Shown piece after piece: positions 1-64,000 of a stretch of 64,000 nt of DNA; the stretch's first letter is position 1, and every line of letters begins with the position of its first letter. The stretch lies in contig NZ_KB373314.1 of the NCBI RefSeq assembly GCF_000314795.2, positions 988,418-1,052,417 of the forward strand, written 5' to 3'. Under the pieces are notes generated by a model. The model ran no database searches and was not told the DNA's origin. It worked only from the letters and a program-made list of their open reading frames with translations. Made by a program: the position numbers and the translations under genes. This DNA comes from Streptococcus sp. F0442. Its GTDB lineage: Bacteria; Bacillota; Bacilli; Lactobacillales; Streptococcaceae.

Positions 1-46
1 TTGAAACTCTACCATTCCTACCAACGCTATCAAAAAAGAAAAATGA

Positions 47-73
47 CCAATGCCAACTAGCATTGGTTTTCTA
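47..73 (+). terminator. Rho-independent terminator at left edge
   Basis: A 7-bp perfect stem (CCAATGC/GCATTGG) with a 6-nt loop is followed by a T-rich run. It probably ends a plus-strand transcript entering from outside the window. No coding region to its left can be assigned safely. Confidence 0.6.
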
Positions 74-166
74 ATTTTTATCTATGTAATCGCTTGCTTT
101 ATCGCTTAAAAGGAGTACAATAATAGTGGAAAAACAAATTCTTTAAAGGATGCGAGGTGCTGTAGG

Positions 167-391
167 ATGGTAAACAAGTATATCAAGTATCTTCCTTGGA
201 TGATCCTAGGAGCCTTCCCCTCCTATCAATCAGCGACTTACTATGCCCGCAATTCATTTGACTTGTTTTATCTGACCTTGAACTTTCTGATTGTGTACAT
301 CGCTTTAATCGTCTTCTACGAAAAAGTTCTAAGAGACAAATGCAAAGAACTCTTCATACGGGTCATGAGTAACCCTAAAAAAGATAGCTAA
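167..391 (+). CDS. Small hypothetical membrane protein
   Basis: A 74-residue protein that I do not recognise. It has a hydrophobic N-terminal stretch (about residues 8-20) and a clear membrane segment at about residues 34-52, followed by a lysine/arginine-rich tail. The ATG is preceded by a purine-rich GAGG-like stretch. A stem-loop with a T-run follows at 402-431, so it appears to be its own transcription unit just upstream of the mvaS promoter. No function can be inferred from sequence or neighbours. Confidence 0.5.
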   Translation: MVNKYIKYLPWMILGAFPSYQSATYYARNSFDLFYLTLNFLIVYIALIVFYEKVLRDKCKELFIRVMSNPKKDS

Positions 392-401
392 GCATCAGAG
401 T

Positions 402-432
402 TGAAAAGTCATCTGAGGATGGCTTTTTTATA
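402..432 (+). terminator. Terminator after the small membrane protein
   Basis: An imperfect hairpin (AAGTCATC/GGATGGCTT, with one G-T pair) is followed by six T residues. It separates the upstream small gene from mvaS. Confidence 0.6.
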
Positions 433-527
433 GATTCTCTATTTTTTATTTGAAACATTGCAAAATCGGTCCCGAGAATGATTTCCTTGCTGATCTAGCT
501 TTTTCAAGGGAGTTTTACCCTTAAATA

Positions 528-536
528 TGGTAAAAT
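528..536 (+). promoter_or_regulatory. Extended -10 promoter for mvaS-mvaA
   Basis: TGG-TAAAAT gives an extended -10 element 46 bp upstream of the mvaS ATG. No convincing -35 is visible, which is common for extended -10 promoters in streptococci. Confidence 0.45.
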
Positions 537-582
537 AGTAAGGAAATATACTAGTAGATATCAAATTAAAAAGAGGTTAAGA

Positions 583-1755
583 ATGACAATTGGGATTGAT
601 AAGATTGGTTTTGCGACGAGCCCTTATGTCTTGCGTTTAGAAGATTTGGCCGCTGCTCGGAATACCGATCCTGAAAAATTAAGCAAAGGTCTTCTCTTAA
701 AAGAACAAAGTATTACACCGATCACTGAAGACATTGTCACACTGGCTGCAACTGCTGCAGATGACATTTTGACAGATGAAGATAAAGAAGCGATCGATAT
801 GGTGATTCTTGCGACGGAATCTGGGATTGACCAGAGTAAAGCTGCTGCTGTTTTTGTACATGGTTTACTAGACATTCAGCCCTTTGCTCGCTCTTTTGAG
901 ATGAAGGAAGCTTGCTATGCTGCAACTGCTGCTTTGGATTATGCCAAACTCCACATTGAAAAATTCCCGCAAAGTAAAGTCCTGGTCATTGCCAGTGACA
1001 TTGCTAAATACGGAATTGGAACTCCTGGAGAACCAACACAAGGGGCTGGATCAGTTGCTATGCTGATCAGTCAAAACCCGCGTATTTTAGCTTTTAATGA
1101 TGACAATGTAGCTCAAACACGTGATGTCATGGATTTTTGGCGCCCAAATTATGCAACAACCCCCTTCGTGAATGGTCTCTATTCTACCCAACAATATCTG
1201 GATTCCCTAAAAACCACCTGGGCAGAATACCAGAAACGAACAGGTCTCAACCTAAGAGACTTCGCTGCTGTTTGTTTCCATTTGCCTTATCCAAAATTGG
1301 CCCTTAAGGGCATGAAAAAAATCTTGGATAAGTCTCTGCCAGAGGATCAAAAGGCCCAGTTACAATACAATTTTGATCAATCTATCTTATACAGCCAACG
1401 CATCGGAAATATCTATACTGCATCTCTTTTCCTAGGCTTACTATCTCTGCTTGAAAATCAACCACAACTCAAAGCTGGAGATCGGATTGCCCTCTTTAGC
1501 TACGGAAGTGGAGCGGTTGCTGAAATTTTCAGTGCCAATCTTGTCCCTGGATATGAGCAGATGTTGGATTCTAAGCGGATGGAAAAATTGGATCAACGGA
1601 CGGTTCTCAGTGTTGAGGACTATGAACGACTCTTTTATGAAGAAGTAGACTTAGACCCTAATGGGAATCAAGTTTTTGAGCCTGCTGCTCATCAAACTTA
1701 TGCTTTGACAGAGATTAAAGAGCACCAACGCATTTACCAGAAAGTAGAAAAATAA
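583..1755 (+). CDS. mvaS: Hydroxymethylglutaryl-CoA synthase
   Basis: Condenses acetyl-CoA with acetoacetyl-CoA to HMG-CoA, the first committed step of the mevalonate pathway. The 390-residue length fits bacterial HMG-CoA synthase. The expected catalytic residues are in place: Glu79 (ATESGID), nucleophilic Cys111 (KEACYAAT) and His233 (CFHLPYPK), at the positions known from the Gram-positive enzymes. The ATG has an AAGAGG ribosome site. The stop codon overlaps the mvaA start (TAATG), so the two genes are translationally coupled. The remaining pathway genes form a second operon 5 kb away on the other strand. Confidence 0.96.
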   Translation: MTIGIDKIGFATSPYVLRLEDLAAARNTDPEKLSKGLLLKEQSITPITEDIVTLAATAADDILTDEDKEAIDMVILATESGIDQSKAAAVFVHGLLDIQPFARSFEMKEACYAATAALDYAKLHIEKFPQSKVLVIASDIAKYGIGTPGEPTQGAGSVAMLISQNPRILAFNDDNVAQTRDVMDFWRPNYATTPFVNGLYSTQQYLDSLKTTWAEYQKRTGLNLRDFAAVCFHLPYPKLALKGMKKILDKSLPEDQKAQLQYNFDQSILYSQRIGNIYTASLFLGLLSLLENQPQLKAGDRIALFSYGSGAVAEIFSANLVPGYEQMLDSKRMEKLDQRTVLSVEDYERLFYEEVDLDPNGNQVFEPAAHQTYALTEIKEHQRIYQKVEK

Positions 1756-3017
1756 TGGCACGATTACCAGGTTTTGCAAAACTTTCTCCCACAGAACGCA
1801 TAGAGGCCTTACTTAGGGAAGGTCTCTTATCTTGGGATGAAGCTCAAATTTTAAAAGAACAAAAGGGACTTCCGATCTCCATTGCAGATCAACTGACAGA
1901 AAACGTCTTGTCGACTTTTGACTTACCTTTTAGCCTCGCTCCTTATTTTCTGATCAATGGCCGCGACTACCTCCTTCCCATGGTCACTGAAGAGCCTTCT
2001 GTGGTCGCTGCAGCTAGCTTTGCGGCCAAGCTCATTCAACGCTCAGGCGGTTTTACTACCCAAGTGCACCAACGCCAAATGATCGGTGAGATTGCTCTAT
2101 CGGATGTTGAGGATGTAGAAGTTGCCAGCAAGCGCATCCTCGAAGACAAGGAAACCCTGCTTCAGCTCGCTAATGAGGCCTATCCTTCGATCGTCAAGCG
2201 TGGAGGTGGAGCACGGGATCTTTGGCTTGAACACAAAGGGAACTTTCTCATTGTGTACTTGGCGGTTGACCCAAAAGAAGCCATGGGAGCCAATATGCTC
2301 AACACCATGCTGGAAGCTCTAACGGATCGAATCCAAAAACTCTCTGGTGGGCAAGTCTTAATGGCGATTTTATCCAATTTAGCTACTCGCTCCTTAGTGA
2401 GTGCACGGTGTGCTATCGATTTTAAAGCACTGAGTCGAAATCCTGAGGAAGCCATTGAGATTGCCCACCGGATGGAGCTAGCTAGCCAACTGGCTCAAGT
2501 GGATCCTTACCGTGCAGCCACTCATAACAAGGGGATTTTTAACGGAATTGATGCCTTGGTCCTTGCGACAGGTAATGACTGGCGGGCCATCGAAGCAGGA
2601 GCCCATGCCTATGCCGCACAAAGCGGCCCATACAAAGGCTTGAGTCACTGGACAAGTCAGCCAGAAGAGAAAAAACTCTATGGAGAGATCACCCTACCAA
2701 TGCCAGTTGCAACAAAAGGAGGCTCCATTGGCCTCAACCCTACGGTTCAAGTCAGCCATCGTTTGCTGGGGGAACCTACCGCTATCGAATTAGCAGGTAT
2801 CATCGCTTCTCTCGGTTTAGCACAGAATTTCGCTGCCTTGAAAGCCTTAGTGACTACAGGTATCCAAGCAGGACATATGAAGCTCCAAGCACGCTCTCTA
2901 GCCCTTCTAGCAGGAGCCAAGGAAGAGGAAGTTCCCCAATTGGTCAACCAACTCCTTGAAAACAAACCCTTTAACATAGAAAAGGCACAAACACTCTTAC
3001 AAGAATTGAGAAAATGA
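1755..3017 (+). CDS. mvaA: Hydroxymethylglutaryl-CoA reductase, class II
   Basis: Reduces HMG-CoA to mevalonate. The 420-residue length and motifs fit the class II bacterial enzyme: catalytic Lys259 (THNKGIFNG), Asp275 (TGNDWRA) and His374 (AGHMKLQ). The first base of its ATG is the last base of the mvaS stop codon. A strong bidirectional terminator follows 2 bp after the stop. It forms a two-gene operon with mvaS. Confidence 0.96.
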   Translation: MARLPGFAKLSPTERIEALLREGLLSWDEAQILKEQKGLPISIADQLTENVLSTFDLPFSLAPYFLINGRDYLLPMVTEEPSVVAAASFAAKLIQRSGGFTTQVHQRQMIGEIALSDVEDVEVASKRILEDKETLLQLANEAYPSIVKRGGGARDLWLEHKGNFLIVYLAVDPKEAMGANMLNTMLEALTDRIQKLSGGQVLMAILSNLATRSLVSARCAIDFKALSRNPEEAIEIAHRMELASQLAQVDPYRAATHNKGIFNGIDALVLATGNDWRAIEAGAHAYAAQSGPYKGLSHWTSQPEEKKLYGEITLPMPVATKGGSIGLNPTVQVSHRLLGEPTAIELAGIIASLGLAQNFAALKALVTTGIQAGHMKLQARSLALLAGAKEEEVPQLVNQLLENKPFNIEKAQTLLQELRK

Positions 3018-3018
3018 A

Positions 3019-3046
3019 AGAACTAAGACGCACGTCTTAGTTCTTT
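3019..3046. terminator. Bidirectional terminator between mvaA and prsW-like gene
   Basis: A perfect stem of about 12 bp (AAGAACTAAGAC, 3-nt loop region) with T residues on the right. The symmetrical sequence can serve mvaA (+) and the converging protease gene (-). Confidence 0.8.
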
Positions 3047-3065
3047 TGTGTTTGAAAAAATCCTC

Positions 3066-3893
3066 TTATTGTTTTAAAAATGGCAGATCAGGCTCTTTCT
3101 TGGTATAGAGCACCACTTCGATAAAGGTCCCTACTTGGACGGCAAAGAGCAGTCCGACGAGAAGATTAATCCGATGGTCTGTTTCATAAAATGGAGAGTT
3201 CCATAAGAAATGATTTGCTACTGTTGAGAGAACACACCAGAGTCCAAAGAGTTTTTCCTTTTGCTGGGTCACTTGAGACAACAAGAGGAAGACACCAACG
3301 GATACAACAGCTGTATAGAGGGCGTGTGAAGCTAACCCACCAGAAATACGGTTAATGGCCTCAGTAACGGCGGCTAATTGGCTAGTTTTTGTTTGGCGGG
3401 CAACGTACCCTAAATCCTCAATGATTTGAAAACCAAAACCAGAGCCCAAGCCTGCAATTAGAATCGCTTTTAGATCTTTCTTACCAACCATCAAGACAAC
3501 CCAAAAGGCAACCAGAGCCTTAAAGAATTCCTCAGAGAAGGGGGCTGTCAAGGCATCGGTCCACTTGTTAAAGACAGTGGCATCCTTGATCACATGGCTA
3601 TTTAGGATGTCAATTAAGCTATTTCCTGAAAAACTCAACCAGCCTGCTACGAAAGCCCCCCCAAACATAGCAATCCATAAGAGATAGGTTGGGACAGACA
3701 ACTGCTTGGCCAAACGTTTTGAAAAAAGATAGAGTGGGATAATAATAGCAGCTAAAACAGACAAGTTCAAGACCAAGTCTCTGCCTGCAGACTGGCTAAA
3801 TTCTTGTTGAGAAAGATGACCGAGTTCAAACTCCAAGCCAATTCCTGCAAATAGTAGAAAGAGATAGATCGAGACTCTTTGAATTTTAGTCAT
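3066..3893 (-). CDS. PrsW-family intramembrane metalloprotease
   Basis: A 275-residue multi-spanning membrane protein with about eight hydrophobic segments. The motif EEFFK at residues 121-125 matches the ExxxK/EE signature of the PrsW/CPBP-like glutamate intramembrane protease group, and later His-containing segments (ASHALYTA, VANHFLWN) could complete the site. PrsW of Bacillus cleaves an anti-sigma factor; the substrate here is unknown. The start codon lies inside the last codons of the upstream C69 dipeptidase gene (8-bp overlap), so the two are co-transcribed and probably coupled. Confidence 0.75.
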   Translation of the reverse strand: MTKIQRVSIYLFLLFAGIGLEFELGHLSQQEFSQSAGRDLVLNLSVLAAIIIPLYLFSKRLAKQLSVPTYLLWIAMFGGAFVAGWLSFSGNSLIDILNSHVIKDATVFNKWTDALTAPFSEEFFKALVAFWVVLMVGKKDLKAILIAGLGSGFGFQIIEDLGYVARQTKTSQLAAVTEAINRISGGLASHALYTAVVSVGVFLLLSQVTQQKEKLFGLWCVLSTVANHFLWNSPFYETDHRINLLVGLLFAVQVGTFIEVVLYTKKEPDLPFLKQ

Positions 3894-5547
3894 CTTGTTT
3901 TCCTCCCTTTTGTTTCTTTGAGCGAATTAGGTAGATCACAATCGCTAGAAGGGTTGCTCCGAACAAGCCTGCTGCTAGGATGTAATCATAGTCAAAATCA
4001 ACCAGATCAATCTGTTCTTCGTAAGCAGCATCTTCTTCGTCATCTAGATCTTGCAGGGCACTTTTTCCGTGCTCATCTGCTACCTTTTGTTCTGCTTCTT
4101 TTCTAATTTCTTGCAAACGTTCGAAGGTTTTCTCAGCTCTTGCCATCCCTTCTTCTGTTGCCTTCTTACTCGCTTCTTCAGGCTGAGAAGCAAGGGCAAT
4201 TTGTTCCTGATCACTCAGATCTTGTTCAACCATCCACTGAGATTCCAATCGTTCCATTTCAGTACGAATCGCCCCATCTTCGAATAAATCAGGATACTTG
4301 GCTACAAGGTCATTGATTCTTGAAATGGTCCAATACCAGGAGCGGTCATTGTAATGATCCCCTAATTCTTGGTAGGCTTGATAGGTGTTGAGAATATTGC
4401 CATAGTACGGTAGGTAAGGAGCATTCCGCGGACTGCCCATCGACAGCCACATGGTGCCTCCACCCGCACTTGCTGGGACCTCGTCTTTCAGTTGGAAAAT
4501 ATGGGCCTCCATGACATTTGGATTGGAGATGGGGTATTTATAAACAGCATCAAACTCTCCTTTTTTCGGGATGCCTTTTCCATCCAGCTCCATTTGATCC
4601 TGTGGTTTGTATTTGGTTCCTTCCAAACGATTGCGTTGGAGATTCATGGCATCGCGGAGAGTTAATTTTCGATCCGTTTTATGAAGAAGGTCAAAGGACG
4701 CATCGTCATATTTAACAGGAGAGCTTGGGTCTAGAGATTTGATCCCCGACCAAACCCGCGAGCGATCCGCTTCTTGCAAAGGCGGATTATAGGATTGAGA
4801 AACATGGAATTTTCCATCCACTTCCTTATAGCTATTTGCGTCCTTGGCAACTGTTTCAAGATCTTTTGAGGCAATCGTACGCTCTGTATCTGATACATCT
4901 ACATGACCTAAGAAGAAAGTATTTGGAAAGACTGCAAAGCGATCTTCTGGAAAGAGAATGGCCGCATATTGGTGACCGGATAGGATTTCCATATACCAGA
5001 CGCCTTCTTTATCGGCAATGGTCACAATATTTCCTTCTGCAGCGCCTTTTTCTTCGACGATTTTAGCAATGAGTTCAACCCCTTCTCTTGCGGTTTTCAC
5101 ACTTGGGAGAACGATACTGGTCAAGCCCGATTCTGCGAGGCCATCCTCGACATAGGGATCCACTTTTTGGATCTTGTCATTTGCTGAAGCAGATACAGTA
5201 GCAGAAATGGAAACCCCATATTCATTGAATCCTGCTTCGTCAAAAATTCCCTGATCTGGGGTGACATCTGGGACTGCTGTATACTTATAGCTAATCTCTG
5301 GCAAGGGATATTGAAAACCGTTGGCGGCATCCTCAAAGATGGCACCTTTTTTATTGTAGACGCGCTCTCTGACCACAAAGTTTTTATTATGGTTGGGCTC
5401 TAAATCTTCGGTACGCCCTACCAAGGTCGAGCCGTCGGCCGTCAGTTTCTTTCCGATGATGAACCCCGTACAGGCCTCAACAGGTTGAGCAATCAACAAA
5501 AGCGGAAGCAAGGCTGCTACAGCTGAGCGAAAATAGTGCTTCTTCAT
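3886..5547 (-). CDS. Secreted, membrane-anchored C69-family dipeptidase
   Basis: A 553-residue protein with a signal peptide (residues 1-25) directly followed by Cys26 in ACTGFIIGKK. This is the N-terminal-nucleophile cysteine exposed by processing in family C69 (PepD-like) dipeptidases. GSTLVGRTEDLE follows, also typical of the family. The C-terminus has an acidic, probably helical spacer, one membrane helix (about 520-540) and a lysine-rich tail, so the catalytic domain should face the cell exterior. A promoter (TTGCAA, 18 bp, TATACT) and a GGAG ribosome site precede it. Confidence 0.85.
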   Translation of the reverse strand: MKKHYFRSAVAALLPLLLIAQPVEACTGFIIGKKLTADGSTLVGRTEDLEPNHNKNFVVRERVYNKKGAIFEDAANGFQYPLPEISYKYTAVPDVTPDQGIFDEAGFNEYGVSISATVSASANDKIQKVDPYVEDGLAESGLTSIVLPSVKTAREGVELIAKIVEEKGAAEGNIVTIADKEGVWYMEILSGHQYAAILFPEDRFAVFPNTFFLGHVDVSDTERTIASKDLETVAKDANSYKEVDGKFHVSQSYNPPLQEADRSRVWSGIKSLDPSSPVKYDDASFDLLHKTDRKLTLRDAMNLQRNRLEGTKYKPQDQMELDGKGIPKKGEFDAVYKYPISNPNVMEAHIFQLKDEVPASAGGGTMWLSMGSPRNAPYLPYYGNILNTYQAYQELGDHYNDRSWYWTISRINDLVAKYPDLFEDGAIRTEMERLESQWMVEQDLSDQEQIALASQPEEASKKATEEGMARAEKTFERLQEIRKEAEQKVADEHGKSALQDLDDEEDAAYEEQIDLVDFDYDYILAAGLFGATLLAIVIYLIRSKKQKGGKQDD

Positions 5548-5582
5548 CCTAAACTCCTTTTTTAAAATGTTTTTCCTTATTT

Positions 5583-5612
5583 AGTATACTCTTTTACGAT
5601 CCTGTTTTGCAA
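5583..5612 (-). promoter_or_regulatory. Promoter of the C69 dipeptidase operon
   Basis: On the minus strand, -35 TTGCAA (5607-5612) and -10 TATACT (5583-5588) are separated by 18 bp, about 35 bp upstream of the dipeptidase ATG. Confidence 0.65.
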
Positions 5613-5682
5613 GCGATTCCAGCAACCGTAAAGGATTCGTAAACTATCAGAATTTTTGAGGGAAAACACTTTTTCAAAAAAA

Positions 5683-5711
5683 GAAAGGATTGGCTCATTT
5701 TGCCAATCCTT
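5683..5711. terminator. Hairpin in the 5548-6145 intergenic region
   Basis: The inverted repeat AAGGATTGGC/GCCAATCCTT has a 6-nt loop and an A-rich left flank. It would act as a terminator for minus-strand transcripts arriving from the repeats on the right. Confidence 0.55.
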
Positions 5712-5730
5712 AGAATATAGATAAAGTCAA

Positions 5731-5874
5731 CTTAAAAACTTTCCTTAGGTGAGTACGGACGTCAGCGAACTTCTACGAAGTTCCATGACTTAGTTTTGAA
5801 CCTAAGGTTTCAAAACTACCGAGTGCTTGAAATTATCATGTTTCAAGCACTTTTCTCACGGCGGAAAGTTTTCG
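5731..5874. repeat. Cloverleaf-like intergenic repeat, copy 1
   Basis: About 145 bp, repeated at 62071-62214. The outer ends pair (AACTTTCC...GGTGAG with CTCAC..GGAAAGTT) and enclose three hairpins: GAACTTC/GAAGTTC, a GTTTTGAA/TTCAAAAC stem, and GTGCTTGAAA/TTTCAAGCAC. It resembles pneumococcal BOX elements in general design, but I cannot assign it to a named family. Confidence 0.75.
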
Positions 5875-5968
5875 TATATCATGAATCATTTTAAAAATTA
5901 GAACTCTTTTATAGTTCTTTGAAGAATAACTTAACCTATTTTACTTAAAAATTAGTTCCTATACGTTT

Positions 5969-6145
5969 AGAGAGTGGGACAGAAATCCTAGCCTCTTAAT
6001 TGTTTTTGGATTGTCAAGCAAGACGCAGTGGTTGAGTGGGCTCTACTACGCTGATTTCATCAGCTCTTACAGCCCTACTAACTGTGCGGAGGTGGGACGA
6101 CGAAATCGAATTCTAACGAATGACCGATTTCTGTCCCACTCTCTT
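5969..6145 (+). repeat. ~178-bp inverted-end repeat, copy 1
   Basis: The ends AGAGAGTGGGACAGAAATC and its complement form a long terminal stem. An internal part is near-identical to copies at 16867-17049 (reverse) and 59430-59609. It abuts the fni stop codon. The short reading frames inside it (…TQWLSGLYYADFIS…) recur only because the DNA recurs and are not believed to be genes. Non-autonomous (MITE-like) origin is an inference. Confidence 0.85.
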
Positions 6146-8143
<1,998 letters not shown>

Positions 8144-8154
<11 letters not shown>

Positions 8155-9094
8155 CTTGAGGGTCCTTTGTCTTAGATACGATGGTCCGATAGCGGGCATC
8201 AAATAAAGGTACCAGCTGATCCAAGTCTTCTTCTAAACAGAGAACCTTAACATTCGGCCCTGCATCCATAGTAAAGTAACAAGCATGGCCTGCAGCGCGA
8301 AGCTCACGGACAAAGTCCATAGCTTTATGGCTTTCTTCTGTCAAGTAGCTAAAAGCTGGAGTGGCTGTTCTAGTCGTCGCATGCATAGCAAGGGCATTGC
8401 GCTCTGTCAGATGACCGACCCGTTCAAAATCATTGGCAACTAGATAGCCCAGCATGTCCTTATAATCTTGTCGAGACTCTTCGATCCATTCTTTGAAATT
8501 AGTCGAAGTCTCCATGCAGCGTTTCATCCCTTCGCGGCTGGAAACAGGCTTTTGCTTGTCATTGAGGACCAGCATGATCATCGCGAGTTTTAGGTCTGTT
8601 TGGACCTTATAAATTTCTCCACTTTCTTTGTCCCAGGCTGCTAAAGGGCCAAAGAAAGACCGCGAAGAAGAGCCCGAAGCAAACTTGGCTTTTTGAGCTA
8701 ATTCCTCCTGGGTCAAGCCCAAATCATAATACTGATTGCAGGCCTTGACAAGAGCAGAGAGGCCGCTTGAGCTAGAGGACAAGCCTGCGGCGGTTGGCAT
8801 GTTGTTGCTGGTATCCACCCGAACAAATCCTGCTTCATCTGCTGGCTTCAAGCCATCAATCACAGCTCCAATTTTGGCTTGCTCAGCTGGATTTTGGAAT
8901 TCCCCATCGATGTAAAATTCATGCGCAGTCGCATCTGCTGGCAAGGGAGAGAGACTGGTCTCTGTATACATATTCTCTAAGGTCAACGAAATCGAACTGG
9001 TCGAAGGGACCATCTGTTTGGCATCTTCTTTTCCCCAGTATTTGATAATCGCGATATTGGCATAGGACTTAGCCTTTACAGGTTTTCGATCCAT
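8144..9094 (-). CDS. mvaD: Diphosphomevalonate decarboxylase
   Basis: ATP-dependent decarboxylation of diphosphomevalonate to isopentenyl diphosphate. The 316 residues include the N-terminal KSYANIAIIKYWGK motif and the serine-rich GHMP loop AAGLSSSSSGLSALVKA, both hallmarks of the family. It overlaps mvaK1 by 19 bp upstream and mvaK2 by 11 bp downstream, so the four genes are read as one compact message. Confidence 0.96.
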
Positions 9095-9960
9095 GTATGG
9101 TGCGCTCCTTCTTTTTCTAATGCATGGGCAATGGTTTCTGCTTCACGAGAATCCTTGACGAGGGCAATCACACAGCCTCCAAGACCGCCCCCACTCATTT
9201 TAGCCCCTAAGGCCCCATTTTCAAGGGCAACGGCGACCAGGTGATCTGCTTCTTTACAGCTGACACCAACGGCTCTCAAGTGGTCATGACAAGCTGTAAG
9301 AGCCTGCCCAAGGCCAATGAGATCTTTTTCTTTCAGAGCCGCTTCTACCTGCTGGGTCAACTGACCAATCTCATGGAAATGGGACAAAACTTCCTGCCCT
9401 TTAGCTTCAACCTTTTGAATCGCCTCACGGGTATTGCCGTGAATCCCCGTATCCGCAATCACCAAACTCGCTTTTATACCCAGCTCCAGCGGGTAAAAGC
9501 CGACATTCCGGATGAATTTAATGGCTTGATCGCTCAGACAAGTCTTGGCATCCAGACCGCTTGGATTCATATGGGCAATGGTTTCTGCTCGATTGACCAG
9601 GATTTCTAAGGTCTCATCGTCCAGCTCCTCTTGATAATAGTCAAAAACTGCACGAATAGCTGCGATACTGACCGCCGCAGAGGACCCCATCCCCCGTTTT
9701 TCCGGTACCATAGACTGAATCCGACAGCGAATCCGGGCCTCACGAATCCCGAGGTGCTCAAGAGACGCAAAAACCGCCATGGACAATGTGTCATCTTCAA
9801 ACAAAATCCATGGACTGTCTGCCGGGATGATCTGGCAGATCACTTCGATATGATGGAGTGGCAGGGCAATAGCCGGATAACCATAAACCACCGCATGCTC
9901 TCCAATTAAGATAATTTTACTATGCGCCTTTCCGACGCCTATCTCTTTATGCATATTCAT
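9076..9960 (-). CDS. mvaK1: Mevalonate kinase
   Basis: Phosphorylates mevalonate to 5-phosphomevalonate. GKAHSKIILIGEHAVVYGYPAI and the GHMP loop KRGMGSSAAVS identify the family; KMSGGGLGGCVIAL is the C-terminal glycine-rich motif. It is the first gene of the mvaK1-mvaD-mvaK2-fni operon. An alternative ATG lies two codons in (9954), and neither has a strong ribosome site. In pneumococcus the pathway is known to be feedback-inhibited by diphosphomevalonate; nothing in the DNA speaks to that here. Confidence 0.95.
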   Translation of the reverse strand: MNMHKEIGVGKAHSKIILIGEHAVVYGYPAIALPLHHIEVICQIIPADSPWILFEDDTLSMAVFASLEHLGIREARIRCRIQSMVPEKRGMGSSAAVSIAAIRAVFDYYQEELDDETLEILVNRAETIAHMNPSGLDAKTCLSDQAIKFIRNVGFYPLELGIKASLVIADTGIHGNTREAIQKVEAKGQEVLSHFHEIGQLTQQVEAALKEKDLIGLGQALTACHDHLRAVGVSCKEADHLVAVALENGALGAKMSGGGLGGCVIALVKDSREAETIAHALEKEGAHHTWIENL

Positions 9961-10094
9961 CTCGCTCTACTAAGGTCATTACTATTTTAATATAAATCAG
10001 CCAAAAAAGCGATGCTTTTGAAGGAAATCCAACCTAAGACGGAGTCCAAAAATGAATCACCCAGAAGAGCTCCTTCTTATGGACAGACAAGAAA

Positions 10095-10121
10095 AGGCCG
10101 GGATCCGTCATCCCAGCCATC
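10095..10121 (-). terminator. Terminator of the serine hydrolase gene
   Basis: A GC-rich hairpin (GGCTGGGAT/ATCCCGGCC) followed on the minus strand by TTTTCTT, just past the serine hydrolase stop. Confidence 0.75.
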
Positions 10122-10126
10122 CATTT

Positions 10127-11068
10127 CTATTTTTCACATTCTTGTTTGATCAAGTCCATCAAAGAGTTGCGGTCTAAGATCCATTGGGCCCGTTCGTCCT
10201 TCTCATAGGTCCGGTTAGACAAAAAGATCACAGCTTCCTGCCTCTTTCGATTGTACATGATGAAGGTTCCAGTATAGCCCGTATGATCCAACCAGTCACC
10301 CTCTAGATTCCATCCGAGAGCGCGGGTCTTGCCCTCTTCACGCGCAAAATTCTGAGACAAGTCACGCGCAAAATCATCCTTCAGATAATGCTCTAAGAAG
10401 CGCTCTAGATCAGCAACAGTTGAAAAAAGTCCAGCACTTCCCGCATGACAGCCCAATACTCTCGCTTTGGGATCATGAACACTTCCAGAAGCAAGGCCAC
10501 GGACCGTTGGCACCGCCTTTTCGACCGGTCCAAACCGTGTCTCTGTCATCTTCCAAGGTGTAAAGATCAGCTCTTCAAATAAACGATCCAAGGGCTGGTG
10601 AAACCTGTCTTCTAACCAAAAGCCCAGCAGAAGAAAATTGACGTCGGTGTAATGAAAACTCTTGTCTTCTTTCAACTGCAAATTTTCAAGAGCTGTTTTC
10701 AACTGTCTCGCATCCAATTGATCCCGGTTGGGGATAAAAGGATCCAGCCCAGAAGTATGGGTCAAGAGTTCCCGGATGGTCGTCTTCTCATGAGCAAAAC
10801 GCGGGTAAAACTCTTTAAAGGGACGATCGAGCGGAAGCTCCCCTTTCGCATACAAAAAAGCACAGATGGTAGCGACTCCGACGACCTTACTGACACTGGC
10901 CAAATCATAGACCAGGTCAGCCACTACTGACTCTCCTTTTTCAGGATCCGCTAGTCCCAGATAGTGCTCACTCCACTGACCCTTGCGGTAAAGCGCAAGA
11001 GAGGCACCTGGATAGATGCCTTCTTGGATTTGTTCGGTAATTTTTTCGATGATTGCATTCACGCTCAT
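10127..11068 (-). CDS. Beta-lactamase-fold serine hydrolase (class C / EstB-like)
   Basis: A penicillin-binding-protein-like hydrolase. It has the SxxK nucleophile motif (DLASVSKVVG), a YTDVN segment at the second motif position and HTGYTGT at the third. No signal peptide is visible, so it is probably cytoplasmic; the substrate (ester, peptide or cell-wall fragment) is not known. I chose ATG 11068 (MSVNAIIEKI, 313 residues). A longer start at 11089 is possible, and would overlap the end of cppA by 11 bp. The gene lies in the same direction as cppA and may be co-transcribed with it. Confidence 0.75.
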   Translation of the reverse strand: MSVNAIIEKITEQIQEGIYPGASLALYRKGQWSEHYLGLADPEKGESVVADLVYDLASVSKVVGVATICAFLYAKGELPLDRPFKEFYPRFAHEKTTIRELLTHTSGLDPFIPNRDQLDARQLKTALENLQLKEDKSFHYTDVNFLLLGFWLEDRFHQPLDRLFEELIFTPWKMTETRFGPVEKAVPTVRGLASGSVHDPKARVLGCHAGSAGLFSTVADLERFLEHYLKDDFARDLSQNFAREEGKTRALGWNLEGDWLDHTGYTGTFIMYNRKRQEAVIFLSNRTYEKDERAQWILDRNSLMDLIKQECEK

Positions 11069-11078
11069 CACTCCATTC

Positions 11079-11846
11079 TTATTCTTCATAAGAAATATGG
11101 ACCTGATCTTGATTGGCTTCAAACCAGAGTTCAATCTGGCTTGGATCCTTGGCAATCAAGAAAGTTCCCTTACGGTGCACAAAATCGACAGTTTCTCCCA
11201 AGCGTTCTTTCACGACTTCCACATCAAAAGATGCCAATTCGACCTTGATCATGCTCAAATCCCAAGTCACCTTGTTCTCCACTTGGAGATCTTCTCCTTG
11301 AGCTTCCTGCAAATGGATAAAGTGGGCCAAAGCTGGCAAGTTGCTATAGAACTTCTCAGCCTCAGCAAAATCGGCCACATTGACCTCAAGAAAGTCCACA
11401 TCAAAGCTGGTCAAACCTTTGAAATCTTCTGGCACGTCAACAAGAGGCGCTTTCTCCAACGGTTCTAGGCTTTCAAGATTTTCTTCAGCATGCACGAAAA
11501 TGGTATCTCCTTGAGGAGACACAACTTCAAAGGCGCGACCATTAGCTCCTTGGTAAAGGGCGCTTGTTTCTGGCTGGCGGGCCAACAAATAATCAATTTC
11601 TTGAGCTTGTGCCACTTTCACCACGATGCGACCCAATTTCTTTGGACCTTGGACCTTACGCGAACGCATACTCGGTGACTCTTCTAAGACAATTTTCTCT
11701 ACTTTTGAGGCATCTCCTAAAGATAGGAGAGCTCCTTCTTCCACTAATACTTTCATTCCCAATGTCTCTTCATAAAAGCGTTGATTGACATTTCGGTTAT
11801 TCACTTTCAAGACTGGGATCACTCTTACGATCTGATTTGCTGTCAT
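11079..11846 (-). CDS. cppA: CppA family protein (glyoxalase-fold)
   Basis: A 255-residue protein of the streptococcal CppA family, named for a pneumococcal protein linked to complement C3 degradation. It reads as two VOC/glyoxalase-like halves: an N-terminal RVIPVLKVNNRNVNQRFYEETLGMKVL and a C-terminal FDVDFLEVNVADFAEAEKFYSNL. No signal peptide is seen. The true start is ATG 11846 (MTANQIV) with a GGAGGA ribosome site 5 bp upstream; the in-frame TTG four codons earlier sits within that site. The protease role rests on the family name and has no visible catalytic motif here. Confidence 0.85.
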   Translation of the reverse strand: MTANQIVRVIPVLKVNNRNVNQRFYEETLGMKVLVEEGALLSLGDASKVEKIVLEESPSMRSRKVQGPKKLGRIVVKVAQAQEIDYLLARQPETSALYQGANGRAFEVVSPQGDTIFVHAEENLESLEPLEKAPLVDVPEDFKGLTSFDVDFLEVNVADFAEAEKFYSNLPALAHFIHLQEAQGEDLQVENKVTWDLSMIKVELASFDVEVVKERLGETVDFVHRKGTFLIAKDPSQIELWFEANQDQVHISYEE

Positions 11847-11910
11847 ACTTTCCTCCAAGCACTTTTTATTGTAAAAGATTTTCTGGCTTTTTACAAGAAA
11901 TCTTGTGCAA

Positions 11911-11947
11911 AAAAGACAGATTTTTCAAAAATAAAAATCTGTCTTTC
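11911..11947 (-). terminator. Terminator after the 425-residue membrane protein gene
   Basis: A perfect 14-bp stem (AAAGACAGATTTTT) with a 7-nt loop and T-runs on both sides, just downstream of the stop codon at 11953. Confidence 0.85.
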
Positions 11948-11952
11948 TTTTT

Positions 11953-13230
11953 TTAGTATACTGTTCGTGTATGGACCCGCCCGTTTGGAGCTTCAAATTC
12001 GTATTCTAAGTAATCCTGATAGGTCCCTGGTGCAATCACTCCACGCACATCTAATACAGCCGTTCCTGCCTGTCCCACAATGGAATCTGCTAACAGGCAG
12101 CAATTAGTAGACAGAACAAAGTAAGATTTAAAACGCGAAGAAGTAAATTTATATAGCTCAGCCCCTAAATCATATTTCAATTTGTAAGCGTAGGTCGGCT
12201 GACCGTCTTCCAGTAACCTCCTAGGTGGATCCCAAGGTTCTAACAACTGATCAATTTCAGCTAGACGCTTCTCTACTGCCTGATTCTCTTCTTCGGTAAG
12301 GGATAGGCTGTAGCCAAACAGCGTCTTTTGACTCTCTTTTTTACATAGTTCGATGTATGGTTCCTTATCCACTTTAAACAGTACGCCATCCCCAATCGTC
12401 CCAAATAGACGCTCTGAAAAGGGATCGTAACTTCCGTAAGAAATGACCTTCCCCTGATAACAAATATCTACATGCCCAATCGCTCCAAATAAGTTGCTGT
12501 CAGAAGTATGAACCAAAATTTCTAATTCCCTTGCCTCTTCTTCTTTTTTCACCAATCGATAAGGGCCTGTGTGTCCCGCCGAGCTCCCTTTTTGAAGAAA
12601 CTGGTTAAACCGTTTTAACTCCTTAGCAGGGATAAAGGCTGCAAAGATAACCGGTAGGCTAATACGAAAGCGACGTTTTAACTCTTGGCCTTGTTGGTCT
12701 TTGTCAAATAAAATACCATCTCGAATATTAGAAATCCCCAACAAGACCAGATAAGCCCCCAAGAGGATAAATTGGAAGTGCCCATCTGAACCAGGTTCCA
12801 AGACAGTTGCTAGACCAAGCCCACCGTTTAAAAGCGCATCCCATAAATAGAGCCAGCCTCCTTTTACCCGATTGGCCTTATAAAGCCAAAATGTGATCCC
12901 ATAGACAATGGCACTCCCCAACTGATATGCCCCTAAACAAATCACAACTAAGTTTACGGGCAGACCACTCAGTCGATTCAACCAGATCAACGCAAGTGAA
13001 AGAAAAATAAACCAAATAGAGTGGCTATAGGAAATAGACTTGCTACGTAACAAAAAGCGAAGAAGAAAGCTTCCTAGTCCATCAACTAAAAAGTAAATGG
13101 CTAATAGATCCAAGGAAAATTTGGTGAAACCAACGCCGTTTCGAAAAATGAGAATCCCAAAAATGACGGCAAGAACCCCAAACAATAAGGTCCGTCTTCT
13201 TGCAACTTGTTCAAAAGATATTTTTTTCAA
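11953..13230 (-). CDS. Membrane protein with possible permuted NlpC/P60-like domain
   Basis: 425 residues that I cannot name. About six hydrophobic segments fill residues 12-170 (DUF308-like paired helices). A soluble C-terminal half follows, with IGHVDICYQGKVISYGSYD at about 250-268 and STNCCLLADSIVG at about 377-389. A histidine followed by a β-strand, then much later a cysteine starting a helix, is the order seen in circularly permuted papain-like (YiiX/LRAT-type) peptidases. That reading is an inference from motif order only. It stands alone between cppA and pepX, with its own terminator. Confidence 0.65.
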   Translation of the reverse strand: MKKISFEQVARRRTLLFGVLAVIFGILIFRNGVGFTKFSLDLLAIYFLVDGLGSFLLRFLLRSKSISYSHSIWFIFLSLALIWLNRLSGLPVNLVVICLGAYQLGSAIVYGITFWLYKANRVKGGWLYLWDALLNGGLGLATVLEPGSDGHFQFILLGAYLVLLGISNIRDGILFDKDQQGQELKRRFRISLPVIFAAFIPAKELKRFNQFLQKGSSAGHTGPYRLVKKEEEARELEILVHTSDSNLFGAIGHVDICYQGKVISYGSYDPFSERLFGTIGDGVLFKVDKEPYIELCKKESQKTLFGYSLSLTEEENQAVEKRLAEIDQLLEPWDPPRRLLEDGQPTYAYKLKYDLGAELYKFTSSRFKSYFVLSTNCCLLADSIVGQAGTAVLDVRGVIAPGTYQDYLEYEFEAPNGRVHTRTVY

Positions 13231-13331
13231 TATTCCTTCTCCTTATAGACGAAAGGTCTTTAGACAAATACTATTTTATCAAGTATAATATAAAAAGTAA
13301 AGAAAAAAGAAACTGATAAAAGGAGCAGTCT

Positions 13332-15620
13332 ATGAAATACAATCAATATAGCTATCTATCTGTTGACCAAAAAGACATTCTTAAGGAACTAAAAGAAATT
13401 GGGTTTGACCTTCCCACCCACCTCCCAGAAAAAGAACTGTTTGAATGGTTTGTCCGCAAGGTTTACTTCACCTATAAAGATACAGATTATCCCCTCTCTA
13501 ACCTAGTGGTGGATTCTAAAACAGACTTTTTAACGTATATCCAATCTGACTGCGAATGGTCTCCGAACATTTTTTACACAGTAGCCCTCCAATTACTCGG
13601 TTTCCGCTATTTTATTGATTTTGAAGATACGGATAGCTTCTTGAAAGAAGTCCAATTTCCGATTGAGTATGGAAACTTGGTAGAAAACCTCTATCACCTT
13701 CTCAATACTCGAACAGTAAAAGGAAATTTACTCATCGATCAGTTGGTCAGCGATGGCTTGATTCCTGAAGATAACCAGTATCACTATTTTAACGGCAAGA
13801 GCCTCGCAACCTTTACGAGCCATGATGCCATCCGCGAGGTCGTCTATGTGGAAAGTCGGGTCGATACCGACAAAGATGGTCTGCCAGACTTGGTCAAGGT
13901 CAGCATTATCCGTCCTCGCTATGAAGGCAAGATTCCAGCTGTTATGACCGCAAGTCCTTATCACCAAGGGACCAACGATAAGGCCAGCGACAAGGCCCTC
14001 TACAATATGAATGTCGACCTCGAGGTCAAAGAACCTCATACCATTCAAGTAGAAGTACCTCAATTAGAATTGGTGGATCCTGTCGGTTCAGCTGAGCTAG
14101 TCGATGAAGCTGAAGAAACTCTCACCCATATCAATTCCAGCTATACCCTCAACGACTACCTCCTTCCACGCGGCTACGCTAATCTCTACGTATCTGGAGT
14201 GGGGACAAAAGATTCGCAAGGCTTGATGACCAATGGAAATTACCAACAAATCGAAGCCTACAAGAACGTTATCGACTGGCTCAATGGCCGTTGCCGGGCC
14301 TTTACAGATCACACACGCAAACGCCAAGTCAAAGCTGATTGGTCTAATGGAAAGGTCGCAACCACCGGGATCTCTTACCTTGGAACCATGTCTAACGGCC
14401 TTGCGACCACAGGTGTGGACGGTCTTGAAGTCATCATTGCAGAGGCTGGGATCTCTTCTTGGTACAACTACTACCGCGAAAACGGCCTCGTGACAAGTCC
14501 TGGTGGCTATCCAGGTGAAGATTTCGATTCCCTTGCCGAATTGACCTACTCGCGCAACCTTCTAGGTGGAGACTATTTGCACCATAATGCAGCCCACCAA
14601 GCCGATCTAGACATCGTGAAAAAAGAGCTGGACCGCGCTTCTGGAGACTACAATCAATTCTGGCACGACCGCAATTATCTCTTACATGCTGATCAGGTGA
14701 AGGCTGAGGTGGTCTTCACTCATGGTTCGCAAGACTGGAACGTGAAACCTCTTCACGTCTTTAATATGTTCCAGGCTCTTCCAACAAGCATCAAGAAACA
14801 CCTCTTCTATCACAATGGTGCCCATGTCTATCTCAACAACTGGCAATCCATTGACTTCCGCGAAAGCATGAACGCCCTCCTCTCTAAAAAATTGCTGGGC
14901 TACGATTCAAGCTATGAATTGCCTACTGTCATCTGGCAGGACAATACAGGAGAACAAAGTTGGACTTCCTTGGATGATTTTGGCAACCAAACAAATCAGC
15001 GGACCTTCCTACTCGGAGACGGTGAAAAAGTCATCCAAAACCGCTATGCGACGGAAGATTACGAGCGCTATGGCAAGGCTTATCCGACCTTCTTAAGCGA
15101 TCTCTACCAAGACAAGGCGCAACAGGTGACGATCGATCTTCCAATCGAAGAAGACCTGCACCTCAACGGGAAAGCTCGCCTTCACCTGCGACTTCACTCC
15201 AGCATCAATAAAGGCCTTCTCTCAGCCCAACTCTTAGAGCTTGGAAGCAAGAAATACCTCCAACCCTATCCTGCAGTCTTATCGGTCCGTACACTGGATA
15301 ACGGTCGCTACCATATGCTAGACAACTTGACCGAGTTGCCATTCAAGGAAGCGGGCCAACGAGTCATTTCGAAAGGTTATCTCAACCTCCAAAACCGGCA
15401 TGACCTCTTACAAGTCGAGCCTGTCACACCAGGAGAGTGGATGGAATTTGACTTTGATCTCCAACCAACCATCTACAAGCTCGAAAAAGGAGCGACCCTT
15501 CGCCTGGTCCTTTACACGACGGACTTTGAAATCACTGTGCGTGATCAAACCGATTACCAACTCACCATTGACTTAGCACAATCAAGCCTCCATCTTCCTG
15601 AAATGACAGAGGCCCACTAA
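13332..15620 (+). CDS. pepX: Xaa-Pro dipeptidyl-peptidase
   Basis: Releases Xaa-Pro dipeptides from the N-terminus of peptides, serving use of proline-rich peptides. It is 762 residues long, as for lactococcal and streptococcal PepX (family S15). The catalytic triad falls exactly at the lactococcal positions: Ser348 (GISYLGT), Asp468 (SQDWNVK) and His498 (NGAHVYL). No signal peptide is seen, so it is cytoplasmic. AGGAG precedes the ATG. It is monocistronic, with a new promoter for the next gene beginning 36 bp after the stop. Confidence 0.97.
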
Positions 15621-15655
15621 TCGTACTCTCAAAGCTTGTCCTCTCTTTGCTTCAT

Positions 15656-15684
15656 TTGACAGCTTAGCCTACTTATGTTACTAT
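15656..15684 (+). promoter_or_regulatory. Promoter of the DUF536 gene
   Basis: TTGACA (15656-15661), 17-bp spacer, TACTAT (15679-15684), 41 bp before the ATG at 15725. Confidence 0.75.
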
Positions 15685-15724
15685 CTAATAGAGTATTTCA
15701 TAGAAAAAGATATTAGAGGAAGTT

Positions 15725-16219
15725 ATGGCGATTGAAAAAACTGTCAGCGAAATTGCTGAAATTTTAGGAGTCAGCCGCCAGGCGGTCAATAACCGTGTCA
15801 AGGCGCTGGCTCCAGAAGATACACAAAAAAACGAAAAAGGGGTTACCGTTGTAACCCGTAGTGGCTTGATCAAGCTCGAAGAAATCTACAAAAAAACTAT
15901 TTTTGAAGATGAGCCAGTCAGCGATGATGTGAAGCAACGCGAATTGATGGAAATTTTGGTGGATGAAAAAAATGCTGAAATCGTCCGTCTCTACGAGCAA
16001 CTCAAAGCCAAAGACGAGCAACTCGCTAAGAAAGATGAACAGTTGCGCGTGAAAGACGTTCAAATTGCTGAAAAAGACAAGCAATTGGACCAACAACAAC
16101 AATTGACTTTACAAGCAATGAACGACCGCGATACCTTGAAACTTGAACTTGAACAAGCCAACGAAAAAGTTCAAGAGCAAGAAAGCAAAGGTTTCTGGGC
16201 ACGCGTTTTCCGTCGATAA
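15725..16219 (+). CDS. DUF536 protein: HTH plus coiled coil
   Basis: 164 residues. The N-terminal EIAEILGVSRQAVNNRVKAL is a helix-turn-helix. Residues about 80-155 are a strongly heptad-patterned coiled coil with repeats of KDEQLxxKDEQL type. The end, FWARVFRR, is the conserved C-terminal signature of DUF536 proteins. Relatives occur as plasmid copy-control or partition proteins and as chromosomal genes of unknown role. DNA binding and self-association are therefore likely, but the target is not known. A hairpin at 16223-16252 terminates it. Confidence 0.8.
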   Translation: MAIEKTVSEIAEILGVSRQAVNNRVKALAPEDTQKNEKGVTVVTRSGLIKLEEIYKKTIFEDEPVSDDVKQRELMEILVDEKNAEIVRLYEQLKAKDEQLAKKDEQLRVKDVQIAEKDKQLDQQQQLTLQAMNDRDTLKLELEQANEKVQEQESKGFWARVFRR

Positions 16220-16222
16220 TCC

Positions 16223-16252
16223 GGGGCTGGATCCTACCAGTCCCTTTTCTTT
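16223..16252 (+). terminator. Terminator of the DUF536 gene
   Basis: GGGGCTGG/CCAGTCCC hairpin followed by TTTTCTTTT. Confidence 0.65.
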
Positions 16253-16272
16253 TCTACCACAGGAGATTTTCC

Positions 16273-16866
16273 ATGAAAACATTAGAAGATTATATTGCCT
16301 TCGATCTCGAATTTAACCAATACGAAGGTGCCTATCAGATTATCCAGGTGTCTGCCGTACGCTTTACGGACGGTAAAGAAGTCGACCACTACGACTCCTA
16401 CGTCTACACCGATAAGCCTCTAAAAAGCTTTATTAACGGCCTGACTGGCATTACCCAGGACAAGATCCAAAATGCCCCTCAACTCGAGCAGGTCCTCAGT
16501 GAATTCAAGGCCTTTGTAGGAGACCGGCCCTTGATCGGATACAATGCCAAAAAGAGCGACCTACCCATCCTACTTGAAAATGGCTTGGATTTAGAAGAGC
16601 AATACGCTGTCGATGTCTTTGACGAAGCCTTCGAACGTCGTCCATCTGACCTTCATGGCATTAAAAATCTCCAACTCCACACCGTTGCAGAATTTTTGGG
16701 AGTTGCAGGAAAATCACACGATAGCTTAGAAGACGCCCGCATGACAGCTCTTGTCTACCAACAATTCCTCGAATTTGATCAAGGCCGTACCCTCCTTGAA
16801 GAGCAAGAGAACTTCTCCATCAACCCCTTTGGAGGCTTGGACTTATCCGGATTTTTTGATGAATAA
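16273..16866 (+). CDS. DnaQ-like 3'-5' exonuclease
   Basis: A 197-residue DEDDh-type exonuclease, similar to the proofreading epsilon subunit family. AFDLEFN (Exo I, Asp and Glu at about 10-12), GYNAKKSDLPIL (Exo II, with the metal-binding Asp) and HDSLEDARMTALV (Exo III, His and Asp) are in the right order. It lacks an extra polymerase- or helicase-linked domain, so it may act in repair or RNA/DNA end trimming. Its stop codon touches repeat copy 2. Confidence 0.85.
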   Translation: MKTLEDYIAFDLEFNQYEGAYQIIQVSAVRFTDGKEVDHYDSYVYTDKPLKSFINGLTGITQDKIQNAPQLEQVLSEFKAFVGDRPLIGYNAKKSDLPILLENGLDLEEQYAVDVFDEAFERRPSDLHGIKNLQLHTVAEFLGVAGKSHDSLEDARMTALVYQQFLEFDQGRTLLEEQENFSINPFGGLDLSGFFDE

Positions 16867-17049
16867 AAAGAGAGAGTGGAACAGAAATCGGTAATTCGTT
16901 AGAATTCAATTTCTTCGTCCCACCTCCGCACAGTTGAGTAGGGCTGTAAAAGCTGATGAAATCAGCGTAGTAGAGCCCACTCAACCACTGCGTCTTGCTC
17001 GACAATCCAAAAACAAGAAGAGGCTAGGACTTTTGTCCCAGCCTCTTTT
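16867..17049 (-). repeat. ~178-bp inverted-end repeat, copy 2
   Basis: Reverse-orientation copy of the element at 5969-6145. It fills the gap between the converging exonuclease and ebfC genes. The outer ends can pair as a long stem with GAGGCTGGGACAAAAGTCCTAGCCTC as an extra hairpin, so it could terminate both genes. Confidence 0.85.
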
Positions 17050-17071
17050 GAGTTGATGAAACTTTCTTTGC

Positions 17072-17371
17072 TTAAAATGGTAATTTCCCTGCGAAAGCAC
17101 CGAGTTTTTTCTTGGTTGCCGCATCAATTTCTTCAATGGCAGCATTGATGGCTTGCACCGTCATATCAGAAAGCGTTTCTGTATCTTCTGGGTCAACCAC
17201 TGCGGCGTTAAAATCGATGGAAACTACCTTCTTATCACCTGTAAGAGTCGCGACAACCAAATCTTGAGCAGATTTTCCTACAAATTGAGTTGCAGCTAAT
17301 TCTGCTTGGCTTTGCTCCATTTGCTTTTGCAATTTTTGAGCTTGCTTCATCATATTTTGCATATTCATCAT
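17072..17371 (-). CDS. ebfC: YbaB/EbfC nucleoid-associated protein
   Basis: A 99-residue DNA-binding dimer of the YbaB/EbfC family: [18 protein letters not shown] at the start, then a central sheet and a C-terminal helix. It usually modulates chromosome organisation. The start codon region is the integration site of the island: the 16 bp covering MMNMQ recur at 46799-46814. Sequence upstream of the ATG is therefore island DNA that supplies a new AAAGGAAT ribosome site. The coding sequence itself is unchanged. Confidence 0.93.
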
Positions 17372-17372
17372 A
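17357..17372. repeat. attL core: left copy of 16-bp direct repeat
   Basis: TTGCATATTCATCATA, identical to 46799-46814. It covers the first five codons of ebfC (minus strand). Confidence 0.75.
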
Positions 17373-17425
17373 ATTTTTTCTAGATTCCTTTCGTATCAAG
17401 GGTTTAGACCCTATTGCTTAATTTT

Positions 17426-17445
17426 CACTGCCCACTTCTGCCCAT
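17426..17445. repeat. Tandem arm-type repeats at the left island end
   Basis: CACTGCCCAC and TTCTGCCCAT are spaced 10 bp apart between ebfC and the integrase gene. The right end has CACTGTCCAT and TTACTGTCCA (46675-46694) with the same spacing and orientation. They are candidate arm-binding sites for the integrase N-terminal domain. Confidence 0.5.
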
Positions 17446-17449
17446 TTTT

Positions 17450-18601
17450 CTAAAAATCGTCAAATGCGTTAGCGACCTCTTTTTGTTGTGATGGGAACAA
17501 ATGTGAGTAGATATTTATTGTTGTATTGATAGAACTATGTCCTAGTCGTTTCATCAGTGTGAAAAAGATATAATCCTTTCCTTCTCCTCTCCTCAATCCC
17601 TGATTTATCAAAAAGGCTACATGCGAATGCCTAAAATCATGGTTTCGGATCAATTTGAAATCTTCTGGCAATCTTTTCTTGAATGACGCTCTAAAGTTAG
17701 AGACATTCGGAGCAGTCATAGGTTCCCCTGAAAATTGGAAAATCTGCAAATCATCTATTGAATCAGTGAGCTTAGACAGCCTCTGACTTTGTACTGACTT
17801 CCAGGTTTTCAACTCATCCACAAAAGCTTTATGAATGTAGATTTCTCTATTTGATTGAGTTGTCTTTACAGATCCAATATGTGTTTTTCCATTGCGATAA
17901 TAGGCTGACTTACGGATCTTAATATATCCCTCATCAAGAAAAATATCTCTCCAAGTTAAGGCAAGTGCCTCCCCCATACGAATTCCCGTAAACATGAGTA
18001 CACGATATAAAAGTTTAAAAGGATATTCACTTTCTTCGAAATAGGACTCAAACTCCTTGAATTGTTCAGGAGTATAGTAGGACATTTCTTTATGCTTTTC
18101 TGGAAGTTTCCGAATAGCATCACATGGATTATCTTGTCTAAATCCTTTCGAAATAGCAATATCAAACAACTTATGAACAAAAATCATTTGTTGGTTAATA
18201 TGTGTTGGTGTAAGCGTCCCACCTTTTACACTAGGCTGTTCAATTAACCAATCTCGATATTTTTTTACATCTTGAATGGTAACTGAAGACATATCAGCAT
18301 TTTCAAAGAATCGCGATACATATTGGGTATAGTATGAGTTCTGAGTATCTATTGTACCTCTTTTATTTCCACGAAGCTCATCTTCTTCTTTTAACATTAC
18401 ATAAAGAGAGGAAATGGTGAGTTTTTTTGTATTCTGTATCTGATTTAACTTATGGATACGGTAATAAGCCTCATATTCCTCTGCTTCTTTTTTCGTTAAA
18501 AAATTAGATTTGCGGTGTCGTATACGTTTGCCAGTTAAGGAACTTTTACCATCACTAATATCAACTAGCCACAGTCCATCGTCCTGTTTTATTACCGCCA
18601 T
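17450..18601 (-). CDS. int: Tyrosine recombinase (ICE integrase)
   Basis: 383 residues. The N-terminus is an arm-binding AP2-like domain, the middle is a SAM-like core-binding domain (about 65-170) and the C-terminal catalytic domain carries Arg208 (FTGIRMGEAL), His321-x-x-Arg324 (HDFRHSHV), His355 (LGHSSI) and nucleophile Tyr365 (NIYSHLF). All residues needed for strand exchange are present, so the element should be able to integrate and excise. The gene points toward the attL end, with the excisionase gene immediately upstream. Confidence 0.95.
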   Translation of the reverse strand: MAVIKQDDGLWLVDISDGKSSLTGKRIRHRKSNFLTKKEAEEYEAYYRIHKLNQIQNTKKLTISSLYVMLKEEDELRGNKRGTIDTQNSYYTQYVSRFFENADMSSVTIQDVKKYRDWLIEQPSVKGGTLTPTHINQQMIFVHKLFDIAISKGFRQDNPCDAIRKLPEKHKEMSYYTPEQFKEFESYFEESEYPFKLLYRVLMFTGIRMGEALALTWRDIFLDEGYIKIRKSAYYRNGKTHIGSVKTTQSNREIYIHKAFVDELKTWKSVQSQRLSKLTDSIDDLQIFQFSGEPMTAPNVSNFRASFKKRLPEDFKLIRNHDFRHSHVAFLINQGLRRGEGKDYIFFTLMKRLGHSSINTTINIYSHLFPSQQKEVANAFDDF

Positions 18602-18602
18602 G

Positions 18603-18851
18603 CTATTTTTCTCCTTCAGTCATGACAGCGCTTTGAAGGTTCCCTTCAATTATATCATTTTTTAATTGTATTTGAAAACCAAGAATGGATTCAACTGTAA
18701 TAATCGGTACACGTCCAATACGTTTATTCTTATACCATTCAAATCCTTCTTGTACAAGCTGGCTTTTAGCCTTTCGTATTAATTTACTAGCTTGTGTTTC
18801 AGAATATCCAATCAATTCCATTAAATCATTTTTATCTACAACTTGAATCAT
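18603..18851 (-). CDS. xis: DUF3173 protein, probable excisionase
   Basis: 82 residues with an HTH-like region (ELIGYSETQASKLIRKAK) and a basic middle (YKNKRIGRVPI), matching the DUF3173 proteins encoded next to ICESt1/ICESt3 integrases. Such small proteins direct the integrase toward excision. It ends 1 bp before the integrase start codon, so the two are co-translated. The symbol reflects the inferred role. Confidence 0.8.
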   Translation of the reverse strand: MIQVVDKNDLMELIGYSETQASKLIRKAKSQLVQEGFEWYKNKRIGRVPIITVESILGFQIQLKNDIIEGNLQSAVMTEGEK

Positions 18852-18867
18852 CTATATCTATTCCTTT

Positions 18868-19980
18868 CTAATGTCCTATTACATAGGTAAATTGTTTGGC
18901 AGTTTCTGCGTCAAAAGTACGGTAACTAATGATCCCTAATCCTTTCACATTACACTCTGAGATGAGAATTGAACCGTCTGATTTGACCTGTTCCACAAAT
19001 GAAACATGTCCGTATATTGGATCAGCTCCAGCTTGGCTAGGGCTAAATGATAGTGCAGAGTGCTCAGTTGGTGTATGGGTTGTTGTGAAACTTGGCTTAT
19101 TCATCCATTGACCACCATTTCCCATAAATGGATCAAAGTTGACTCCGACTTGTTTCCCACGGTTGAAGACATACCAGGTACATTGTCCCCATGGATAGGT
19201 GCTAGCGATATATCCTGCGGTATCAATAGCTGTTGTCAGACTGTAACCTACCGGTATATCATTTGAAGTTACTCCTCCACCATCTCTAGTTTTTCCTGTA
19301 GTTTGTTCAGGAGCTTTTGGTGTTCCTCCGTGTTCATCTATATAGGCATCCAGTTTTTGCATGGTTTCTGCACGTCTTTTTCCGGATCCCGTAGTATCTG
19401 TAAAATAGACACCGCCATCGGTAGCTGGATTTAGAGTACCATTCGCAAATTTCTTAGCCTTGTCATCTTGGATTTTAAAGGTTTGGTTTTTATTCCCAAT
19501 AATAGTTTGTTGGGTTAGTCCGACAACAGCAATCTCATCATTAAAGTTATTGGCATATTCTGGGTTGGAGTCATAGGCACCAAAACCAAACATATTAGCT
19601 CCAGGATTAGTGGCTACTCCAGCAGTTCCAAGGGAACTTTCATTCAGTGCGATCGCAACGATTCCACGGACATCAAGATTAGATTTAGCTTCCCATTCGA
19701 GGAGTTTCTTTCCATTAATTCGGGTCTTATCATAGGAGATTCCTAACGTATCTAAAAAGCCGTCTAATTGCTCTGCTGTAATACCGAAGCGATGAACCAG
19801 TAGGTTATGAGTATAAGGGTCTCCATCTGACCAGTGATCCGCATAAGTCACTCCATTTTGGGATTGGGGTGAGCCATTTGTTCCACCACCTCCGACAGCC
19901 CCCATAAGGATAATAATAATGAGGACTGGTAGAAAGAGAGGAATGAGACCAGCTAATAGAAACCATTTTAGTTTTTTCAT
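18868..19980 (-). CDS. Conjugation peptidoglycan hydrolase (lysozyme-like plus CHAP)
   Basis: 370 residues, anchored by one N-terminal membrane helix (about 5-28). A lysozyme/glucosaminidase-like domain lies at about 75-205 (ALNESSLGTAGVATNPGANMFGFGAYDS, with the catalytic Glu in NESS). The C-terminal CHAP amidase/peptidase has its Cys in YPWGQCTWYVFN and its His in YGHVSFVEQV. This is the VirB1-type cell-wall-opening enzyme of the transfer machine (ICESt3 OrfA position, Tn916 Orf14 equivalent). Confidence 0.88.
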   Translation of the reverse strand: MKKLKWFLLAGLIPLFLPVLIIIILMGAVGGGGTNGSPQSQNGVTYADHWSDGDPYTHNLLVHRFGITAEQLDGFLDTLGISYDKTRINGKKLLEWEAKSNLDVRGIVAIALNESSLGTAGVATNPGANMFGFGAYDSNPEYANNFNDEIAVVGLTQQTIIGNKNQTFKIQDDKAKKFANGTLNPATDGGVYFTDTTGSGKRRAETMQKLDAYIDEHGGTPKAPEQTTGKTRDGGGVTSNDIPVGYSLTTAIDTAGYIASTYPWGQCTWYVFNRGKQVGVNFDPFMGNGGQWMNKPSFTTTHTPTEHSALSFSPSQAGADPIYGHVSFVEQVKSDGSILISECNVKGLGIISYRTFDAETAKQFTYVIGH

Positions 19981-19996
19981 CGAATCTCCTTTCTAG

Positions 19997-20221
19997 TTAA
20001 TGTCTTATATAAGCAGTGAACAAAACAGTCCCAAAGCGCCATTTTGCATCTAGAACGACTGAATAGGACTTAGCCTGTAGGATGATTTGGTCCCGCTCTT
20101 GTTCTGAGACTGGAAATAAAAGAAGGAAATCGACTGAGCGTTTTCCTTCTTGGTAGGCTTGATAAAGAGTTTCTTCAAGAACTCTTGGAAAAGCAGTTCT
20201 TGAGCGTATTTTGGTATTCAT
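19997..20221 (-). CDS. Small conjugation-module protein
   Basis: 74 residues, unrecognised by function. It occupies the OrfB position of ICESt3-like modules, between the VirB6-like and hydrolase genes. It is rich in charged residues with a mixed α/β pattern and no membrane segment, so it may be cytoplasmic. Confidence 0.7.
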   Translation of the reverse strand: MNTKIRSRTAFPRVLEETLYQAYQEGKRSVDFLLLFPVSEQERDQIILQAKSYSVVLDAKWRFGTVLFTAYIRH

Positions 20222-20222
20222 A

Positions 20223-22106
20223 TCATTCTCCTCTGAGTTGTTTTAAGCGTTCTGTTAATCGGTCTCTTCGTTCAATATTGGATCTCAATTTATCGTCTCG
20301 TGTCATAGTCTTTCTATAAGCACGAGTGAAAGCATTCGACCCTTGAGCTTTGTACATAGCTTGAGGATCTTTATATTCCTCTAATTTGCGCTCAATACTA
20401 TTAATGCGGAGTTGTTTAAATGGAGAAATCCATTCTTCTTTAAGAGTTTGAAATTCCTCGTTTGAACTTGGTGTTGGCTCCGCTGTGATTGGGGATTCCA
20501 TTGAAGGAGTTGGTATTTTTTCTTCAACTGGTTTAATCCCTTCTAGCGCTGGCTTTGTTTTCGGAATGTTTGGTCCAGGAGCATCCGGACTTTCTGAAGT
20601 TTCAAGCGTTTCTGTTGGGAGCACTTCATCGGGTTGGTGCTCTGATTCCTTATTAGTAAAGAAAGAACCAACATTTTGGAAGTGACTCTTGGCATTCATC
20701 ATCATCCCAGCTCCAAAACCCGCACCTGCTAGGGCAAAGTTTCCAAGGTGTTGAGCAGATGAAAGACTTCTCGATGGTACTTGTGAAGCCACCTCTCTAG
20801 TCTTTGTGACTCCTTTTTCAACTTTGTTTCCAATGTCACTTGCCACCATTCGAGCTTTGGATCCAAGAATGAATTGGATCAACTCAGCTTTGTATTTCCA
20901 TAGAAGGAAGTATACAAGTCCTTTTGATACAACTGAAATGAGTAGTTTAAAGACAAGACCGAAGATAATCAAAGATGGAAGTGTTTTAAGGATGCCATCA
21001 AAACCTGTAATGACAATGTTTTCTATCATTTTTTCAATGTAGAAGACCAAAAGAGTTAATAGACTCGTGATAGCTGGGAAAAGCAGCCCACCAAACATGA
21101 CTTTCAGAACTCCAAAAATCAAATCTTGCATTCTTGGTATAAAGGACATTAGTAGCACAATTGGAAAGAGCAGGATCATCATCAGGACAAGTGTTTGAGC
21201 GATGACGTTTAACATCTGAATCAAAATAACCGGTATCGCTAATACGAAGGCTTCACAGATTTTGAAGATAACGTAAAACATACGAGTAAAGATGAAATCT
21301 GGCATAGCTGAAACCCAACGGTTCTTTTCACCATCATCATTGGCTCCATTTCCTAGTTCATCTAGATATTTATTGCGATCTTTCGATTTAACTGCTTTAA
21401 AGTTTCCATTCTTATCGCCTGTTCCTAATACCTTACTATCATCAAAAGTTTCTTGTTTCCCATCTTGGCTATTCTTATATTTTCCATTTTCTTGACCTGT
21501 ATTGACAAAGACATATGCTTTATAAGAGGTTTCTGCAATATAGCTATCTGCCATGGAATCGCCAATTTTAATGGATTTATTATTGCCATACTCCACCTTG
21601 ATATTCGTGATATTTTTGGTAACATCTTGAGAGACATGGTTGATGGTATCTAGTAGATACAGACCACCTGATGTTCCAGCGATTGTTCCAAAGTAACCAA
21701 AACCAAGGATGAGAACTAGAAAGACATGAAGGAGAGTTCTTGAAAAAGCTCCTTTCGAAAAGAAAAACTGGTAAAAGAGATAGAACGCTAGAATCAGAAG
21801 CAACATCGAAACGAGTGATTGTTTTGCGACTCCGCCAGAACTTGAACCGATGAATCCTTTCCAGATGTTCATTGCTCCATTAAAGACATAGTTCTTGTAG
21901 TTGGAGTAGAGATCAATCTTTTCGAGAATTCGAATCAGCAAAGAAAAGAATCCCACCACTGCGTTTAGAATGAAAAAGAAGAAGTTGACGAAAAGCTCAT
22001 TAATCAGAACCCAAGCCCCGTTAAAGGAAGCGAACCCAGTAGGCTCCATATAGGACTTGAGAGAGAAGATATCGACTCCTCTTAGTTTGTCAAAAGCTTC
22101 TTGCAT
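20223..22106 (-). CDS. VirB6-like conjugation channel protein
   Basis: 627 residues with about eight membrane helices between residues 25 and 420: a cluster near the N-terminus, an extracytoplasmic loop of about 110 residues, then five helices. A proline/glutamate-rich cytoplasmic tail follows. It corresponds to Tn916 Orf15 / ICESt3 OrfC, the VirB6-like core of the Gram-positive type IV transfer channel. It sits between the VirB4 ATPase and the cell-wall hydrolase genes, the usual order. Confidence 0.85.
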   Translation of the reverse strand: MQEAFDKLRGVDIFSLKSYMEPTGFASFNGAWVLINELFVNFFFFILNAVVGFFSLLIRILEKIDLYSNYKNYVFNGAMNIWKGFIGSSSGGVAKQSLVSMLLLILAFYLFYQFFFSKGAFSRTLLHVFLVLILGFGYFGTIAGTSGGLYLLDTINHVSQDVTKNITNIKVEYGNNKSIKIGDSMADSYIAETSYKAYVFVNTGQENGKYKNSQDGKQETFDDSKVLGTGDKNGNFKAVKSKDRNKYLDELGNGANDDGEKNRWVSAMPDFIFTRMFYVIFKICEAFVLAIPVILIQMLNVIAQTLVLMMILLFPIVLLMSFIPRMQDLIFGVLKVMFGGLLFPAITSLLTLLVFYIEKMIENIVITGFDGILKTLPSLIIFGLVFKLLISVVSKGLVYFLLWKYKAELIQFILGSKARMVASDIGNKVEKGVTKTREVASQVPSRSLSSAQHLGNFALAGAGFGAGMMMNAKSHFQNVGSFFTNKESEHQPDEVLPTETLETSESPDAPGPNIPKTKPALEGIKPVEEKIPTPSMESPITAEPTPSSNEEFQTLKEEWISPFKQLRINSIERKLEEYKDPQAMYKAQGSNAFTRAYRKTMTRDDKLRSNIERRDRLTERLKQLRGE

Positions 22107-22117
22107 GGGTTCACCTC

Positions 22118-24622
22118 CTAACTAGCGTATTTATTTTCAAGGCTTGATGATACCGTAGCTTTCATAGGTTTTAGAAGCATATCAATATCTTCAAAGATGT
22201 TGTGTACGGAAATCATATTGAGATTGCCATAGACGTCATAGTATAGGCATTGACCAGAGATCATATTGTCAATCCATTCGAGATTGCTTTCAGTGACTTC
22301 GAGATTGACGTGTTTTAGAATATCTTCTCGTTCAGACTTTTCATAAAAAGCAAAAATAGTCCCAAATCCAGTTGTATCATCGTCATTTTCTGCATCATGT
22401 ACAGATTGAGTAATCAGTGCCAAGGTATTATTTTTGGAGCGTCCAATCCGACGCATATTTTTGATAACGGCTTTTCCTTCTGCCGACTTCATAAGAATCC
22501 ATGCTTCATCAAAGAACTCAATGGTATCTTCATTTTCATTTCGTTCTCCAAAGTGGGTACAGAAGGCACCCAGCGCAAACATGAGAGCGATAGAGTTGCG
22601 TTCATGATCTGAAATTTTTGTGGAATCGTCTTTTGGTAGTTTGAGGTTATTGACCTCTAGGATGGTCACTCGTGACTCGTAGTTAAGTCCTTGAGTGGTT
22701 CCATCTGAAAAGGCTAGTTCCAAGATAGAGTTCGTCACAATTGATGTCAGATAACGACCAACTGAAGCAATTTCAGAGGAAGTAGAGTCTCTCAGAACTT
22801 TTAGGACGTGTTTAAATCCGACCTTCTCACCAGCGACTCGTTTTTCTACAATCGCATTAATAGCTTCTGTGATAGCTGTTTTCTGGTCCATCGTGACATC
22901 ATCTACAGCTTGTAGTAAAAACTCAAGCATGTTTTTTGCGACCTCTACAGCTTGTTCTTTATCTAGAACAACAATAGGATCTAAGACTCCGTGGTTTGAT
23001 GGAAGTGAGCTATCTAGTGTCACAAAGTTAAAGTTCTCTATCTGTTTCTTGCGTTCAGGATAGAGACGTGCAAATTCAGGTGAGTTGATCACTTCTTGGT
23101 AGTGATTTCTAAGTTCACGTTTAGGGTCAATATAAAGTGTCTTGACATTCTGTAAAGCCACACTTAAGAAGATGATCTGGGCAAGGAAGGATTTTCCTTG
23201 ACCTGTTGCCCCCGTAATAATGATGTGTGGGTTCTTGGTAATCTTTCCAGCGATATCTTCCTTATTTCCCACTGTCGCATTGTAGAGGACGATGTTCTTT
23301 GAGGAATCAATGGCTTTTGCAATATTGTCCCAACGGCCTGTCCAGTTATCTACTCGGCCGATATACCAACCGATACGGTTTCCAGAAGAGGTATTGGTGA
23401 AGGGCATGAGTTCTGAAAATCCACGAGCTGTGACCATATGTGTCCAGGTGCGAGTTTTCTTTTGGAGGTTTTCTCCATAGAGCAGCGCTTGAAATAGATA
23501 AGGTCCGTCTTGAGAGGCCTCACTGATTTCAACGCCCATATCATCAAAGTAGTTCAAAACCACTTGTCGTCTTTGACGGAGTTGGTTCACACTAGAAGCA
23601 GAGATAATCAGATAGGCTCCATATTCGATGATATCTTCCTTGTTTCCGACTTTCTTCATTAAGTCCTTTAGGGAGATGGAACCCATGATAATCTCGTCTT
23701 GTTGGACAGTATCTGTATTTTCTGCCTCTTCCATGATGTTTCTGTAACGTGTATTCGATCGTCCCATTCGACCCTTGATTTTACCTGTATCAATAAATTC
23801 TGCCTTGATTCGTAGCTCTACAGGAAAGTTCAAACGTTGGATAAATTCGCCTAGGTGAAAGCCGTTGAATTGAACAGGAAATTTACCAACCGGAAGAATC
23901 GTCACAAAGGAAGATCCATAAGGGCTTTCTAGCTTGAGGAAGCCACCTTTTAGAACTTTGATCAAGGTGTCTGTGATATTGAATTGAGCACGATTAGCTA
24001 GCACCTCTTTCTTGTAGTGAGGGATATAGCGGAGGTACTGCATCCGCTGGTAATAAAAGAGTTCTTCATTAGATAACCGTTTTGCCCGAAGGACGGAGAA
24101 GGCTTGGAAAATAGTGAATTCATCACTTTTATAGTCTTCATACCAAGTGGGACTTAATTCATATTCATAGCCAAGGCCCTTTGCGATTTTTTCTGAGAAC
24201 TCATTAAAGCTCTCATAGGCCAAGTCTTTAACGGTAGCTCCGTGATTTTGTTTGCGTAAAGTCACTCCTACTACCCAGTCAAACTGATATGGAATTTCCA
24301 TTTCATCTGTTAGGCGATCCACTGTGTAGAGAAGCAGTTCTTCTCCTAGTTCACGACTGTCATCTGCTAGAGCATCTGAAAAGTCCCGCATTTTCTCTTC
24401 TAAGAGATAGTCTTTAGGGATCAGAGATATTTCAAAGAACTTGTTTTTCTGGAGCTTCTTCATCATTTGAGCAACAGTGATTTTATGTTTGCCCTTTTTT
24501 TCATCATCCGTAATGGTGATGGGAGTATTTGGAATACGGTAATACGCAATGACTGTTTGATCTTTTTTGAGAGCTAGATTTTCATGTGTTTCCCTAATAG
24601 GATAAGTTAAAGTAATACTCAT
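22118..24622 (-). CDS. VirB4-like conjugation ATPase
   Basis: 834 residues. The Walker A motif IITGATGQGKSF lies at about residue 470 and a Walker B-like IEFFDEAWILM segment near 720. It is the energising ATPase of the mating channel (Tn916 Orf16, ICEBs1 ConE, ICESt3 OrfD class). I start at ATG 24622 (MSITLTYPI), which has a strong AAAGGAGG site. The in-frame extension to 24661 would overlap the upstream gene and lacks such a site. Confidence 0.92.
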   Translation of the reverse strand: MSITLTYPIRETHENLALKKDQTVIAYYRIPNTPITITDDEKKGKHKITVAQMMKKLQKNKFFEISLIPKDYLLEEKMRDFSDALADDSRELGEELLLYTVDRLTDEMEIPYQFDWVVGVTLRKQNHGATVKDLAYESFNEFSEKIAKGLGYEYELSPTWYEDYKSDEFTIFQAFSVLRAKRLSNEELFYYQRMQYLRYIPHYKKEVLANRAQFNITDTLIKVLKGGFLKLESPYGSSFVTILPVGKFPVQFNGFHLGEFIQRLNFPVELRIKAEFIDTGKIKGRMGRSNTRYRNIMEEAENTDTVQQDEIIMGSISLKDLMKKVGNKEDIIEYGAYLIISASSVNQLRQRRQVVLNYFDDMGVEISEASQDGPYLFQALLYGENLQKKTRTWTHMVTARGFSELMPFTNTSSGNRIGWYIGRVDNWTGRWDNIAKAIDSSKNIVLYNATVGNKEDIAGKITKNPHIIITGATGQGKSFLAQIIFLSVALQNVKTLYIDPKRELRNHYQEVINSPEFARLYPERKKQIENFNFVTLDSSLPSNHGVLDPIVVLDKEQAVEVAKNMLEFLLQAVDDVTMDQKTAITEAINAIVEKRVAGEKVGFKHVLKVLRDSTSSEIASVGRYLTSIVTNSILELAFSDGTTQGLNYESRVTILEVNNLKLPKDDSTKISDHERNSIALMFALGAFCTHFGERNENEDTIEFFDEAWILMKSAEGKAVIKNMRRIGRSKNNTLALITQSVHDAENDDDTTGFGTIFAFYEKSEREDILKHVNLEVTESNLEWIDNMISGQCLYYDVYGNLNMISVHNIFEDIDMLLKPMKATVSSSLENKYAS

Positions 24623-24635
24623 AGGTCCTCCTTTT

Positions 24636-25046
24636 CTATAGATTTGTTTTTTCAAAGACAATTTCTTCTACAGGCTCTATTCGATCTTCGTGGTAGATAG
24701 CTTTTTTGTTTAGCTTAAAATCCCAGAAGTAAATCAGGTAATCTCCGATAAAGACGTGCATCTTTTTACCGTGAGGCTCGTATTCAGTATAGAACTTGGC
24801 CAATTTGTAAGGGAGATACCAATAGAGCAAGAGAGAAATTGAGTGAGTGATTTTTGCGAGTGGCACAAAGATAAATCCTCCAAAGAGTAACATGGCCACA
24901 AAGACGATGATAAAGACAATGAAAAAGGACAACTGCATAGGTGTCGCAAAGTACCATAGTCGAGTGCCCTTTTTTGTCTTGATTTCTTGGATCCAATAAG
25001 GAGCATTTAGGCCCTTACTGTAATCATAAAGTCTTTCTTCATTCAT
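24636..25046 (-). CDS. TcpE/PrgI-family conjugation membrane protein
   Basis: 136 residues with two adjacent membrane helices (about 35-80) and short cytoplasmic flanks; WIQEIKTKKGTRLWYF precedes the first. It matches Tn916 Orf17 (TcpE) in position and design and probably recruits the VirB4 ATPase to the membrane. The stop lies 13 bp before the VirB4 start. Confidence 0.8.
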   Translation of the reverse strand: MNEERLYDYSKGLNAPYWIQEIKTKKGTRLWYFATPMQLSFFIVFIIVFVAMLLFGGFIFVPLAKITHSISLLLYWYLPYKLAKFYTEYEPHGKKMHVFIGDYLIYFWDFKLNKKAIYHEDRIEPVEEIVFEKTNL

Positions 25047-25048
25047 AC

Positions 25049-25273
25049 TTAAAGTCCTGATTCAATACCGAAGAGTCGTAGGAACCAGCCGACTGCTTTT
25101 AGGATATCTTGTCCTTTCGCAATTGAAACAATAACGGCATAGAAACCAACGACAGAGAAGAGTTGAAGCCAAGAACTGTTCCGCCAAGCCTTGATTGCCA
25201 AGAGCACGGCAATAGCTGTTAGGATCCAAATTCCATCACCCTGAAGGAAGGTTCGTAGATTGTTTGTATTCAT
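25049..25273 (-). CDS. Small conjugation membrane protein
   Basis: 74 residues with two membrane helices (about 13-28 and 34-52). Tn916/ICESt3 modules have a similarly small protein (OrfF/TcpD-like) here, between the VirB8-like and TcpE-like genes. Its precise role is unknown; a channel component is likely. Confidence 0.75.
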   Translation of the reverse strand: MNTNNLRTFLQGDGIWILTAIAVLLAIKAWRNSSWLQLFSVVGFYAVIVSIAKGQDILKAVGWFLRLFGIESGL

Positions 25274-25282
25274 AGAGTTCTC

Positions 25283-26278
25283 CTATTCTTTATCATTTGC
25301 ATAATTCAGTGGAATGGTGTGTTCTAGTTTTGAGACATAGTAGGTCTTTTCTTTTTCTGATAGAGTAAAGGTGAAGTTTTCCGAGTGAGTGGTACCTCCA
25401 ACTTCAAAGGTGGCTTGGACATAAGCGATTAAATCATCACCGTCCTGTTTGAGATAAGTGTAGTCGATCGTTTTGAAAGTGCTATTTGCGATGATATCCA
25501 CATCCTTAGCAATCAGATTGAGGTTGTCTTGGTTAGTAGTATAGTTGGTGAAAAAGACCTTGAGGAACTTTTCAACCTTCTTACGCTGAGCATCTGAAAA
25601 GTGGTCATTAGCGGTTAGTTGAAGCTGATCGTCTTCACTAAAGTGTCCAGCTTGTGAGGATTCAATGGCAGAAAACCAAGGAAGGCCAGAAATATAATAT
25701 TTCCCATCTTTTTCATCAAATGGAATATTGAAACCTGTCACGATTTCTTTTTCTTCCGTGTTATTGTCCCGACGGATGATTTCCTTGTATTTAATCTTAT
25801 AGGTCGCAACCTTTCCTTCTACAGTCACTAACTGAGAATAGAGGAGTTCACTAGGATTTCGAACTTGACCTTGAGCTTTCACATCAGGAATGAAGTTGTA
25901 AAAGCTATTTAAGTATTCCACTTGAGCTTGTTGTTTATCCCCTTCTTGTGGAAGAGTGAAATAGGCATAGACGTAGTCATTCAAGTAGTACTGGAGTTTG
26001 TAGTCATATTTTCTACTAGACTCCATTGGCTGTGCCTTTTGTTTTTTAGTAGCCTCCACTTGAGCTTGTAGTGCTCCGACTTTATTTGATAGTGTGATAG
26101 CACGAAGAGATCCCAAGAGACCAACAAAAAGGAGGAAAGAAATTCCTCCTATGACTGCAATATTGACGGTCTTTTTATTGGTGACTTTTAGCTTTGGTGG
26201 GCCTCCTTTTTTCTCCACCTTTTTGAAGTGTGAGAGATATTCTTTTGCTTGAAGCAAATAGCGTTTGGCTTTATCCAT
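25283..26278 (-). CDS. TcpC/VirB8-like conjugation protein
   Basis: 331 residues: a cytoplasmic N-terminal 50 residues, one membrane helix (about 54-72), a short coiled region, then two extracellular NTF2-like domains (about 95-210 and 220-325). This layout is that of TcpC of plasmid pCW3 and Tn916 Orf13, which assemble the channel at the membrane. It heads the group of channel genes. Confidence 0.85.
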   Translation of the reverse strand: MDKAKRYLLQAKEYLSHFKKVEKKGGPPKLKVTNKKTVNIAVIGGISFLLFVGLLGSLRAITLSNKVGALQAQVEATKKQKAQPMESSRKYDYKLQYYLNDYVYAYFTLPQEGDKQQAQVEYLNSFYNFIPDVKAQGQVRNPSELLYSQLVTVEGKVATYKIKYKEIIRRDNNTEEKEIVTGFNIPFDEKDGKYYISGLPWFSAIESSQAGHFSEDDQLQLTANDHFSDAQRKKVEKFLKVFFTNYTTNQDNLNLIAKDVDIIANSTFKTIDYTYLKQDGDDLIAYVQATFEVGGTTHSENFTFTLSEKEKTYYVSKLEHTIPLNYANDKE

Positions 26279-26289
26279 AGATCCTCCTT

Positions 26290-26847
26290 TTAGAGACTAG
26301 AAAGTTCAATGAGCTTTGAACCTTTTGCATAGAGGCGCTTATTGGCTTTTTCGATCTCACCGTTAATGTAATAGTAGCCTCGCAACTCAGTTTGGAGTTG
26401 TTCGATCAAGTCAGGTTTTAGGCCTTTGGCTTCTTCTTTTTTTAGGAGACTATTTAATTCTCCAGCCTTGGTCCAAGCCTCTCTGTGATCTTTCTTTTTA
26501 AGTAATTCTCCCAGTTCATTCGTGACTTGAGAGACTTTCTTTTCAAAAATAGTTTTAGTAGCCATTTCAATTTCCTTTCTAAATGTTTCTTGATTGTCTT
26601 TGATGGTCTTTTGGATATAAGTAATGAGTGAGGGGCGCATTTTTTTATTTACACTCAATACTTGACCATCTAAGGTAAAACAGGCATGTTCATAGTCATA
26701 AAAACCTTTCGCATCCGGTAGCTTCTCGGTAGATCTTCCAGCACATTCATAGTAGAAGTTCTTGCCTTTTCGTAAGAGAATGTACATATGCCAGAATTCT
26801 TGTTCTGGAAGAAGCAGAAAGTCTGCTTGATAAATCTTCTTCAGCAT
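26290..26847 (-). CDS. Conjugation-module protein of unknown function
   Basis: 185 residues from ATG 26847 (MLKKIYQADF), which begins 2 bp after the stop of the preceding gene. The ORF can be extended eight codons further, but that would overlap the upstream gene. The C-terminal half is lysine/glutamate-rich and helical. It lies at the OrfH position of ICESt3-type modules. No catalytic motif is visible. Confidence 0.7.
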   Translation of the reverse strand: MLKKIYQADFLLLPEQEFWHMYILLRKGKNFYYECAGRSTEKLPDAKGFYDYEHACFTLDGQVLSVNKKMRPSLITYIQKTIKDNQETFRKEIEMATKTIFEKKVSQVTNELGELLKKKDHREAWTKAGELNSLLKKEEAKGLKPDLIEQLQTELRGYYYINGEIEKANKRLYAKGSKLIELSSL

Positions 26848-26848
26848 C

Positions 26849-27082
26849 TCAAGAAGCCTCAAGCAAATCATCGTATCCTAGAGCTTGGTAGATAAAATCT
26901 GAATCAAACCAGAGCCAGTCATTGATTTGTCCTTCTGTTGGCGTATCACCAGAGAAGATATCTTCACAAATGACGGTTAGAGTATCCACTCCACCACGTT
27001 CACGGACGGTGTTCAAGGTGGTTAGTCCACCAGACCAAGCTTTAAAGTTTTCTAGTGAATTGATTTGAACTTTGTATTCCAT
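26849..27082 (-). CDS. Small acidic conjugation-module protein
   Basis: 77 residues, acidic (many Asp and Glu), with no membrane segment. Acidic small proteins at this place (ICESt3 OrfI position, downstream of the relaxase) are conserved in the family, but I know of no assigned function. Confidence 0.7.
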   Translation of the reverse strand: MEYKVQINSLENFKAWSGGLTTLNTVRERGGVDTLTVICEDIFSGDTPTEGQINDWLWFDSDFIYQALGYDDLLEAS

Positions 27083-27096
27083 ATAGCTTTTCCTTT

Positions 27097-28329
27097 CTAG
27101 TGTTCATAGTGTTTATTAGCTTTGAGAAGTCGTAACATGGCTTTCCCTCTATCTGTTATTTCTCCACTGTTTTGAATCATCTTCATGTATTCTGTTTGCA
27201 GGATTTTATCTGCTTCAGTGACTAGTGCAAGGGAGTTAGCAACTTGATAGGTCAGCCAGCGAATCGTTCTCTCAATACTATAAGGTTGTGGGTTGGTTGA
27301 GAGTTTCAAGGGTTCGACTCCTCCAAAGAGTTTTTGCCATTTTTCATCGGGTTTATAGGCTCCAAATCGAGTGAGACCATCATAGACTTGAATTTCTTTA
27401 TTGACGATACCTCGTGCAATTTCTCCGAGGTCTACACCATTAATGTATTCCTCCACAATGCCTTGAGCTTTCTGATCTGAAAACCGCAATTCATAGCGAT
27501 TCCAGATACCAAAAATCTCCAAGGATTCATCCAAGGAGATATTTTCCATTCGAGCTATTTCATAGCGCTTTTCATAAAAGTTGAAGTAGAGTTGACTTTG
27601 ACGGCTCCCAAAGTAAATGGACAAGCCATGATTCGCTTCCATGTCTTCATTATCTGTAAATGATCCACCACCCGTGATATTCCATTTCTTGATCGTGTCT
27701 AGGACAATCTCTTTGGAATAGAGTTTATCAATCAATTTGGGAATTTGAATTTGTTCATCCTCGTGACCGTAACCCTTATAGAGTTCATCCAGAGCAATAT
27801 CGAGCCGTTTCACCCGAACATCCTCATAGGAATAAAGAATGTTTTGAAGAAAGATCTGCCAAGTGATTCCTTTGTCTTCTAGAAGCAATTCCAACTCACG
27901 GCATCCTTGACCAGATAGCTGAAGACAAGTTTGGTAGTCATTGGTCACAGACTTATCAAAGAAATCAAAAATCCAGATGTTTCCTCGTTGCCATAAGTGG
28001 GTATAGTTCATAAGACGGGTTTCTTGGTCTGTAAATTCACTTAGGTGACAGTGAAGGAAGTTTTCACAGAAAGCGTCTAAATCCTTTAATCTCGGAAAGG
28101 TCAATCGTAGATAGTCGATCTGAGCCCGAAGACTGTTTTTATCGCAGTCTTGATAGTAACCGAGTCTTTCTTTTAGTTCTCTAAACTTATCAATCGTCAG
28201 TCCTCTTTCGCCTGTTTCATAAGAGCGATAGGTTCTTGTAGGGAGATCAACAGCTTGTGCAAATGCTTTTTGACTAAGTCCTGTTTGTTTTCTGAAATTC
28301 TTAATATGAAAAGGACTAATTTTGTCCAT
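27097..28329 (-). CDS. mobT: MobT-family relaxase with N-terminal HTH
   Basis: 410 residues. Residues about 8-60 are an Xre-type helix-turn-helix (TGLSQKAFAQAVDLPTRTYRSYETGERG). The rest is a Rep_trans/rolling-circle-like domain with the YxxRLD-type DVRVKRLDIALD and RYELRF segments seen in NicK (ICEBs1) and Tn916 Orf20. It would nick oriT and pilot the strand, and in related elements also supports rolling-circle replication. The oriT-like sequence and two 14-bp direct repeats lie immediately upstream. Confidence 0.92.
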   Translation of the reverse strand: MDKISPFHIKNFRKQTGLSQKAFAQAVDLPTRTYRSYETGERGLTIDKFRELKERLGYYQDCDKNSLRAQIDYLRLTFPRLKDLDAFCENFLHCHLSEFTDQETRLMNYTHLWQRGNIWIFDFFDKSVTNDYQTCLQLSGQGCRELELLLEDKGITWQIFLQNILYSYEDVRVKRLDIALDELYKGYGHEDEQIQIPKLIDKLYSKEIVLDTIKKWNITGGGSFTDNEDMEANHGLSIYFGSRQSQLYFNFYEKRYEIARMENISLDESLEIFGIWNRYELRFSDQKAQGIVEEYINGVDLGEIARGIVNKEIQVYDGLTRFGAYKPDEKWQKLFGGVEPLKLSTNPQPYSIERTIRWLTYQVANSLALVTEADKILQTEYMKMIQNSGEITDRGKAMLRLLKANKHYEH

Positions 28330-28352
28330 TCATCGCAACACCTCTTTCTAAC

Positions 28353-28388
28353 AAAGTGACACACTTTTTTGACGAAAGTGACACACTT
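28353..28388. promoter_or_regulatory. Paired direct repeats upstream of the relaxase gene
   Basis: AAAGTGACACACTT occurs at 28353-28366 and 28375-28388, so the copies start 22 bp apart (two helical turns). Each copy is itself nearly palindromic (AAGTG/CACTT). This suits binding of the relaxase HTH domain, either for oriT recognition or for self-repression. Confidence 0.6.
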
Positions 28389-28434
28389 CATAAAAATTGA
28401 AAACCCAACTCCCATAAGGAATGAGGAGGGGTGG

Positions 28435-28542
28435 ACTTGGCGTTTTTGCCAAATGTAACCCCCCTATTAGAAAACGGGGGTTGAAGTTTCATCATGGCCT
28501 AGAGACTTCGGGCTACGGTCTGCGCCTGACCTGCGGTCAGGC
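28435..28542. other. oriT region
   Basis: Three structures follow one another: TTGGC/GCCAA hairpin, then AACCCCC (28457-28463) with GGGGGTT (28476-28482) around CTATTAGAAAA, then a perfect GCCTGACC/GGTCAGGC hairpin (28524-28542). The C-run/G-run inverted repeat, between coupling-protein and relaxase genes, is the nick-region signature of Tn916 and ICEBs1/ICESt3. The last hairpin overlaps the stop codon of the coupling protein. Confidence 0.8.
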
Positions 28543-30225
28543 TTGCCCTTGCCCTTGTCCTAGCCCATGATGAACAATCGTCGCTTCAACTGCTTTTGGA
28601 TAAGACCTGCGTCCTCCCTCTTCAAATTGAGCGAGGATTTCAAGAAGAAGTTTTTCTTGAAAAGGATCCACTAGAATAGCGGATACAGTCCGTTCAAAGA
28701 TGATCCCTTGTTCTGTTAAGAGATAGATAATCTTGCGTAAGGTTGGCATTTTAAGATTTTGTTCGTCCGCAAATTCCTTGAGTGGTCTCTTGTTTGATTT
28801 GTTTTCTATAGCCTCCTCTTCCTCTATAGGATCAATTGTTTTAACCGTTGGTTTATATTCTTCAAATACTGAGAATTCTTCTCCTTCAAACTCGGTGATG
28901 GGAATTTTAGAGTAGGCATCATAGAAGGAAAAACCTTGATCAAGCGGTACATAAGGAGAGAAAAACTCACCAGCCAGCTCACCGTTGTTTGCGATATAGC
29001 CCCGTCCTTTGACCTTGACTCCATTAATTTCATCTAGCTTTTTGAACTCTTTGGTTTTATTAGCATCTCCAAACATCATGTCATATCCTGTTGATTCTAA
29101 ATGACCGACGGAGAGACGCTTCATAAAGTTATCCCGAAGAGCCGTTTTAATAAATTCACCATCAGGCCGTTGCATAGCAAAGATGATAAAGACTCCAGCT
29201 TGACGGCCTTCTAGAACTAACTGGGAGAGGTATTCCATTAGTTCTGACTGTTGGCTATAGTCACGATCGATCTTTGCCATAAGAGCTGCCCACTCGTCCA
29301 CAAGAATGAATTTTGGTTTCATGTCATAATGAGTAAAATTCTTTCCAGCTTGGAATTTTGGCGAAGTAGACATTAATTCATAGCGTTTTTCCATAAACTC
29401 TACATTCTCTTTAAAACAGTTAATGATATCTTCCTTACTAGTGTAAACCCGACCATGAAAGACTGGAATTTTCTTTAATCCAGCCAGGTCCGAATTCTTT
29501 GGATCACAGATATCAACAAAGCCGATTTTAGCTAGTGCATAGATAATCGTCATGAGAACAACGGTTTTACCTCCACCTGTTCCACCGCCAATGAGAAGAT
29601 GAGGTTCTTCAATATAATCCCAAGATACATCTTTCATAAGCTGGAGTTTTGAGCCTTTGACTTTGACTTCATCAATTGTGATTCGGCTATCAATTCGGTT
29701 AATAGCAATTTCATATTTGATAAAGCGATTATCAAAGGTTTTATTGCGAAAATCTCCGTTAAACATGACTTCAAGCGTGGCTCCAAGGTTGAGAAAGCGA
29801 TCTTGAAATTTATTCCCTTCTAGAATGAAGCTCACTTCAATCTTGTAGCGAGACTGTTTGACATACACTTGAGGCAAGGTGATTTTTTCAATGATCTTGT
29901 TCTCACGCTTGACCTTTTTAACCAAATAGAGGTTATTCTCTAGCAAAAAACGAGAGAGAATTCGAAGGCTGTTTAGCTTTTGAAAGAAGAGCACTTTCCT
30001 ATAGCAAACTCGATTGATAAACCAAGATAAGATCAAAGAAAAGATAAATCCAGCTCCTAGAAAATACCCTTGAGGCAAGGGATGAACTTTTAATTCTTCA
30101 ATATGTAAGTAGCTGTAGTAACTAATAGACAATAAAAAAGGAAACCACCAGATAAACCATGTGATTCCCTTTAGTTTACGATGAAAAGCGTGAACTCTTT
30201 TCCCTCGATAGGTAAAGAGTTTCAT
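28537..30225 (-). CDS. FtsK/SpoIIIE-type coupling protein (VirD4-like)
   Basis: 562 residues. Two membrane helices lie in the first 75 residues, with Walker A GGGTGGGKT at about 213-221 and Walker B FILVDEWAALM near 305. This is the ICEBs1 ConQ / Tn916 Orf21 class, which brings the relaxosome to the channel. The C-terminus ends in a low-complexity GLGQGQGQA encoded by an imperfect hexanucleotide repeat lying in the oriT hairpin region. Its ATG is 13 bp downstream of the DUF961 gene stop. Confidence 0.93.
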   Translation of the reverse strand: MKLFTYRGKRVHAFHRKLKGITWFIWWFPFLLSISYYSYLHIEELKVHPLPQGYFLGAGFIFSLILSWFINRVCYRKVLFFQKLNSLRILSRFLLENNLYLVKKVKRENKIIEKITLPQVYVKQSRYKIEVSFILEGNKFQDRFLNLGATLEVMFNGDFRNKTFDNRFIKYEIAINRIDSRITIDEVKVKGSKLQLMKDVSWDYIEEPHLLIGGGTGGGKTVVLMTIIYALAKIGFVDICDPKNSDLAGLKKIPVFHGRVYTSKEDIINCFKENVEFMEKRYELMSTSPKFQAGKNFTHYDMKPKFILVDEWAALMAKIDRDYSQQSELMEYLSQLVLEGRQAGVFIIFAMQRPDGEFIKTALRDNFMKRLSVGHLESTGYDMMFGDANKTKEFKKLDEINGVKVKGRGYIANNGELAGEFFSPYVPLDQGFSFYDAYSKIPITEFEGEEFSVFEEYKPTVKTIDPIEEEEAIENKSNKRPLKEFADEQNLKMPTLRKIIYLLTEQGIIFERTVSAILVDPFQEKLLLEILAQFEEGGRRSYPKAVEATIVHHGLGQGQGQA

Positions 30226-30238
30226 GATGTATCACCTC

Positions 30239-30700
30239 CTAGTTTTCCTTCTTATTTTCTACTGGTTTGTTTTCTTTAGTTGGTGTACCTCCAGCTTTTT
30301 TCTTGATCTTAGAAGCAAAGAGCTTATAGATATCATTGCGATTGACATGGGTATGCGTGATAACAATATCTTCTAGTTCAACCTCTTCTCGGTATTTAAT
30401 GCCTAGGTCTTCAATTTCAGACTCTGACATATCTGCGATAGTGAAAAAGAGGGTTTCATGCTGAACAGAAGAGTGAATCCCTACGACAATTCCACGGATC
30501 TCACCTGTATTGACTTGGACAAATGATCCATCAGGATTACGTTGTGAGCGATCCACTTCAAAGATGATATCAGGACCTTCAATGCCTCGGAAAGACAGTT
30601 TTCCAAGTACTGCTGGGACATCTAGTCCATCTGTAATGACACGATACGTCTTGTCAGCAATTTGTAGTTTTTCTCCGTAGTTTAATCCAATTTTAGCCAT
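30239..30700 (-). CDS. DUF961/YdcP-family conjugation protein
   Basis: 153 residues: a β-rich N-terminal domain, a helical region and a lysine-rich, probably disordered tail. It corresponds to YdcP/Orf22-type DUF961 proteins that precede the coupling protein gene in Tn916-family elements. In ICEBs1 related proteins help replication of the circular form. A good ribosome site (AAAGGAG) precedes it. Confidence 0.75.
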   Translation of the reverse strand: MAKIGLNYGEKLQIADKTYRVITDGLDVPAVLGKLSFRGIEGPDIIFEVDRSQRNPDGSFVQVNTGEIRGIVVGIHSSVQHETLFFTIADMSESEIEDLGIKYREEVELEDIVITHTHVNRNDIYKLFASKIKKKAGGTPTKENKPVENKKEN

Positions 30701-30721
30701 GTGATTTTCTCCTTTTATTTC

Positions 30722-31018
30722 TTATTTTTTGATTACCAATTTTTCCGCAAAGACATTGAGATAAGGTGCAACAGTATTGCCATTTAAAGCAGTGTCTGGG
30801 AAAAAGATTGGGTTAACAGTTTCTACTAGAGCATCTTCTGGGAAAACTGTTGTAGAGGCTGGTGTAATGACATGAAAGGCACCGTGCTCTGCGCTGTTTA
30901 GAATGTGACGTTGGTATTTGCCTTCTTTTCTAAAAATAAATTTAGGAGCATCTCCTAAACGTTCGTAGTAAGCAGGGCCAATAAATTCTGGTTTCATTTT
31001 AAGTGTTTCTGAGATCAT
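30722..31018 (-). CDS. Small DUF961-like conjugation protein
   Basis: 98 residues, predicted mainly β-strand, with no membrane helix. It takes the Orf23/YdcO-like place, one gene upstream of the larger DUF961 protein. A role in the early conjugative or replication steps is inferred from position only. Confidence 0.7.
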
Positions 31019-31052
31019 AAGATTTTCCTTTCTGAGTGTAAAATAAAAAGAG

Positions 31053-31299
31053 TTAAGCTAGTTGCTTCACTCTTGAGTAATAGTGGGTAAATAATTTGCG
31101 TTTAAACATGCGACTATAAAGATCAATATCACCATGAGCATAGCCATTCCTACGAGCATCTTGAACTAGATGATCTAGATCTACTTGAGCCTGAGCATAA
31201 AGTTTGGCCTGTAGTTTATCAGATTCACTAAACATACCATAGGTAAATTCATAGTTATCATAGAGTCGTTTACATTGTAGTGCGAAAAAAGTTTGTCAT
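31053..31299 (-). pseudogene. First gene of the transfer operon, broken by one base in a T-tract
   Basis: An ATG at 31299 with a strong AAAGGAG site reads MTNFF and then stops after nine codons. If one T of the six-T tract (31285-31290) is removed, the frame runs on as FALQCKRLYDNYEF into a 60-residue open frame ending at 31053, giving about 81 residues in all. The site and frame thus argue for a single-base slip in a real gene. Either a frameshifted allele, a phase-variable gene or a sequencing error would look like this. If not read through, the ATG at 31235 could give a shortened product. Confidence 0.6.
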
Positions 31300-31327
31300 A
31301 TCATTCTCCTTTATTGTAATAAGTAAA

Positions 31328-31369
31328 AAAGCTACTAAGTGAAAAAAGGAAAGAACTTAGTAGCTTGAG
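31328..31369 (-). terminator. Hairpin in the leader of the transfer operon
   Basis: AAGCTACTAAG and CTTAGTAGCTT form a perfect 11-bp stem. On the minus strand the second arm is followed by TTTTTT, so it could act as a terminator or attenuator upstream of the first transfer gene. Confidence 0.65.
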
Positions 31370-31760
31370 AGTAGGTCTATCGAAAGATAGACAGCAGTAA
31401 AGAAAAGTTATTTGGTTGGAAAGATCCCTCTTTCCACGGTGGCAACGTTTAGCAAGGTGCTTTGCGTCAATTACCATCGCTTTCCCAGCCAATCTCTTTA
31501 GGTAGTCATCATCATACCCAAGAGATTCTCTTACGCCCTTTGGCGAAGCCAGTTCACTTTACTATTCGGAAAAGTGCGAAAGTCCGAAATGCGTGGAAGC
31601 CCACAAGAATTGATTCTTGTTTTTCTATCTTCACTTCAACCATAAAACGGACTTGACTTTTCTTATCAAAACATTTACAATAAAGGTACGAAGTTTATGT
31701 GTTGTTCTGATGATCAGTCCTCTGGTTGTCAGACGCACTTTTTATTTAATTGTCAATGAT
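31370..31760 (-). promoter_or_regulatory. Long untranslated leader of the transfer operon
   Basis: About 400 nt without a convincing gene lie between a TTGACA-like -35 (minus strand, 31751-31756) and the attenuator-like hairpin. It holds several short inverted repeats and a 29-codon frame (MVEVKIEKQESILVGFHAFR..., minus strand, starting near 31643). I do not recognise an RNA family. The size, the structure and the terminator at its end fit a leader controlling entry into the transfer operon. Confidence 0.4.
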
Positions 31761-31763
31761 CTA

Positions 31764-31844
31764 AACCTTCTAAAATAAGGTTATTATTTTTAGAAGATAT
31801 ATACTCTTTCGAATATATTTATATTATATACTCGATTGAGTATA
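31764..31844. promoter_or_regulatory. Operators between transfer operon and Xre repressor
   Basis: AACCTT/AAGGTT lies at 31764-31782. Two related palindromes, TATACTC...GAATATA (31800-31817) and perfect TATACTCGATTGAGTATA (31827-31844), have centres 27 bp apart. They lie in the divergent promoter region and are the probable binding sites of the adjacent Xre repressor. Confidence 0.65.
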
Positions 31845-31894
31845 TTGTCAAGAGATTATTGCAAAATATTTTAAAATTTTTTGAGGAATTAAAA

Positions 31895-32224
31895 ATGGGA
31901 TTTCCAGAACGATTAAAAGAACTCCGTTTGAAAAAAGGATTGACACAAAAGGAAATTGCGGAAGAATTTGGTATCAAGCAACCTAATTATCAGCAATGGG
32001 AAAGTGGAAAAAGAAAACCATCGTCTAAAACTTTAGAGAAATTTGCGAATTTCTTTGGAGTTACGATGGACTACCTTGCGGGAAATGATGAAGAATTAGA
32101 TAATGTAGAACTGCTTTTTCGTATGAATTCAAAAGGTTTAACTGATGAAGAAAAGGAGATCTTCAAGAAAGAGTTAATCGAATTTATGGAAGAACGGAAA
32201 AAAGCTTTTAGTAGAAAGAAATAA
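31895..32224 (+). CDS. Xre-family repressor (ICE Arp1/ImmR-like)
   Basis: 109 residues from ATG 31895 (MGFPERLKEL), with a GAGG site. A longer TTG start at 31859 would place the start inside the operator zone. The N-terminal HTH (KGLTQKEIAEEFGIKQPNYQQWESGKRKPSSKTLEKFANFFGV) is clear; the C-terminal 40 residues are a charged helix for dimer formation. Divergent from the transfer operon with palindromes between, it is placed like ImmR/Arp1 of ICEBs1/ICESt3, which keep transfer genes silent. Confidence 0.85.
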   Translation: MGFPERLKELRLKKGLTQKEIAEEFGIKQPNYQQWESGKRKPSSKTLEKFANFFGVTMDYLAGNDEELDNVELLFRMNSKGLTDEEKEIFKKELIEFMEERKKAFSRKK

Positions 32225-32260
32225 AAACAAACATCGTTTTTGATGTTTGTCATCATTCTG

Positions 32261-32294
32261 AGCTTCTGAAATCTAACATTTCAGAAGCTTTTTT
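32261..32294. terminator. Terminator after the Xre repressor
   Basis: AGCTTCTGAAAT/ATTTCAGAAGCT, a perfect 12-bp stem followed by TTTTTT; a second hairpin (ACAAACATC/GATGTTTGT) stands just before it. Confidence 0.85.
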
Positions 32295-32357
32295 CTTGTC
32301 ATAAAATGGCTGCAACTATTATTATTCAATACTTATTATCTCTATTTGTTAAAATAA

Positions 32358-33113
32358 TTAATGATTAAGTAGTGGTCCGCTAAGATGAAATTCAAAATTT
32401 GTAACATCAACTAAACCAATAACTTTGTCACTTTGATATAATTCCATCAAAAATTGTGCCATCTCTTCACTTGTGTGATATTTAGCAAAATGCTCATCAT
32501 AATCATATTCTTTAGAATCTGTAGCAACTTGACCGAATTCCGTTTTTGTGGCAGCTGGAGCTAAAACCTTAGCTTTTAATTGATGTTGATTTGCCTCTAG
32601 TTCCAATGCCAAGCCTTCTGTAAAAGCACTGACATAAAATTTACTTGCACAGTATGTAACTGCATTTGGAACCATCATGTATCCGCCTCTAGATGATAAG
32701 TTAATCAATTGAGCGCCTTTACAATCTTTATAATCTCTCACATATAGAGTTGATAGAATTGTTAAAGCTTCAATGTTTAGATGGATTAATGTTATTATCT
32801 TTTCTAAATCTTGAGATTCAACCTTATCATAATTTCCAAAACCAGCATTATTTATTAGAGTAGTAATGTGATATTTTTTCAAGCTTTCATAAAGAGCAAA
32901 AACATTACTGGACTTCGATAAATCAACAACTTTAATAACAACATCTAAATCCGGATAATGGTTCAAAATCTCTTGCTTCAATTTTTCTAGTCGTTCTTGA
33001 CGCCGAGCAATTAAAATAAGATTCGTTCCTAATTTTGCAAATTGTCTTGCTGTCTCCGCTCCTATACCAGCACTGGCTCCAGTAATACAAGTATAATTCT
33101 TCGTTTGTTCCAT
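32358..33113 (-). CDS. SDR-family oxidoreductase
   Basis: A 251-residue short-chain dehydrogenase/reductase with nucleotide-binding TGASAGIGAE near residue 10, LINNAGFGNYD near 85, and catalytic Ser with YCASK near 150-154. The cofactor-side arginines (ARRQERLEKL) suggest NADP(H). The start is ATG 33113 with AAAGGAG; the in-frame extension to 33146 has none. The substrate is unknown. It is divergent from a MerR regulator whose operator-type promoter drives it, so it probably answers to an aldehyde, ketone or quinone-like stress, as in related pairs. Confidence 0.88.
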   Translation of the reverse strand: MEQTKNYTCITGASAGIGAETARQFAKLGTNLILIARRQERLEKLKQEILNHYPDLDVVIKVVDLSKSSNVFALYESLKKYHITTLINNAGFGNYDKVESQDLEKIITLIHLNIEALTILSTLYVRDYKDCKGAQLINLSSRGGYMMVPNAVTYCASKFYVSAFTEGLALELEANQHQLKAKVLAPAATKTEFGQVATDSKEYDYDEHFAKYHTSEEMAQFLMELYQSDKVIGLVDVTNFEFHLSGPLLNH

Positions 33114-33294
33114 ACTATTTTCTCCTTTACAGATTGCTATTTGCATTTTTTATAAGAGTCGCTGCTCCCATCAAGGTTCTTGACAGCCTTATCACTAAGC
33201 CCCTCTGGAGCTCTCTATTCCTTCAAACCAATTTTTCGTCTATATGGTATTACCTCCTCTCCTAGCTTTATATCAAATTCCTTTGATGCTATGT

Positions 33295-33325
33295 ATTTTA
33301 CATAGTAAAGTGCACTTTATGTCAA
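33295..33325 (-). promoter_or_regulatory. MerR-type promoter of the SDR gene
   Basis: On the minus strand TTGACA (33320-33325) and TAAAAT (33295-33300) are 19 bp apart. The spacer holds the perfect palindrome TAAAGTGCACTTTA. A 19-bp spacer carrying a dyad is the signature of MerR-activated promoters, in which the regulator twists the DNA. Confidence 0.8.
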
Positions 33326-33395
33326 GAGAAAACTGAAAATTTTTTGATTTTTTAAAAATTATGCTAAAATAATAAAAAAAAGGGGGGGAAATATT

Positions 33396-33758
33396 ATGGC
33401 TCACTATTCTATTGGAGAATTTGCTAAAAAAACTGGACTTTCTATTTCCACACTTCGATACTATGAGCAAGAAAAATTGATTTACTCACATAGAGAAGAA
33501 AATAATCGTAGATACTATGATGACTCTGATATAGCGTGGGCTCAATTCATTATTAGATTAAAAAAGACGGGAATGTCTATTAAAAATATGCAAGAATACG
33601 CCGACCTAAGATATAAAGGAGACTCCACAATTCCTCAACGACTTAGACTACTATTTTTTCAACTTGATGAACTTCATAAGCAACAAACTGAAATTAACCA
33701 ACATATTGATTTTCTTGAAAAGAAAATTAAAACTTATTTAGGTATTAATCCTAATTAG
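33396..33758 (+). CDS. MerR-family transcriptional regulator
   Basis: 120 residues. The N-terminal winged HTH reads YSIGEFAKKTGLSISTLRYYEQEKLI, followed by NNRRYYDDSDI and a C-terminal coiled-coil dimer helix. There is no metal-binding cysteine set, so it belongs to the AdhR/aldehyde-type branch and not to the heavy-metal sensors. A G-rich AGGGGGGG ribosome site precedes it. It is divergent from the SDR gene and shares the promoter region with the 19-bp-spacer operator. Confidence 0.9.
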   Translation: MAHYSIGEFAKKTGLSISTLRYYEQEKLIYSHREENNRRYYDDSDIAWAQFIIRLKKTGMSIKNMQEYADLRYKGDSTIPQRLRLLFFQLDELHKQQTEINQHIDFLEKKIKTYLGINPN

Positions 33759-33921
33759 CACCATTATTATTTTCTTTATCCAAAAAAGAGATTGAAGAAA
33801 GTTACCCAAAATGGACTTTTTCTTAACTCTGAAAAGTGGACAATCGTCTACTTTTTTTATATAATTAACTCAACCAAATCGGTTTAGTTTTGTAATTTGT
33901 ACTTAAAGGAGGTATCATTCT

Positions 33922-34782
33922 TTGGATGAATTGTATACAAGAATAAGTAAGGCTACAAAGCATGTGTTATACCAGTACATGAAAGATAATGATATTTCAT
34001 TACTAAATTATAATTTCAATTACTTTTTTCAACATTGTATTCAGAAATATCAGATTCAAGTGATTAGTCACCACTTCTCGAATCACAAGATTGAGGGATT
34101 AACTGTTATAGATGAATTAGGTATTAGTTTTTCTTATGAGAAGGATAATCCTATTGTTAAGCAAAATTTTACTATGTGTCATGAGCTTGGACATTTTATA
34201 TTAGAGCATGAAGGTAATTATTTTGCAGAATCTATTGATAATCAGGAAAATATACTAGAACGTGAAGCGAATATATTTTCAGCTGTAGTATTAATGCCTG
34301 ACATTGTTTTGTTATCTAAAATTTATTATAGTTGTGACACCTTTCAACACATTCAAAATAGTCTGGATGTTTCAAAGCAGGCATTGTTCTTTCGCCTTTT
34401 AGATCTTCTTAGAGAGTATTATCCTGAACAAGAAAGTACCCTTAAGCAGGCTATCGATGCTTATATCGATGGACAAAATGCCACATTACTCCTTTTGTTT
34501 CACGGTATCAAAGAACAGATTATAAAGGAGTTTAACAACTACCAGACTTCTCTAATAAAGAAAATTGAACAATCTGTGAACAAAAGAGGCTTCGTTACTA
34601 GTCAAGAGTATCCTGAACTTTTAAATCAAAAGAATTGGAAAACCATAAAGGATTGTCATGACAATCTAAGAGTATGGCTCATTTATGATAGAGGGAAATC
34701 AATAGCTTATGTTTGGGATAAAAATAAGCTAACAGAAAAAGAGGCAAAACAAAAAGCTGAATTGAAACTACTGTTAATGTGA
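33922..34782 (+). CDS. ImmA/IrrE-family metalloprotease
   Basis: 286 residues with the zinc-protease motif HELGHFILEHE (His87, His91). The start is TTG 33922, 8 bp after a full AAAGGAGGT site. ImmA proteins cleave ICE or phage repressors to release transfer genes; in ICESt3 the equivalent is OrfQ. The gene ends 8 bp before the S24-type repressor, an ImmA-repressor pair. The C-terminal 120 residues have no motif I know. Confidence 0.88.
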   Translation: MDELYTRISKATKHVLYQYMKDNDISLLNYNFNYFFQHCIQKYQIQVISHHFSNHKIEGLTVIDELGISFSYEKDNPIVKQNFTMCHELGHFILEHEGNYFAESIDNQENILEREANIFSAVVLMPDIVLLSKIYYSCDTFQHIQNSLDVSKQALFFRLLDLLREYYPEQESTLKQAIDAYIDGQNATLLLLFHGIKEQIIKEFNNYQTSLIKKIEQSVNKRGFVTSQEYPELLNQKNWKTIKDCHDNLRVWLIYDRGKSIAYVWDKNKLTEKEAKQKAELKLLLM

Positions 34783-34790
34783 GGTAAGTG

Positions 34791-35477
34791 ATGTATCAAC
34801 CAGAAAAACTAAAAACTCGTAGAAAAGAATTGAAATTAACACAAAAGGATATTGCAGATCAATTGGGTATTAGTTATCAAGCTTATTCCGCATGGGAGCG
34901 TGGAGTAAAACAACCATCTAAAGAAAAAGTAAAGCAGTTAGAGCAGATTCTAGATGTCCCAATAGGTTATTTTACAGAGCTTGAATTCGTTCGGCTATAT
35001 AATGCACTATCAGATGAAGGAAAAGATCAAGCACTTAGCTATATCAAAAAAATAGTTCAGAAAGAACAATGTAAGAATGTTATTTCAATAGCAGAGAAAC
35101 TATACGAATACCACGTTTACGAAAAAATGTCGGCTGGTATCGGTTCATCAGTTTATAATGATCAGGACTATGATACTGTTTATTTTGATGAAGAACTAGC
35201 TCATGACTTTGCTTCATGGGTATCTGGAGACTCGATGGAGCCCAAATATAAAAATGGTTCTGTTGCTCTCATTCGTGAAACAGGATTTGATTATGATGGT
35301 GCAGTTTATGCCGTAGTCTGCAATAGCCAGACCTATATTAAACGAGTTTATCGTGAGGAACATGGATTAAGATTAGTTTCTATCAATCCAAAATATCAAG
35401 ATATTTTTCTTTCATATGATGAAGATCCACGAATTGTGGGGATTGTCGTTGGAAACTTTAGGCCAACAGTTGATTAA
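34791..35477 (+). CDS. LexA/CI-like repressor with S24 autoprotease domain
   Basis: 228 residues. The HTH is at about 10-45 (LTQKDIADQLGISYQAYSAWERG), with an Ala115-Gly116 cleavage site, Ser148 (SGDSMEP) and Lys184 (TYIKRVY) in the C-terminal peptidase. It should self-cleave under RecA-type SOS signalling, as for ICE Arp2/CI proteins. ATG 34791 has GAGGT at the proper distance; a GTG one codon upstream is less well placed. A fragment of a second copy of its 3' end lies at 39316-39384. Confidence 0.9.
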   Translation: MYQPEKLKTRRKELKLTQKDIADQLGISYQAYSAWERGVKQPSKEKVKQLEQILDVPIGYFTELEFVRLYNALSDEGKDQALSYIKKIVQKEQCKNVISIAEKLYEYHVYEKMSAGIGSSVYNDQDYDTVYFDEELAHDFASWVSGDSMEPKYKNGSVALIRETGFDYDGAVYAVVCNSQTYIKRVYREEHGLRLVSINPKYQDIFLSYDEDPRIVGIVVGNFRPTVD

Positions 35478-35541
35478 AATATTTAATTTACAAATAATTA
35501 CTAAATGTGGCTCATAAGAATCCTCAAGAAATTGAATAAAA

Positions 35542-35587
35542 ATAGTTAGAATAGTATGAAATCAATAATACATACTATTCTAACTAT
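35542..35587. terminator. Long perfect inverted repeat between converging genes
   Basis: A 17-bp perfect stem starting ATAGTTAGAATAGTATG with a 12-nt loop, between the repressor (+) and the ABC permease (-). There is no T-run, so factor-independent termination is less certain. It could also be an old insertion-sequence end. Confidence 0.5.
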
Positions 35588-35646
35588 GGTAGTGTAAAAT
35601 AAGTTGTGTAAACACAAAATTATTGACAGTATCTAAAGAATTAAAG

Positions 35647-36435
35647 TTATGTAAACTCTAGTTTCCCAGAGGTACGTGACCGTCTTTCCATATATTTTAA
35701 AAGAATATATGCTACTAGAATGAAAGAAAAACCTAAGGTTAACTCTTCATAAATTAGTTTATTATATTCTGAAAGACTATTCCCTTCAATTAAACCTTGA
35801 GCAATCTGAATAGACCTTGTCAAAGGTAATATTTTAGAAAACCACTGGAAAATATAAGGCAATTTACTAACTGGAAAATTAGCTCCAGTAAAAATCAACA
35901 ACAATCGACTGACTAAATTCAATATAAGATTTGTTTCACTTGTTATTAAAATAAAGCATGAAAAAATATATCCAAAACTCATTGCAACGAAAGAAGATAG
36001 GAAAAGAACACCAATAAACGATGAAATCAATTCTAAATTCCAATTAATTCCCAAGATCAAACTCACTAATACCACGCCTATAGTTACAGAAATCATACTA
36101 GTAACCATTGTGCTAATTGCACTAGAAAATAGGATCGAGCTTAACTTTGTTTTTGAAGCAATTAGAAAACTCAATGTTCCATTATTTTTTTCATCCATCA
36201 GTTGTGTGCCTACACCAAACAAAGCTCCAAAAGATGCTATTAGTATCGCATTTCCAATCATCCATTTTTGAATATAATCAGTTCCGTAAATATATCCAGC
36301 AACCAAGGAGAAAAGCAATGTTTGTGAAACTGGGGGAATTAGATCGAACATCATATAAGTTTTCCAATCCGACATCACTGAGGATTGTTTATAAGAAAAG
36401 ATGATCCTTCTGAAAAATCTAAAAATGCTTTCCAT
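35647..36435 (-). CDS. ABC-2 type exporter permease (second)
   Basis: 262 residues with six membrane helices in the ABC-2 arrangement (pairs around 25-80, 100-160, 170-200, 235-250). It abuts the upstream permease (1-bp gap). With that protein and the ATPase it forms a DrrAB-type exporter with two different permeases. The substrate is unknown; drug or peptide export or self-protection are typical roles. Confidence 0.85.
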   Translation of the reverse strand: MESIFRFFRRIIFSYKQSSVMSDWKTYMMFDLIPPVSQTLLFSLVAGYIYGTDYIQKWMIGNAILIASFGALFGVGTQLMDEKNNGTLSFLIASKTKLSSILFSSAISTMVTSMISVTIGVVLVSLILGINWNLELISSFIGVLFLSSFVAMSFGYIFSCFILITSETNLILNLVSRLLLIFTGANFPVSKLPYIFQWFSKILPLTRSIQIAQGLIEGNSLSEYNKLIYEELTLGFSFILVAYILLKYMERRSRTSGKLEFT

Positions 36436-37206
36436 TTAATATACCTCCAAAGTTGCGTCAATTCTACTTTTTTTCTCTATACTAATAAATGCAAAGTAAG
36501 CAATTATAAAATTAAATACGGTAAGTAAGGAGAGAATTGATATAACAATAAATATCTCCTTTGAATTCCCACCGTATACAGCAAGTTTAAAGCCCTCCAT
36601 TACCCATGTTGGAGATAAAATATATGAAATCCACTTTATATATTGGTTTATAAAATCTAAAGGGAATACCATCCCTGTTATTAAAAGTAACGGATACTCT
36701 ATTAAGTTCATTAACAAACGTGCACTTCTTGATAAGGTAAATACTGAACACATTAGCATTCCTATACTAACGAAGGTCAATATTGCTAAGACAATCACAA
36801 TTACTAATAAGCTATAAATCTTAACAGCCATTATGCGACCAAATAATATCATTACAAAAAATACATTCAACAAAAATGCTATTACTCCCCAAAGACTGTT
36901 ACCAAGTAATTTACCCAAAATAATCTTTTTAAAACCTGACGGTGACGTGAATAAAATAGGTAACGTTCCTAAATACTTTTCTCTGTTTATATCTGCAGCT
37001 GATGAAAAACAAATAATGGTCCAAAATGAAGATAGAGAGGTTCCCAAAATAGCATATAAAGTAAATTCTTGATTGGATTTATTACTATACATTAGACCTA
37101 AGAGGACAGCGTTACACAGAGGATTTAAAAATAGACAATAGCGAAACATACTTCTAGCAATTGCTTGCTTCATGTGTACAATAGCACTAGCAAAAATAAC
37201 TTTCAT
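36436..37206 (-). CDS. ABC-2 type exporter permease (first)
   Basis: 256 residues with six membrane helices. Residues 90-105 (LFTSPSGFKKIILGKLLGN) form the cytoplasmic coupling helix region typical of ABC-2 permeases. It lies 8 bp after the ATPase gene and directly before the second permease; the pair should make a heterodimer. Confidence 0.85.
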   Translation of the reverse strand: MKVIFASAIVHMKQAIARSMFRYCLFLNPLCNAVLLGLMYSNKSNQEFTLYAILGTSLSSFWTIICFSSAADINREKYLGTLPILFTSPSGFKKIILGKLLGNSLWGVIAFLLNVFFVMILFGRIMAVKIYSLLVIVIVLAILTFVSIGMLMCSVFTLSRSARLLMNLIEYPLLLITGMVFPLDFINQYIKWISYILSPTWVMEGFKLAVYGGNSKEIFIVISILSLLTVFNFIIAYFAFISIEKKSRIDATLEVY

Positions 37207-37214
37207 ACTTACGA

Positions 37215-38006
37215 CTACCTCACTAAATGTAAATAAATATCTTCCAGAGTTACATCTATCTCTTTTTGTTCTTTTACTTTATCTTGAAGAATTTTTGTTC
37301 TCTCTTCATCCGAAATTAATGATGCAATTTCTGGTAATGTGCCACAGGTTACAATTTCTCCATGATTAATAATTGCAATTCTATCACAAAGTTCCTCAGC
37401 TTCAGCCATATAATGGGTTGTTAAAAGAATAGTTTTTCCTTTTTTAGCCAACTCTTTTATTATATTTCTCAATTCAAGAGCTCCAACTGGATCGAGACCA
37501 ATGCTTGGCTCATCCAAAAAAATTATCTCTGGATCATTTAATAATGCGCGAGCGATTTGAAGCCTTTGTTTCATACCTTTAGAAAAAGTTTCAACTCTGC
37601 GTTTTCCTACATTGCCTAAACCTACTAATTCAAGAAGTTCAGGAACTAATTCCAATTGTTTTTTTCGAGAAATCTTATATAAATCTGCGAAATAAAACAA
37701 ATTATCCTCGGCAGAAAGTCTAAAATATAAACTTCTTTCTCCTCCAAAAATGAAATTTATTCTCTCGCGAATTTTTTGCTCATCTTTATAGATATCAAAT
37801 CCAGATATTTCTACTTCACCTGATGTAGGAAGAAGCATTGTTGAAAGGATTTTTATTGTAGTTGACTTGCCTGCACCATTCGGACCAAGTAATCCAAAAA
37901 TCTCTCCTCTCTGTATTGAAAATGAAATACCTTTTAATGCTTCGAAAGCCTCCCCCGTATCTCGAATAGAAAAAGTTCTTTTTAAATTTTTTACGCTAAT
38001 TACCAT
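37215..38006 (-). CDS. ABC exporter ATPase
   Basis: 263 residues with Walker A GPNGAGKSTTIK, signature FSKGMKQRLQIA, Walker B IIFLDEPSIGLDP and the H-loop THYMAEAE. This is the DrrA/NatA-like class with a C-terminal extension. The start chosen is ATG 38006 (MVISVKN), which has a GAAAGGAAG site. The in-frame ATG at 38030 lies at the edge of the palindrome and has no site. The promoter -10 (TACAAT) lies inside the 26-bp palindrome shared with the Rgg gene. Confidence 0.92.
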   Translation of the reverse strand: MVISVKNLKRTFSIRDTGEAFEALKGISFSIQRGEIFGLLGPNGAGKSTTIKILSTMLLPTSGEVEISGFDIYKDEQKIRERINFIFGGERSLYFRLSAEDNLFYFADLYKISRKKQLELVPELLELVGLGNVGKRRVETFSKGMKQRLQIARALLNDPEIIFLDEPSIGLDPVGALELRNIIKELAKKGKTILLTTHYMAEAEELCDRIAIINHGEIVTCGTLPEIASLISDEERTKILQDKVKEQKEIDVTLEDIYLHLVR

Positions 38007-38024
38007 TTTAGACTTCCTTTCAGT

Positions 38025-38050
38025 TTTCATTTATTGTACAATAAATGAAA
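38025..38050. promoter_or_regulatory. 26-bp perfect palindrome, probable Rgg operator
   Basis: TTTCATTTATTGT followed by its exact complement, between the divergent exporter operon and Rgg gene. TACAAT on the minus strand inside it can serve as the -10 of the exporter operon, with GTTTAC 16 bp upstream as -35. A regulator bound here would control the exporter and possibly its own gene. Confidence 0.7.
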
Positions 38051-38085
38051 CTAAGTAAACTTTTTGTTGGGAAAACGGGAAAAAT

Positions 38086-38937
38086 ATGAAATCAAAACTT
38101 GGCATTACACTTAGAAAAGTTCGTAAAGGGAAACAAATGAGTATTTGCTCTCTAGCAGATGAGTATCTATCTAAATCACAAATATCTCGTTTTGAACGAG
38201 GGGAATCAGAAATATCCTGCGCTCGACTTATCAATATATTAAATAAATTACACATTACATTGGACGAATTTCTTATTTTACATGACAAAGACTACCCCCA
38301 AACTGAGTCATTTGCAAACTTGGTACACTATATCCGTAAACAATATTCTGTACAAAACTTTGACAAGATAAAAACTTTACTTTCAAATTCCTCAAATTAC
38401 ACTTTAAATCATTTTGAAAGAACGATGGTAAAATCCATTCTACACACCGTGGATTCCAATATTTTTCCAACTGATGAAGAATTACTTCAACTGACAGATT
38501 ATCTTTTTAAGGTTGAGAAATGGGGTTACTATGAAATCATATTATTAGCTAACTGTGTGCGAACAATTAACTACAAATCTTGCTACTTACTAACAAAGGA
38601 AATGTTAAACAATCACATCTTTTCTTCTTTAAATAAAACAAATAAACGAATTGTTTCTCAACTTGCCATAAATTGTTTCATTCTTAGTATCGATAAAGAA
38701 GAATTTTCAAATTGCTCCTATTTAATTGATAAGATAAAGGAGTTGCTAGATAACGAATTAAACTTTTATGAACAGACAGTTTTCCTCTATGCAACTGGTT
38801 ACTATGAATTTAAGCTTCAATCAAGTACTGGAATCGAAAAAATGAAACAGGCTATAAAAGTTCTAGATATTTTAGGTGAAGACAAGTTAAAACTACACTA
38901 TACTGACCATTTTAATAAATTGGTAAACAGAGAATAA
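38086..38937 (+). CDS. Rgg/MutR-family regulator
   Basis: 283 residues. The HTH at 8-55 ([40 protein letters not shown]) is typical of streptococcal Rgg proteins, followed by an all-helical TPR-like domain. Many Rgg proteins sense short hydrophobic peptides (SHP). I searched the flanks by eye and found no SHP gene, so this may be a stand-alone type like MutR/GadR or use a distant peptide. Its divergent neighbour is the ABC exporter, the probable target. Confidence 0.88.
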
Positions 38938-39056
38938 GTGAAACTATAATCGATCTTTTAACGTTTTATTAATCAGAAAGGCTCAATAAAATAGCGATTC
39001 AACTATATTTTACTGATACTTCCACTATCAGACTAACTACTTGATAGGACTATTTT

Positions 39057-39284
39057 TTATTCTAGATAGATATCTCCTTGGACATTGTAATATATGTGTT
39101 TATGTGTATCGAGAATCTTCACAAATGTTTCTAACCTTCGAGCTAGTTCCTCATACTCATCAAGATAACATCCTAGCTCCTCTTGCAATACTCTTATTTC
39201 TTCAGTCACTTGTTCTAGTGTAATGGATTCTGTTAAACTCCGTTTTGAAAAGTCATACTTTGCTAATTTTCGACTGCAATGATA
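39057..39284 (-). pseudogene. C-terminal remnant of an unknown helical protein
   Basis: An open minus-strand frame of about 75 codons without a start codon encodes a charged, heptad-like helical end (KYDFSKRSLTESITLEQV...) finishing GDIYLE. Upstream, the frame is closed by a stop exactly where the arp2-like fragment begins (39283). It looks like the 3' end of a gene cut by recombination. I do not recognise the parent. Confidence 0.45.
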
Positions 39285-39294
39285 TCAAGACCTA

Positions 39295-39315
39295 AAGAAT
39301 CTTAAATTAAGTCTT
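39295..39315. repeat. 21-bp repeat shared with the right island end
   Basis: A 21-bp sequence beginning AAGAATCTTAAATTAAG is identical to 46780-46800, where it abuts the attR core. Here it abuts a fragment of the S24 repressor gene. Confidence 0.7.
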
Positions 39316-39384
39316 TCTTTCATATGATGAAAATCCGCGAATAGTAAGAATTATTGTTGGTAATTTTGTACCAATAAAACTCTA
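39316..39384 (+). pseudogene. 3' fragment of an S24 repressor gene
   Basis: Codes for SYDENPRIVRIIVGNFVPIKL and a stop, closely matching the C-terminus of the repressor at 34791-35477 (SYDEDPRIVGIVVGNFRP). Several third-position differences show it is a diverged homologue and not a recent copy. Everything upstream of the last ~22 codons is gone. Confidence 0.75.
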
Positions 39385-39528
39385 ACAACATTTTATTTAC
39401 GTTTATTTTCTATTTCTGATGATTATGTAATAGAGGAATGTAGATATCATTTACATGGAAACTCTATACGCCAACCCCTTAAATATTTAGATAAATTACA
39501 AATATTACAGAAATATTTCAAAAAACAC

Positions 39529-39556
39529 TTGACAATATGTAATTTCGTAATATAAT
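39529..39556 (+). promoter_or_regulatory. Promoter of the SH3-like lipoprotein gene
   Basis: TTGACA (39529-39534), 16-bp spacer, TATAAT (39551-39556): both hexamers are consensus. Confidence 0.85.
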
Positions 39557-39583
39557 AGTGTGTATCAAATGAAGTGAGGTATC

Positions 39584-40123
39584 ATGATGATGAAAAAATG
39601 GACAAGTTTAGCACTTCTAGGATTAGCTTCTGCAAGCCTACTCGTAGCTTGTGGTTCAAAAAAAGAGGAGAGCAAATCCTCTGCCAAAGAAGCACAAACA
39701 ACGGTGAAGTCTAGTCAGAAAAAAGCAAAAGCATCTTCTGGAAAGAAAGAGACAAAAACTGCTGAAGCTAGTGCCGCTTCTAGTGCAACAACTACTGCAC
39801 CAACACAAGCGCAAGCTCAAACACCAACGCAACCAAGTCAAGGTAACAGTGCTAATCAAGCTGGAACCACAACTTCTAAATCTGATCCGAAAACAGGTTA
39901 TGGCGGTTGGGAAGCCACTTCTGGTACTTTGGAGTTGTTAAAAGATACCCCTGTCTATGCTTCACCTGATAAAAGCAGCGGTGTTGCTTATGTACAACCT
40001 CAAGCAAACATTGAGTGGGACAATTACATGTACGAAAACGGTGAGTGGTGGTACAGCTTTGTTCAAAAAAATCGTGACCAAGAAGTTCGATATTACATTG
40101 CTTATTCAGATGTAGGCTATTGA
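39584..40123 (+). CDS. Lipoprotein with SH3b-like C-terminal domain
   Basis: 179 residues. A lipoprotein signal ends at LLVACGSKK. A Lys/Ser/Ala/Thr/Gln-rich flexible linker (about 25-105) is followed by a compact domain of about 70 residues (GTLELLKDTPVYASPDKSSGVAYVQPQ...WWYSFVQ) with the look of a bacterial SH3 fold, which often binds cell wall. Three tandem ATGs are possible starts; the second or third suits the GAGGT site better. A fragment of another lipoprotein family follows directly. Confidence 0.8.
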   Translation: MMMKKWTSLALLGLASASLLVACGSKKEESKSSAKEAQTTVKSSQKKAKASSGKKETKTAEASAASSATTTAPTQAQAQTPTQPSQGNSANQAGTTTSKSDPKTGYGGWEATSGTLELLKDTPVYASPDKSSGVAYVQPQANIEWDNYMYENGEWWYSFVQKNRDQEVRYYIAYSDVGY

Positions 40124-40136
40124 TAGAAAAAGAGAG

Positions 40137-40229
40137 GGCCATTACACACCAATTTTATTTGTAACAGGGCTTAATGAAGATTTTGATTATAGCAAATACA
40201 CTGATTTCCGTGTTTCCCTTACAAAATAA
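40137..40229 (+). pseudogene. 3' fragment of a lipoprotein gene related to the one at 50515
   Basis: Encodes GHYTPILFVTGLNEDFDYSK then YTDFRVSLTK and a stop, aligning with the C-terminus of the intact lipoprotein at 50515-51165 (GHYTPIVFTTDLNTEFDYTK). It has no start or ribosome site, and lies 14 bp after the SH3-like lipoprotein gene, as if that gene replaced the front of the older one. Confidence 0.75.
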
Positions 40230-40257
40230 AAACATATTCAATGCTCTTAAAATTAAC

Positions 40258-40302
40258 AACACCCCAAAAGTTAGATTTTCCATCTATCTTTCAGGGTGTT
40301 TT
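40258..40302. terminator. Terminator after the lipoprotein fragment
   Basis: AACACCC/GGGTGTT with an extended inner stem and TTTTTT on the right. Confidence 0.6.
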
Positions 40303-40347
40303 TTATATCCTAATTAAGTATGAAATTAAAACTTCATAGCTCTGTTT

Positions 40348-40563
40348 CTACTTATATTGTTGAAGTGCTTTATTATATGCTTCACTACTTTTTTGGTAAT
40401 ATTCATGTTCTATTCCTGATATATCGACTGTAATGGTACCATCCTTAACTTTATATTTAGTGGCACCTTCTCCTGATAAATGGAAGGTGTTATTTTCTTG
40501 ATCAATTATAAAGCTATATATTTTTTAATCTAGTTCAAAAGAAAGTTGTTCTTTATTTAACAT
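40348..40563 (-). pseudogene. Broken copy of the 120-residue lipoprotein family
   Basis: On the minus strand the frame reads MLNKEQLSFELD, a TAA, then KIYSFIIDQENNTFHLSG...VDISGIEHEYYQ...ALQQYK. It aligns with the C-terminal two thirds of the intact lipoprotein at 45753-46115 (VDISGIKHDYYLKDSEAYKKALKQY). The signal peptide and Cys are missing and there is an in-frame stop, so it cannot make a lipoprotein. Intact and broken copies flank the LanFEG/two-component cassette. Confidence 0.75.
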
Positions 40564-40622
40564 CTTAGACCTTCTTTCTATAAAAACTAGGTCAAGCATA
40601 CCAGATAAAGCTTGGAGCTTTT

Positions 40623-40643
40623 ATCACAAGAAAAAGACTCCGA
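40623..40643 (-). terminator. Terminator of the LanFEG-type operon
   Basis: AAGACTC/GAGTCTT with a 4-nt loop, followed on the minus strand by TTTTTC, just after the last permease gene. Confidence 0.75.
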
Positions 40644-40655
40644 AGAGTCTTCGCA

Positions 40656-41384
40656 TTACTTATGCAATTCTTTATTACTCAATGTATGAAAAATCCCCCA
40701 CAGAAGAATATTTACAATGATAAACAGCAATATTTCCACTAAATTAAAGTCTATCAAATTCCGTGACCGCATTGCCACCATAGCTTGGGAGTAGGGATAG
40801 ATTAAAGATAATTTATCAGATACAAAAATCATCATAAATCCTACGAAAGTACCAATAGAACCAATTCCCACAGATTTACTAAATACACGAGTTTTAGCTG
40901 TCACAAAAAACTGTACTGCCATCATACTAATTGTTCCAAAAATCCCCAATAAATCCCACTTAAGGTAGGTGAACAAATTAGAAATTTCTAAATGAATTAG
41001 GTGAGCACTGACATAAAAAATACCAAACAAGAACAACTGTAAAACAGCAATAAACAAGATAATTACTATTTCTTTTGCCAACAATAATTTCCCAAGACTG
41101 ACATTATTAGCTCTGAGAAATTCAATATTTTTCCTATCAAACTCTTTTCCTAACATCATGGCTACATAAATGCTGACCAAAATCGGAAAGAAAAGCTGGC
41201 TATAATAGAAGGTCAATTGTCCCCATAAAACAGGCACTTTTTCACTTTCTGCAACCATAGAATAAGCTGCACCTAAGTAAATACCAAGACCAATCAGGCT
41301 ACAAAAAGCTAAGAAGAAAATACCAATCATCAACATGGAAAATTTTTGGGTTTTCCGCCATTCTACTGATAGATAAGACATCAT
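40656..41384 (-). CDS. Lantibiotic-immunity ABC permease, LanG-like
   Basis: 242 residues with six membrane helices. Its ATG overlaps the stop of the LanE-like gene by 4 bp. Two dissimilar ~250-residue permeases after one ATPase, with a divergent NisRK-type two-component system, form the LanFEG immunity layout (for example LctFEG with LcrRS in S. mutans). It would help expel a lantibiotic from the membrane. Confidence 0.82.
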   Translation of the reverse strand: MMSYLSVEWRKTQKFSMLMIGIFFLAFCSLIGLGIYLGAAYSMVAESEKVPVLWGQLTFYYSQLFFPILVSIYVAMMLGKEFDRKNIEFLRANNVSLGKLLLAKEIVIILFIAVLQLFLFGIFYVSAHLIHLEISNLFTYLKWDLLGIFGTISMMAVQFFVTAKTRVFSKSVGIGSIGTFVGFMMIFVSDKLSLIYPYSQAMVAMRSRNLIDFNLVEILLFIIVNILLWGIFHTLSNKELHK

Positions 41385-42139
41385 AGCTTGCCTCCTTTCT
41401 TTTCAACTAGATAGAGAGATAAGAAGAGATAGATTAGGGCTATTGGCAAATATGTAAAGAGTTTAAATCCTAGGTTTGTCGCCAAAACATAACTCACTTG
41501 ACTGGCGACTTTCTGGTAATCCACCAGAGACAGATATGCTATACCACCAAATGGGAAAATCAGCTGTAGAAAAGCTGTTGCATGACCAAATCCAACTCCA
41601 AGAAATCCTCCGAAAATCCCTAATGCCATTATCAATGCCTGCTTTTTCAGTAAAAACTGCAAAGTCAAAAACAGACAGGTTAAGACAAAAGATGCTAGCA
41701 AGAAAATGACGATTTGCCAGAGGATTAGGCTAACAGGCATTTCTAGACCAGAAAAGTTTGCAATCAACTGGACTACTACTCCCTCCAAAATAGCGAGAAA
41801 GGTCAAAACGAACATAGTCAGGCCAAGCTTACTCAGAAAGATATGCAGTGCATTTTCACCATTTGCCAAAAGTAGTTTGAAAGTGTTGCCCTCCTTTTCG
41901 TTCTTGACAATCCGGGATACAAAGAGAGCAATCACGATAGGGAGAATCAAGCCATTTACTTCTTTTATCATATAGAAAATTAGGTTAATCTGGTGCATGT
42001 TTGGATTACTTAGGTAACGTGTAGCGGCTGCAATTGCCCAAGCAAATCCGACTCCCATAACTAGTATGCTAATGAAGAAGGATTTGGTTCGTTTTGCCTT
42101 GAGCAATTCAATAGACAAATTATTCAACATAAGACTCAC
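41381..42139 (-). CDS. Lantibiotic-immunity ABC permease, LanE-like
   Basis: 252 residues with six membrane helices. A charged motif (SRIVKNEKEGNTFKLLLANGENALHIFLSKL, about 70-100) marks the ABC-2 coupling region common to LanE/BcrB proteins. It overlaps both the ATPase gene and the LanG-like gene by 4 bp (ATGA junctions), so the three subunits are translated together. Confidence 0.83.
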   Translation of the reverse strand: MSLMLNNLSIELLKAKRTKSFFISILVMGVGFAWAIAAATRYLSNPNMHQINLIFYMIKEVNGLILPIVIALFVSRIVKNEKEGNTFKLLLANGENALHIFLSKLGLTMFVLTFLAILEGVVVQLIANFSGLEMPVSLILWQIVIFLLASFVLTCLFLTLQFLLKKQALIMALGIFGGFLGVGFGHATAFLQLIFPFGGIAYLSLVDYQKVASQVSYVLATNLGFKLFTYLPIALIYLFLSLYLVEKKGGKL

Positions 42140-43047
42140 TCCTTGGTTAAGTTAAGGAAGATAGATTCCAAGGTTTCTTGTTCTTGCTTCACTTCATAAA
42201 TTGGAACTTTCTCGACTATTAAATCTCGCAACAAACTAGAAATCTGCTGATCGGCAAGGTTAGTCAGCTTGAGTTTATCCTCTTGTATCTCTAACATCTT
42301 GCACGGATAACCAAATAACACTTGGCTAATGACTTCACGTCGATCTCTAAAATCCCCACGCACTTCCAGCCATTTATTGGACTGAATTTTACGAATTTCT
42401 CCCTCGTAAACCAGTTGACCATGATTGATAATCCCCACACGGTCAGCGATATGCTCTACTTCAGAAAGGATATGGGTAGAGATGAAGACAGTAATGCCCT
42501 GTTCTTTTGCCAACTTGATAATCAGTTCCCGAATTTCATGAATCCCTGCTGGGTCTAGCCCGTTTGTTGGCTCATCCAGTATCAACAAACGTGGTTTCTT
42601 GACTAAGGCAAAGGCTAAAGCCAAACGCTGTTTCATACCCAAGGAATAATCTTTAACCAATTTTTTCTTGTTTTTAGGTTGATCTAACCCCACAATTTTC
42701 AAGGTTTCCTGAATATTTTTCTTATCAAATCCAAGGATTTTTTGGAAGACCAAGAGATTTTCATAGCCTGTCAAATTAGGATAATAAGACGGTTCTTCAA
42801 TCATAGAGCCAATCTGATTAAGATACTGCTTGTCCGTACCTATGGGTTGACCGAACACTTCAATCTCCCCAGCTGTACGAGAAATCAAAGACAAAATCAT
42901 CTTCATGGTGGTTGTTTTCCCAGCTCCATTTGGACCTAGAAAACCATAAATCTCACCTTGTTGAACTGATAAGGAACTAAGGTTAACTACCTGAGTGTCC
43001 TTAAATCCCTTTTGTAAGTTTTTTATCTGTAAAACATTACTAATCAT
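42136..43047 (-). CDS. Lantibiotic-immunity ABC ATPase, LanF-like
   Basis: 303 residues with Walker A GPNGAGKTTTMK, signature YSLGMKQRLALA and Walker B LLILDEPTNGLDP. The sequence around the Q-loop (GSMIEEPSYYPNLTGYENL) is of the BcrA/LanF kind, where the loop often carries Glu in place of Gln, as here (MIEEP). I start at ATG 43047, which has GAGGAGGAAG upstream; the extension to 43065 runs into that site. A 16-codon frame ends across this start (see 43040-43090). Confidence 0.9.
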   Translation of the reverse strand: MISNVLQIKNLQKGFKDTQVVNLSSLSVQQGEIYGFLGPNGAGKTTTMKMILSLISRTAGEIEVFGQPIGTDKQYLNQIGSMIEEPSYYPNLTGYENLLVFQKILGFDKKNIQETLKIVGLDQPKNKKKLVKDYSLGMKQRLALAFALVKKPRLLILDEPTNGLDPAGIHEIRELIIKLAKEQGITVFISTHILSEVEHIADRVGIINHGQLVYEGEIRKIQSNKWLEVRGDFRDRREVISQVLFGYPCKMLEIQEDKLKLTNLADQQISSLLRDLIVEKVPIYEVKQEQETLESIFLNLTKE

Positions 43048-43090
43048 TATGAACTTCCTCCTCAACGAGATTCATTTGTTGTTTAGCCAT
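43040..43090 (-). CDS. 16-codon frame leading into the LanF-like gene
   Basis: ATG 43090 has a GAGGT site 8 bp upstream and encodes MAKQQMNLVEEEVHND, with its TAG overlapping the LanF ATG, as for translationally coupled leader frames. The NLVEEEV piece resembles the NLLEEV core of class II lantibiotic leader peptides. Whether it is translated, a decayed lantibiotic gene or chance is not known. Confidence 0.4.
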   Translation of the reverse strand: MAKQQMNLVEEEVHND

Positions 43091-43240
43091 TTGGAAATAC
43101 CTCACTGATTAAAATTTATTTGAGAAGTATCTCTATCTAGGTTATGTCTTTATTATAGACATGCTAGATTAATTTTAAACTAAGCTAACCTTAATTTTAC
43201 ATTAATATTAAAGTGTTTTACCTTTTTTCACTCTTTTAAA

Positions 43241-43249
43241 TGGTATAAT
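43241..43249 (+). promoter_or_regulatory. Extended -10 promoter of the two-component system
   Basis: TGG-TATAAT stands 22 bp before the response regulator ATG. In the same 200-bp gap, ATGTCT/AGACAT (about 43147-43165) surrounds a minus-strand TATAAT that can serve the LanF operon. Confidence 0.65.
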
Positions 43250-43270
43250 ATAGATAAGTGAGGTAAGATT

Positions 43271-43969
43271 ATGAATTTCGAACAACAACTCCTGAATAAG
43301 CACATCCTTATCATTGATGACGATAAAATTTTAAACTCTTCCATAAGAGATATTCTCACTGCCTACGGATTTTCCAATCTAACATCAGCCTATGATATAG
43401 AATCTAGTTTGGACATGATTGAAACAGAGCAGTTCGACCTTTTCCTTTTGGACATTATGCTCCCCGATGGTGATGGCTACACATTAGCAAAACATATCCG
43501 AAAAAAAGGCGATACACCTATCCTCTTTCTGACTGCCAAAAATAATCCTGAAGATGAGGTAGCTGGTTTCAATGCTGGTGGTGATGATTATGTCATGAAA
43601 CCCTTCATTCCAAAAAATCTTATCTATCGGATTATGGCTCTGCTCCGGAGAAGCTATAAATCAGAACAGGAAGCAATACAGATTGGACAGACTTTGGTGA
43701 GTTTTCGGAATGCAACAGTACAAAAAAATGGAGCAGAAATTTCTATTACGCCAATTGAAATTCAGATTTTGAAAAAACTTTACGATAATAAAAATTACAT
43801 CGTTTCAACCGAATCTCTCTGTGATACGATTTGGGGAGTGGATAGCTTTGGTTATGAAAACACTTTGACTGTACATATTCGGAAAATTCGAGAAAAAATA
43901 GAAGAAAATCCTTCAAAACCTCAATATTTAAAGACAGCTAAAGGGCTGGGATATAAATTGTTATCATGA
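43271..43969 (+). CDS. OmpR-family response regulator
   Basis: 232 residues. The receiver domain has the acidic pocket (IIDDD at about 15-18), phospho-acceptor Asp61 (FLLDIMLPDGDG), the conserved Thr in FLTAK and Lys in VMKPF. A C-terminal winged-helix DNA-binding domain follows. It belongs to the NisR/SpaR/LcrR-like group. Its stop overlaps the kinase start by 4 bp. It probably activates the divergent LanFEG-type operon when a lantibiotic is sensed. Confidence 0.92.
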   Translation: MNFEQQLLNKHILIIDDDKILNSSIRDILTAYGFSNLTSAYDIESSLDMIETEQFDLFLLDIMLPDGDGYTLAKHIRKKGDTPILFLTAKNNPEDEVAGFNAGGDDYVMKPFIPKNLIYRIMALLRRSYKSEQEAIQIGQTLVSFRNATVQKNGAEISITPIEIQILKKLYDNKNYIVSTESLCDTIWGVDSFGYENTLTVHIRKIREKIEENPSKPQYLKTAKGLGYKLLS

Positions 43970-45336
43970 TTATGAACCAAACCAAAATTTTAAGGTATTC
44001 ACTAAAGAAATTTATCTTTTTTTCCATCATTATCTTCATTACCAATATTCTTCTAATTGCCAGTTTTGTTTTCTACATTAAGGAAAAGCAAACTGCTACT
44101 GAGACTGTGAAAATAATTTCTGAACACATTACCATCACAAAAAATAACGTCCACATACCCAAAAATGATGTTTCTAGTCTAAAAGAACAAAAGTTATGGC
44201 TCATGGTATTGGATAAGCAGACTGGCAAACAAGTGTTCGAACAGTATAAACCTACAGAAGTTCCTTCGCAATTTGACTATGGGGACATTTTACAATTTTC
44301 TCGCTATTATCTTTCAGATTATCCTGTTTTTAGTCAGATAAAAGGTGACTACATCATTGTTGTTGGTTTTCCAAAAGATAAAATTGCTCGTTATAGTTAT
44401 AATTACTTAGATATAGATAGTATTCGCCTGATTCCGCTAGTAGCATTTGGAGTATTGCTTTTCAACTGCCTTTATTTCGCTTTTCTTTACTACTATGGTG
44501 TGACGCATATCAATCGTAAAATTGCGCCTCTTGTAACTGCTATTCAGAATCTCCCGGATGGTCTGAAAAATCCAATAAATTCTATATCAGAACTAGAATA
44601 TCTTACAACTGCAATTAATCAAACTGATACTCTACTCAAAGAGAATGAAGTCTTTAAAGAGCAATGGATTTCAGGTATTGCACACGATATCAAAACACCT
44701 CTTTCTGTCATCATTTCTAACGCGTCCTTGTTAAATGATTCTGAACTAGATACACAGTCTAAAAAACATATTCCCCCAATATTGACGGAATCCTATTACA
44801 TCCAAAATATTTTAAATGACTTAAATATAGTAGCTCGCCTTTCATCCGGTCATCTTCAATTAAATCAGACTGAAACAAAAATTATCCCCTTCTTCAAAGA
44901 TATTCTCATCCATATTTTAAATCAAGAAATCTGGAATGATTTTGAATTTGAATTTGATTACGATTATTCACTTGTTAATCAATCTATCATGATTGAGCAG
45001 TTTTTAATCACAAGAGTTATCCATAATATCATCTACAACTCTGTTTTACATAACGAAAAGGGTTGCACAATAAGAATCCACTTATTCAAAAAAGATACAA
45101 ATGTAATTGTCGAAATCAAAGATAATGGACAGGGAGCTTCACCAGAAAAAATTGCTGAACTTAATGAATTATCTTTTAAAAACATTGATATTTCTAAAAT
45201 TAGAACGACTGGAATTGGGCTAAAAATTTCAAAACAAATTGTTGATTTGCATCAGGGCTCTATTTCATTTGCTAGTGTCCAAAATGAATTCTTTGAAAGT
45301 ATCATTTCACTTCCAATTTTCAACATTACCAATTAG
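43966..45336 (+). CDS. Sensor histidine kinase, NisK-like
   Basis: 456 residues. The two membrane helices (about 15-38 and 157-178) enclose an extracellular domain of about 115 residues. The phospho-acceptor is His240 (GIAHDIKTPLSV), with N-box IIYNSVLHNEKG and G-boxes EIKDNGQGAS and GIGLKISKQIV. The layout is that of lantibiotic-sensing kinases such as NisK/LcrS. A second ATG two codons in is an alternative start. A terminator follows at 45341-45377. Confidence 0.9.
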   Translation: MIMNQTKILRYSLKKFIFFSIIIFITNILLIASFVFYIKEKQTATETVKIISEHITITKNNVHIPKNDVSSLKEQKLWLMVLDKQTGKQVFEQYKPTEVPSQFDYGDILQFSRYYLSDYPVFSQIKGDYIIVVGFPKDKIARYSYNYLDIDSIRLIPLVAFGVLLFNCLYFAFLYYYGVTHINRKIAPLVTAIQNLPDGLKNPINSISELEYLTTAINQTDTLLKENEVFKEQWISGIAHDIKTPLSVIISNASLLNDSELDTQSKKHIPPILTESYYIQNILNDLNIVARLSSGHLQLNQTETKIIPFFKDILIHILNQEIWNDFEFEFDYDYSLVNQSIMIEQFLITRVIHNIIYNSVLHNEKGCTIRIHLFKKDTNVIVEIKDNGQGASPEKIAELNELSFKNIDISKIRTTGIGLKISKQIVDLHQGSISFASVQNEFFESIISLPIFNITN

Positions 45337-45340
45337 CCAA

Positions 45341-45377
45341 AAAATGGAGAAGAACCATTAGAGTTTTCTCCATTTTT
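45341..45377 (+). terminator. Terminator of the two-component operon
   Basis: AAAAATGGAGAA/TTCTCCATTTTT stem followed by T residues, just after the kinase stop. Confidence 0.85.
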
Positions 45378-45557
45378 TCATCTTATCTTCCACTTATACC
45401 CGGCCCAACCTGCCAAGACAAGCAAAGCAAGGTTAAAGAGGATGAAGAAGATTGTAAAACTGAGGAATCCATTTTTTGCTACGGAGAATTGGAGATTGAT
45501 ATGGTTGGGGGCATTATTAGCCACAGCATTGCATTTTTTCCATTCTATTTTGTACAT
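45378..45557 (-). CDS. 59-codon membrane peptide frame, opposite strand to the next entry
   Basis: The frame MYKIEWKKCNAVANNAPNHI continues to a single hydrophobic helix and ends GWAGYKWKIR. A membrane helix followed by a short basic tail is the look of a real protein C-terminus. There is no ribosome site at the ATG and an in-frame stop three codons upstream, so it may be the tail of a lost gene. It overlaps the frame at 45501-45674; at most one is likely to be real. Confidence 0.35.
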   Translation of the reverse strand: MYKIEWKKCNAVANNAPNHINLQFSVAKNGFLSFTIFFILFNLALLVLAGWAGYKWKIR

Positions 45558-45674
45558 GGGAAATCAATGATTTTATTAGGAATTTTGTGCACTATTAATA
45601 TTATCATGGGGTATATTTTTTCTGCTGTCTCTTTGATTAAACTAATTTGCATGAAATATAAACTATTCGGTTAA
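45501..45674 (+). CDS. 57-codon two-helix membrane peptide
   Basis: ATG 45501 has GGAG six bases upstream. The product (MVGGIISHSIAFFPFYFVHG...) has two hydrophobic helices and a basic end (KYKLFG). It could be a small immunity-type peptide or the remnant of a permease. It is unrecognised; the opposite-strand frame overlaps it. Confidence 0.35.
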   Translation: MVGGIISHSIAFFPFYFVHGKSMILLGILCTINIIMGYIFSAVSLIKLICMKYKLFG

Positions 45675-45716
45675 GAATAAGCTTAAAAGTTTTTTGAAGT
45701 AATCTATTCAGCACAA

Positions 45717-45744
45717 AAAAACACCTATTCGGTAAAATAGGTGT
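45717..45744 (-). terminator. Terminator of the 120-residue lipoprotein gene
   Basis: ACACCTAT/ATAGGTGT stem followed on the minus strand by TTTTTTT. Confidence 0.85.
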
Positions 45745-45752
45745 GAATGATG

Positions 45753-46115
45753 TTATTTATATCCATATTGTTTCAGAGCCTTTTTATATGCTTCGCTATC
45801 TTTAAGATAGTAGTCATGCTTAATTCCACTAATATCAACAGAAAAGACCCCATCTTTAAATGAATATTCTTCTGTTCGACTAGCAATGTTTTGTCCAGTT
45901 AATTCGATCGTATTCTTTTGTTTGTTAATGGTAAAGCCGTCGGCTTCTCCATGCTCAATGGAAGCATTATTTCCTTTAATAGTAAACGCTAACTCGTTTC
46001 TTTCACTTGAGATCCAATAATACTCACCATCTAAAGATTGGTAGTTGTTTTTAGAGCAAGCAATTAACGTAATTATTGATAATGAAAGTAGTAATATACC
46101 TATTAATTTTCTCAT
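45753..46115 (-). CDS. Small lipoprotein of unknown function
   Basis: 120 residues with a signal peptide ending ITLIACSKN (lipidated Cys20). The mature part is mainly β, with a repeating TIKG/TINK/ELTG strand pattern and the family end VDISGIKHDYYLKDSEAYKKALKQY. A broken paralogue lies at 40348-40563. GGAGG precedes the start. The place beside a LanFEG/two-component cassette might suggest an immunity lipoprotein (LanI-like), but no specific motif supports that. Confidence 0.8.
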   Translation of the reverse strand: MRKLIGILLLSLSIITLIACSKNNYQSLDGEYYWISSERNELAFTIKGNNASIEHGEADGFTINKQKNTIELTGQNIASRTEEYSFKDGVFSVDISGIKHDYYLKDSEAYKKALKQYGYK

Positions 46116-46239
46116 AATCTGTGCCTCCTTCTATAATTTTAATTATACCAAAATAATATTACAAGAGTATGTCAGTGTCTGTTATAACGGAAAAATGAAG
46201 AAATGTCTATTATAACAGCAAATATTAAACTTTCGTCGA

Positions 46240-46576
46240 TTGATTTTATTTAAGATTGAGACAAAGTATAGATCAATAGCACTATATAATTTAAATATTG
46301 ATGGATTTGATCTTGATACAGTAGCATATCATTGTAAAAATTTTGGCTGATGCAGGCCTCCTAGATAGTTATGAACCTACATATGGTGATGATAGAATTT
46401 ATGCTTTTAGTGTAGGATCATTGACTTGGGCGAGACATGATTTTCTAGATAAAATAAGAGAAAATACTTTGTGGAATAGGACAAAAGATAATGCTTTGCC
46501 TATGAGTTTAGAGGTAATAGTAATTATTATAAAGTGGGTAACTTCATTTTTGAATAGAGATTGTCATAAAAAATAG
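46240..46576 (+). pseudogene. DUF2513-family gene, truncated and frameshifted
   Basis: The first part reads ...NLNIDGFDLDTVAYHCK, and after a one-base shift in the A/T-run at 46335-46342 continues ADAGLLDSYEPTYGDDRIYAFSVGSLTWARHDFLDKIR. Together these are the core of DUF2513 proteins, common on phages and mobile elements. The N-terminus is missing. Confidence 0.7.
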
Positions 46577-46629
46577 ATAGATGGCTTTTTCCGTCTAGCA
46601 TAATTTTATAAAATAAACTAAATATAAAC

Positions 46630-46655
46630 AAAAGAGGCATTTAGGCCTCTTTTTC
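46630..46655. terminator. Bidirectional terminator near the right island end
   Basis: AAAGAGGC/GGCCTCTTT with T-rich right and A-rich left flanks. It would stop the displaced ebfC promoter from reading far into the island. Confidence 0.7.
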
Positions 46656-46674
46656 TCTCCTTCAAACACTCTGT

Positions 46675-46694
46675 CACTGTCCATTTACTGTCCA
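46675..46694. repeat. Tandem arm-type repeats at the right island end
   Basis: CACTGTCCAT and TTACTGTCCA spaced 10 bp, the counterpart of 17426-17445 at the left end, in the same direction. Confidence 0.5.
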
Positions 46695-46779
46695 ATATAA
46701 TGTAATACATCTATAAATTGTTGATTTTATCGAATGCAAAATCGCTTAAAATCAATATTTTGACGGATAACAAGACTTT

Positions 46780-46814
46780 AAGAATCTTAAATTAAGTCTT
46801 GCATATTCATCATA
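46780..46814. repeat. attR: 21-bp island end plus 16-bp core
   Basis: The 21-bp sequence shared with 39295-39315 runs into the 16-bp core TTGCATATTCATCATA (46799-46814; the two share TT), identical to 17357-17372. Confidence 0.75.
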
Positions 46815-46824
46815 GCAATCACAT

Positions 46825-46881
46825 TCCTTCCAACTTCTGAAATTTACAGTTCATTATACCATTTTTTAGACGCTTGGAAAA
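46825..46881 (-). promoter_or_regulatory. Displaced native promoter and ribosome site of ebfC
   Basis: On the minus strand the order is TTTTCC (46876-46881), 17 bp, TATAAT (46853-46858) with an extended TGG, then GGAAGGA (46825-46831), leading to ATGATGAATATG in the attR core. Reading continues only as MMNMQDLI and a stop, because ebfC itself is 29 kb away. Confidence 0.7.
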
Positions 46882-46994
46882 GCCTTGGACACATTGTCAT
46901 GAAAAGCTCCCTTCTCTCTAGATTGATTTTGATCATTCTCCTAGAAAATGAGAGAGACCCTTCTTGAGCCTCTCTCAGAAAATAATAAAATGTA

Positions 46995-47690
46995 TTAGGA
47001 TAAAATCATCGAAGCCACAATTGGACTAATGAAGACATACAAAATTCCTGTGATCCCTATTGCCAATCCTGCCATAGCACCAGCCACATGACCATACTTA
47101 AATGCCGTCCCTGTTCCTACTGCATGTCCTGTTCCGCCAAGGGCTAAACCAATAGCTACTGGATCTTTTATTTTTAACAGTTTCAATATCGTTGGACCCA
47201 AGACACTTGTTAATAATCCAGTTGCTACAACTACCACAAGAGTGATGGTAGTAATTCCTTGCATTTTTTCAGTAATTCCAACTGCCATTGCCGTCGTAAC
47301 CGATTTTGGAAAGAGCGAAATGGCTAGAAAATACTTCATCCCAAATGCTTTCGCGATCAAGGCTGTAAAAATGGTATTCACAACTACTGCCAATGTCGAG
47401 CCGACTAGAATACTCCGTACATGATGCTTCATCAAATGGAAACTTTTATAGAGAGGAATCCCCAAGGCGACTGTTGATGGGCCAATCAACTGATTTAACA
47501 GGGAACCACCGACATAGTAATCTTTATAAGAAATTCCTGTCATCAGTAAGAATGAAATCACGATTACTGTGGCCACTAAAAGTGGCGTTGTGATAGGATG
47601 AGGAAATCTGCGAAAGATTAACATCCCAATCAAATAAGCCCAAATAGATAAGACAATCCCAAATAAAGGATTACTCGCAAAATTAGCCAT
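46995..47690 (-). CDS. lrgB: LrgB/CidB-family membrane protein
   Basis: 231 residues with about seven membrane helices and the LrgB-type motifs SLFPKSVTTAMAVGI and GHAVGTGTAF. LrgAB pairs modulate holin-like activity and, in streptococci, oxidative stress and pyruvate uptake. I start at ATG 47690 (MANFASN), behind a GGGGG site inside the end of lrgA. The gene overlaps lrgA by 8 bp. No LytST pair is nearby. Confidence 0.88.
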   Translation of the reverse strand: MANFASNPLFGIVLSIWAYLIGMLIFRRFPHPITTPLLVATVIVISFLLMTGISYKDYYVGGSLLNQLIGPSTVALGIPLYKSFHLMKHHVRSILVGSTLAVVVNTIFTALIAKAFGMKYFLAISLFPKSVTTAMAVGITEKMQGITTITLVVVVATGLLTSVLGPTILKLLKIKDPVAIGLALGGTGHAVGTGTAFKYGHVAGAMAGLAIGITGILYVFISPIVASMILS

Positions 47691-48069
47691 GCTTGCGTCC
47701 CCCTTCTGGATAATCACCCTCCAAACGATTTTTTATAAAACTAACCACGATTGCAATTAAAACCACATTGATGACCAAGGCTCCAAGTAGAATCAACATG
47801 ATCGGAAATAGATAAGGCGCAATCACATGAAACTTATCCATAATACCAACAGCAGGGGGCAGAAACAGAATCGTCATATTGGCTAATAAAAAATTTCCCA
47901 CCATATTTACATGGCGCATGCGTAGTAACTTAAACTGTAATAATAAAAATAGGATCAACAGCCCGATCATACTTCCAGGAATTGGTAAGTGCAACCCATC
48001 AGAAATGATTTCACCAATTAATGAAATCGTGAATATAATCGTCAGTTGTACATATAATTTCATCTTCAT
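47683..48069 (-). CDS. lrgA: LrgA/CidA-family membrane protein
   Basis: 128 residues with four membrane helices and the family segment LPIPGSMIGLLILFLLL. It is a holin-like partner of LrgB. The ATG two codons further in (48063) is an alternative start; AGGGAG lies upstream. It is the first gene of a two-gene operon. Confidence 0.88.
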   Translation of the reverse strand: MKMKLYVQLTIIFTISLIGEIISDGLHLPIPGSMIGLLILFLLLQFKLLRMRHVNMVGNFLLANMTILFLPPAVGIMDKFHVIAPYLFPIMLILLGALVINVVLIAIVVSFIKNRLEGDYPEGGRKHG

Positions 48070-48284
48070 CTCCCTTTTTTTGGATCATTTCCAATAAGGA
48101 TTCGTATCCTCGCTTCTGCTTACTTAGAAGTAAACATCCATTTATCCCTATCAGTTTACTCCTTTTCGGAAAATTTGCAAGCTTTTTTCTAAAAAAATAA
48201 AACAAATTACCAAAAATTGAAGCTACTATTTTGATTCATGACATCCATTTTATGATACAATGAAACCAAAAACGGTTAAGTTAA

Positions 48285-49472
<1,188 letters not shown>

Positions 49473-49530
49473 TAAATCATTCTCCATACTTTTTTCTCCA
49501 CCTATTGAAACAAAATTTTGAAAAAATCTT

Positions 49531-49559
49531 TACAAGTTAGTATTTACTTGATAGAATGG
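49531..49559 (+). promoter_or_regulatory. Promoter of the aquaglyceroporin gene
   Basis: TTTACA (49531-49536), 17-bp spacer, TAGAAT (49554-49559). Confidence 0.65.
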
Positions 49560-49595
49560 ATTGGTATAAAATTTATAAAGGAGATTATTAGAATC

Positions 49596-50468
49596 ATGGA
49601 TTTTGATTTTAGTGTTAAACTCATGACTGAGTTTTTCGGTACGGCATTGCTACTGATCCTCGGAAACGGTGCTGTTGCAAACGTTGAATTAAAAGGAACT
49701 AAAGGTCATCAAAGTGGATGGCTTGTCATTGCGATCGGGTACGGAATGGGTGTTATGATGCCAGCCTTGATGTTTGGTAATGTTTCAGGAAACCACATTA
49801 ACCCTGCCTTTACTCTTGGACTTGCGGTTAGCGGGCTCTTCCCATGGGCAAATGTTTTACCATACATCGCCGCTCAACTTCTTGGAGCTATGTTTGGACA
49901 ATTGGTTGTCGTTGTAAGTCACCGTCCATATTATCTCCAGACTGAAAATCCTAACAACATCTTGGGAACATTCTCAACGATTTCTAGTTTGGATAAAGGA
50001 ACTCCTGAATCACGTAAAGCTGCTACCATCAATGGTTTTATCAACGAATTTGCAGGATCTTTCGTACTTTTCTTTTGTGCACTTGGTTTAACCAAGAATT
50101 TCTTCGGAGCAGAGGTTGCTGGTCTAGCTCAAAAAGCTGCGGCTGAACAAGGAGGAGTCTTTAATGCTACTTCAACAGCAGCCAAATTGGCTTTGTCACA
50201 AGCACATGCTTCAGGACTAGGAATTGCCCACTTGGCTCTTGGCTTCCTTGTTATGGCTCTTGTTACGTCACTCGGTGGTCCTACTGGACCTGGTTTGAAC
50301 CCTGCACGTGACTTTGGTCCTCGTTTGGTTCACGCCTTCCTTCCAAAGTCTGTCTTGGGAGAGCACAAGGGTGATTCTAAATGGTGGTATGCTTGGGTAC
50401 CCGTTTTAGCCCCAATTCTTGCTGCTATCTTAGCTGTACTATTGTTCAAAGTTATCTATCTTGGATAA
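49596..50468 (+). CDS. glpF: Aquaglyceroporin / glycerol facilitator
   Basis: 290 residues of the MIP family. Six membrane helices and the two half-helices carry NPA (NHINPAFT) and NPAR (GLNPARDFGP); the Asp after NPAR and the long extracellular loop (about 165-205) point to a glycerol-type channel, as in the lactococcal Gla group. I start at ATG 49596 (MDFDFSVK) behind AAAGGAGA. The upstream in-frame ATG at 49518 lies before the promoter. The gene stands alone; no glycerol kinase is nearby. Confidence 0.9.
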   Translation: MDFDFSVKLMTEFFGTALLLILGNGAVANVELKGTKGHQSGWLVIAIGYGMGVMMPALMFGNVSGNHINPAFTLGLAVSGLFPWANVLPYIAAQLLGAMFGQLVVVVSHRPYYLQTENPNNILGTFSTISSLDKGTPESRKAATINGFINEFAGSFVLFFCALGLTKNFFGAEVAGLAQKAAAEQGGVFNATSTAAKLALSQAHASGLGIAHLALGFLVMALVTSLGGPTGPGLNPARDFGPRLVHAFLPKSVLGEHKGDSKWWYAWVPVLAPILAAILAVLLFKVIYLG

Positions 50469-50479
50469 TCTAACTACTA

Positions 50480-50507
50480 AAAAACGAACTCGATTTTCCA
50501 TCGAGTT
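50480..50507. terminator. Bidirectional terminator between glpF and lipoprotein
   Basis: A perfect 11-bp stem (ACGAACTCGAT) with a T-run on the right and A-run on the left. Confidence 0.85.
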
Positions 50508-50514
50508 CGTCTTT

Positions 50515-51165
50515 TTATTGTTCTTTGGTTAATGAAAAGCGGAAATCATTGTATTTAGTATAGTCAAATTCTGTATTGAGATCCGTTGTGAAAACAATCG
50601 GTGTATAGTGTCCGTCTTCTAAGACAAAACCAGGCTCAAATCGGAAGTTTGCTCCACCTAAACCTGTGATCCCAGGGAGTAAGGCATCAGCCCCATCAAA
50701 GCCTTCAACATTCCAATAGTAGATATTTCCAGTTGCTTGGACGGCTCTTGCCGTATAGGTCGCTGTCCGAGTCGGTTCGCTATCATTTTTGAAGCTAACC
50801 ACTGTTGTCACATCTCCATTGGCATCCACTGTCATTTTAATCGCATCCGCTTGTGGACTAGATCCTACCCAAGTTCCCACCAGTTCTGCAGGGACAGTAG
50901 CAGAAGCATTCTCGGTCTTACTAGAGTCTTTTGTAGCTGTCGCGCTACTGGCTTGAGTTGAAGAGCTAGCTGTATCTTTTTCCTGAGCAGAAGATGCAGT
51001 ACTCTTTTTGCTATTACTTTTGGCTTTTTTCTCTACCTTACTTGTAGATGCTTTTGCGGATGAGGAAGCTGTCTTTTTATCCTTAGCACCACAACCACCG
51101 AGAGCTAGACCAAGTGAAGCAGCCACCAGAGCAGCGGCACTCCAACGGAAGATTGATTTTTTCAT
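50515..51165 (-). CDS. Lipoprotein with Ser/Ala/Lys linker and C-terminal β domain
   Basis: 216 residues with a signal peptide ending LGGCGAK (lipobox). A low-complexity Ser/Ala/Lys/Thr linker covers about 28-92. A C-terminal domain (about 95-216) begins PAELVGTWVGSS and has a lipocalin-like β pattern. I do not recognise a function; related small lipoproteins are common in streptococci. The last 30 residues match the fragment at 40137-40229. WalR-like boxes and an inverted repeat lie upstream. Confidence 0.85.
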   Translation of the reverse strand: MKKSIFRWSAAALVAASLGLALGGCGAKDKKTASSSAKASTSKVEKKAKSNSKKSTASSAQEKDTASSSTQASSATATKDSSKTENASATVPAELVGTWVGSSPQADAIKMTVDANGDVTTVVSFKNDSEPTRTATYTARAVQATGNIYYWNVEGFDGADALLPGITGLGGANFRFEPGFVLEDGHYTPIVFTTDLNTEFDYTKYNDFRFSLTKEQ

Positions 51166-51203
51166 ACGATCACCTCTTTATCTTTCTGACTCCCATTATA
51201 CTC

Positions 51204-51255
51204 CAATTGTTACAAAAATCAAGTTTTTTTGTAACAATTGTAATTTTTTTGTAAC
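51204..51255. promoter_or_regulatory. Inverted repeat and WalR/VicR-like box
   Basis: CAATTGTTACAAAAA (51204-51218) is inverted perfectly at 51226-51240. TGTAAT (51239-51244), 5 bp, TGTAAC (51250-51255) fits the WalR consensus TGTWAH-N5-TGTWAH exactly. They lie 40-90 bp upstream of the lipoprotein ATG. Confidence 0.55.
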
Positions 51256-51265
51256 ATTTTCCCAT

Positions 51266-51592
51266 TTAAAATGCCAATCGTAATAGAGCGATCAAGACAA
51301 TTCCAAACAAAACGGTTCCCATAAGGTTTTTGTAACGAAAGGCTACAAAGAGACTGGGAATGGTCACCATGAGATCCAACCAGTGGAACTGCGGGAGGTT
51401 TCCAATTTTCCCCTCTACTAAGCTTGATAAAACCAAGGCAAAGATAATGGAAATGGGCAGGTATTTGAGAAAGCGGGTCACAGGAGCCGGCAGTCCCTTG
51501 TATTTGACTAAGAGGAAGGGTAAGATCCGAGGAATCCAGGTAACGAGGGCTGAGGCCAGAATGGCCATGAAGATAGAACTATTCACGCGCAT
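51266..51592 (-). CDS. azlD: AzlD-family branched-chain amino acid export subunit
   Basis: 108 residues from ATG 51592 (MRVNSSIF), with four membrane helices and the family pattern TWIPRILPFLLVKYKGLP. It acts with AzlC in branched-chain amino acid export (known for BrnFE/AzlCD). Its start overlaps the azlC end by 14 bp. Confidence 0.88.
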   Translation of the reverse strand: MRVNSSIFMAILASALVTWIPRILPFLLVKYKGLPAPVTRFLKYLPISIIFALVLSSLVEGKIGNLPQFHWLDLMVTIPSLFVAFRYKNLMGTVLFGIVLIALLRLAF

Positions 51593-52274
51593 CACAAACC
51601 ACCCCCACAAAACAGCCGATCAAGGTCGCAGCTAGCACAGCAAGCGATTGCGAAACAAAAAAGAGGAAGAACAAGAAACTCACTGCTACTGCTAAGAGCA
51701 CCATTAGCATGGTCTTGGTCTTTTCTGTCAGTTGCATTCCTTGAAACTGGGCTGCAAAAATCCCAATAAACATAGCCACTAAAGCAAAATCAAGCCCAAA
51801 AGCCTTTGGATCAGGTAGGAGAGATCCTAGAGCTGTTCCGATAACCGTCGCACTGATCCAAGCCCCATAGCCTACTAGATTGTTCCCATGCATCCAAGGA
51901 ACTGTAATGGTATCCGTCTTTAACTTCTCACTCAAGTAGACCCCGTAACTCTCATCTGTCAACAAACTACCAATTCCAATATTATGAACCAGGCTAGCCT
52001 CCTTAAAATCAGGGGAGGTATGCAGACTCATGAGCATATTGCGCAAATTGATGAAAAAGACAGTTAAGGCAATATTCATGAGGGACGAATGAACGGCAAT
52101 CAAAGAAATCATGGCAAACTGAGAAGCCCCTGCGTAAACCAAGAGACTCATCAAGCCCATTTCTAAAGGGGAGAGATAGGGTGATGCTACCACACCACAA
52201 GCCAAGCCAATACTGATATAACCTAAGGCTGTCGGAAGGGCATCCCTGACCCCCTGCTGAAAATTCTTCTCCAC
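51579..52274 (-). CDS. azlC: AzlC-family branched-chain amino acid exporter
   Basis: 231 residues with about six or seven membrane helices. The start DALPTALGYISIGLACGVVA and LLTDESYGVYLSE in the middle are AzlC hallmarks. It forms the exporter with the overlapping azlD gene. It is monocistronic otherwise; no Lrp-type regulator is visible next to it. Confidence 0.9.
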   Translation of the reverse strand: MEKNFQQGVRDALPTALGYISIGLACGVVASPYLSPLEMGLMSLLVYAGASQFAMISLIAVHSSLMNIALTVFFINLRNMLMSLHTSPDFKEASLVHNIGIGSLLTDESYGVYLSEKLKTDTITVPWMHGNNLVGYGAWISATVIGTALGSLLPDPKAFGLDFALVAMFIGIFAAQFQGMQLTEKTKTMLMVLLAVAVSFLFFLFFVSQSLAVLAATLIGCFVGVVCDARE

Positions 52275-52374
52275 TCCTTCTTCCTTTCCATTTTATGATG
52301 CTAACTATTATAACAAAAGAAAATGAGTAAAAAAAGGATTCTGATAGGAAAGCTAGGGGAGGCAACTGCTCTCT

Positions 52375-53292
52375 CTAATCGATTAATTCACCACCTTTTC
52401 CATTGTAATATTGTTTAAACTCATCATAAGAACGAATTTCATGTTCTTGACCATCTATTGAGTACTGAGCTTCAATTTTTACACCAGGTAAGACGTCCTG
52501 TCCTTTAGGTGCAAACCAATGAAGAAGAGTATCAAACCATTCCTTACTACTTAATAACTGTAATCTAGGCTCAATCCAGTACTTACCACTCAACATTTTC
52601 TCTTTGAATTCCGGATAAATTGCAAATAAATTAATATCTGTGTTTACATTCTTGGCCTGTTTCTGAAATTTAAATCCTGCTTGAAGGTCAAAACCAGTAT
52701 TTTTATCGATTAATTCCATTAAATTTGTATAGTCTATAATTTTTTCCTTAACTGCACTGCCCTCTGGGATGGCATACTTGCTGTAGTATTTCTGTTCATC
52801 CAACTTGTAATAAATATTTTTCTCATCACCGATATCACGTTCCATTGCTCTACGAGACATATAATATCCCATATCCACAACACTCACTCCGCTATTAATG
52901 TTTATTTGATAATCATTAATAAAAGCTTTTGGTGCTGTCTTTCGAATCTCATCTAAAACATTTACGGTTGTTTCTTTAAATTGATTGTCAATATCGTAAT
53001 ATCGAAATCCAATATACTTCTTTTTTATATCTTCATCCCCATTTACATAGTCAAAACCAACCAGATACTTCCCATCAACCAAGGTCAGATCCTTACTCAA
53101 AACAAATTGATTTTTCTCACCAAATAGCTGAACATCCTTGAGATTCCCTTCATGAATGACTTCTGTTGAGCTAGGTCTCTTTTCGATAGGTTTTTTATTA
53201 GTATCTGAAGGTTTAAAATAGAATACTAAACCGACTACAATAATTGCTAGACAAACCAGTTTCAAACTTAAAATTTTTTTCAACACGTCCAC
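52375..53292 (-). CDS. Membrane-anchored extracellular protein of unknown function
   Basis: 305 residues. One N-terminal membrane helix (about 8-25) without a lipobox is followed by a soluble, Lys/Glu/Asp-rich extracytoplasmic domain. I do not recognise it. Its end (YDEFKQYYNGKGGELI) resembles the end of the lipoprotein two genes upstream (FDEIQQYYNGK), so the two are distant relatives. It lies in a three-gene minus-strand group. Confidence 0.7.
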   Translation of the reverse strand: MDVLKKILSLKLVCLAIIVVGLVFYFKPSDTNKKPIEKRPSSTEVIHEGNLKDVQLFGEKNQFVLSKDLTLVDGKYLVGFDYVNGDEDIKKKYIGFRYYDIDNQFKETTVNVLDEIRKTAPKAFINDYQININSGVSVVDMGYYMSRRAMERDIGDEKNIYYKLDEQKYYSKYAIPEGSAVKEKIIDYTNLMELIDKNTGFDLQAGFKFQKQAKNVNTDINLFAIYPEFKEKMLSGKYWIEPRLQLLSSKEWFDTLLHWFAPKGQDVLPGVKIEAQYSIDGQEHEIRSYDEFKQYYNGKGGELID

Positions 53293-53330
53293 CTACTTTT
53301 TCAAAGGCCTCATGCCCATCAGAGATTTCC

Positions 53331-53876
53331 TTAATTACCGTTTTCCACTTCTTGAGATATGATCTCTATCATATCGAGCCATTTAGATAATTGGTAATCA
53401 AATTTGAACATAAATATCACTATAAAACTAATCATCAAAAAGAGTGCTACAATGGTTTCATTTCCGATGACAAACAAAAGAATAGCGGCTACAGTTAGGC
53501 ACCTAAAAAGATTGACCAGAAATGTAAAGTACACCTTCCGTCTCTTCAAGGACCTGATCAACTTTTTGCTTTGATCCTCTTCTAACTTGGATGTCTGTAA
53601 TTTCAGGCTTGCATGGTAATATCGAATGATCCAAGCAGCAAGGAAGTAGGAGATAACACCTAAAATTGGAATCGTTCCAAGCCGGACCAACTGATTGTCA
53701 AATATTCCATACTCCGCTAATCCATCCGAAATTTTGTTAATAATAAATAATGTAATAGGGAGCAGTACATAAGACCAGTAGTTAGGAGAAGATGTCTCTT
53801 CTAGTATGACTTTTTCCTCCCAATCAAAATGGTAATTCTTGTTCTCCCATATCCCTAAATTAATCATTGTTTGCAT
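53331..53876 (-). CDS. Four-helix membrane protein of unknown function
   Basis: 181 residues. An N-terminal WEEKVILEET segment is followed by two pairs of membrane helices (about 34-90 and 115-160), with a basic cytoplasmic loop (KKLIRSLKRRK) between the pairs. I do not recognise it. It lies between the two related extracytoplasmic proteins and is probably co-transcribed with them, so it may work with them. Confidence 0.65.
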   Translation of the reverse strand: MQTMINLGIWENKNYHFDWEEKVILEETSSPNYWSYVLLPITLFIINKISDGLAEYGIFDNQLVRLGTIPILGVISYFLAAWIIRYYHASLKLQTSKLEEDQSKKLIRSLKRRKVYFTFLVNLFRCLTVAAILLFVIGNETIVALFLMISFIVIFMFKFDYQLSKWLDMIEIISQEVENGN

Positions 53877-53921
53877 AACAACCTCTTTTTCACTCTCCTT
53901 GTATATGTTCTATAAATCCTC

Positions 53922-54902
53922 TCAGTACCAATTTGAAATAGGTTTACCGTTATAATACTGTTGAATCTCATCGAACTGAGAGATTTTCGTATCTTTATTT
54001 TCTACACTCAGTTCTTTAGGTAGATAGGCATAATCGTACACAGAGGAACCTAATGTAAGAAATTCTGTTTCTAGATCTATCAGTTCTTTCCCATTCGTAA
54101 TCACACCATTCTCAGAATTAATCACTTTATACGCAAAACCTTCTGGTTTTGAAAAGAGGTTAAATGCAGTCGGATAAGACGCTCTTAAATTGATATCCCC
54201 TTTGAAAGATTTTTCCTTCCAAAAATAATTATCAAACGGAAGAACTCCAGCAGTGTAACCCTCAAGGGTAGAAATGGAGAGATACACTCTATTTTTCTCA
54301 TTTACGTCTTCTTCCGTTATTTCTTTATCAATTTTAAGGGTTTTAAGATTAAGTAAGAAATAACGTGGCTGAGTTTGCTTCCTAATTTTAATGATAGCGT
54401 AATCATTCCCATTCATTTTTCGAAGAGTTGGAAAAGATCCATAGAGTTCGAAATCATCATTTTTTACATACTCCACCATCATCTTCCAAAGATCGACTTC
54501 CTTTCGTTTCGCCTTACTCCCTGTCAAATCATAAATCTCTAAATGGGCATATTCATCCGACTTCATTTTTTTCGATGGAATAATACCTCTTACTCTGTTT
54601 CTTTGTCTAACCAAATAATTAGAGTTCACCTCAACCCAATCTGATGAATCGGGAGACTTCAAAGATTTCTTCCGTTCTTTTTCATCAAACTTCCATTCGA
54701 CCACAAGCCCATTTTTAGCATGGATAAATTGAAAGTCTTTAATGTCGGATTTCGCATTATAGACCGAAAATTCGTAGGACTCTTTACTCTTATCACTTTT
54801 TTCAATTTTCTTTTGTGATTCGCATCCTGCAACCAGTAGCAAACAGACCGCAAAGACAAGCATCGTGCCAATTCTATATTTAGATCTCTTTTCTTTTTTC
54901 AT
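53922..54902 (-). CDS. Lipoprotein of unknown function, paralogue of 52375-53292
   Basis: 326 residues from ATG 54902 (MKKEKRSKYR). A signal peptide ends LLVAGCESQ, a lipobox. The 51-codon in-frame extension upstream lacks features of a protein. The mature part is strongly charged with alternating strands. The C-terminus QFDEIQQYYNGKPISNWY matches the family end seen in the neighbouring gene. I cannot name it. Rapidly diverging paralogues with one anchored domain are common among immunity or surface proteins, which is only a hint. Confidence 0.7.
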   Translation of the reverse strand: MKKEKRSKYRIGTMLVFAVCLLLVAGCESQKKIEKSDKSKESYEFSVYNAKSDIKDFQFIHAKNGLVVEWKFDEKERKKSLKSPDSSDWVEVNSNYLVRQRNRVRGIIPSKKMKSDEYAHLEIYDLTGSKAKRKEVDLWKMMVEYVKNDDFELYGSFPTLRKMNGNDYAIIKIRKQTQPRYFLLNLKTLKIDKEITEEDVNEKNRVYLSISTLEGYTAGVLPFDNYFWKEKSFKGDINLRASYPTAFNLFSKPEGFAYKVINSENGVITNGKELIDLETEFLTLGSSVYDYAYLPKELSVENKDTKISQFDEIQQYYNGKPISNWY

Positions 54903-55038
54903 CTCTATTCTCTCTTCCACCTCAGTTTTATTCCCTCTATCATACCGAATTTTCTTTCGACTCGCAAATCCGCTACTAGTTGGTGAGATTCCAGCAAAAA
55001 AGCCATTGGACCTTACACATCCAATTGGCTCCTTTATC

Positions 55039-56049
55039 TTATTCAATTCCCTCAAAGGCTAGGCTTGGTTTGGCATTAAGATCCAAGCCTGCGAAGTTTT
55101 CTTTGTTCCATTCACTAACACTGGCATAGGCAATCATCCCTGCATTGTCCCCGCAGAGACGCAGAGGTGGGATGATGACCTTAACATCCGTGATGTCAGA
55201 AGCCAGGCGTTCACGAAGGCCTTGGTTGGCTGCGACCCCACCCGCAACGACTAAAGTCTTGACTGGATATTTCTCCAAAGCCTTCTTGGTCTTGGCCATG
55301 AGAATGTCTAAGACGGCTGCTTGAAAACTCGCTGATAGGTCCGCATTAGAGAGACTTTCTCCTTTTTGCTGGGCATTATGGTGCAGATTGATAAAAGCTG
55401 ATTTGAGCCCTGAAAAAGAGAATTCCAGATTGTCTTCCTTGATCATAGCCCGTGGGAAATCATAGATATCAGCCCCTTGGTGGGCCAGCTGATCAATCTC
55501 ACGTCCTGCTGGATAGGTCAAGCCCATCACGCGCCCGACCTTGTCATAAGCCTCACCAACCGCATCATCACGCGTTTCCCCAACAATCTTATAATCACCT
55601 GCCTCACTGACGTAGACCAGCTCTGTATGTCCTCCACTCACCAGCAAGGCTAAGAGCGGAAATTCTAAGGGCTCCACGCTTTGAGCGGCCATCAAGTGTC
55701 CTGCCATATGATTGACAGGAATCAAAGGGAGGCCGTGCGCCCAGGCAAAGGCCTTAGCCGCTGCTAGGCCGACTAACAGAGCCCCAACCAGTCCTGGACC
55801 GTAGGTGACAGCCACAGCTGAGACATCAGCTTCTGTTATGCCGGCTTCTTCCAGAGCTTCTTTAATACAAGCGGTGATGACTTCCACATGGTGACGAGAG
55901 GCTACCTCAGGCACTACCCCACCAAAACGCTTGTGACTTTCGATTTGACTGGCAATGACATTGGATAAGAGTTGGTCGTCATTTTTCAAGACAGCCACGC
56001 TGGTCTCATCACACGATGTCTCAAAAGCCAAAATATATCTATCTTTCAT
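55039..56049 (-). CDS. tsaD: tRNA N6-threonylcarbamoyladenosine transferase subunit TsaD
   Basis: Transfers threonylcarbamoyl to A37 of ANN-decoding tRNAs, with TsaB and TsaE. It has 336 residues of the Kae1/Gcp ASKHA fold. The metal ligands are in [10 protein letters not shown], with the nucleotide motifs [20 protein letters not shown] and [13 protein letters not shown]. Its ATG overlaps the rimI end by 11 bp. It is the last gene of tsaB-rimI-tsaD. Confidence 0.97.
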
Positions 56050-56479
56050 TCGGGTTCCTCTTCATGATCACGGCATCCTCTATGGGATCGTGATAGTAGT
56101 TTTTCCTCCGTGCAATTTCTTCAAAGTGCATTTTTTTGTATAGGCCTTGGGCCGGTTGATTGGACACGCGCACTTCTAAAAAAATCTCTTTTTGGTCCGG
56201 CAACTGCGCGAGTAACTGCTGAGCTAGGCCTTGGCCCTGAAAGGCGCGCTTGACTGCAATCTGCAGGACCTCTGCTTCATAGAGAGACTCTTGAATGGCG
56301 ACAAACCCAAGGACTTGCCGCTCCTCATCCAGAGCTATGAAATAAGTACTTGATGCCTTCTCTAAATCGGCTTCAATCTGCTCCAACTTCCAGGGGCTGT
56401 GGCCATAGACATCTTCCATCACAGCAAGAATGGCGGCTGCATCCTGAATTCGTCCCTTTTTGATTTCTACTTTGATCAT
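56039..56479 (-). CDS. rimI: Ribosomal protein alanine acetyltransferase RimI
   Basis: 146 residues of the GNAT fold, with the acetyl-CoA loop [15 protein letters not shown] and the C-terminal [17 protein letters not shown], diagnostic for RimI. I start at ATG 56479, where ATGA is the junction with the tsaB stop; the longer frame would run into tsaB. It is expected to acetylate ribosomal protein S18 or other N-termini. Confidence 0.93.
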
Positions 56480-57159
56480 AGACGCTTGATGTAGGAGGTC
56501 GTTGTTTCCTTGTGGTCTTTGAGCCAATTTTCCTCTGCTTCGACCCGTTTGAGATAATTGGGGACAAAATCATGGAGGCTAGCAGGTACTTGTTTGAGGC
56601 CGAGACGTCCGATTTTCACTGCATCCGGCAGCGTTTCAGAGCAAGTAGCACTTGGCAGGCTAGAGGCAATCTGATCCTTAAAAGCCGTGACCTCTCCGAC
56701 AAAGGTGACCTGCTCACTCGTTGCTGCACGCTCTAAGACCTCTTCAAACGGAAAATGCCCTTCAGGTGCGACCAGCTGATCATTTTGGTAAAAACCCGCA
56801 TAAACGTTGTTCCGACGGGCATCCATGACAGGCACTACTAAACCTTCTAGACCATCTGGCACTAGGGCTAAGAGGCTCGAAACCCCGACCAATTCAATCC
56901 CTAAGGTATGAGCCAAGGTCTTTGCGGTTGCGACCGCAATGCGCAGTCCGGTGTAACTCCCAGGACCCTCTGCCACCACGATGTGGTCCAAGTCCTTGGG
57001 TTTCAAATCGATTTGTTGCATCAAAAAGTCAATGACCGGCATCAAGGTAATACTGTGATTCTTTTTAATGGTGAGTGTTGTTTCTGCAAGTAGAGTCTCA
57101 TCTTCTAAAATTGCTACAGAAAGAGCCTTACTCGAGGTATCAAATGCTAATAATTTCAT
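56476..57159 (-). CDS. tsaB: tRNA threonylcarbamoylation protein TsaB
   Basis: 227 residues. LLAFDTSSKALSVAI at the start and VVAEGPGSYTGLRIAVATAKTLAH are the conserved core of TsaB, the partner of TsaD. It is the first gene of the operon tsaB-rimI-tsaD. Its upstream region is shared with the divergent rpoY-rnjA unit. Confidence 0.95.
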   Translation of the reverse strand: MKLLAFDTSSKALSVAILEDETLLAETTLTIKKNHSITLMPVIDFLMQQIDLKPKDLDHIVVAEGPGSYTGLRIAVATAKTLAHTLGIELVGVSSLLALVPDGLEGLVVPVMDARRNNVYAGFYQNDQLVAPEGHFPFEEVLERAATSEQVTFVGEVTAFKDQIASSLPSATCSETLPDAVKIGRLGLKQVPASLHDFVPNYLKRVEAEENWLKDHKETTTSYIKRL

Positions 57160-57312
57160 TTCCTACTCCTCTTGAACTGGATTATATTATACTACAAATT
57201 CCCTTCAAATCCCAGCGAAACTCTCCTTTAGAGAGGAGGATTTTCATATCCAAAACAGCTCAAAAGCTTACCTATTATAGGACTTTGTCTCTCCGTCTTT
57301 TCCAGTCTACCT

Positions 57313-57341
57313 TTTACTTACAGGCGAATTTATGATATAAT
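57313..57341 (+). promoter_or_regulatory. Promoter of rpoY-rnjA
   Basis: TTTACT (57313-57318), 17-bp spacer, TATAAT (57336-57341). The leader to the rpoY ATG is about 105 nt. Confidence 0.75.
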
Positions 57342-57452
57342 GATAATTAATTGTATCGAATCAGGTCTGCTAGTTGCGAGTAGGAAACTCTAGTGATTGC
57401 ACTCCTTCGCACCCAACAAAATGGACCGAAATAATGAAAGGAAAATTACTTC

Positions 57453-57683
57453 ATGATTTACAAAGTTTTTTATCAGAAAACAAAAGAACGAAACCCTCGT
57501 CGCGAAACGACACATGCACTTTATCTTGATATTGATGCACCAAACGAACGCGAAGGACGCATCCAAGCACGTCAATTGGTTGAACAAAACACCGATTTCA
57601 ACATTGAATTTATCACACCACTTTCTGAGCAACACCTTGCTTACGAGAAAGAGTCAGGTGCCTTTAAACTAACGGAGTACTAA
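57453..57683 (+). CDS. rpoY: RNA polymerase epsilon subunit
   Basis: A 76-residue protein of the RpoY (former DUF1447) family of Firmicutes, a small auxiliary subunit on the polymerase surface. It reads [28 protein letters not shown], then [16 protein letters not shown]. It is followed 3 bp later by rnjA, the usual arrangement in streptococci. Confidence 0.95.
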
Positions 57684-57686
57684 TCC

Positions 57687-59369
57687 ATGGCTTATACCTT
57701 AAAACCTGAAGAAGTTGGTGTATTTGCCATTGGTGGACTTGGAGAAATCGGGAAAAATACCTACGGGATCGAATACAAAGATGAAATCATCATTGTCGAT
57801 GCCGGGATCAAATTTCCAGAAGATGACCTCCTTGGAATCGACTATGTGATCCCTGATTACTCTTATATCGTTGATAATATCGATCGTGTCAAAGCGGTCC
57901 TCATTACCCACGGACACGAAGACCACATCGGTGGGATTCCTTTCCTGTTGAAACAAGCCAATGTCCCTATCTATGCTGGGCCTTTAGCGCTTGCCTTGAT
58001 CCGTGGAAAATTAGAAGAGCATGGCCTTCTTCGCGATGCTAAACTCTACGAAATCAACCAAAACACTGAGCTTCAATTTAAAAATCTTAAAGCAACCTTC
58101 TTCCGTACGACCCACTCGATTCCAGAACCATTGGGGATTGTGATTCACACCCCTCAAGGAAAGATTGTCTGTACCGGAGACTTCAAATTTGACTTTACAC
58201 CTGTTGGTGAACCAGCCGACCTCCATCGGATGGCGGCCCTTGGGGAAGAAGGCGTTCTCTGTCTGCTCTCAGACTCAACCAACGCAGAAATCCCAACCTT
58301 CACCAACTCTGAAAAAGTAGTTGGCCAATCCATCCTGAAGATCATCGAAGGCATCCATGGACGCATCATCTTTGCTTCCTTTGCGTCAAATATCTTCCGT
58401 CTCCAACAAGCAGCGGAGGCTGCTGTCAAGACTGGTCGTAAGATCGTGGTCTTTGGACGCTCCATGGAAAAAGCCATTGTCAATGGAATCGAGCTTGGCT
58501 ACATCAAGGTCCCTGCTGGAACCATTATCGAGCCAAATGAGATCAAAGACTATGCGGCTAATGAAATCCTGATCATGTGTACAGGAAGCCAAGGAGAGCC
58601 GATGGCAGCCCTTTCTCGGATCGCCAATGGAACCCACCGCCAAGTGCAACTCCAACCAGGAGATACCGTTATCTTCTCATCTAGTCCGATTCCTGGGAAT
58701 ACAACCAGTGTGAATAAATTGATCAATACGATTTCTGAAGCGGGTGTCGATGTCATTCACGGGAAGATCAACAACATCCATACATCTGGACACGGGGGGC
58801 AACAAGAACAAAAACTCATGCTCCGCTTGATCAAACCAAAATACTTCATGCCTGTCCATGGTGAATACCGGATGCAGAAGATCCACGCAGGACTTGCGCG
58901 TGATTGCGGAGTAGAAAAAGACAATATCTTCATCATGAGTAACGGTGATGTCCTCGCCCTTACAGCCAACTCTGCTCGTATTGCAGGAAGCTTTAATGCC
59001 CAAGACATCTATGTCGATGGAAACCGCATCGGTGAAATCGGAGCTGCCGTTCTCCGTGACCGGAGAGACTTATCCGAAGACGGTGTCGTGCTTGCTGTTG
59101 CAACTGTTGACTTCAAGTCAAAAATGATTTTAGCTGGACCAGATATTCTCAGCCGCGGCTTCATCTACATGCGTGAATCAGGGGATTTGATCCGTGAAAG
59201 CCAACGCATCCTCTTCAATGCCATTCGTATCGCCCTGAAGAACAAGGATGCCAATATCCAAACTGTTAATGGTGCGATTGTCAATGCCCTTCGCCCATTC
59301 CTATACGAAAGTACGGAACGTGAACCCATCATTATCCCAATGATTCTCACACCAGATGACGAAAATTAA
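57687..59369 (+). CDS. rnjA: Ribonuclease J1
   Basis: 560 residues of the metallo-β-lactamase/β-CASP family, with endo- and 5'-3' exoribonuclease activity in mRNA decay. The zinc motif [10 protein letters not shown] lies near residues 73-80, [11 protein letters not shown] near 141, CTGDFKFD near 162, and the β-CASP part ends VHGEYRM. The start is 3 bp after rpoY, so they are translated together. A hairpin terminator follows at 59375-59406, then repeat copy 3. Confidence 0.97.
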
Positions 59370-59374
59370 AAAAT

Positions 59375-59406
59375 AACCAGTTGAGGCACCTGTCCCAACT
59401 GGTTTT
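59375..59406 (+). terminator. Terminator of rpoY-rnjA
   Basis: AACCAGTTG/CAACTGGTT hairpin followed by TTTATT. Confidence 0.8.
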
Positions 59407-59429
59407 ATTCTTGCATTTTGAAAAGCAAA

Positions 59430-59609
59430 GAAGAGGCTGGGACAAAAGTCCTAGCCTCTTAATTGTTTTTGGATTGTCGAGCAAGACGCAGTGGTTGAGT
59501 GGGCTTTACTACGCTGATTTCATCAGCTTTTACAGCCCTACTCAACCGTGCGGAGGTGGGACGACGAAATCGAATTCTAACGAATTACTGATTTCTGTCC
59601 CACTCTCTT
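59430..59609 (+). repeat. ~178-bp inverted-end repeat, copy 3
   Basis: Same orientation as copy 1 (5969-6145) and very similar to it and to copy 2. It lies between the converging rnjA and glnA genes. The left end carries GAGGCTGGGAC/GTCCTAGCCTC, a second stem that copy 2 also has and copy 1 has only in part. Confidence 0.88.
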
Positions 59610-59621
59610 TGCTCTTGTTTC

Positions 59622-60968
59622 TTAATAAAGATCTAGATAGTTGTCTACTTCCCATTGTGATACGAAGGTAGCGTAGCTTGCCCATTCAATTCGTTTGGCT
59701 TCAAGGAAGCTGGTGTAGATGTGCTCACCCAAGGCGGCTTTTACCACATCATCTTCAGTCAAGGCTTTCAAGGCATTGTGAAGGGTAGAAGGTAGATCTG
59801 TAATTCCAGCTGCTCTGCGTTCTTCCGGTGTCATTACATAGATATTTTCTTCGATCGGAGCAGGTGCTTCGATTTTGTTTTCAATACCATGTAGTCCAAC
59901 TTCAAGCAAGACTGCCAAGGCAATGTATGGATTAGCCATTGGGTCTACGGAACGCAATTCCAAACGAGTTCCCATCCCACGTGAAGCTGGTACACGAACC
60001 AATGGGGAACGGTTGCGTCCTGCCCAAGCGATGTAAACGGGTGCTTCATATCCTGGAACTAAACGTTTGTATGAGTTGACAGTTGGGTTGGTCACAGCCG
60101 TAAAGTTGTAGGCATGTTTGATCAAGCCACCCAAGAAGTGGTAGGCTGTTTCTGACAATTGCATCCCACGTGGATCTTCTGGATCAAAGAAAGCATTCTT
60201 GCCATCTTGGTCAAAGAGAGACATATTACAGTGCATACCTGATCCAGCAATTCCAAATTTAGGTTTAGCCATAAAGGTTGCGTACAAACCATGTTTACGA
60301 GCAATGGTTTTTACAACAAGTTTAAAGATTTGGATCTTATCACAAGCACGCAACACTTCATCATATTTGAAGTCAATTTCATGCTGACCAACGGCCACTT
60401 CGTGGTGACTGGCTTCTACTTCAAAGCCCATCTTGGTCAAGACATTCACGATTTCACGACGAGTGTTATCTGCAAGATCTGTTGGAGCCAAGTCAAAATA
60501 GCCACCTTTGTCGTTTACTTCAAGAGTTGGATCTCCATTTTCGTCCAACTTGAAGAGGAAGAATTCAGGTTCTGGACCAAGGTTAAAGGACTTGAATCCA
60601 AGCTCTTCCATATGACGAAGGGCCCGTTTCAAATTACCACGTGGGTCTCCTGCAAATGGCTCCCCTTCTGTCGTATAGACATCACAGATCAAGCCAGCTA
60701 CGCTACCATTTTCATCTCCCCAAGGGAAGACTGTCCATGTATCCAAATCTGGGTACAGATACATGTCTGACTCGTTGATGCGGACAAATCCTTCGATAGA
60801 GGAACCATCAAACATAGCCTTGTTTGACAGAACCTTATCCAGTTGCTCATCGGTAGCTGGAATTTCGACGTTCTTCATCGTTCCCAAAATATCTGAAAAC
60901 ATCAAGCGAATAAAAGTAACATTTTTTTCTTTCACTTCACGGCGAATATCTGCAGCAGTAATTGACAT
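59622..60968 (-). CDS. glnA: Glutamine synthetase, type I
   Basis: 448 residues, the GSI-alpha class of Firmicutes. It has [16 protein letters not shown], then [12 protein letters not shown] (metal site), and the ATP region [25 protein letters not shown]. The adenylylation-loop Tyr of GSI-beta is absent, so control is by GlnR and by feedback. It lies 39 bp downstream of glnR in one operon. Confidence 0.97.
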
Positions 60969-61007
60969 TTTTGTCTCCTTAAAATAGATTACAAGCTTAT
61001 GAAATGA

Positions 61008-61367
61008 TCAACGAAATTGACCATATGGCGATGGGGAAGATGTGAAGCGACTCTGTTGAACAATATCACGATGAAGAGCCTTACGAATCTCTTCTTGGCT
61101 AACCACCTTGTTTTGCTCTTGCTCTTTTTCCGCATATCTCTTCTTGATATCCGCAATATTTAAGCCATCTGAGATATAATCTTTAATCTCCAACAGGCGA
61201 TCCATATTGTCCAATGAATACATGCGACGATTGCCTTCCGTTCGATCAGGAGAAATTAACCCTTGATCTTCATAATAACGAATCTGGCGAGCTGTCAAGT
61301 CGGTCAGCTTCATAACACTTCCAATCGGAAAGACTGCCAGCGAGCGTCGTAATTCCTTTTCCTTCAT
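61008..61367 (-). CDS. glnR: Nitrogen regulator GlnR
   Basis: 119 residues of the MerR-type GlnR/TnrA group: FPIGSVMKLTDLTARQIRYYEDQGLISPDRTEGNRRMYS is the DNA-binding domain. The C-terminal tail (SPYGQFR) is the segment through which feedback-inhibited glutamine synthetase activates or releases GlnR in relatives. It represses glnRA when glutamine is plentiful. A perfect GlnR box lies upstream. Confidence 0.96.
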   Translation of the reverse strand: MKEKELRRSLAVFPIGSVMKLTDLTARQIRYYEDQGLISPDRTEGNRRMYSLDNMDRLLEIKDYISDGLNIADIKKRYAEKEQEQNKVVSQEEIRKALHRDIVQQSRFTSSPSPYGQFR

Positions 61368-61387
61368 ACCATTCCTCTTTCTATTCT

Positions 61388-61439
61388 ATTATATCGAAAA
61401 AAAAATCTATGTCAAGATTAAATGTTACATAATCTCACA
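61388..61439 (-). promoter_or_regulatory. glnRA promoter with GlnR box
   Basis: On the minus strand TTGACA (61410-61415), 16 bp, TATAAT (61388-61393). Just upstream TGTTA-N7-TCACA (61423-61439) fits the GlnR/TnrA consensus TGTNA-N7-TNACA exactly, and overlaps the stop codon of the preceding gene. Confidence 0.88.
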
Positions 61440-61968
61440 TAGGTTTTTTGTACTTCTTAAGAAGGTCACGAATGCGATCCACATCTGAATTAACCAAAAT
61501 CGCAACGAAGACTCCGATAAAGGTTTCAAAGATGCGGGCAAAAACATATAGGAAAGTTTCTCCTGTCGGAATCGAGAGAGTAATAATCAACATGGCTGAA
61601 ACACCACCGATGATTCCAGCTTTGTTGTTCATAGCGACATTGGTCATAATGGTTAACATGGTCGCAATGGGCACAAAAATCAGGGTTACCCAAAAAGCAT
61701 TGTGGAAGAGGATCTTAATCATAAAGAACAGCAGAGCATAAAAACCACCGATGCTGTTGCCCATGACACGCGAAGCTCCGAAGTGAACACTCTTATCAAA
61801 ATCTTCTCTCAAACTAAAGACAGCTGTCAGTGCCCCAATCTGCAAGCCCCGCCAGCCAAAGATCCCAAAAATCAATAGAACCAGAAAAACGGCTATCCCT
61901 GTTTTGAAGGTTCGCATTCCCAATCGAAATTTGGAACGGTCAAATTTATGTCGTTTAAAGTAATCCAT
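61435..61968 (-). CDS. FUSC/DUF939-type aromatic acid exporter family protein
   Basis: 177 residues with about five membrane helices in the first 145 and a basic cytoplasmic end. The start FRLGMRTFKTGIAVFLVLLIFG followed by GALTAVFSLREDF is the N-terminal domain of ArAE_1 (DUF939) proteins. The long cytoplasmic C-terminal domain of larger members is missing, as in many streptococcal versions. The substrate is unknown. It lies in the same direction as glnRA but ahead of the glnR promoter. Confidence 0.8.
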   Translation of the reverse strand: MDYFKRHKFDRSKFRLGMRTFKTGIAVFLVLLIFGIFGWRGLQIGALTAVFSLREDFDKSVHFGASRVMGNSIGGFYALLFFMIKILFHNAFWVTLIFVPIATMLTIMTNVAMNNKAGIIGGVSAMLIITLSIPTGETFLYVFARIFETFIGVFVAILVNSDVDRIRDLLKKYKKPM

Positions 61969-62070
61969 TGTCCCCTATCTTTCTATCTCTTTTATTCTAA
62001 CATATTTCCAGAAAGGTTCAAGCAGGGAAATGAAGATCGACTAGCTTCCTTCTACTCTACAAAGTCATCT

Positions 62071-62214
62071 TAAAAACTTTCCTTAGGTGAGTACGGACGT
62101 CAGCGAACTTCGAAGAAGTTCCATGACTTAGTTTTGAACCTAAAGTTTCAAAACTCCCGAGTCCTTGAAACAAATGTTTCAAGCACTTTTCTCACGGCGG
62201 AAAGTTTCTGGATT
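62071..62214. repeat. Cloverleaf-like intergenic repeat, copy 2
   Basis: Matches 5731-5874 over its whole length and in the same orientation. The stems are kept (GAACTTC/GAAGTTC, a GTTTTGAA/TTCAAAAC stem, CTTGAAA/TTTCAAG, and the outer AACTTTCC/GGAAAGTT), while most differences fall in loops. Confidence 0.75.
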
Positions 62215-62301
62215 TTCTTGATTAATTTCAAAAATGAGATCACATTTTATTTCGATACAGAATCACTTATCTTATATAAAAATTAGTTTGTATACATTCT
62301 A

Positions 62302-62324
62302 AAAAAAGCACCTTTCGGTGCTTC
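62302..62324 (-). terminator. Terminator after the pgk fragment
   Basis: AAGCACC/GGTGCTT with a 4-nt loop, followed on the minus strand by seven T. Confidence 0.85.
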
Positions 62325-62348
62325 TTCTATGGTTCATGAGGAACCGTC

Positions 62349-62423
62349 TTATTTTTCAGTCAAGGCTGCAAGTCCTGGAAGAACTTTACCTTCAAGAAGT
62401 TCCATTGAAGCTCCACCACCGCG
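62349..62423 (-). pseudogene. Duplicated 3' end of pgk
   Basis: The last 23 codons of phosphoglycerate kinase ([13 protein letters not shown]...ALTEK and stop) are repeated here with an identical protein sequence but many synonymous changes, preceded by a stop in frame. Each of the two pgk ends has its own terminator. This is the mark of a 3'-end replacement by incoming DNA or of recombination with another strain's pgk. Confidence 0.85.
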
Positions 62424-62444
62424 TCACAAATACCTACACTAACA

Positions 62445-62471
62445 CAAAAAGGTGACAGAGCCACCTTTTTG
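62445..62471 (-). terminator. Terminator downstream of pgk
   Basis: AAAAAGGTG/CACCTTTTT, 66 bp past the pgk stop. Confidence 0.8.
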
Positions 62472-62536
62472 TTAACGTTTCAGTTTTGTTCCTTTTTCTA
62501 CAAAATCAGGATTTTGTAGAGACTAACGGGCTGAAA

Positions 62537-63736
62537 TTATTTTTCTGTAAGTGCAGCCAAACCTGGCAATACTTTACCTTCAAGGAGTTCCATTGAAGCG
62601 CCTCCGCCCGTACTAATCCATGAGAACTTGTCTGCACGTCCAAGGTTGATCGCTGCGGCAGCTGAGTCACCACCACCGATGATTGATTTAACACCTGGTT
62701 GTTTCACGATAGCGTCCATCACACCGATTGTACCAGCTTGGAAGTCAGGGTTTTCAAATACACCCATTGGTCCATTCCATACAACTGTTTTAGCACCAGT
62801 CAAAGCTTCGTCAAATTTAGCGATAGATTTAGGACCGATATCCAAACCAAGGAATCCTGGGTCTACTGCTTCACCTTCAGTGTCTTTCACTTCAGTGTAG
62901 TCAGCAAATGCGTTCGCTTCTTTTGAGTCAACTGGCAAGATCAATTTGCCGTTTGCTTTTTCAAGAAGAGCTTTAGCCACATCCAATTTGTCTTCTTCTA
63001 CAAGTGAGTTACCGATTTCGATCCCTTGTGCTTTGTAGAATGTGTAAGTCATCCCACCACCGATAAGAACTTTATCAGCTTTTTCAAGCAAGTTTTCAAT
63101 CACACCGATCTTGTCTGAAACTTTTGAACCACCAAGGATAGCCACGAATGGACGTTCTGGAGCTTCAACTGCTTCTTGGATGTAAGCAATTTCGTTTTCA
63201 AGAAGGAATCCAGCAACTGCTTTTTCAACGTTTGCTGAGATACCAACATTAGATGCGTGTGCACGGTGAGCTGTACCGAATGCATCGTTTACGAAGATAC
63301 CATCTCCAAGTGATGCCCAGTATTTACCAAGTTCAGGATCATTTTTAGATTCTTTCTTGCCGTCAACATCTTCGAAACGAGTGTTTTCAACCAAGAGAAC
63401 TTGTCCATCTTCAAGAGCGTTAATCGCTGCTTCTAATTCAGCACCACGAGTAACACCTGGAAGGAAAGTAACGTCTTGACCCAATTTAGCAGCCAAGTCA
63501 GCAGCTACAGGAGCAAGTGATTTACCTTCTTTATCTGCTTCTTCTTTCACACGTCCAAGGTGAGAGAAAAGAATTGCACGTCCACCTTGTTCAAGGATGT
63601 ACTTGATAGTTGGAAGAGCTGCAGTGATACGGTTGTCGTTAGTAATCACGCCATCTTTTACAGGTACGTTGAAGTCAACACGAACGAGAACTTTTTTCCC
63701 TTTCAAGTCAACGTCTTTAACAGTCAATTTTGCCAT
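62537..63736 (-). CDS. pgk: Phosphoglycerate kinase
   Basis: Glycolytic transfer of phosphate from 1,3-bisphosphoglycerate to ADP. 399 residues with [14 protein letters not shown], the substrate-binding SHLGR, and the nucleotide loop [12 protein letters not shown] near the C-terminus. A GGAG ribosome site and a TATAAT (near 63770, minus strand) precede it. It is not followed by other glycolysis genes. A partial duplicate of its end lies 114 bp downstream. Confidence 0.98.
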
Positions 63737-63825
63737 TGGATATGACTCCTTCTATTTTTTATACATGATAATTATATCACAAAAGCTGTAAAAGAGGTAG
63801 AAAAACCCAAGCTTTTCCCCTCTAA

Positions 63826-63854
63826 TTGACAGTCCAGCCCAGAGACCCTATAAT
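63826..63854 (+). promoter_or_regulatory. Consensus promoter at right edge
   Basis: TTGACA (63826-63831), 17-bp spacer, TATAAT (63849-63854): both hexamers and the spacing are perfect. Confidence 0.9.
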
Positions 63855-63875
63855 AGGATAAAAAAGGAGAACAAG

Positions 63876-64000
63876 ATGAAACAAGGATTATCCACTCAAC
63901 AAAGAGAAGCCGATCAAGATTTAAATATCCTAGCACTTCTCACCTTTCTTCCTCTAATAGGCTTTCTAGCTTTCCAGGAGCCGATCATCAGCTTCAGTCG
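63876..64000 (+). CDS. Partial gene, hypothetical membrane protein (runs off the window)
   Basis: ATG 63876 with an AAGGAG site begins MKQGLSTQQREADQDLNILA, followed by a hydrophobic segment (LLTFLPLIGFLAF). Only about 41 codons are in the window. The perfect consensus promoter suggests strong expression. The function cannot be told. Confidence 0.7.
   Translation, partial: MKQGLSTQQREADQDLNILALLTFLPLIGFLAFQEPIISFS

Follow-up and report, generated by a model that had tools for sequence, protein, structure and literature searches.

A right-end fragment joined to a second repressor tail inside an ebfC-integrated element of Streptococcus sp. F0442

The element at ebfC and its gene content

The window, i.e. 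the whole stretch of 64,000 nucleotides analyzed, comes from Streptococcus sp. F0442 and hosts an ICE which occupies the 5' end of ebfC, approximately from 17357 to 46814. The core repeat, TTGCATATTCATCATA, is found in identical 16-bp copies at the start of ebfC (attL core, 17357-17372, forward strand) and at the opposite border (attR core, 46799-46814, forward strand). The tyrosine integrase gene (17450-18601, reverse strand; Pfam Phage_integrase, 3.5e-15) has counterparts 96-100% identical in nine other genomes carrying the same type of right end. Domain searches assigned to the element the conjugation domains PF02486 (6.8e-49), PF01580 (1.5e-14) and AAA_10 (2e-99), which we take to denote the MobT-type (Rep_trans) relaxase, the FtsK-like coupling protein and the VirB4-like ATPase of the ICESt3 family. 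These three functions, together with a site-specific tyrosine integrase and direct repeats at the 5' end of ebfC, place the element, as far as sequence can tell, among ICESt3-family ICEs, for which ebfC is a published integration site (PMC4701971). The native right end (46627-46800, forward strand) is conserved over about 170 bp (46630-46800) at other right ends, mostly at 84-96% identity. No Rfam match was obtained at the gathering threshold within 17000-47500.

The left end of the ICE (17373-17448) resembles the conserved leader found directly upstream of ebfC in element-free genomes, and therefore the integrated ICE may supply ebfC with a substitute leader. Other right-end types precede the same GCAT(A/G)TTCATCAT core and ebfC leader at loci L236, L240 and L251, and at L239 and L258 (genomes G033, G177, G217, and G176, G269, respectively); several element types seem to use the ebfC site.

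An intact repressor gene with HTH and S24 domains (34788-35477, forward strand; Pfam Peptidase_S24, 1.8e-23, HTH_3, 1.2e-16), named arp1 by analogy with ICESt3, is 85-88% identical in five other ICEs. Next to it lies a first cargo, itself a mosaic made up by the end of a short repeated element, an ABC transporter, an rgg gene and a relaxase remnant. The repeat (35587-35633, forward strand), near-identical over 28-37 bp to sequences in many genomes and plasmids, probably is the remnant of an insertion sequence end. The transporter (35647-38030, reverse strand) comprises two ABC-2 permeases, both with ABC2_membrane domains, and one ATPase (ABC_tran, 37215-38030), and is 88% identical over most of its length in G180 and G150. 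It is followed by an Rgg-type regulator (38086-38937, forward strand; Rgg_C, 1.1e-48), over which the single, short match of the phage search was located, and by a truncated relaxase gene of MobA/VirD2 type, of which the 3' end, 72 codons and the stop, is left (39057-39275, reverse strand). This remnant, 83% identical through 39277 to locus L117 of genome G238, in which a whole homologue of 621 aa has MobC and this rgg gene as neighbors, is cut at about 39277, immediately left of the internal right-end fragment described below.

A second cargo (40656-45336), assigned by Pfam, consists of a two-component system and an ABC transporter, the latter presumably bacteriocin-immunity-like. The block 40619-45401 is 97.7% identical in L055, where it is inverted, and 98% identical in Lactococcus cremoris plasmids, and reads as recently moved cargo. 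Similarly, a block at 32261-33796, the genes of which look from their sequences like a short-chain dehydrogenase and a MerR-like regulator, is inverted and about 98% identical in L049, L050 and L055. A small lipoprotein-like gene with about 120 bp beside it (45753-46233) was met with several times across related islands, frequently with cargo blocks on either side.

The internal junction and its native continuation

A preliminary description of the locus had noticed, at 39295-39315, 21 bp identical to the sequence abutting attR, directly followed by the last 22 or so codons of a diverged S24 repressor gene, and both observations hold. Allowing up to 3 mismatches, the 21-mer occurs in the window at this position and at 46780-46800 only, the latter copy belonging to the native right end, which the attR core follows immediately; none was found in 100 shuffled sequences. 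Leftward the similarity continues, 35 bp in all differing at 3 positions (39281-39315 vs. 46766-46800). A fragment of 38 bp (39278-39315, forward strand), inclusive of the 21-mer, is 100% identical to the right end of G215, where the same 38 bp immediately precede an attR core of the ebfC type. The native end of the window is matched by other right ends over about 170 bp or more, the internal copy over its last 34-38 bp only; the match of genome G281 to the internal copy is 49 bp long, arp1 tail included.

The octamer TATCAAGA (39283-39290), previously regarded as the left flank of a repressor gene into which the 21-bp end had been inserted, falls within the 38-bp fragment. Since G215 carries it in its right end before the core, it is part of the right-end allele; its reading as a repressor flank is rejected, and insertion of a 21-bp end into a repressor gene is not supported. 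The octamer occurs nine times in the window against about four expected, a number reached in 4 of 100 shuffles.

The displaced arp1 tail, 22 codons and the stop (39317-39385, forward strand), is 79% identical over 61 nt to the last part of the intact arp1. An 18-bp repeat, TTTCTTTCATATGATGAA, is located inside the intact gene (35406-35423, forward strand) and again, without changes, at 39314-39331. Thirty-three loci with arp1 relatives were taken from public genomes. The arp1 3' site was recognized, with up to 4 mismatches, once in each of 11 of them, the pattern being unmatched in the other 22. In six genomes (loci L045, L047 of G144, L048, L053, L072 of G205 and L035 of G150) the end of arp1 continues uninterrupted, and collinear with the displaced tail, into what is, in the window, the post-scar sequence, the match reaching 39772 or further, in the lipoprotein region, in five of them and measuring 125 nt in L048. 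A gene (39584-40123, forward strand) without Pfam match, lipoprotein-like by its sequence, directly follows arp1 in G144, G150, G205 and L045.

All six relatives are left by the window exactly at 39313/39314. In L045, a Streptococcus timonensis locus, both arp1 copies of the window align at one break point, position 10619. Compared with L045, the right of the scar (39314-40377) is 98.8% identical over 1065 columns, but the left of the break (33782-35459, about 1.7 kb with arp1 and immA) 92.4% identical over 1678 columns. The difference in identity and the uninterrupted relatives therefore set the end of the foreign block at 39313/39314. Its start, judged from the alignment, falls between the left 18-bp repeat and the last part of the intact arp1 (35435-35477, forward strand): the gene shows no difference from L045 along 35334-35434, a stretch that spans the repeat, and its tail is unlike L045, with the first differences at 35435 and 35438. 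Further stretches similar to L045 are 45628-46224 (97.8%) and 28466-32223 (93.5%), and the immA-arp1 stretch is mosaic against the same locus, identity ranging from 79 to 100% per 100 bp.

An apparent duplication of immA and arp1 in G205 was set aside, a stretch of N being present at that place. A chromosomal S24 gene flanked by a polymerase gene, presumably UmuC-like, was considered as original target and rejected, since no break in gene order was present in the three loci that were read.

When the arp1 site is aligned with the ebfC attB at the joint, nine of the 11 positions in the center agree (ATATTTT, one mismatch, C, one mismatch, T). A score as high or higher is reached at 0.05% of 1.17 million positions, comprising both strands of the window and 28 related loci, and four other spans gave 0.10-0.29% of positions as good. 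The core common to the right end and arp1 is limited to TT plus scattered matches.

Right ends and junctions among streptococci

The joined 25-mer was searched, with up to 3 mismatches, in 284 Streptococcus genomes, the window's own included. It was found, both times exact, in two, i.e. the genome under study and G281, one of the 283 others. G281 differs from the window in its right-end allele, its arp1 tail and its genes on both sides; the 35.5-46.8 kb block with the same junction, conservation of which in unrelated ICEs the preliminary description had set against its own reading, was thus not found elsewhere. Beyond the junction, G281 carries an ICE remnant which runs to rpmG (L33 by Pfam), a gene also found at the end of the S. 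oralis L113 ICE. The ebfC site of G281 is empty, the native leader being present, and the genome has neither an ebfC-type integrase (best match 37%) nor a remaining arp1 of the 85% class (best 51%). Viral contigs gave no exact match to either the junction or the 21-mer, and contain distant relatives of arp1 only.

Right-end sequences gave 24 matches in 18 genomes, five of which (L003, L008, L010, L016, L017), each showing 2 mismatches and lacking the surroundings of a right end, were dropped. Fourteen of the 19 retained right ends are followed by an ebfC-type core, in three cases as the GAATATTCATC variant, location at ebfC not being confirmed for each. The remaining five, in the window, G281, G205, G144 and G150, are scars devoid of core. 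The right end is joined to arp1 in the window and G281, to an inverted rpmG-type end in G205 and G144, and to a cargo gene in G150. The change occurs directly after AAGTCTT in all five, the next bases in G150, TGCATA, being partly core-like, and a second right end lies 7.5-23.4 kb downstream on the same contig in four of them. In G205 and G144 (L012 and L019, position 1522 onwards), the internal right end and the inverted rpmG-type ICE end meet at the same join.

The partner product, arp1 joined to a left end, is absent from the window, and was not encountered among 61 matches to leader/left-end sequences in 54 of the 284 genomes, 52 of which adjoin ebfC and nine right-end-like attR sequences. 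G008 and G179, taken as candidate tandem junctions of a right end and a left end, were rejected: the sequence past the core is the native ebfC leader, which also occurs at the ebfC site of G281 and of many further genomes.

Origin of the junction

Two related elements, as suggested in the preliminary description, probably met here, the sequence past 39314 being the native continuation of arp1 and closer to the S. timonensis ICE than the sequence on the left. At little better than even probability, the scar is a recombinant junction of two ICESt3-type ICEs, generated by integrase-type joining to the 3' end of arp1 and followed by loss of backbone. The right end of an ebfC-type ICE (A) would have been joined to a secondary attachment site at the arp1 3' end of another ICE (B) by site-specific recombination, presumably catalyzed by an integrase. 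The duplicated backbone, including the predicted junction of arp1 and left end, would have been lost later by homologous recombination, which may have left one conjugative backbone with arp1, the first cargo and right end A, the latter fused to the arp1 tail of B, its lipoprotein gene, the second cargo and the right end at ebfC.

This succession of events is supported by what is directly observed: the exact right-hand boundary, at which the arp1 end of relatives enters post-scar sequence; the native continuation, with its higher identity to L045; the recurrence in G281 with a different allele, tail, neighbors and site; the change after AAGTCTT in every scar; and the likeness of the arp1 site to the ebfC attB. 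It is weakened by the missing arp1-left-end junction, by the slightness of the core that right end and arp1 have in common, and by the lack of differences between arp1 and L045 across the left repeat. A single ancestral junction spread by homologous recombination would also explain both genomes, and two cases are few. It is put forward tentatively, as a possibility well short of even, that ebfC-type integrases genuinely use the arp1 3' end as a secondary attachment site, by way of which ICEs integrate into the repressor gene of a resident element.

Joining of two ICEs has to be weighed mainly against direct insertion of the cargo segment (approximately 35.41-39.31 kb) into the arp1 3' end, with a replacement tail of its own and no second ICE. 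The 18-bp direct repeat flanks the segment on both sides, arp1 is intact with a different tail, as is seen with islands entering gene 3' ends, and the 101 bp of arp1 identical to L045 (35334-35434), like the post-scar sequence, fit insertion into an L045-like arp1 equally well. Yet neither an integrase gene nor a left end was seen in the segment, the fragment at its right end is of the ebfC type, the core of which is different, and the 1.7 kb of arp1 and immA are more distant from L045 than the right side is, all of which make insertion unlikely, if still to be reckoned with. A deletion within two ICEs arranged in tandem at ebfC, extending imprecisely from the internal attachment site to the second arp1 3' end and removing left end and backbone, is rather improbable. 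A route by which elements first accrete and then lose one of the two sets of modules has been published (PMC5357655) and both sides of the scar lie in one ebfC island, but an imprecise deletion would hardly strike the same nucleotide twice, and a tandem with shared core fails to explain G281, in which an ebfC-type right end accompanies an rpmG-site remnant.

Streptococci are often competent, and the mosaic immA-arp1 stretch could reflect natural transformation with ICE DNA, anchored by homology in arp1 and joined illegitimately at the other end. The illegitimate end would have to hit the att boundary of a right end exactly, and to do so again in G281, which renders this origin very unlikely. 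Slighter still is the chance of an assembly error or of fortuitous similarity: islands contain repeated right ends, and such repeats are known to cause misassembly, but the repeat is short, no chance match is expected, the same junction is found in a second genome, and the genome of the window is assembled in 3 contigs.

The 39.3-46.8 kb region, formerly proposed to have come with a second element, is not supported as an autonomous one, its left boundary being a right-end fragment plus an arp1 tail, with no attL-type site. Composite islands, CIMEs (cis-mobilizable elements) and accretion with subsequent loss of modules have been published for streptococci (PMC7563491, PMC5357655). The island described here resembles those presented in the relevant parts of these papers, being composite, with internal remnants of recombination sites and cargo without transfer genes, and differs from them because the internal junction lacks a shared-core att site, and leads from a right end to a repressor 3' end. 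Att sites at both ends, as in a CIME, are found neither in 39.3-46.8 kb, which has no core or left end on its left side, nor in 35.4-39.3 kb, where arp1 is followed by no ebfC-type left end, the 18-bp repeat alone being present.

With the ICESt3-family ICEs at ebfC, as portrayed in parts of PMC4701971, the element shares tyrosine integrase, Rep_trans (MobT-type) relaxase, FtsK-like coupling protein, VirB4-like ATPase, regulation genes and direct repeats; unlike them, it contains one more right-end fragment, in its interior, joined to the tail of another arp1. Conjugation experiments have demonstrated the nesting of Tn1806 within snf2 of a different ICE (PMC12942858), and IMEs are known inside traG, maff2 and snf2 (PMC5357655). 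Entry of one element into a gene of another, giving a composite, would be common to those cases and to ours. However, in the portions of both papers concerned the sites are traG, maff2 and snf2 of the Tn5252 superfamily and not the arp1 3' end, and the left side of a nested element is not seen in the window; for an ICE nested in arp1, the right junction recurs in the two genomes and the left one is absent, as reported above. A literature search of limited scope returned no report of integration at the arp1 3' end, and the passages of PMC3083328 consulted contain nothing on this site. The building of composites by such elements is of a known kind; the novelty, a modest one, is the joining of a right end to the arp1 3' end.

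The junction is a readable fossil of conjugative elements merging and swapping cargo, and internal right ends retained in ebfC islands can mislead the annotation of element boundaries. The arp1 3' end is a testable candidate secondary attachment site, located in a gene thought to control transfer. Were arp1 to serve as such, entry of an ICE would truncate the repressor of the resident element, superinfection would be tied to derepression, and the formation of composites would be favored.
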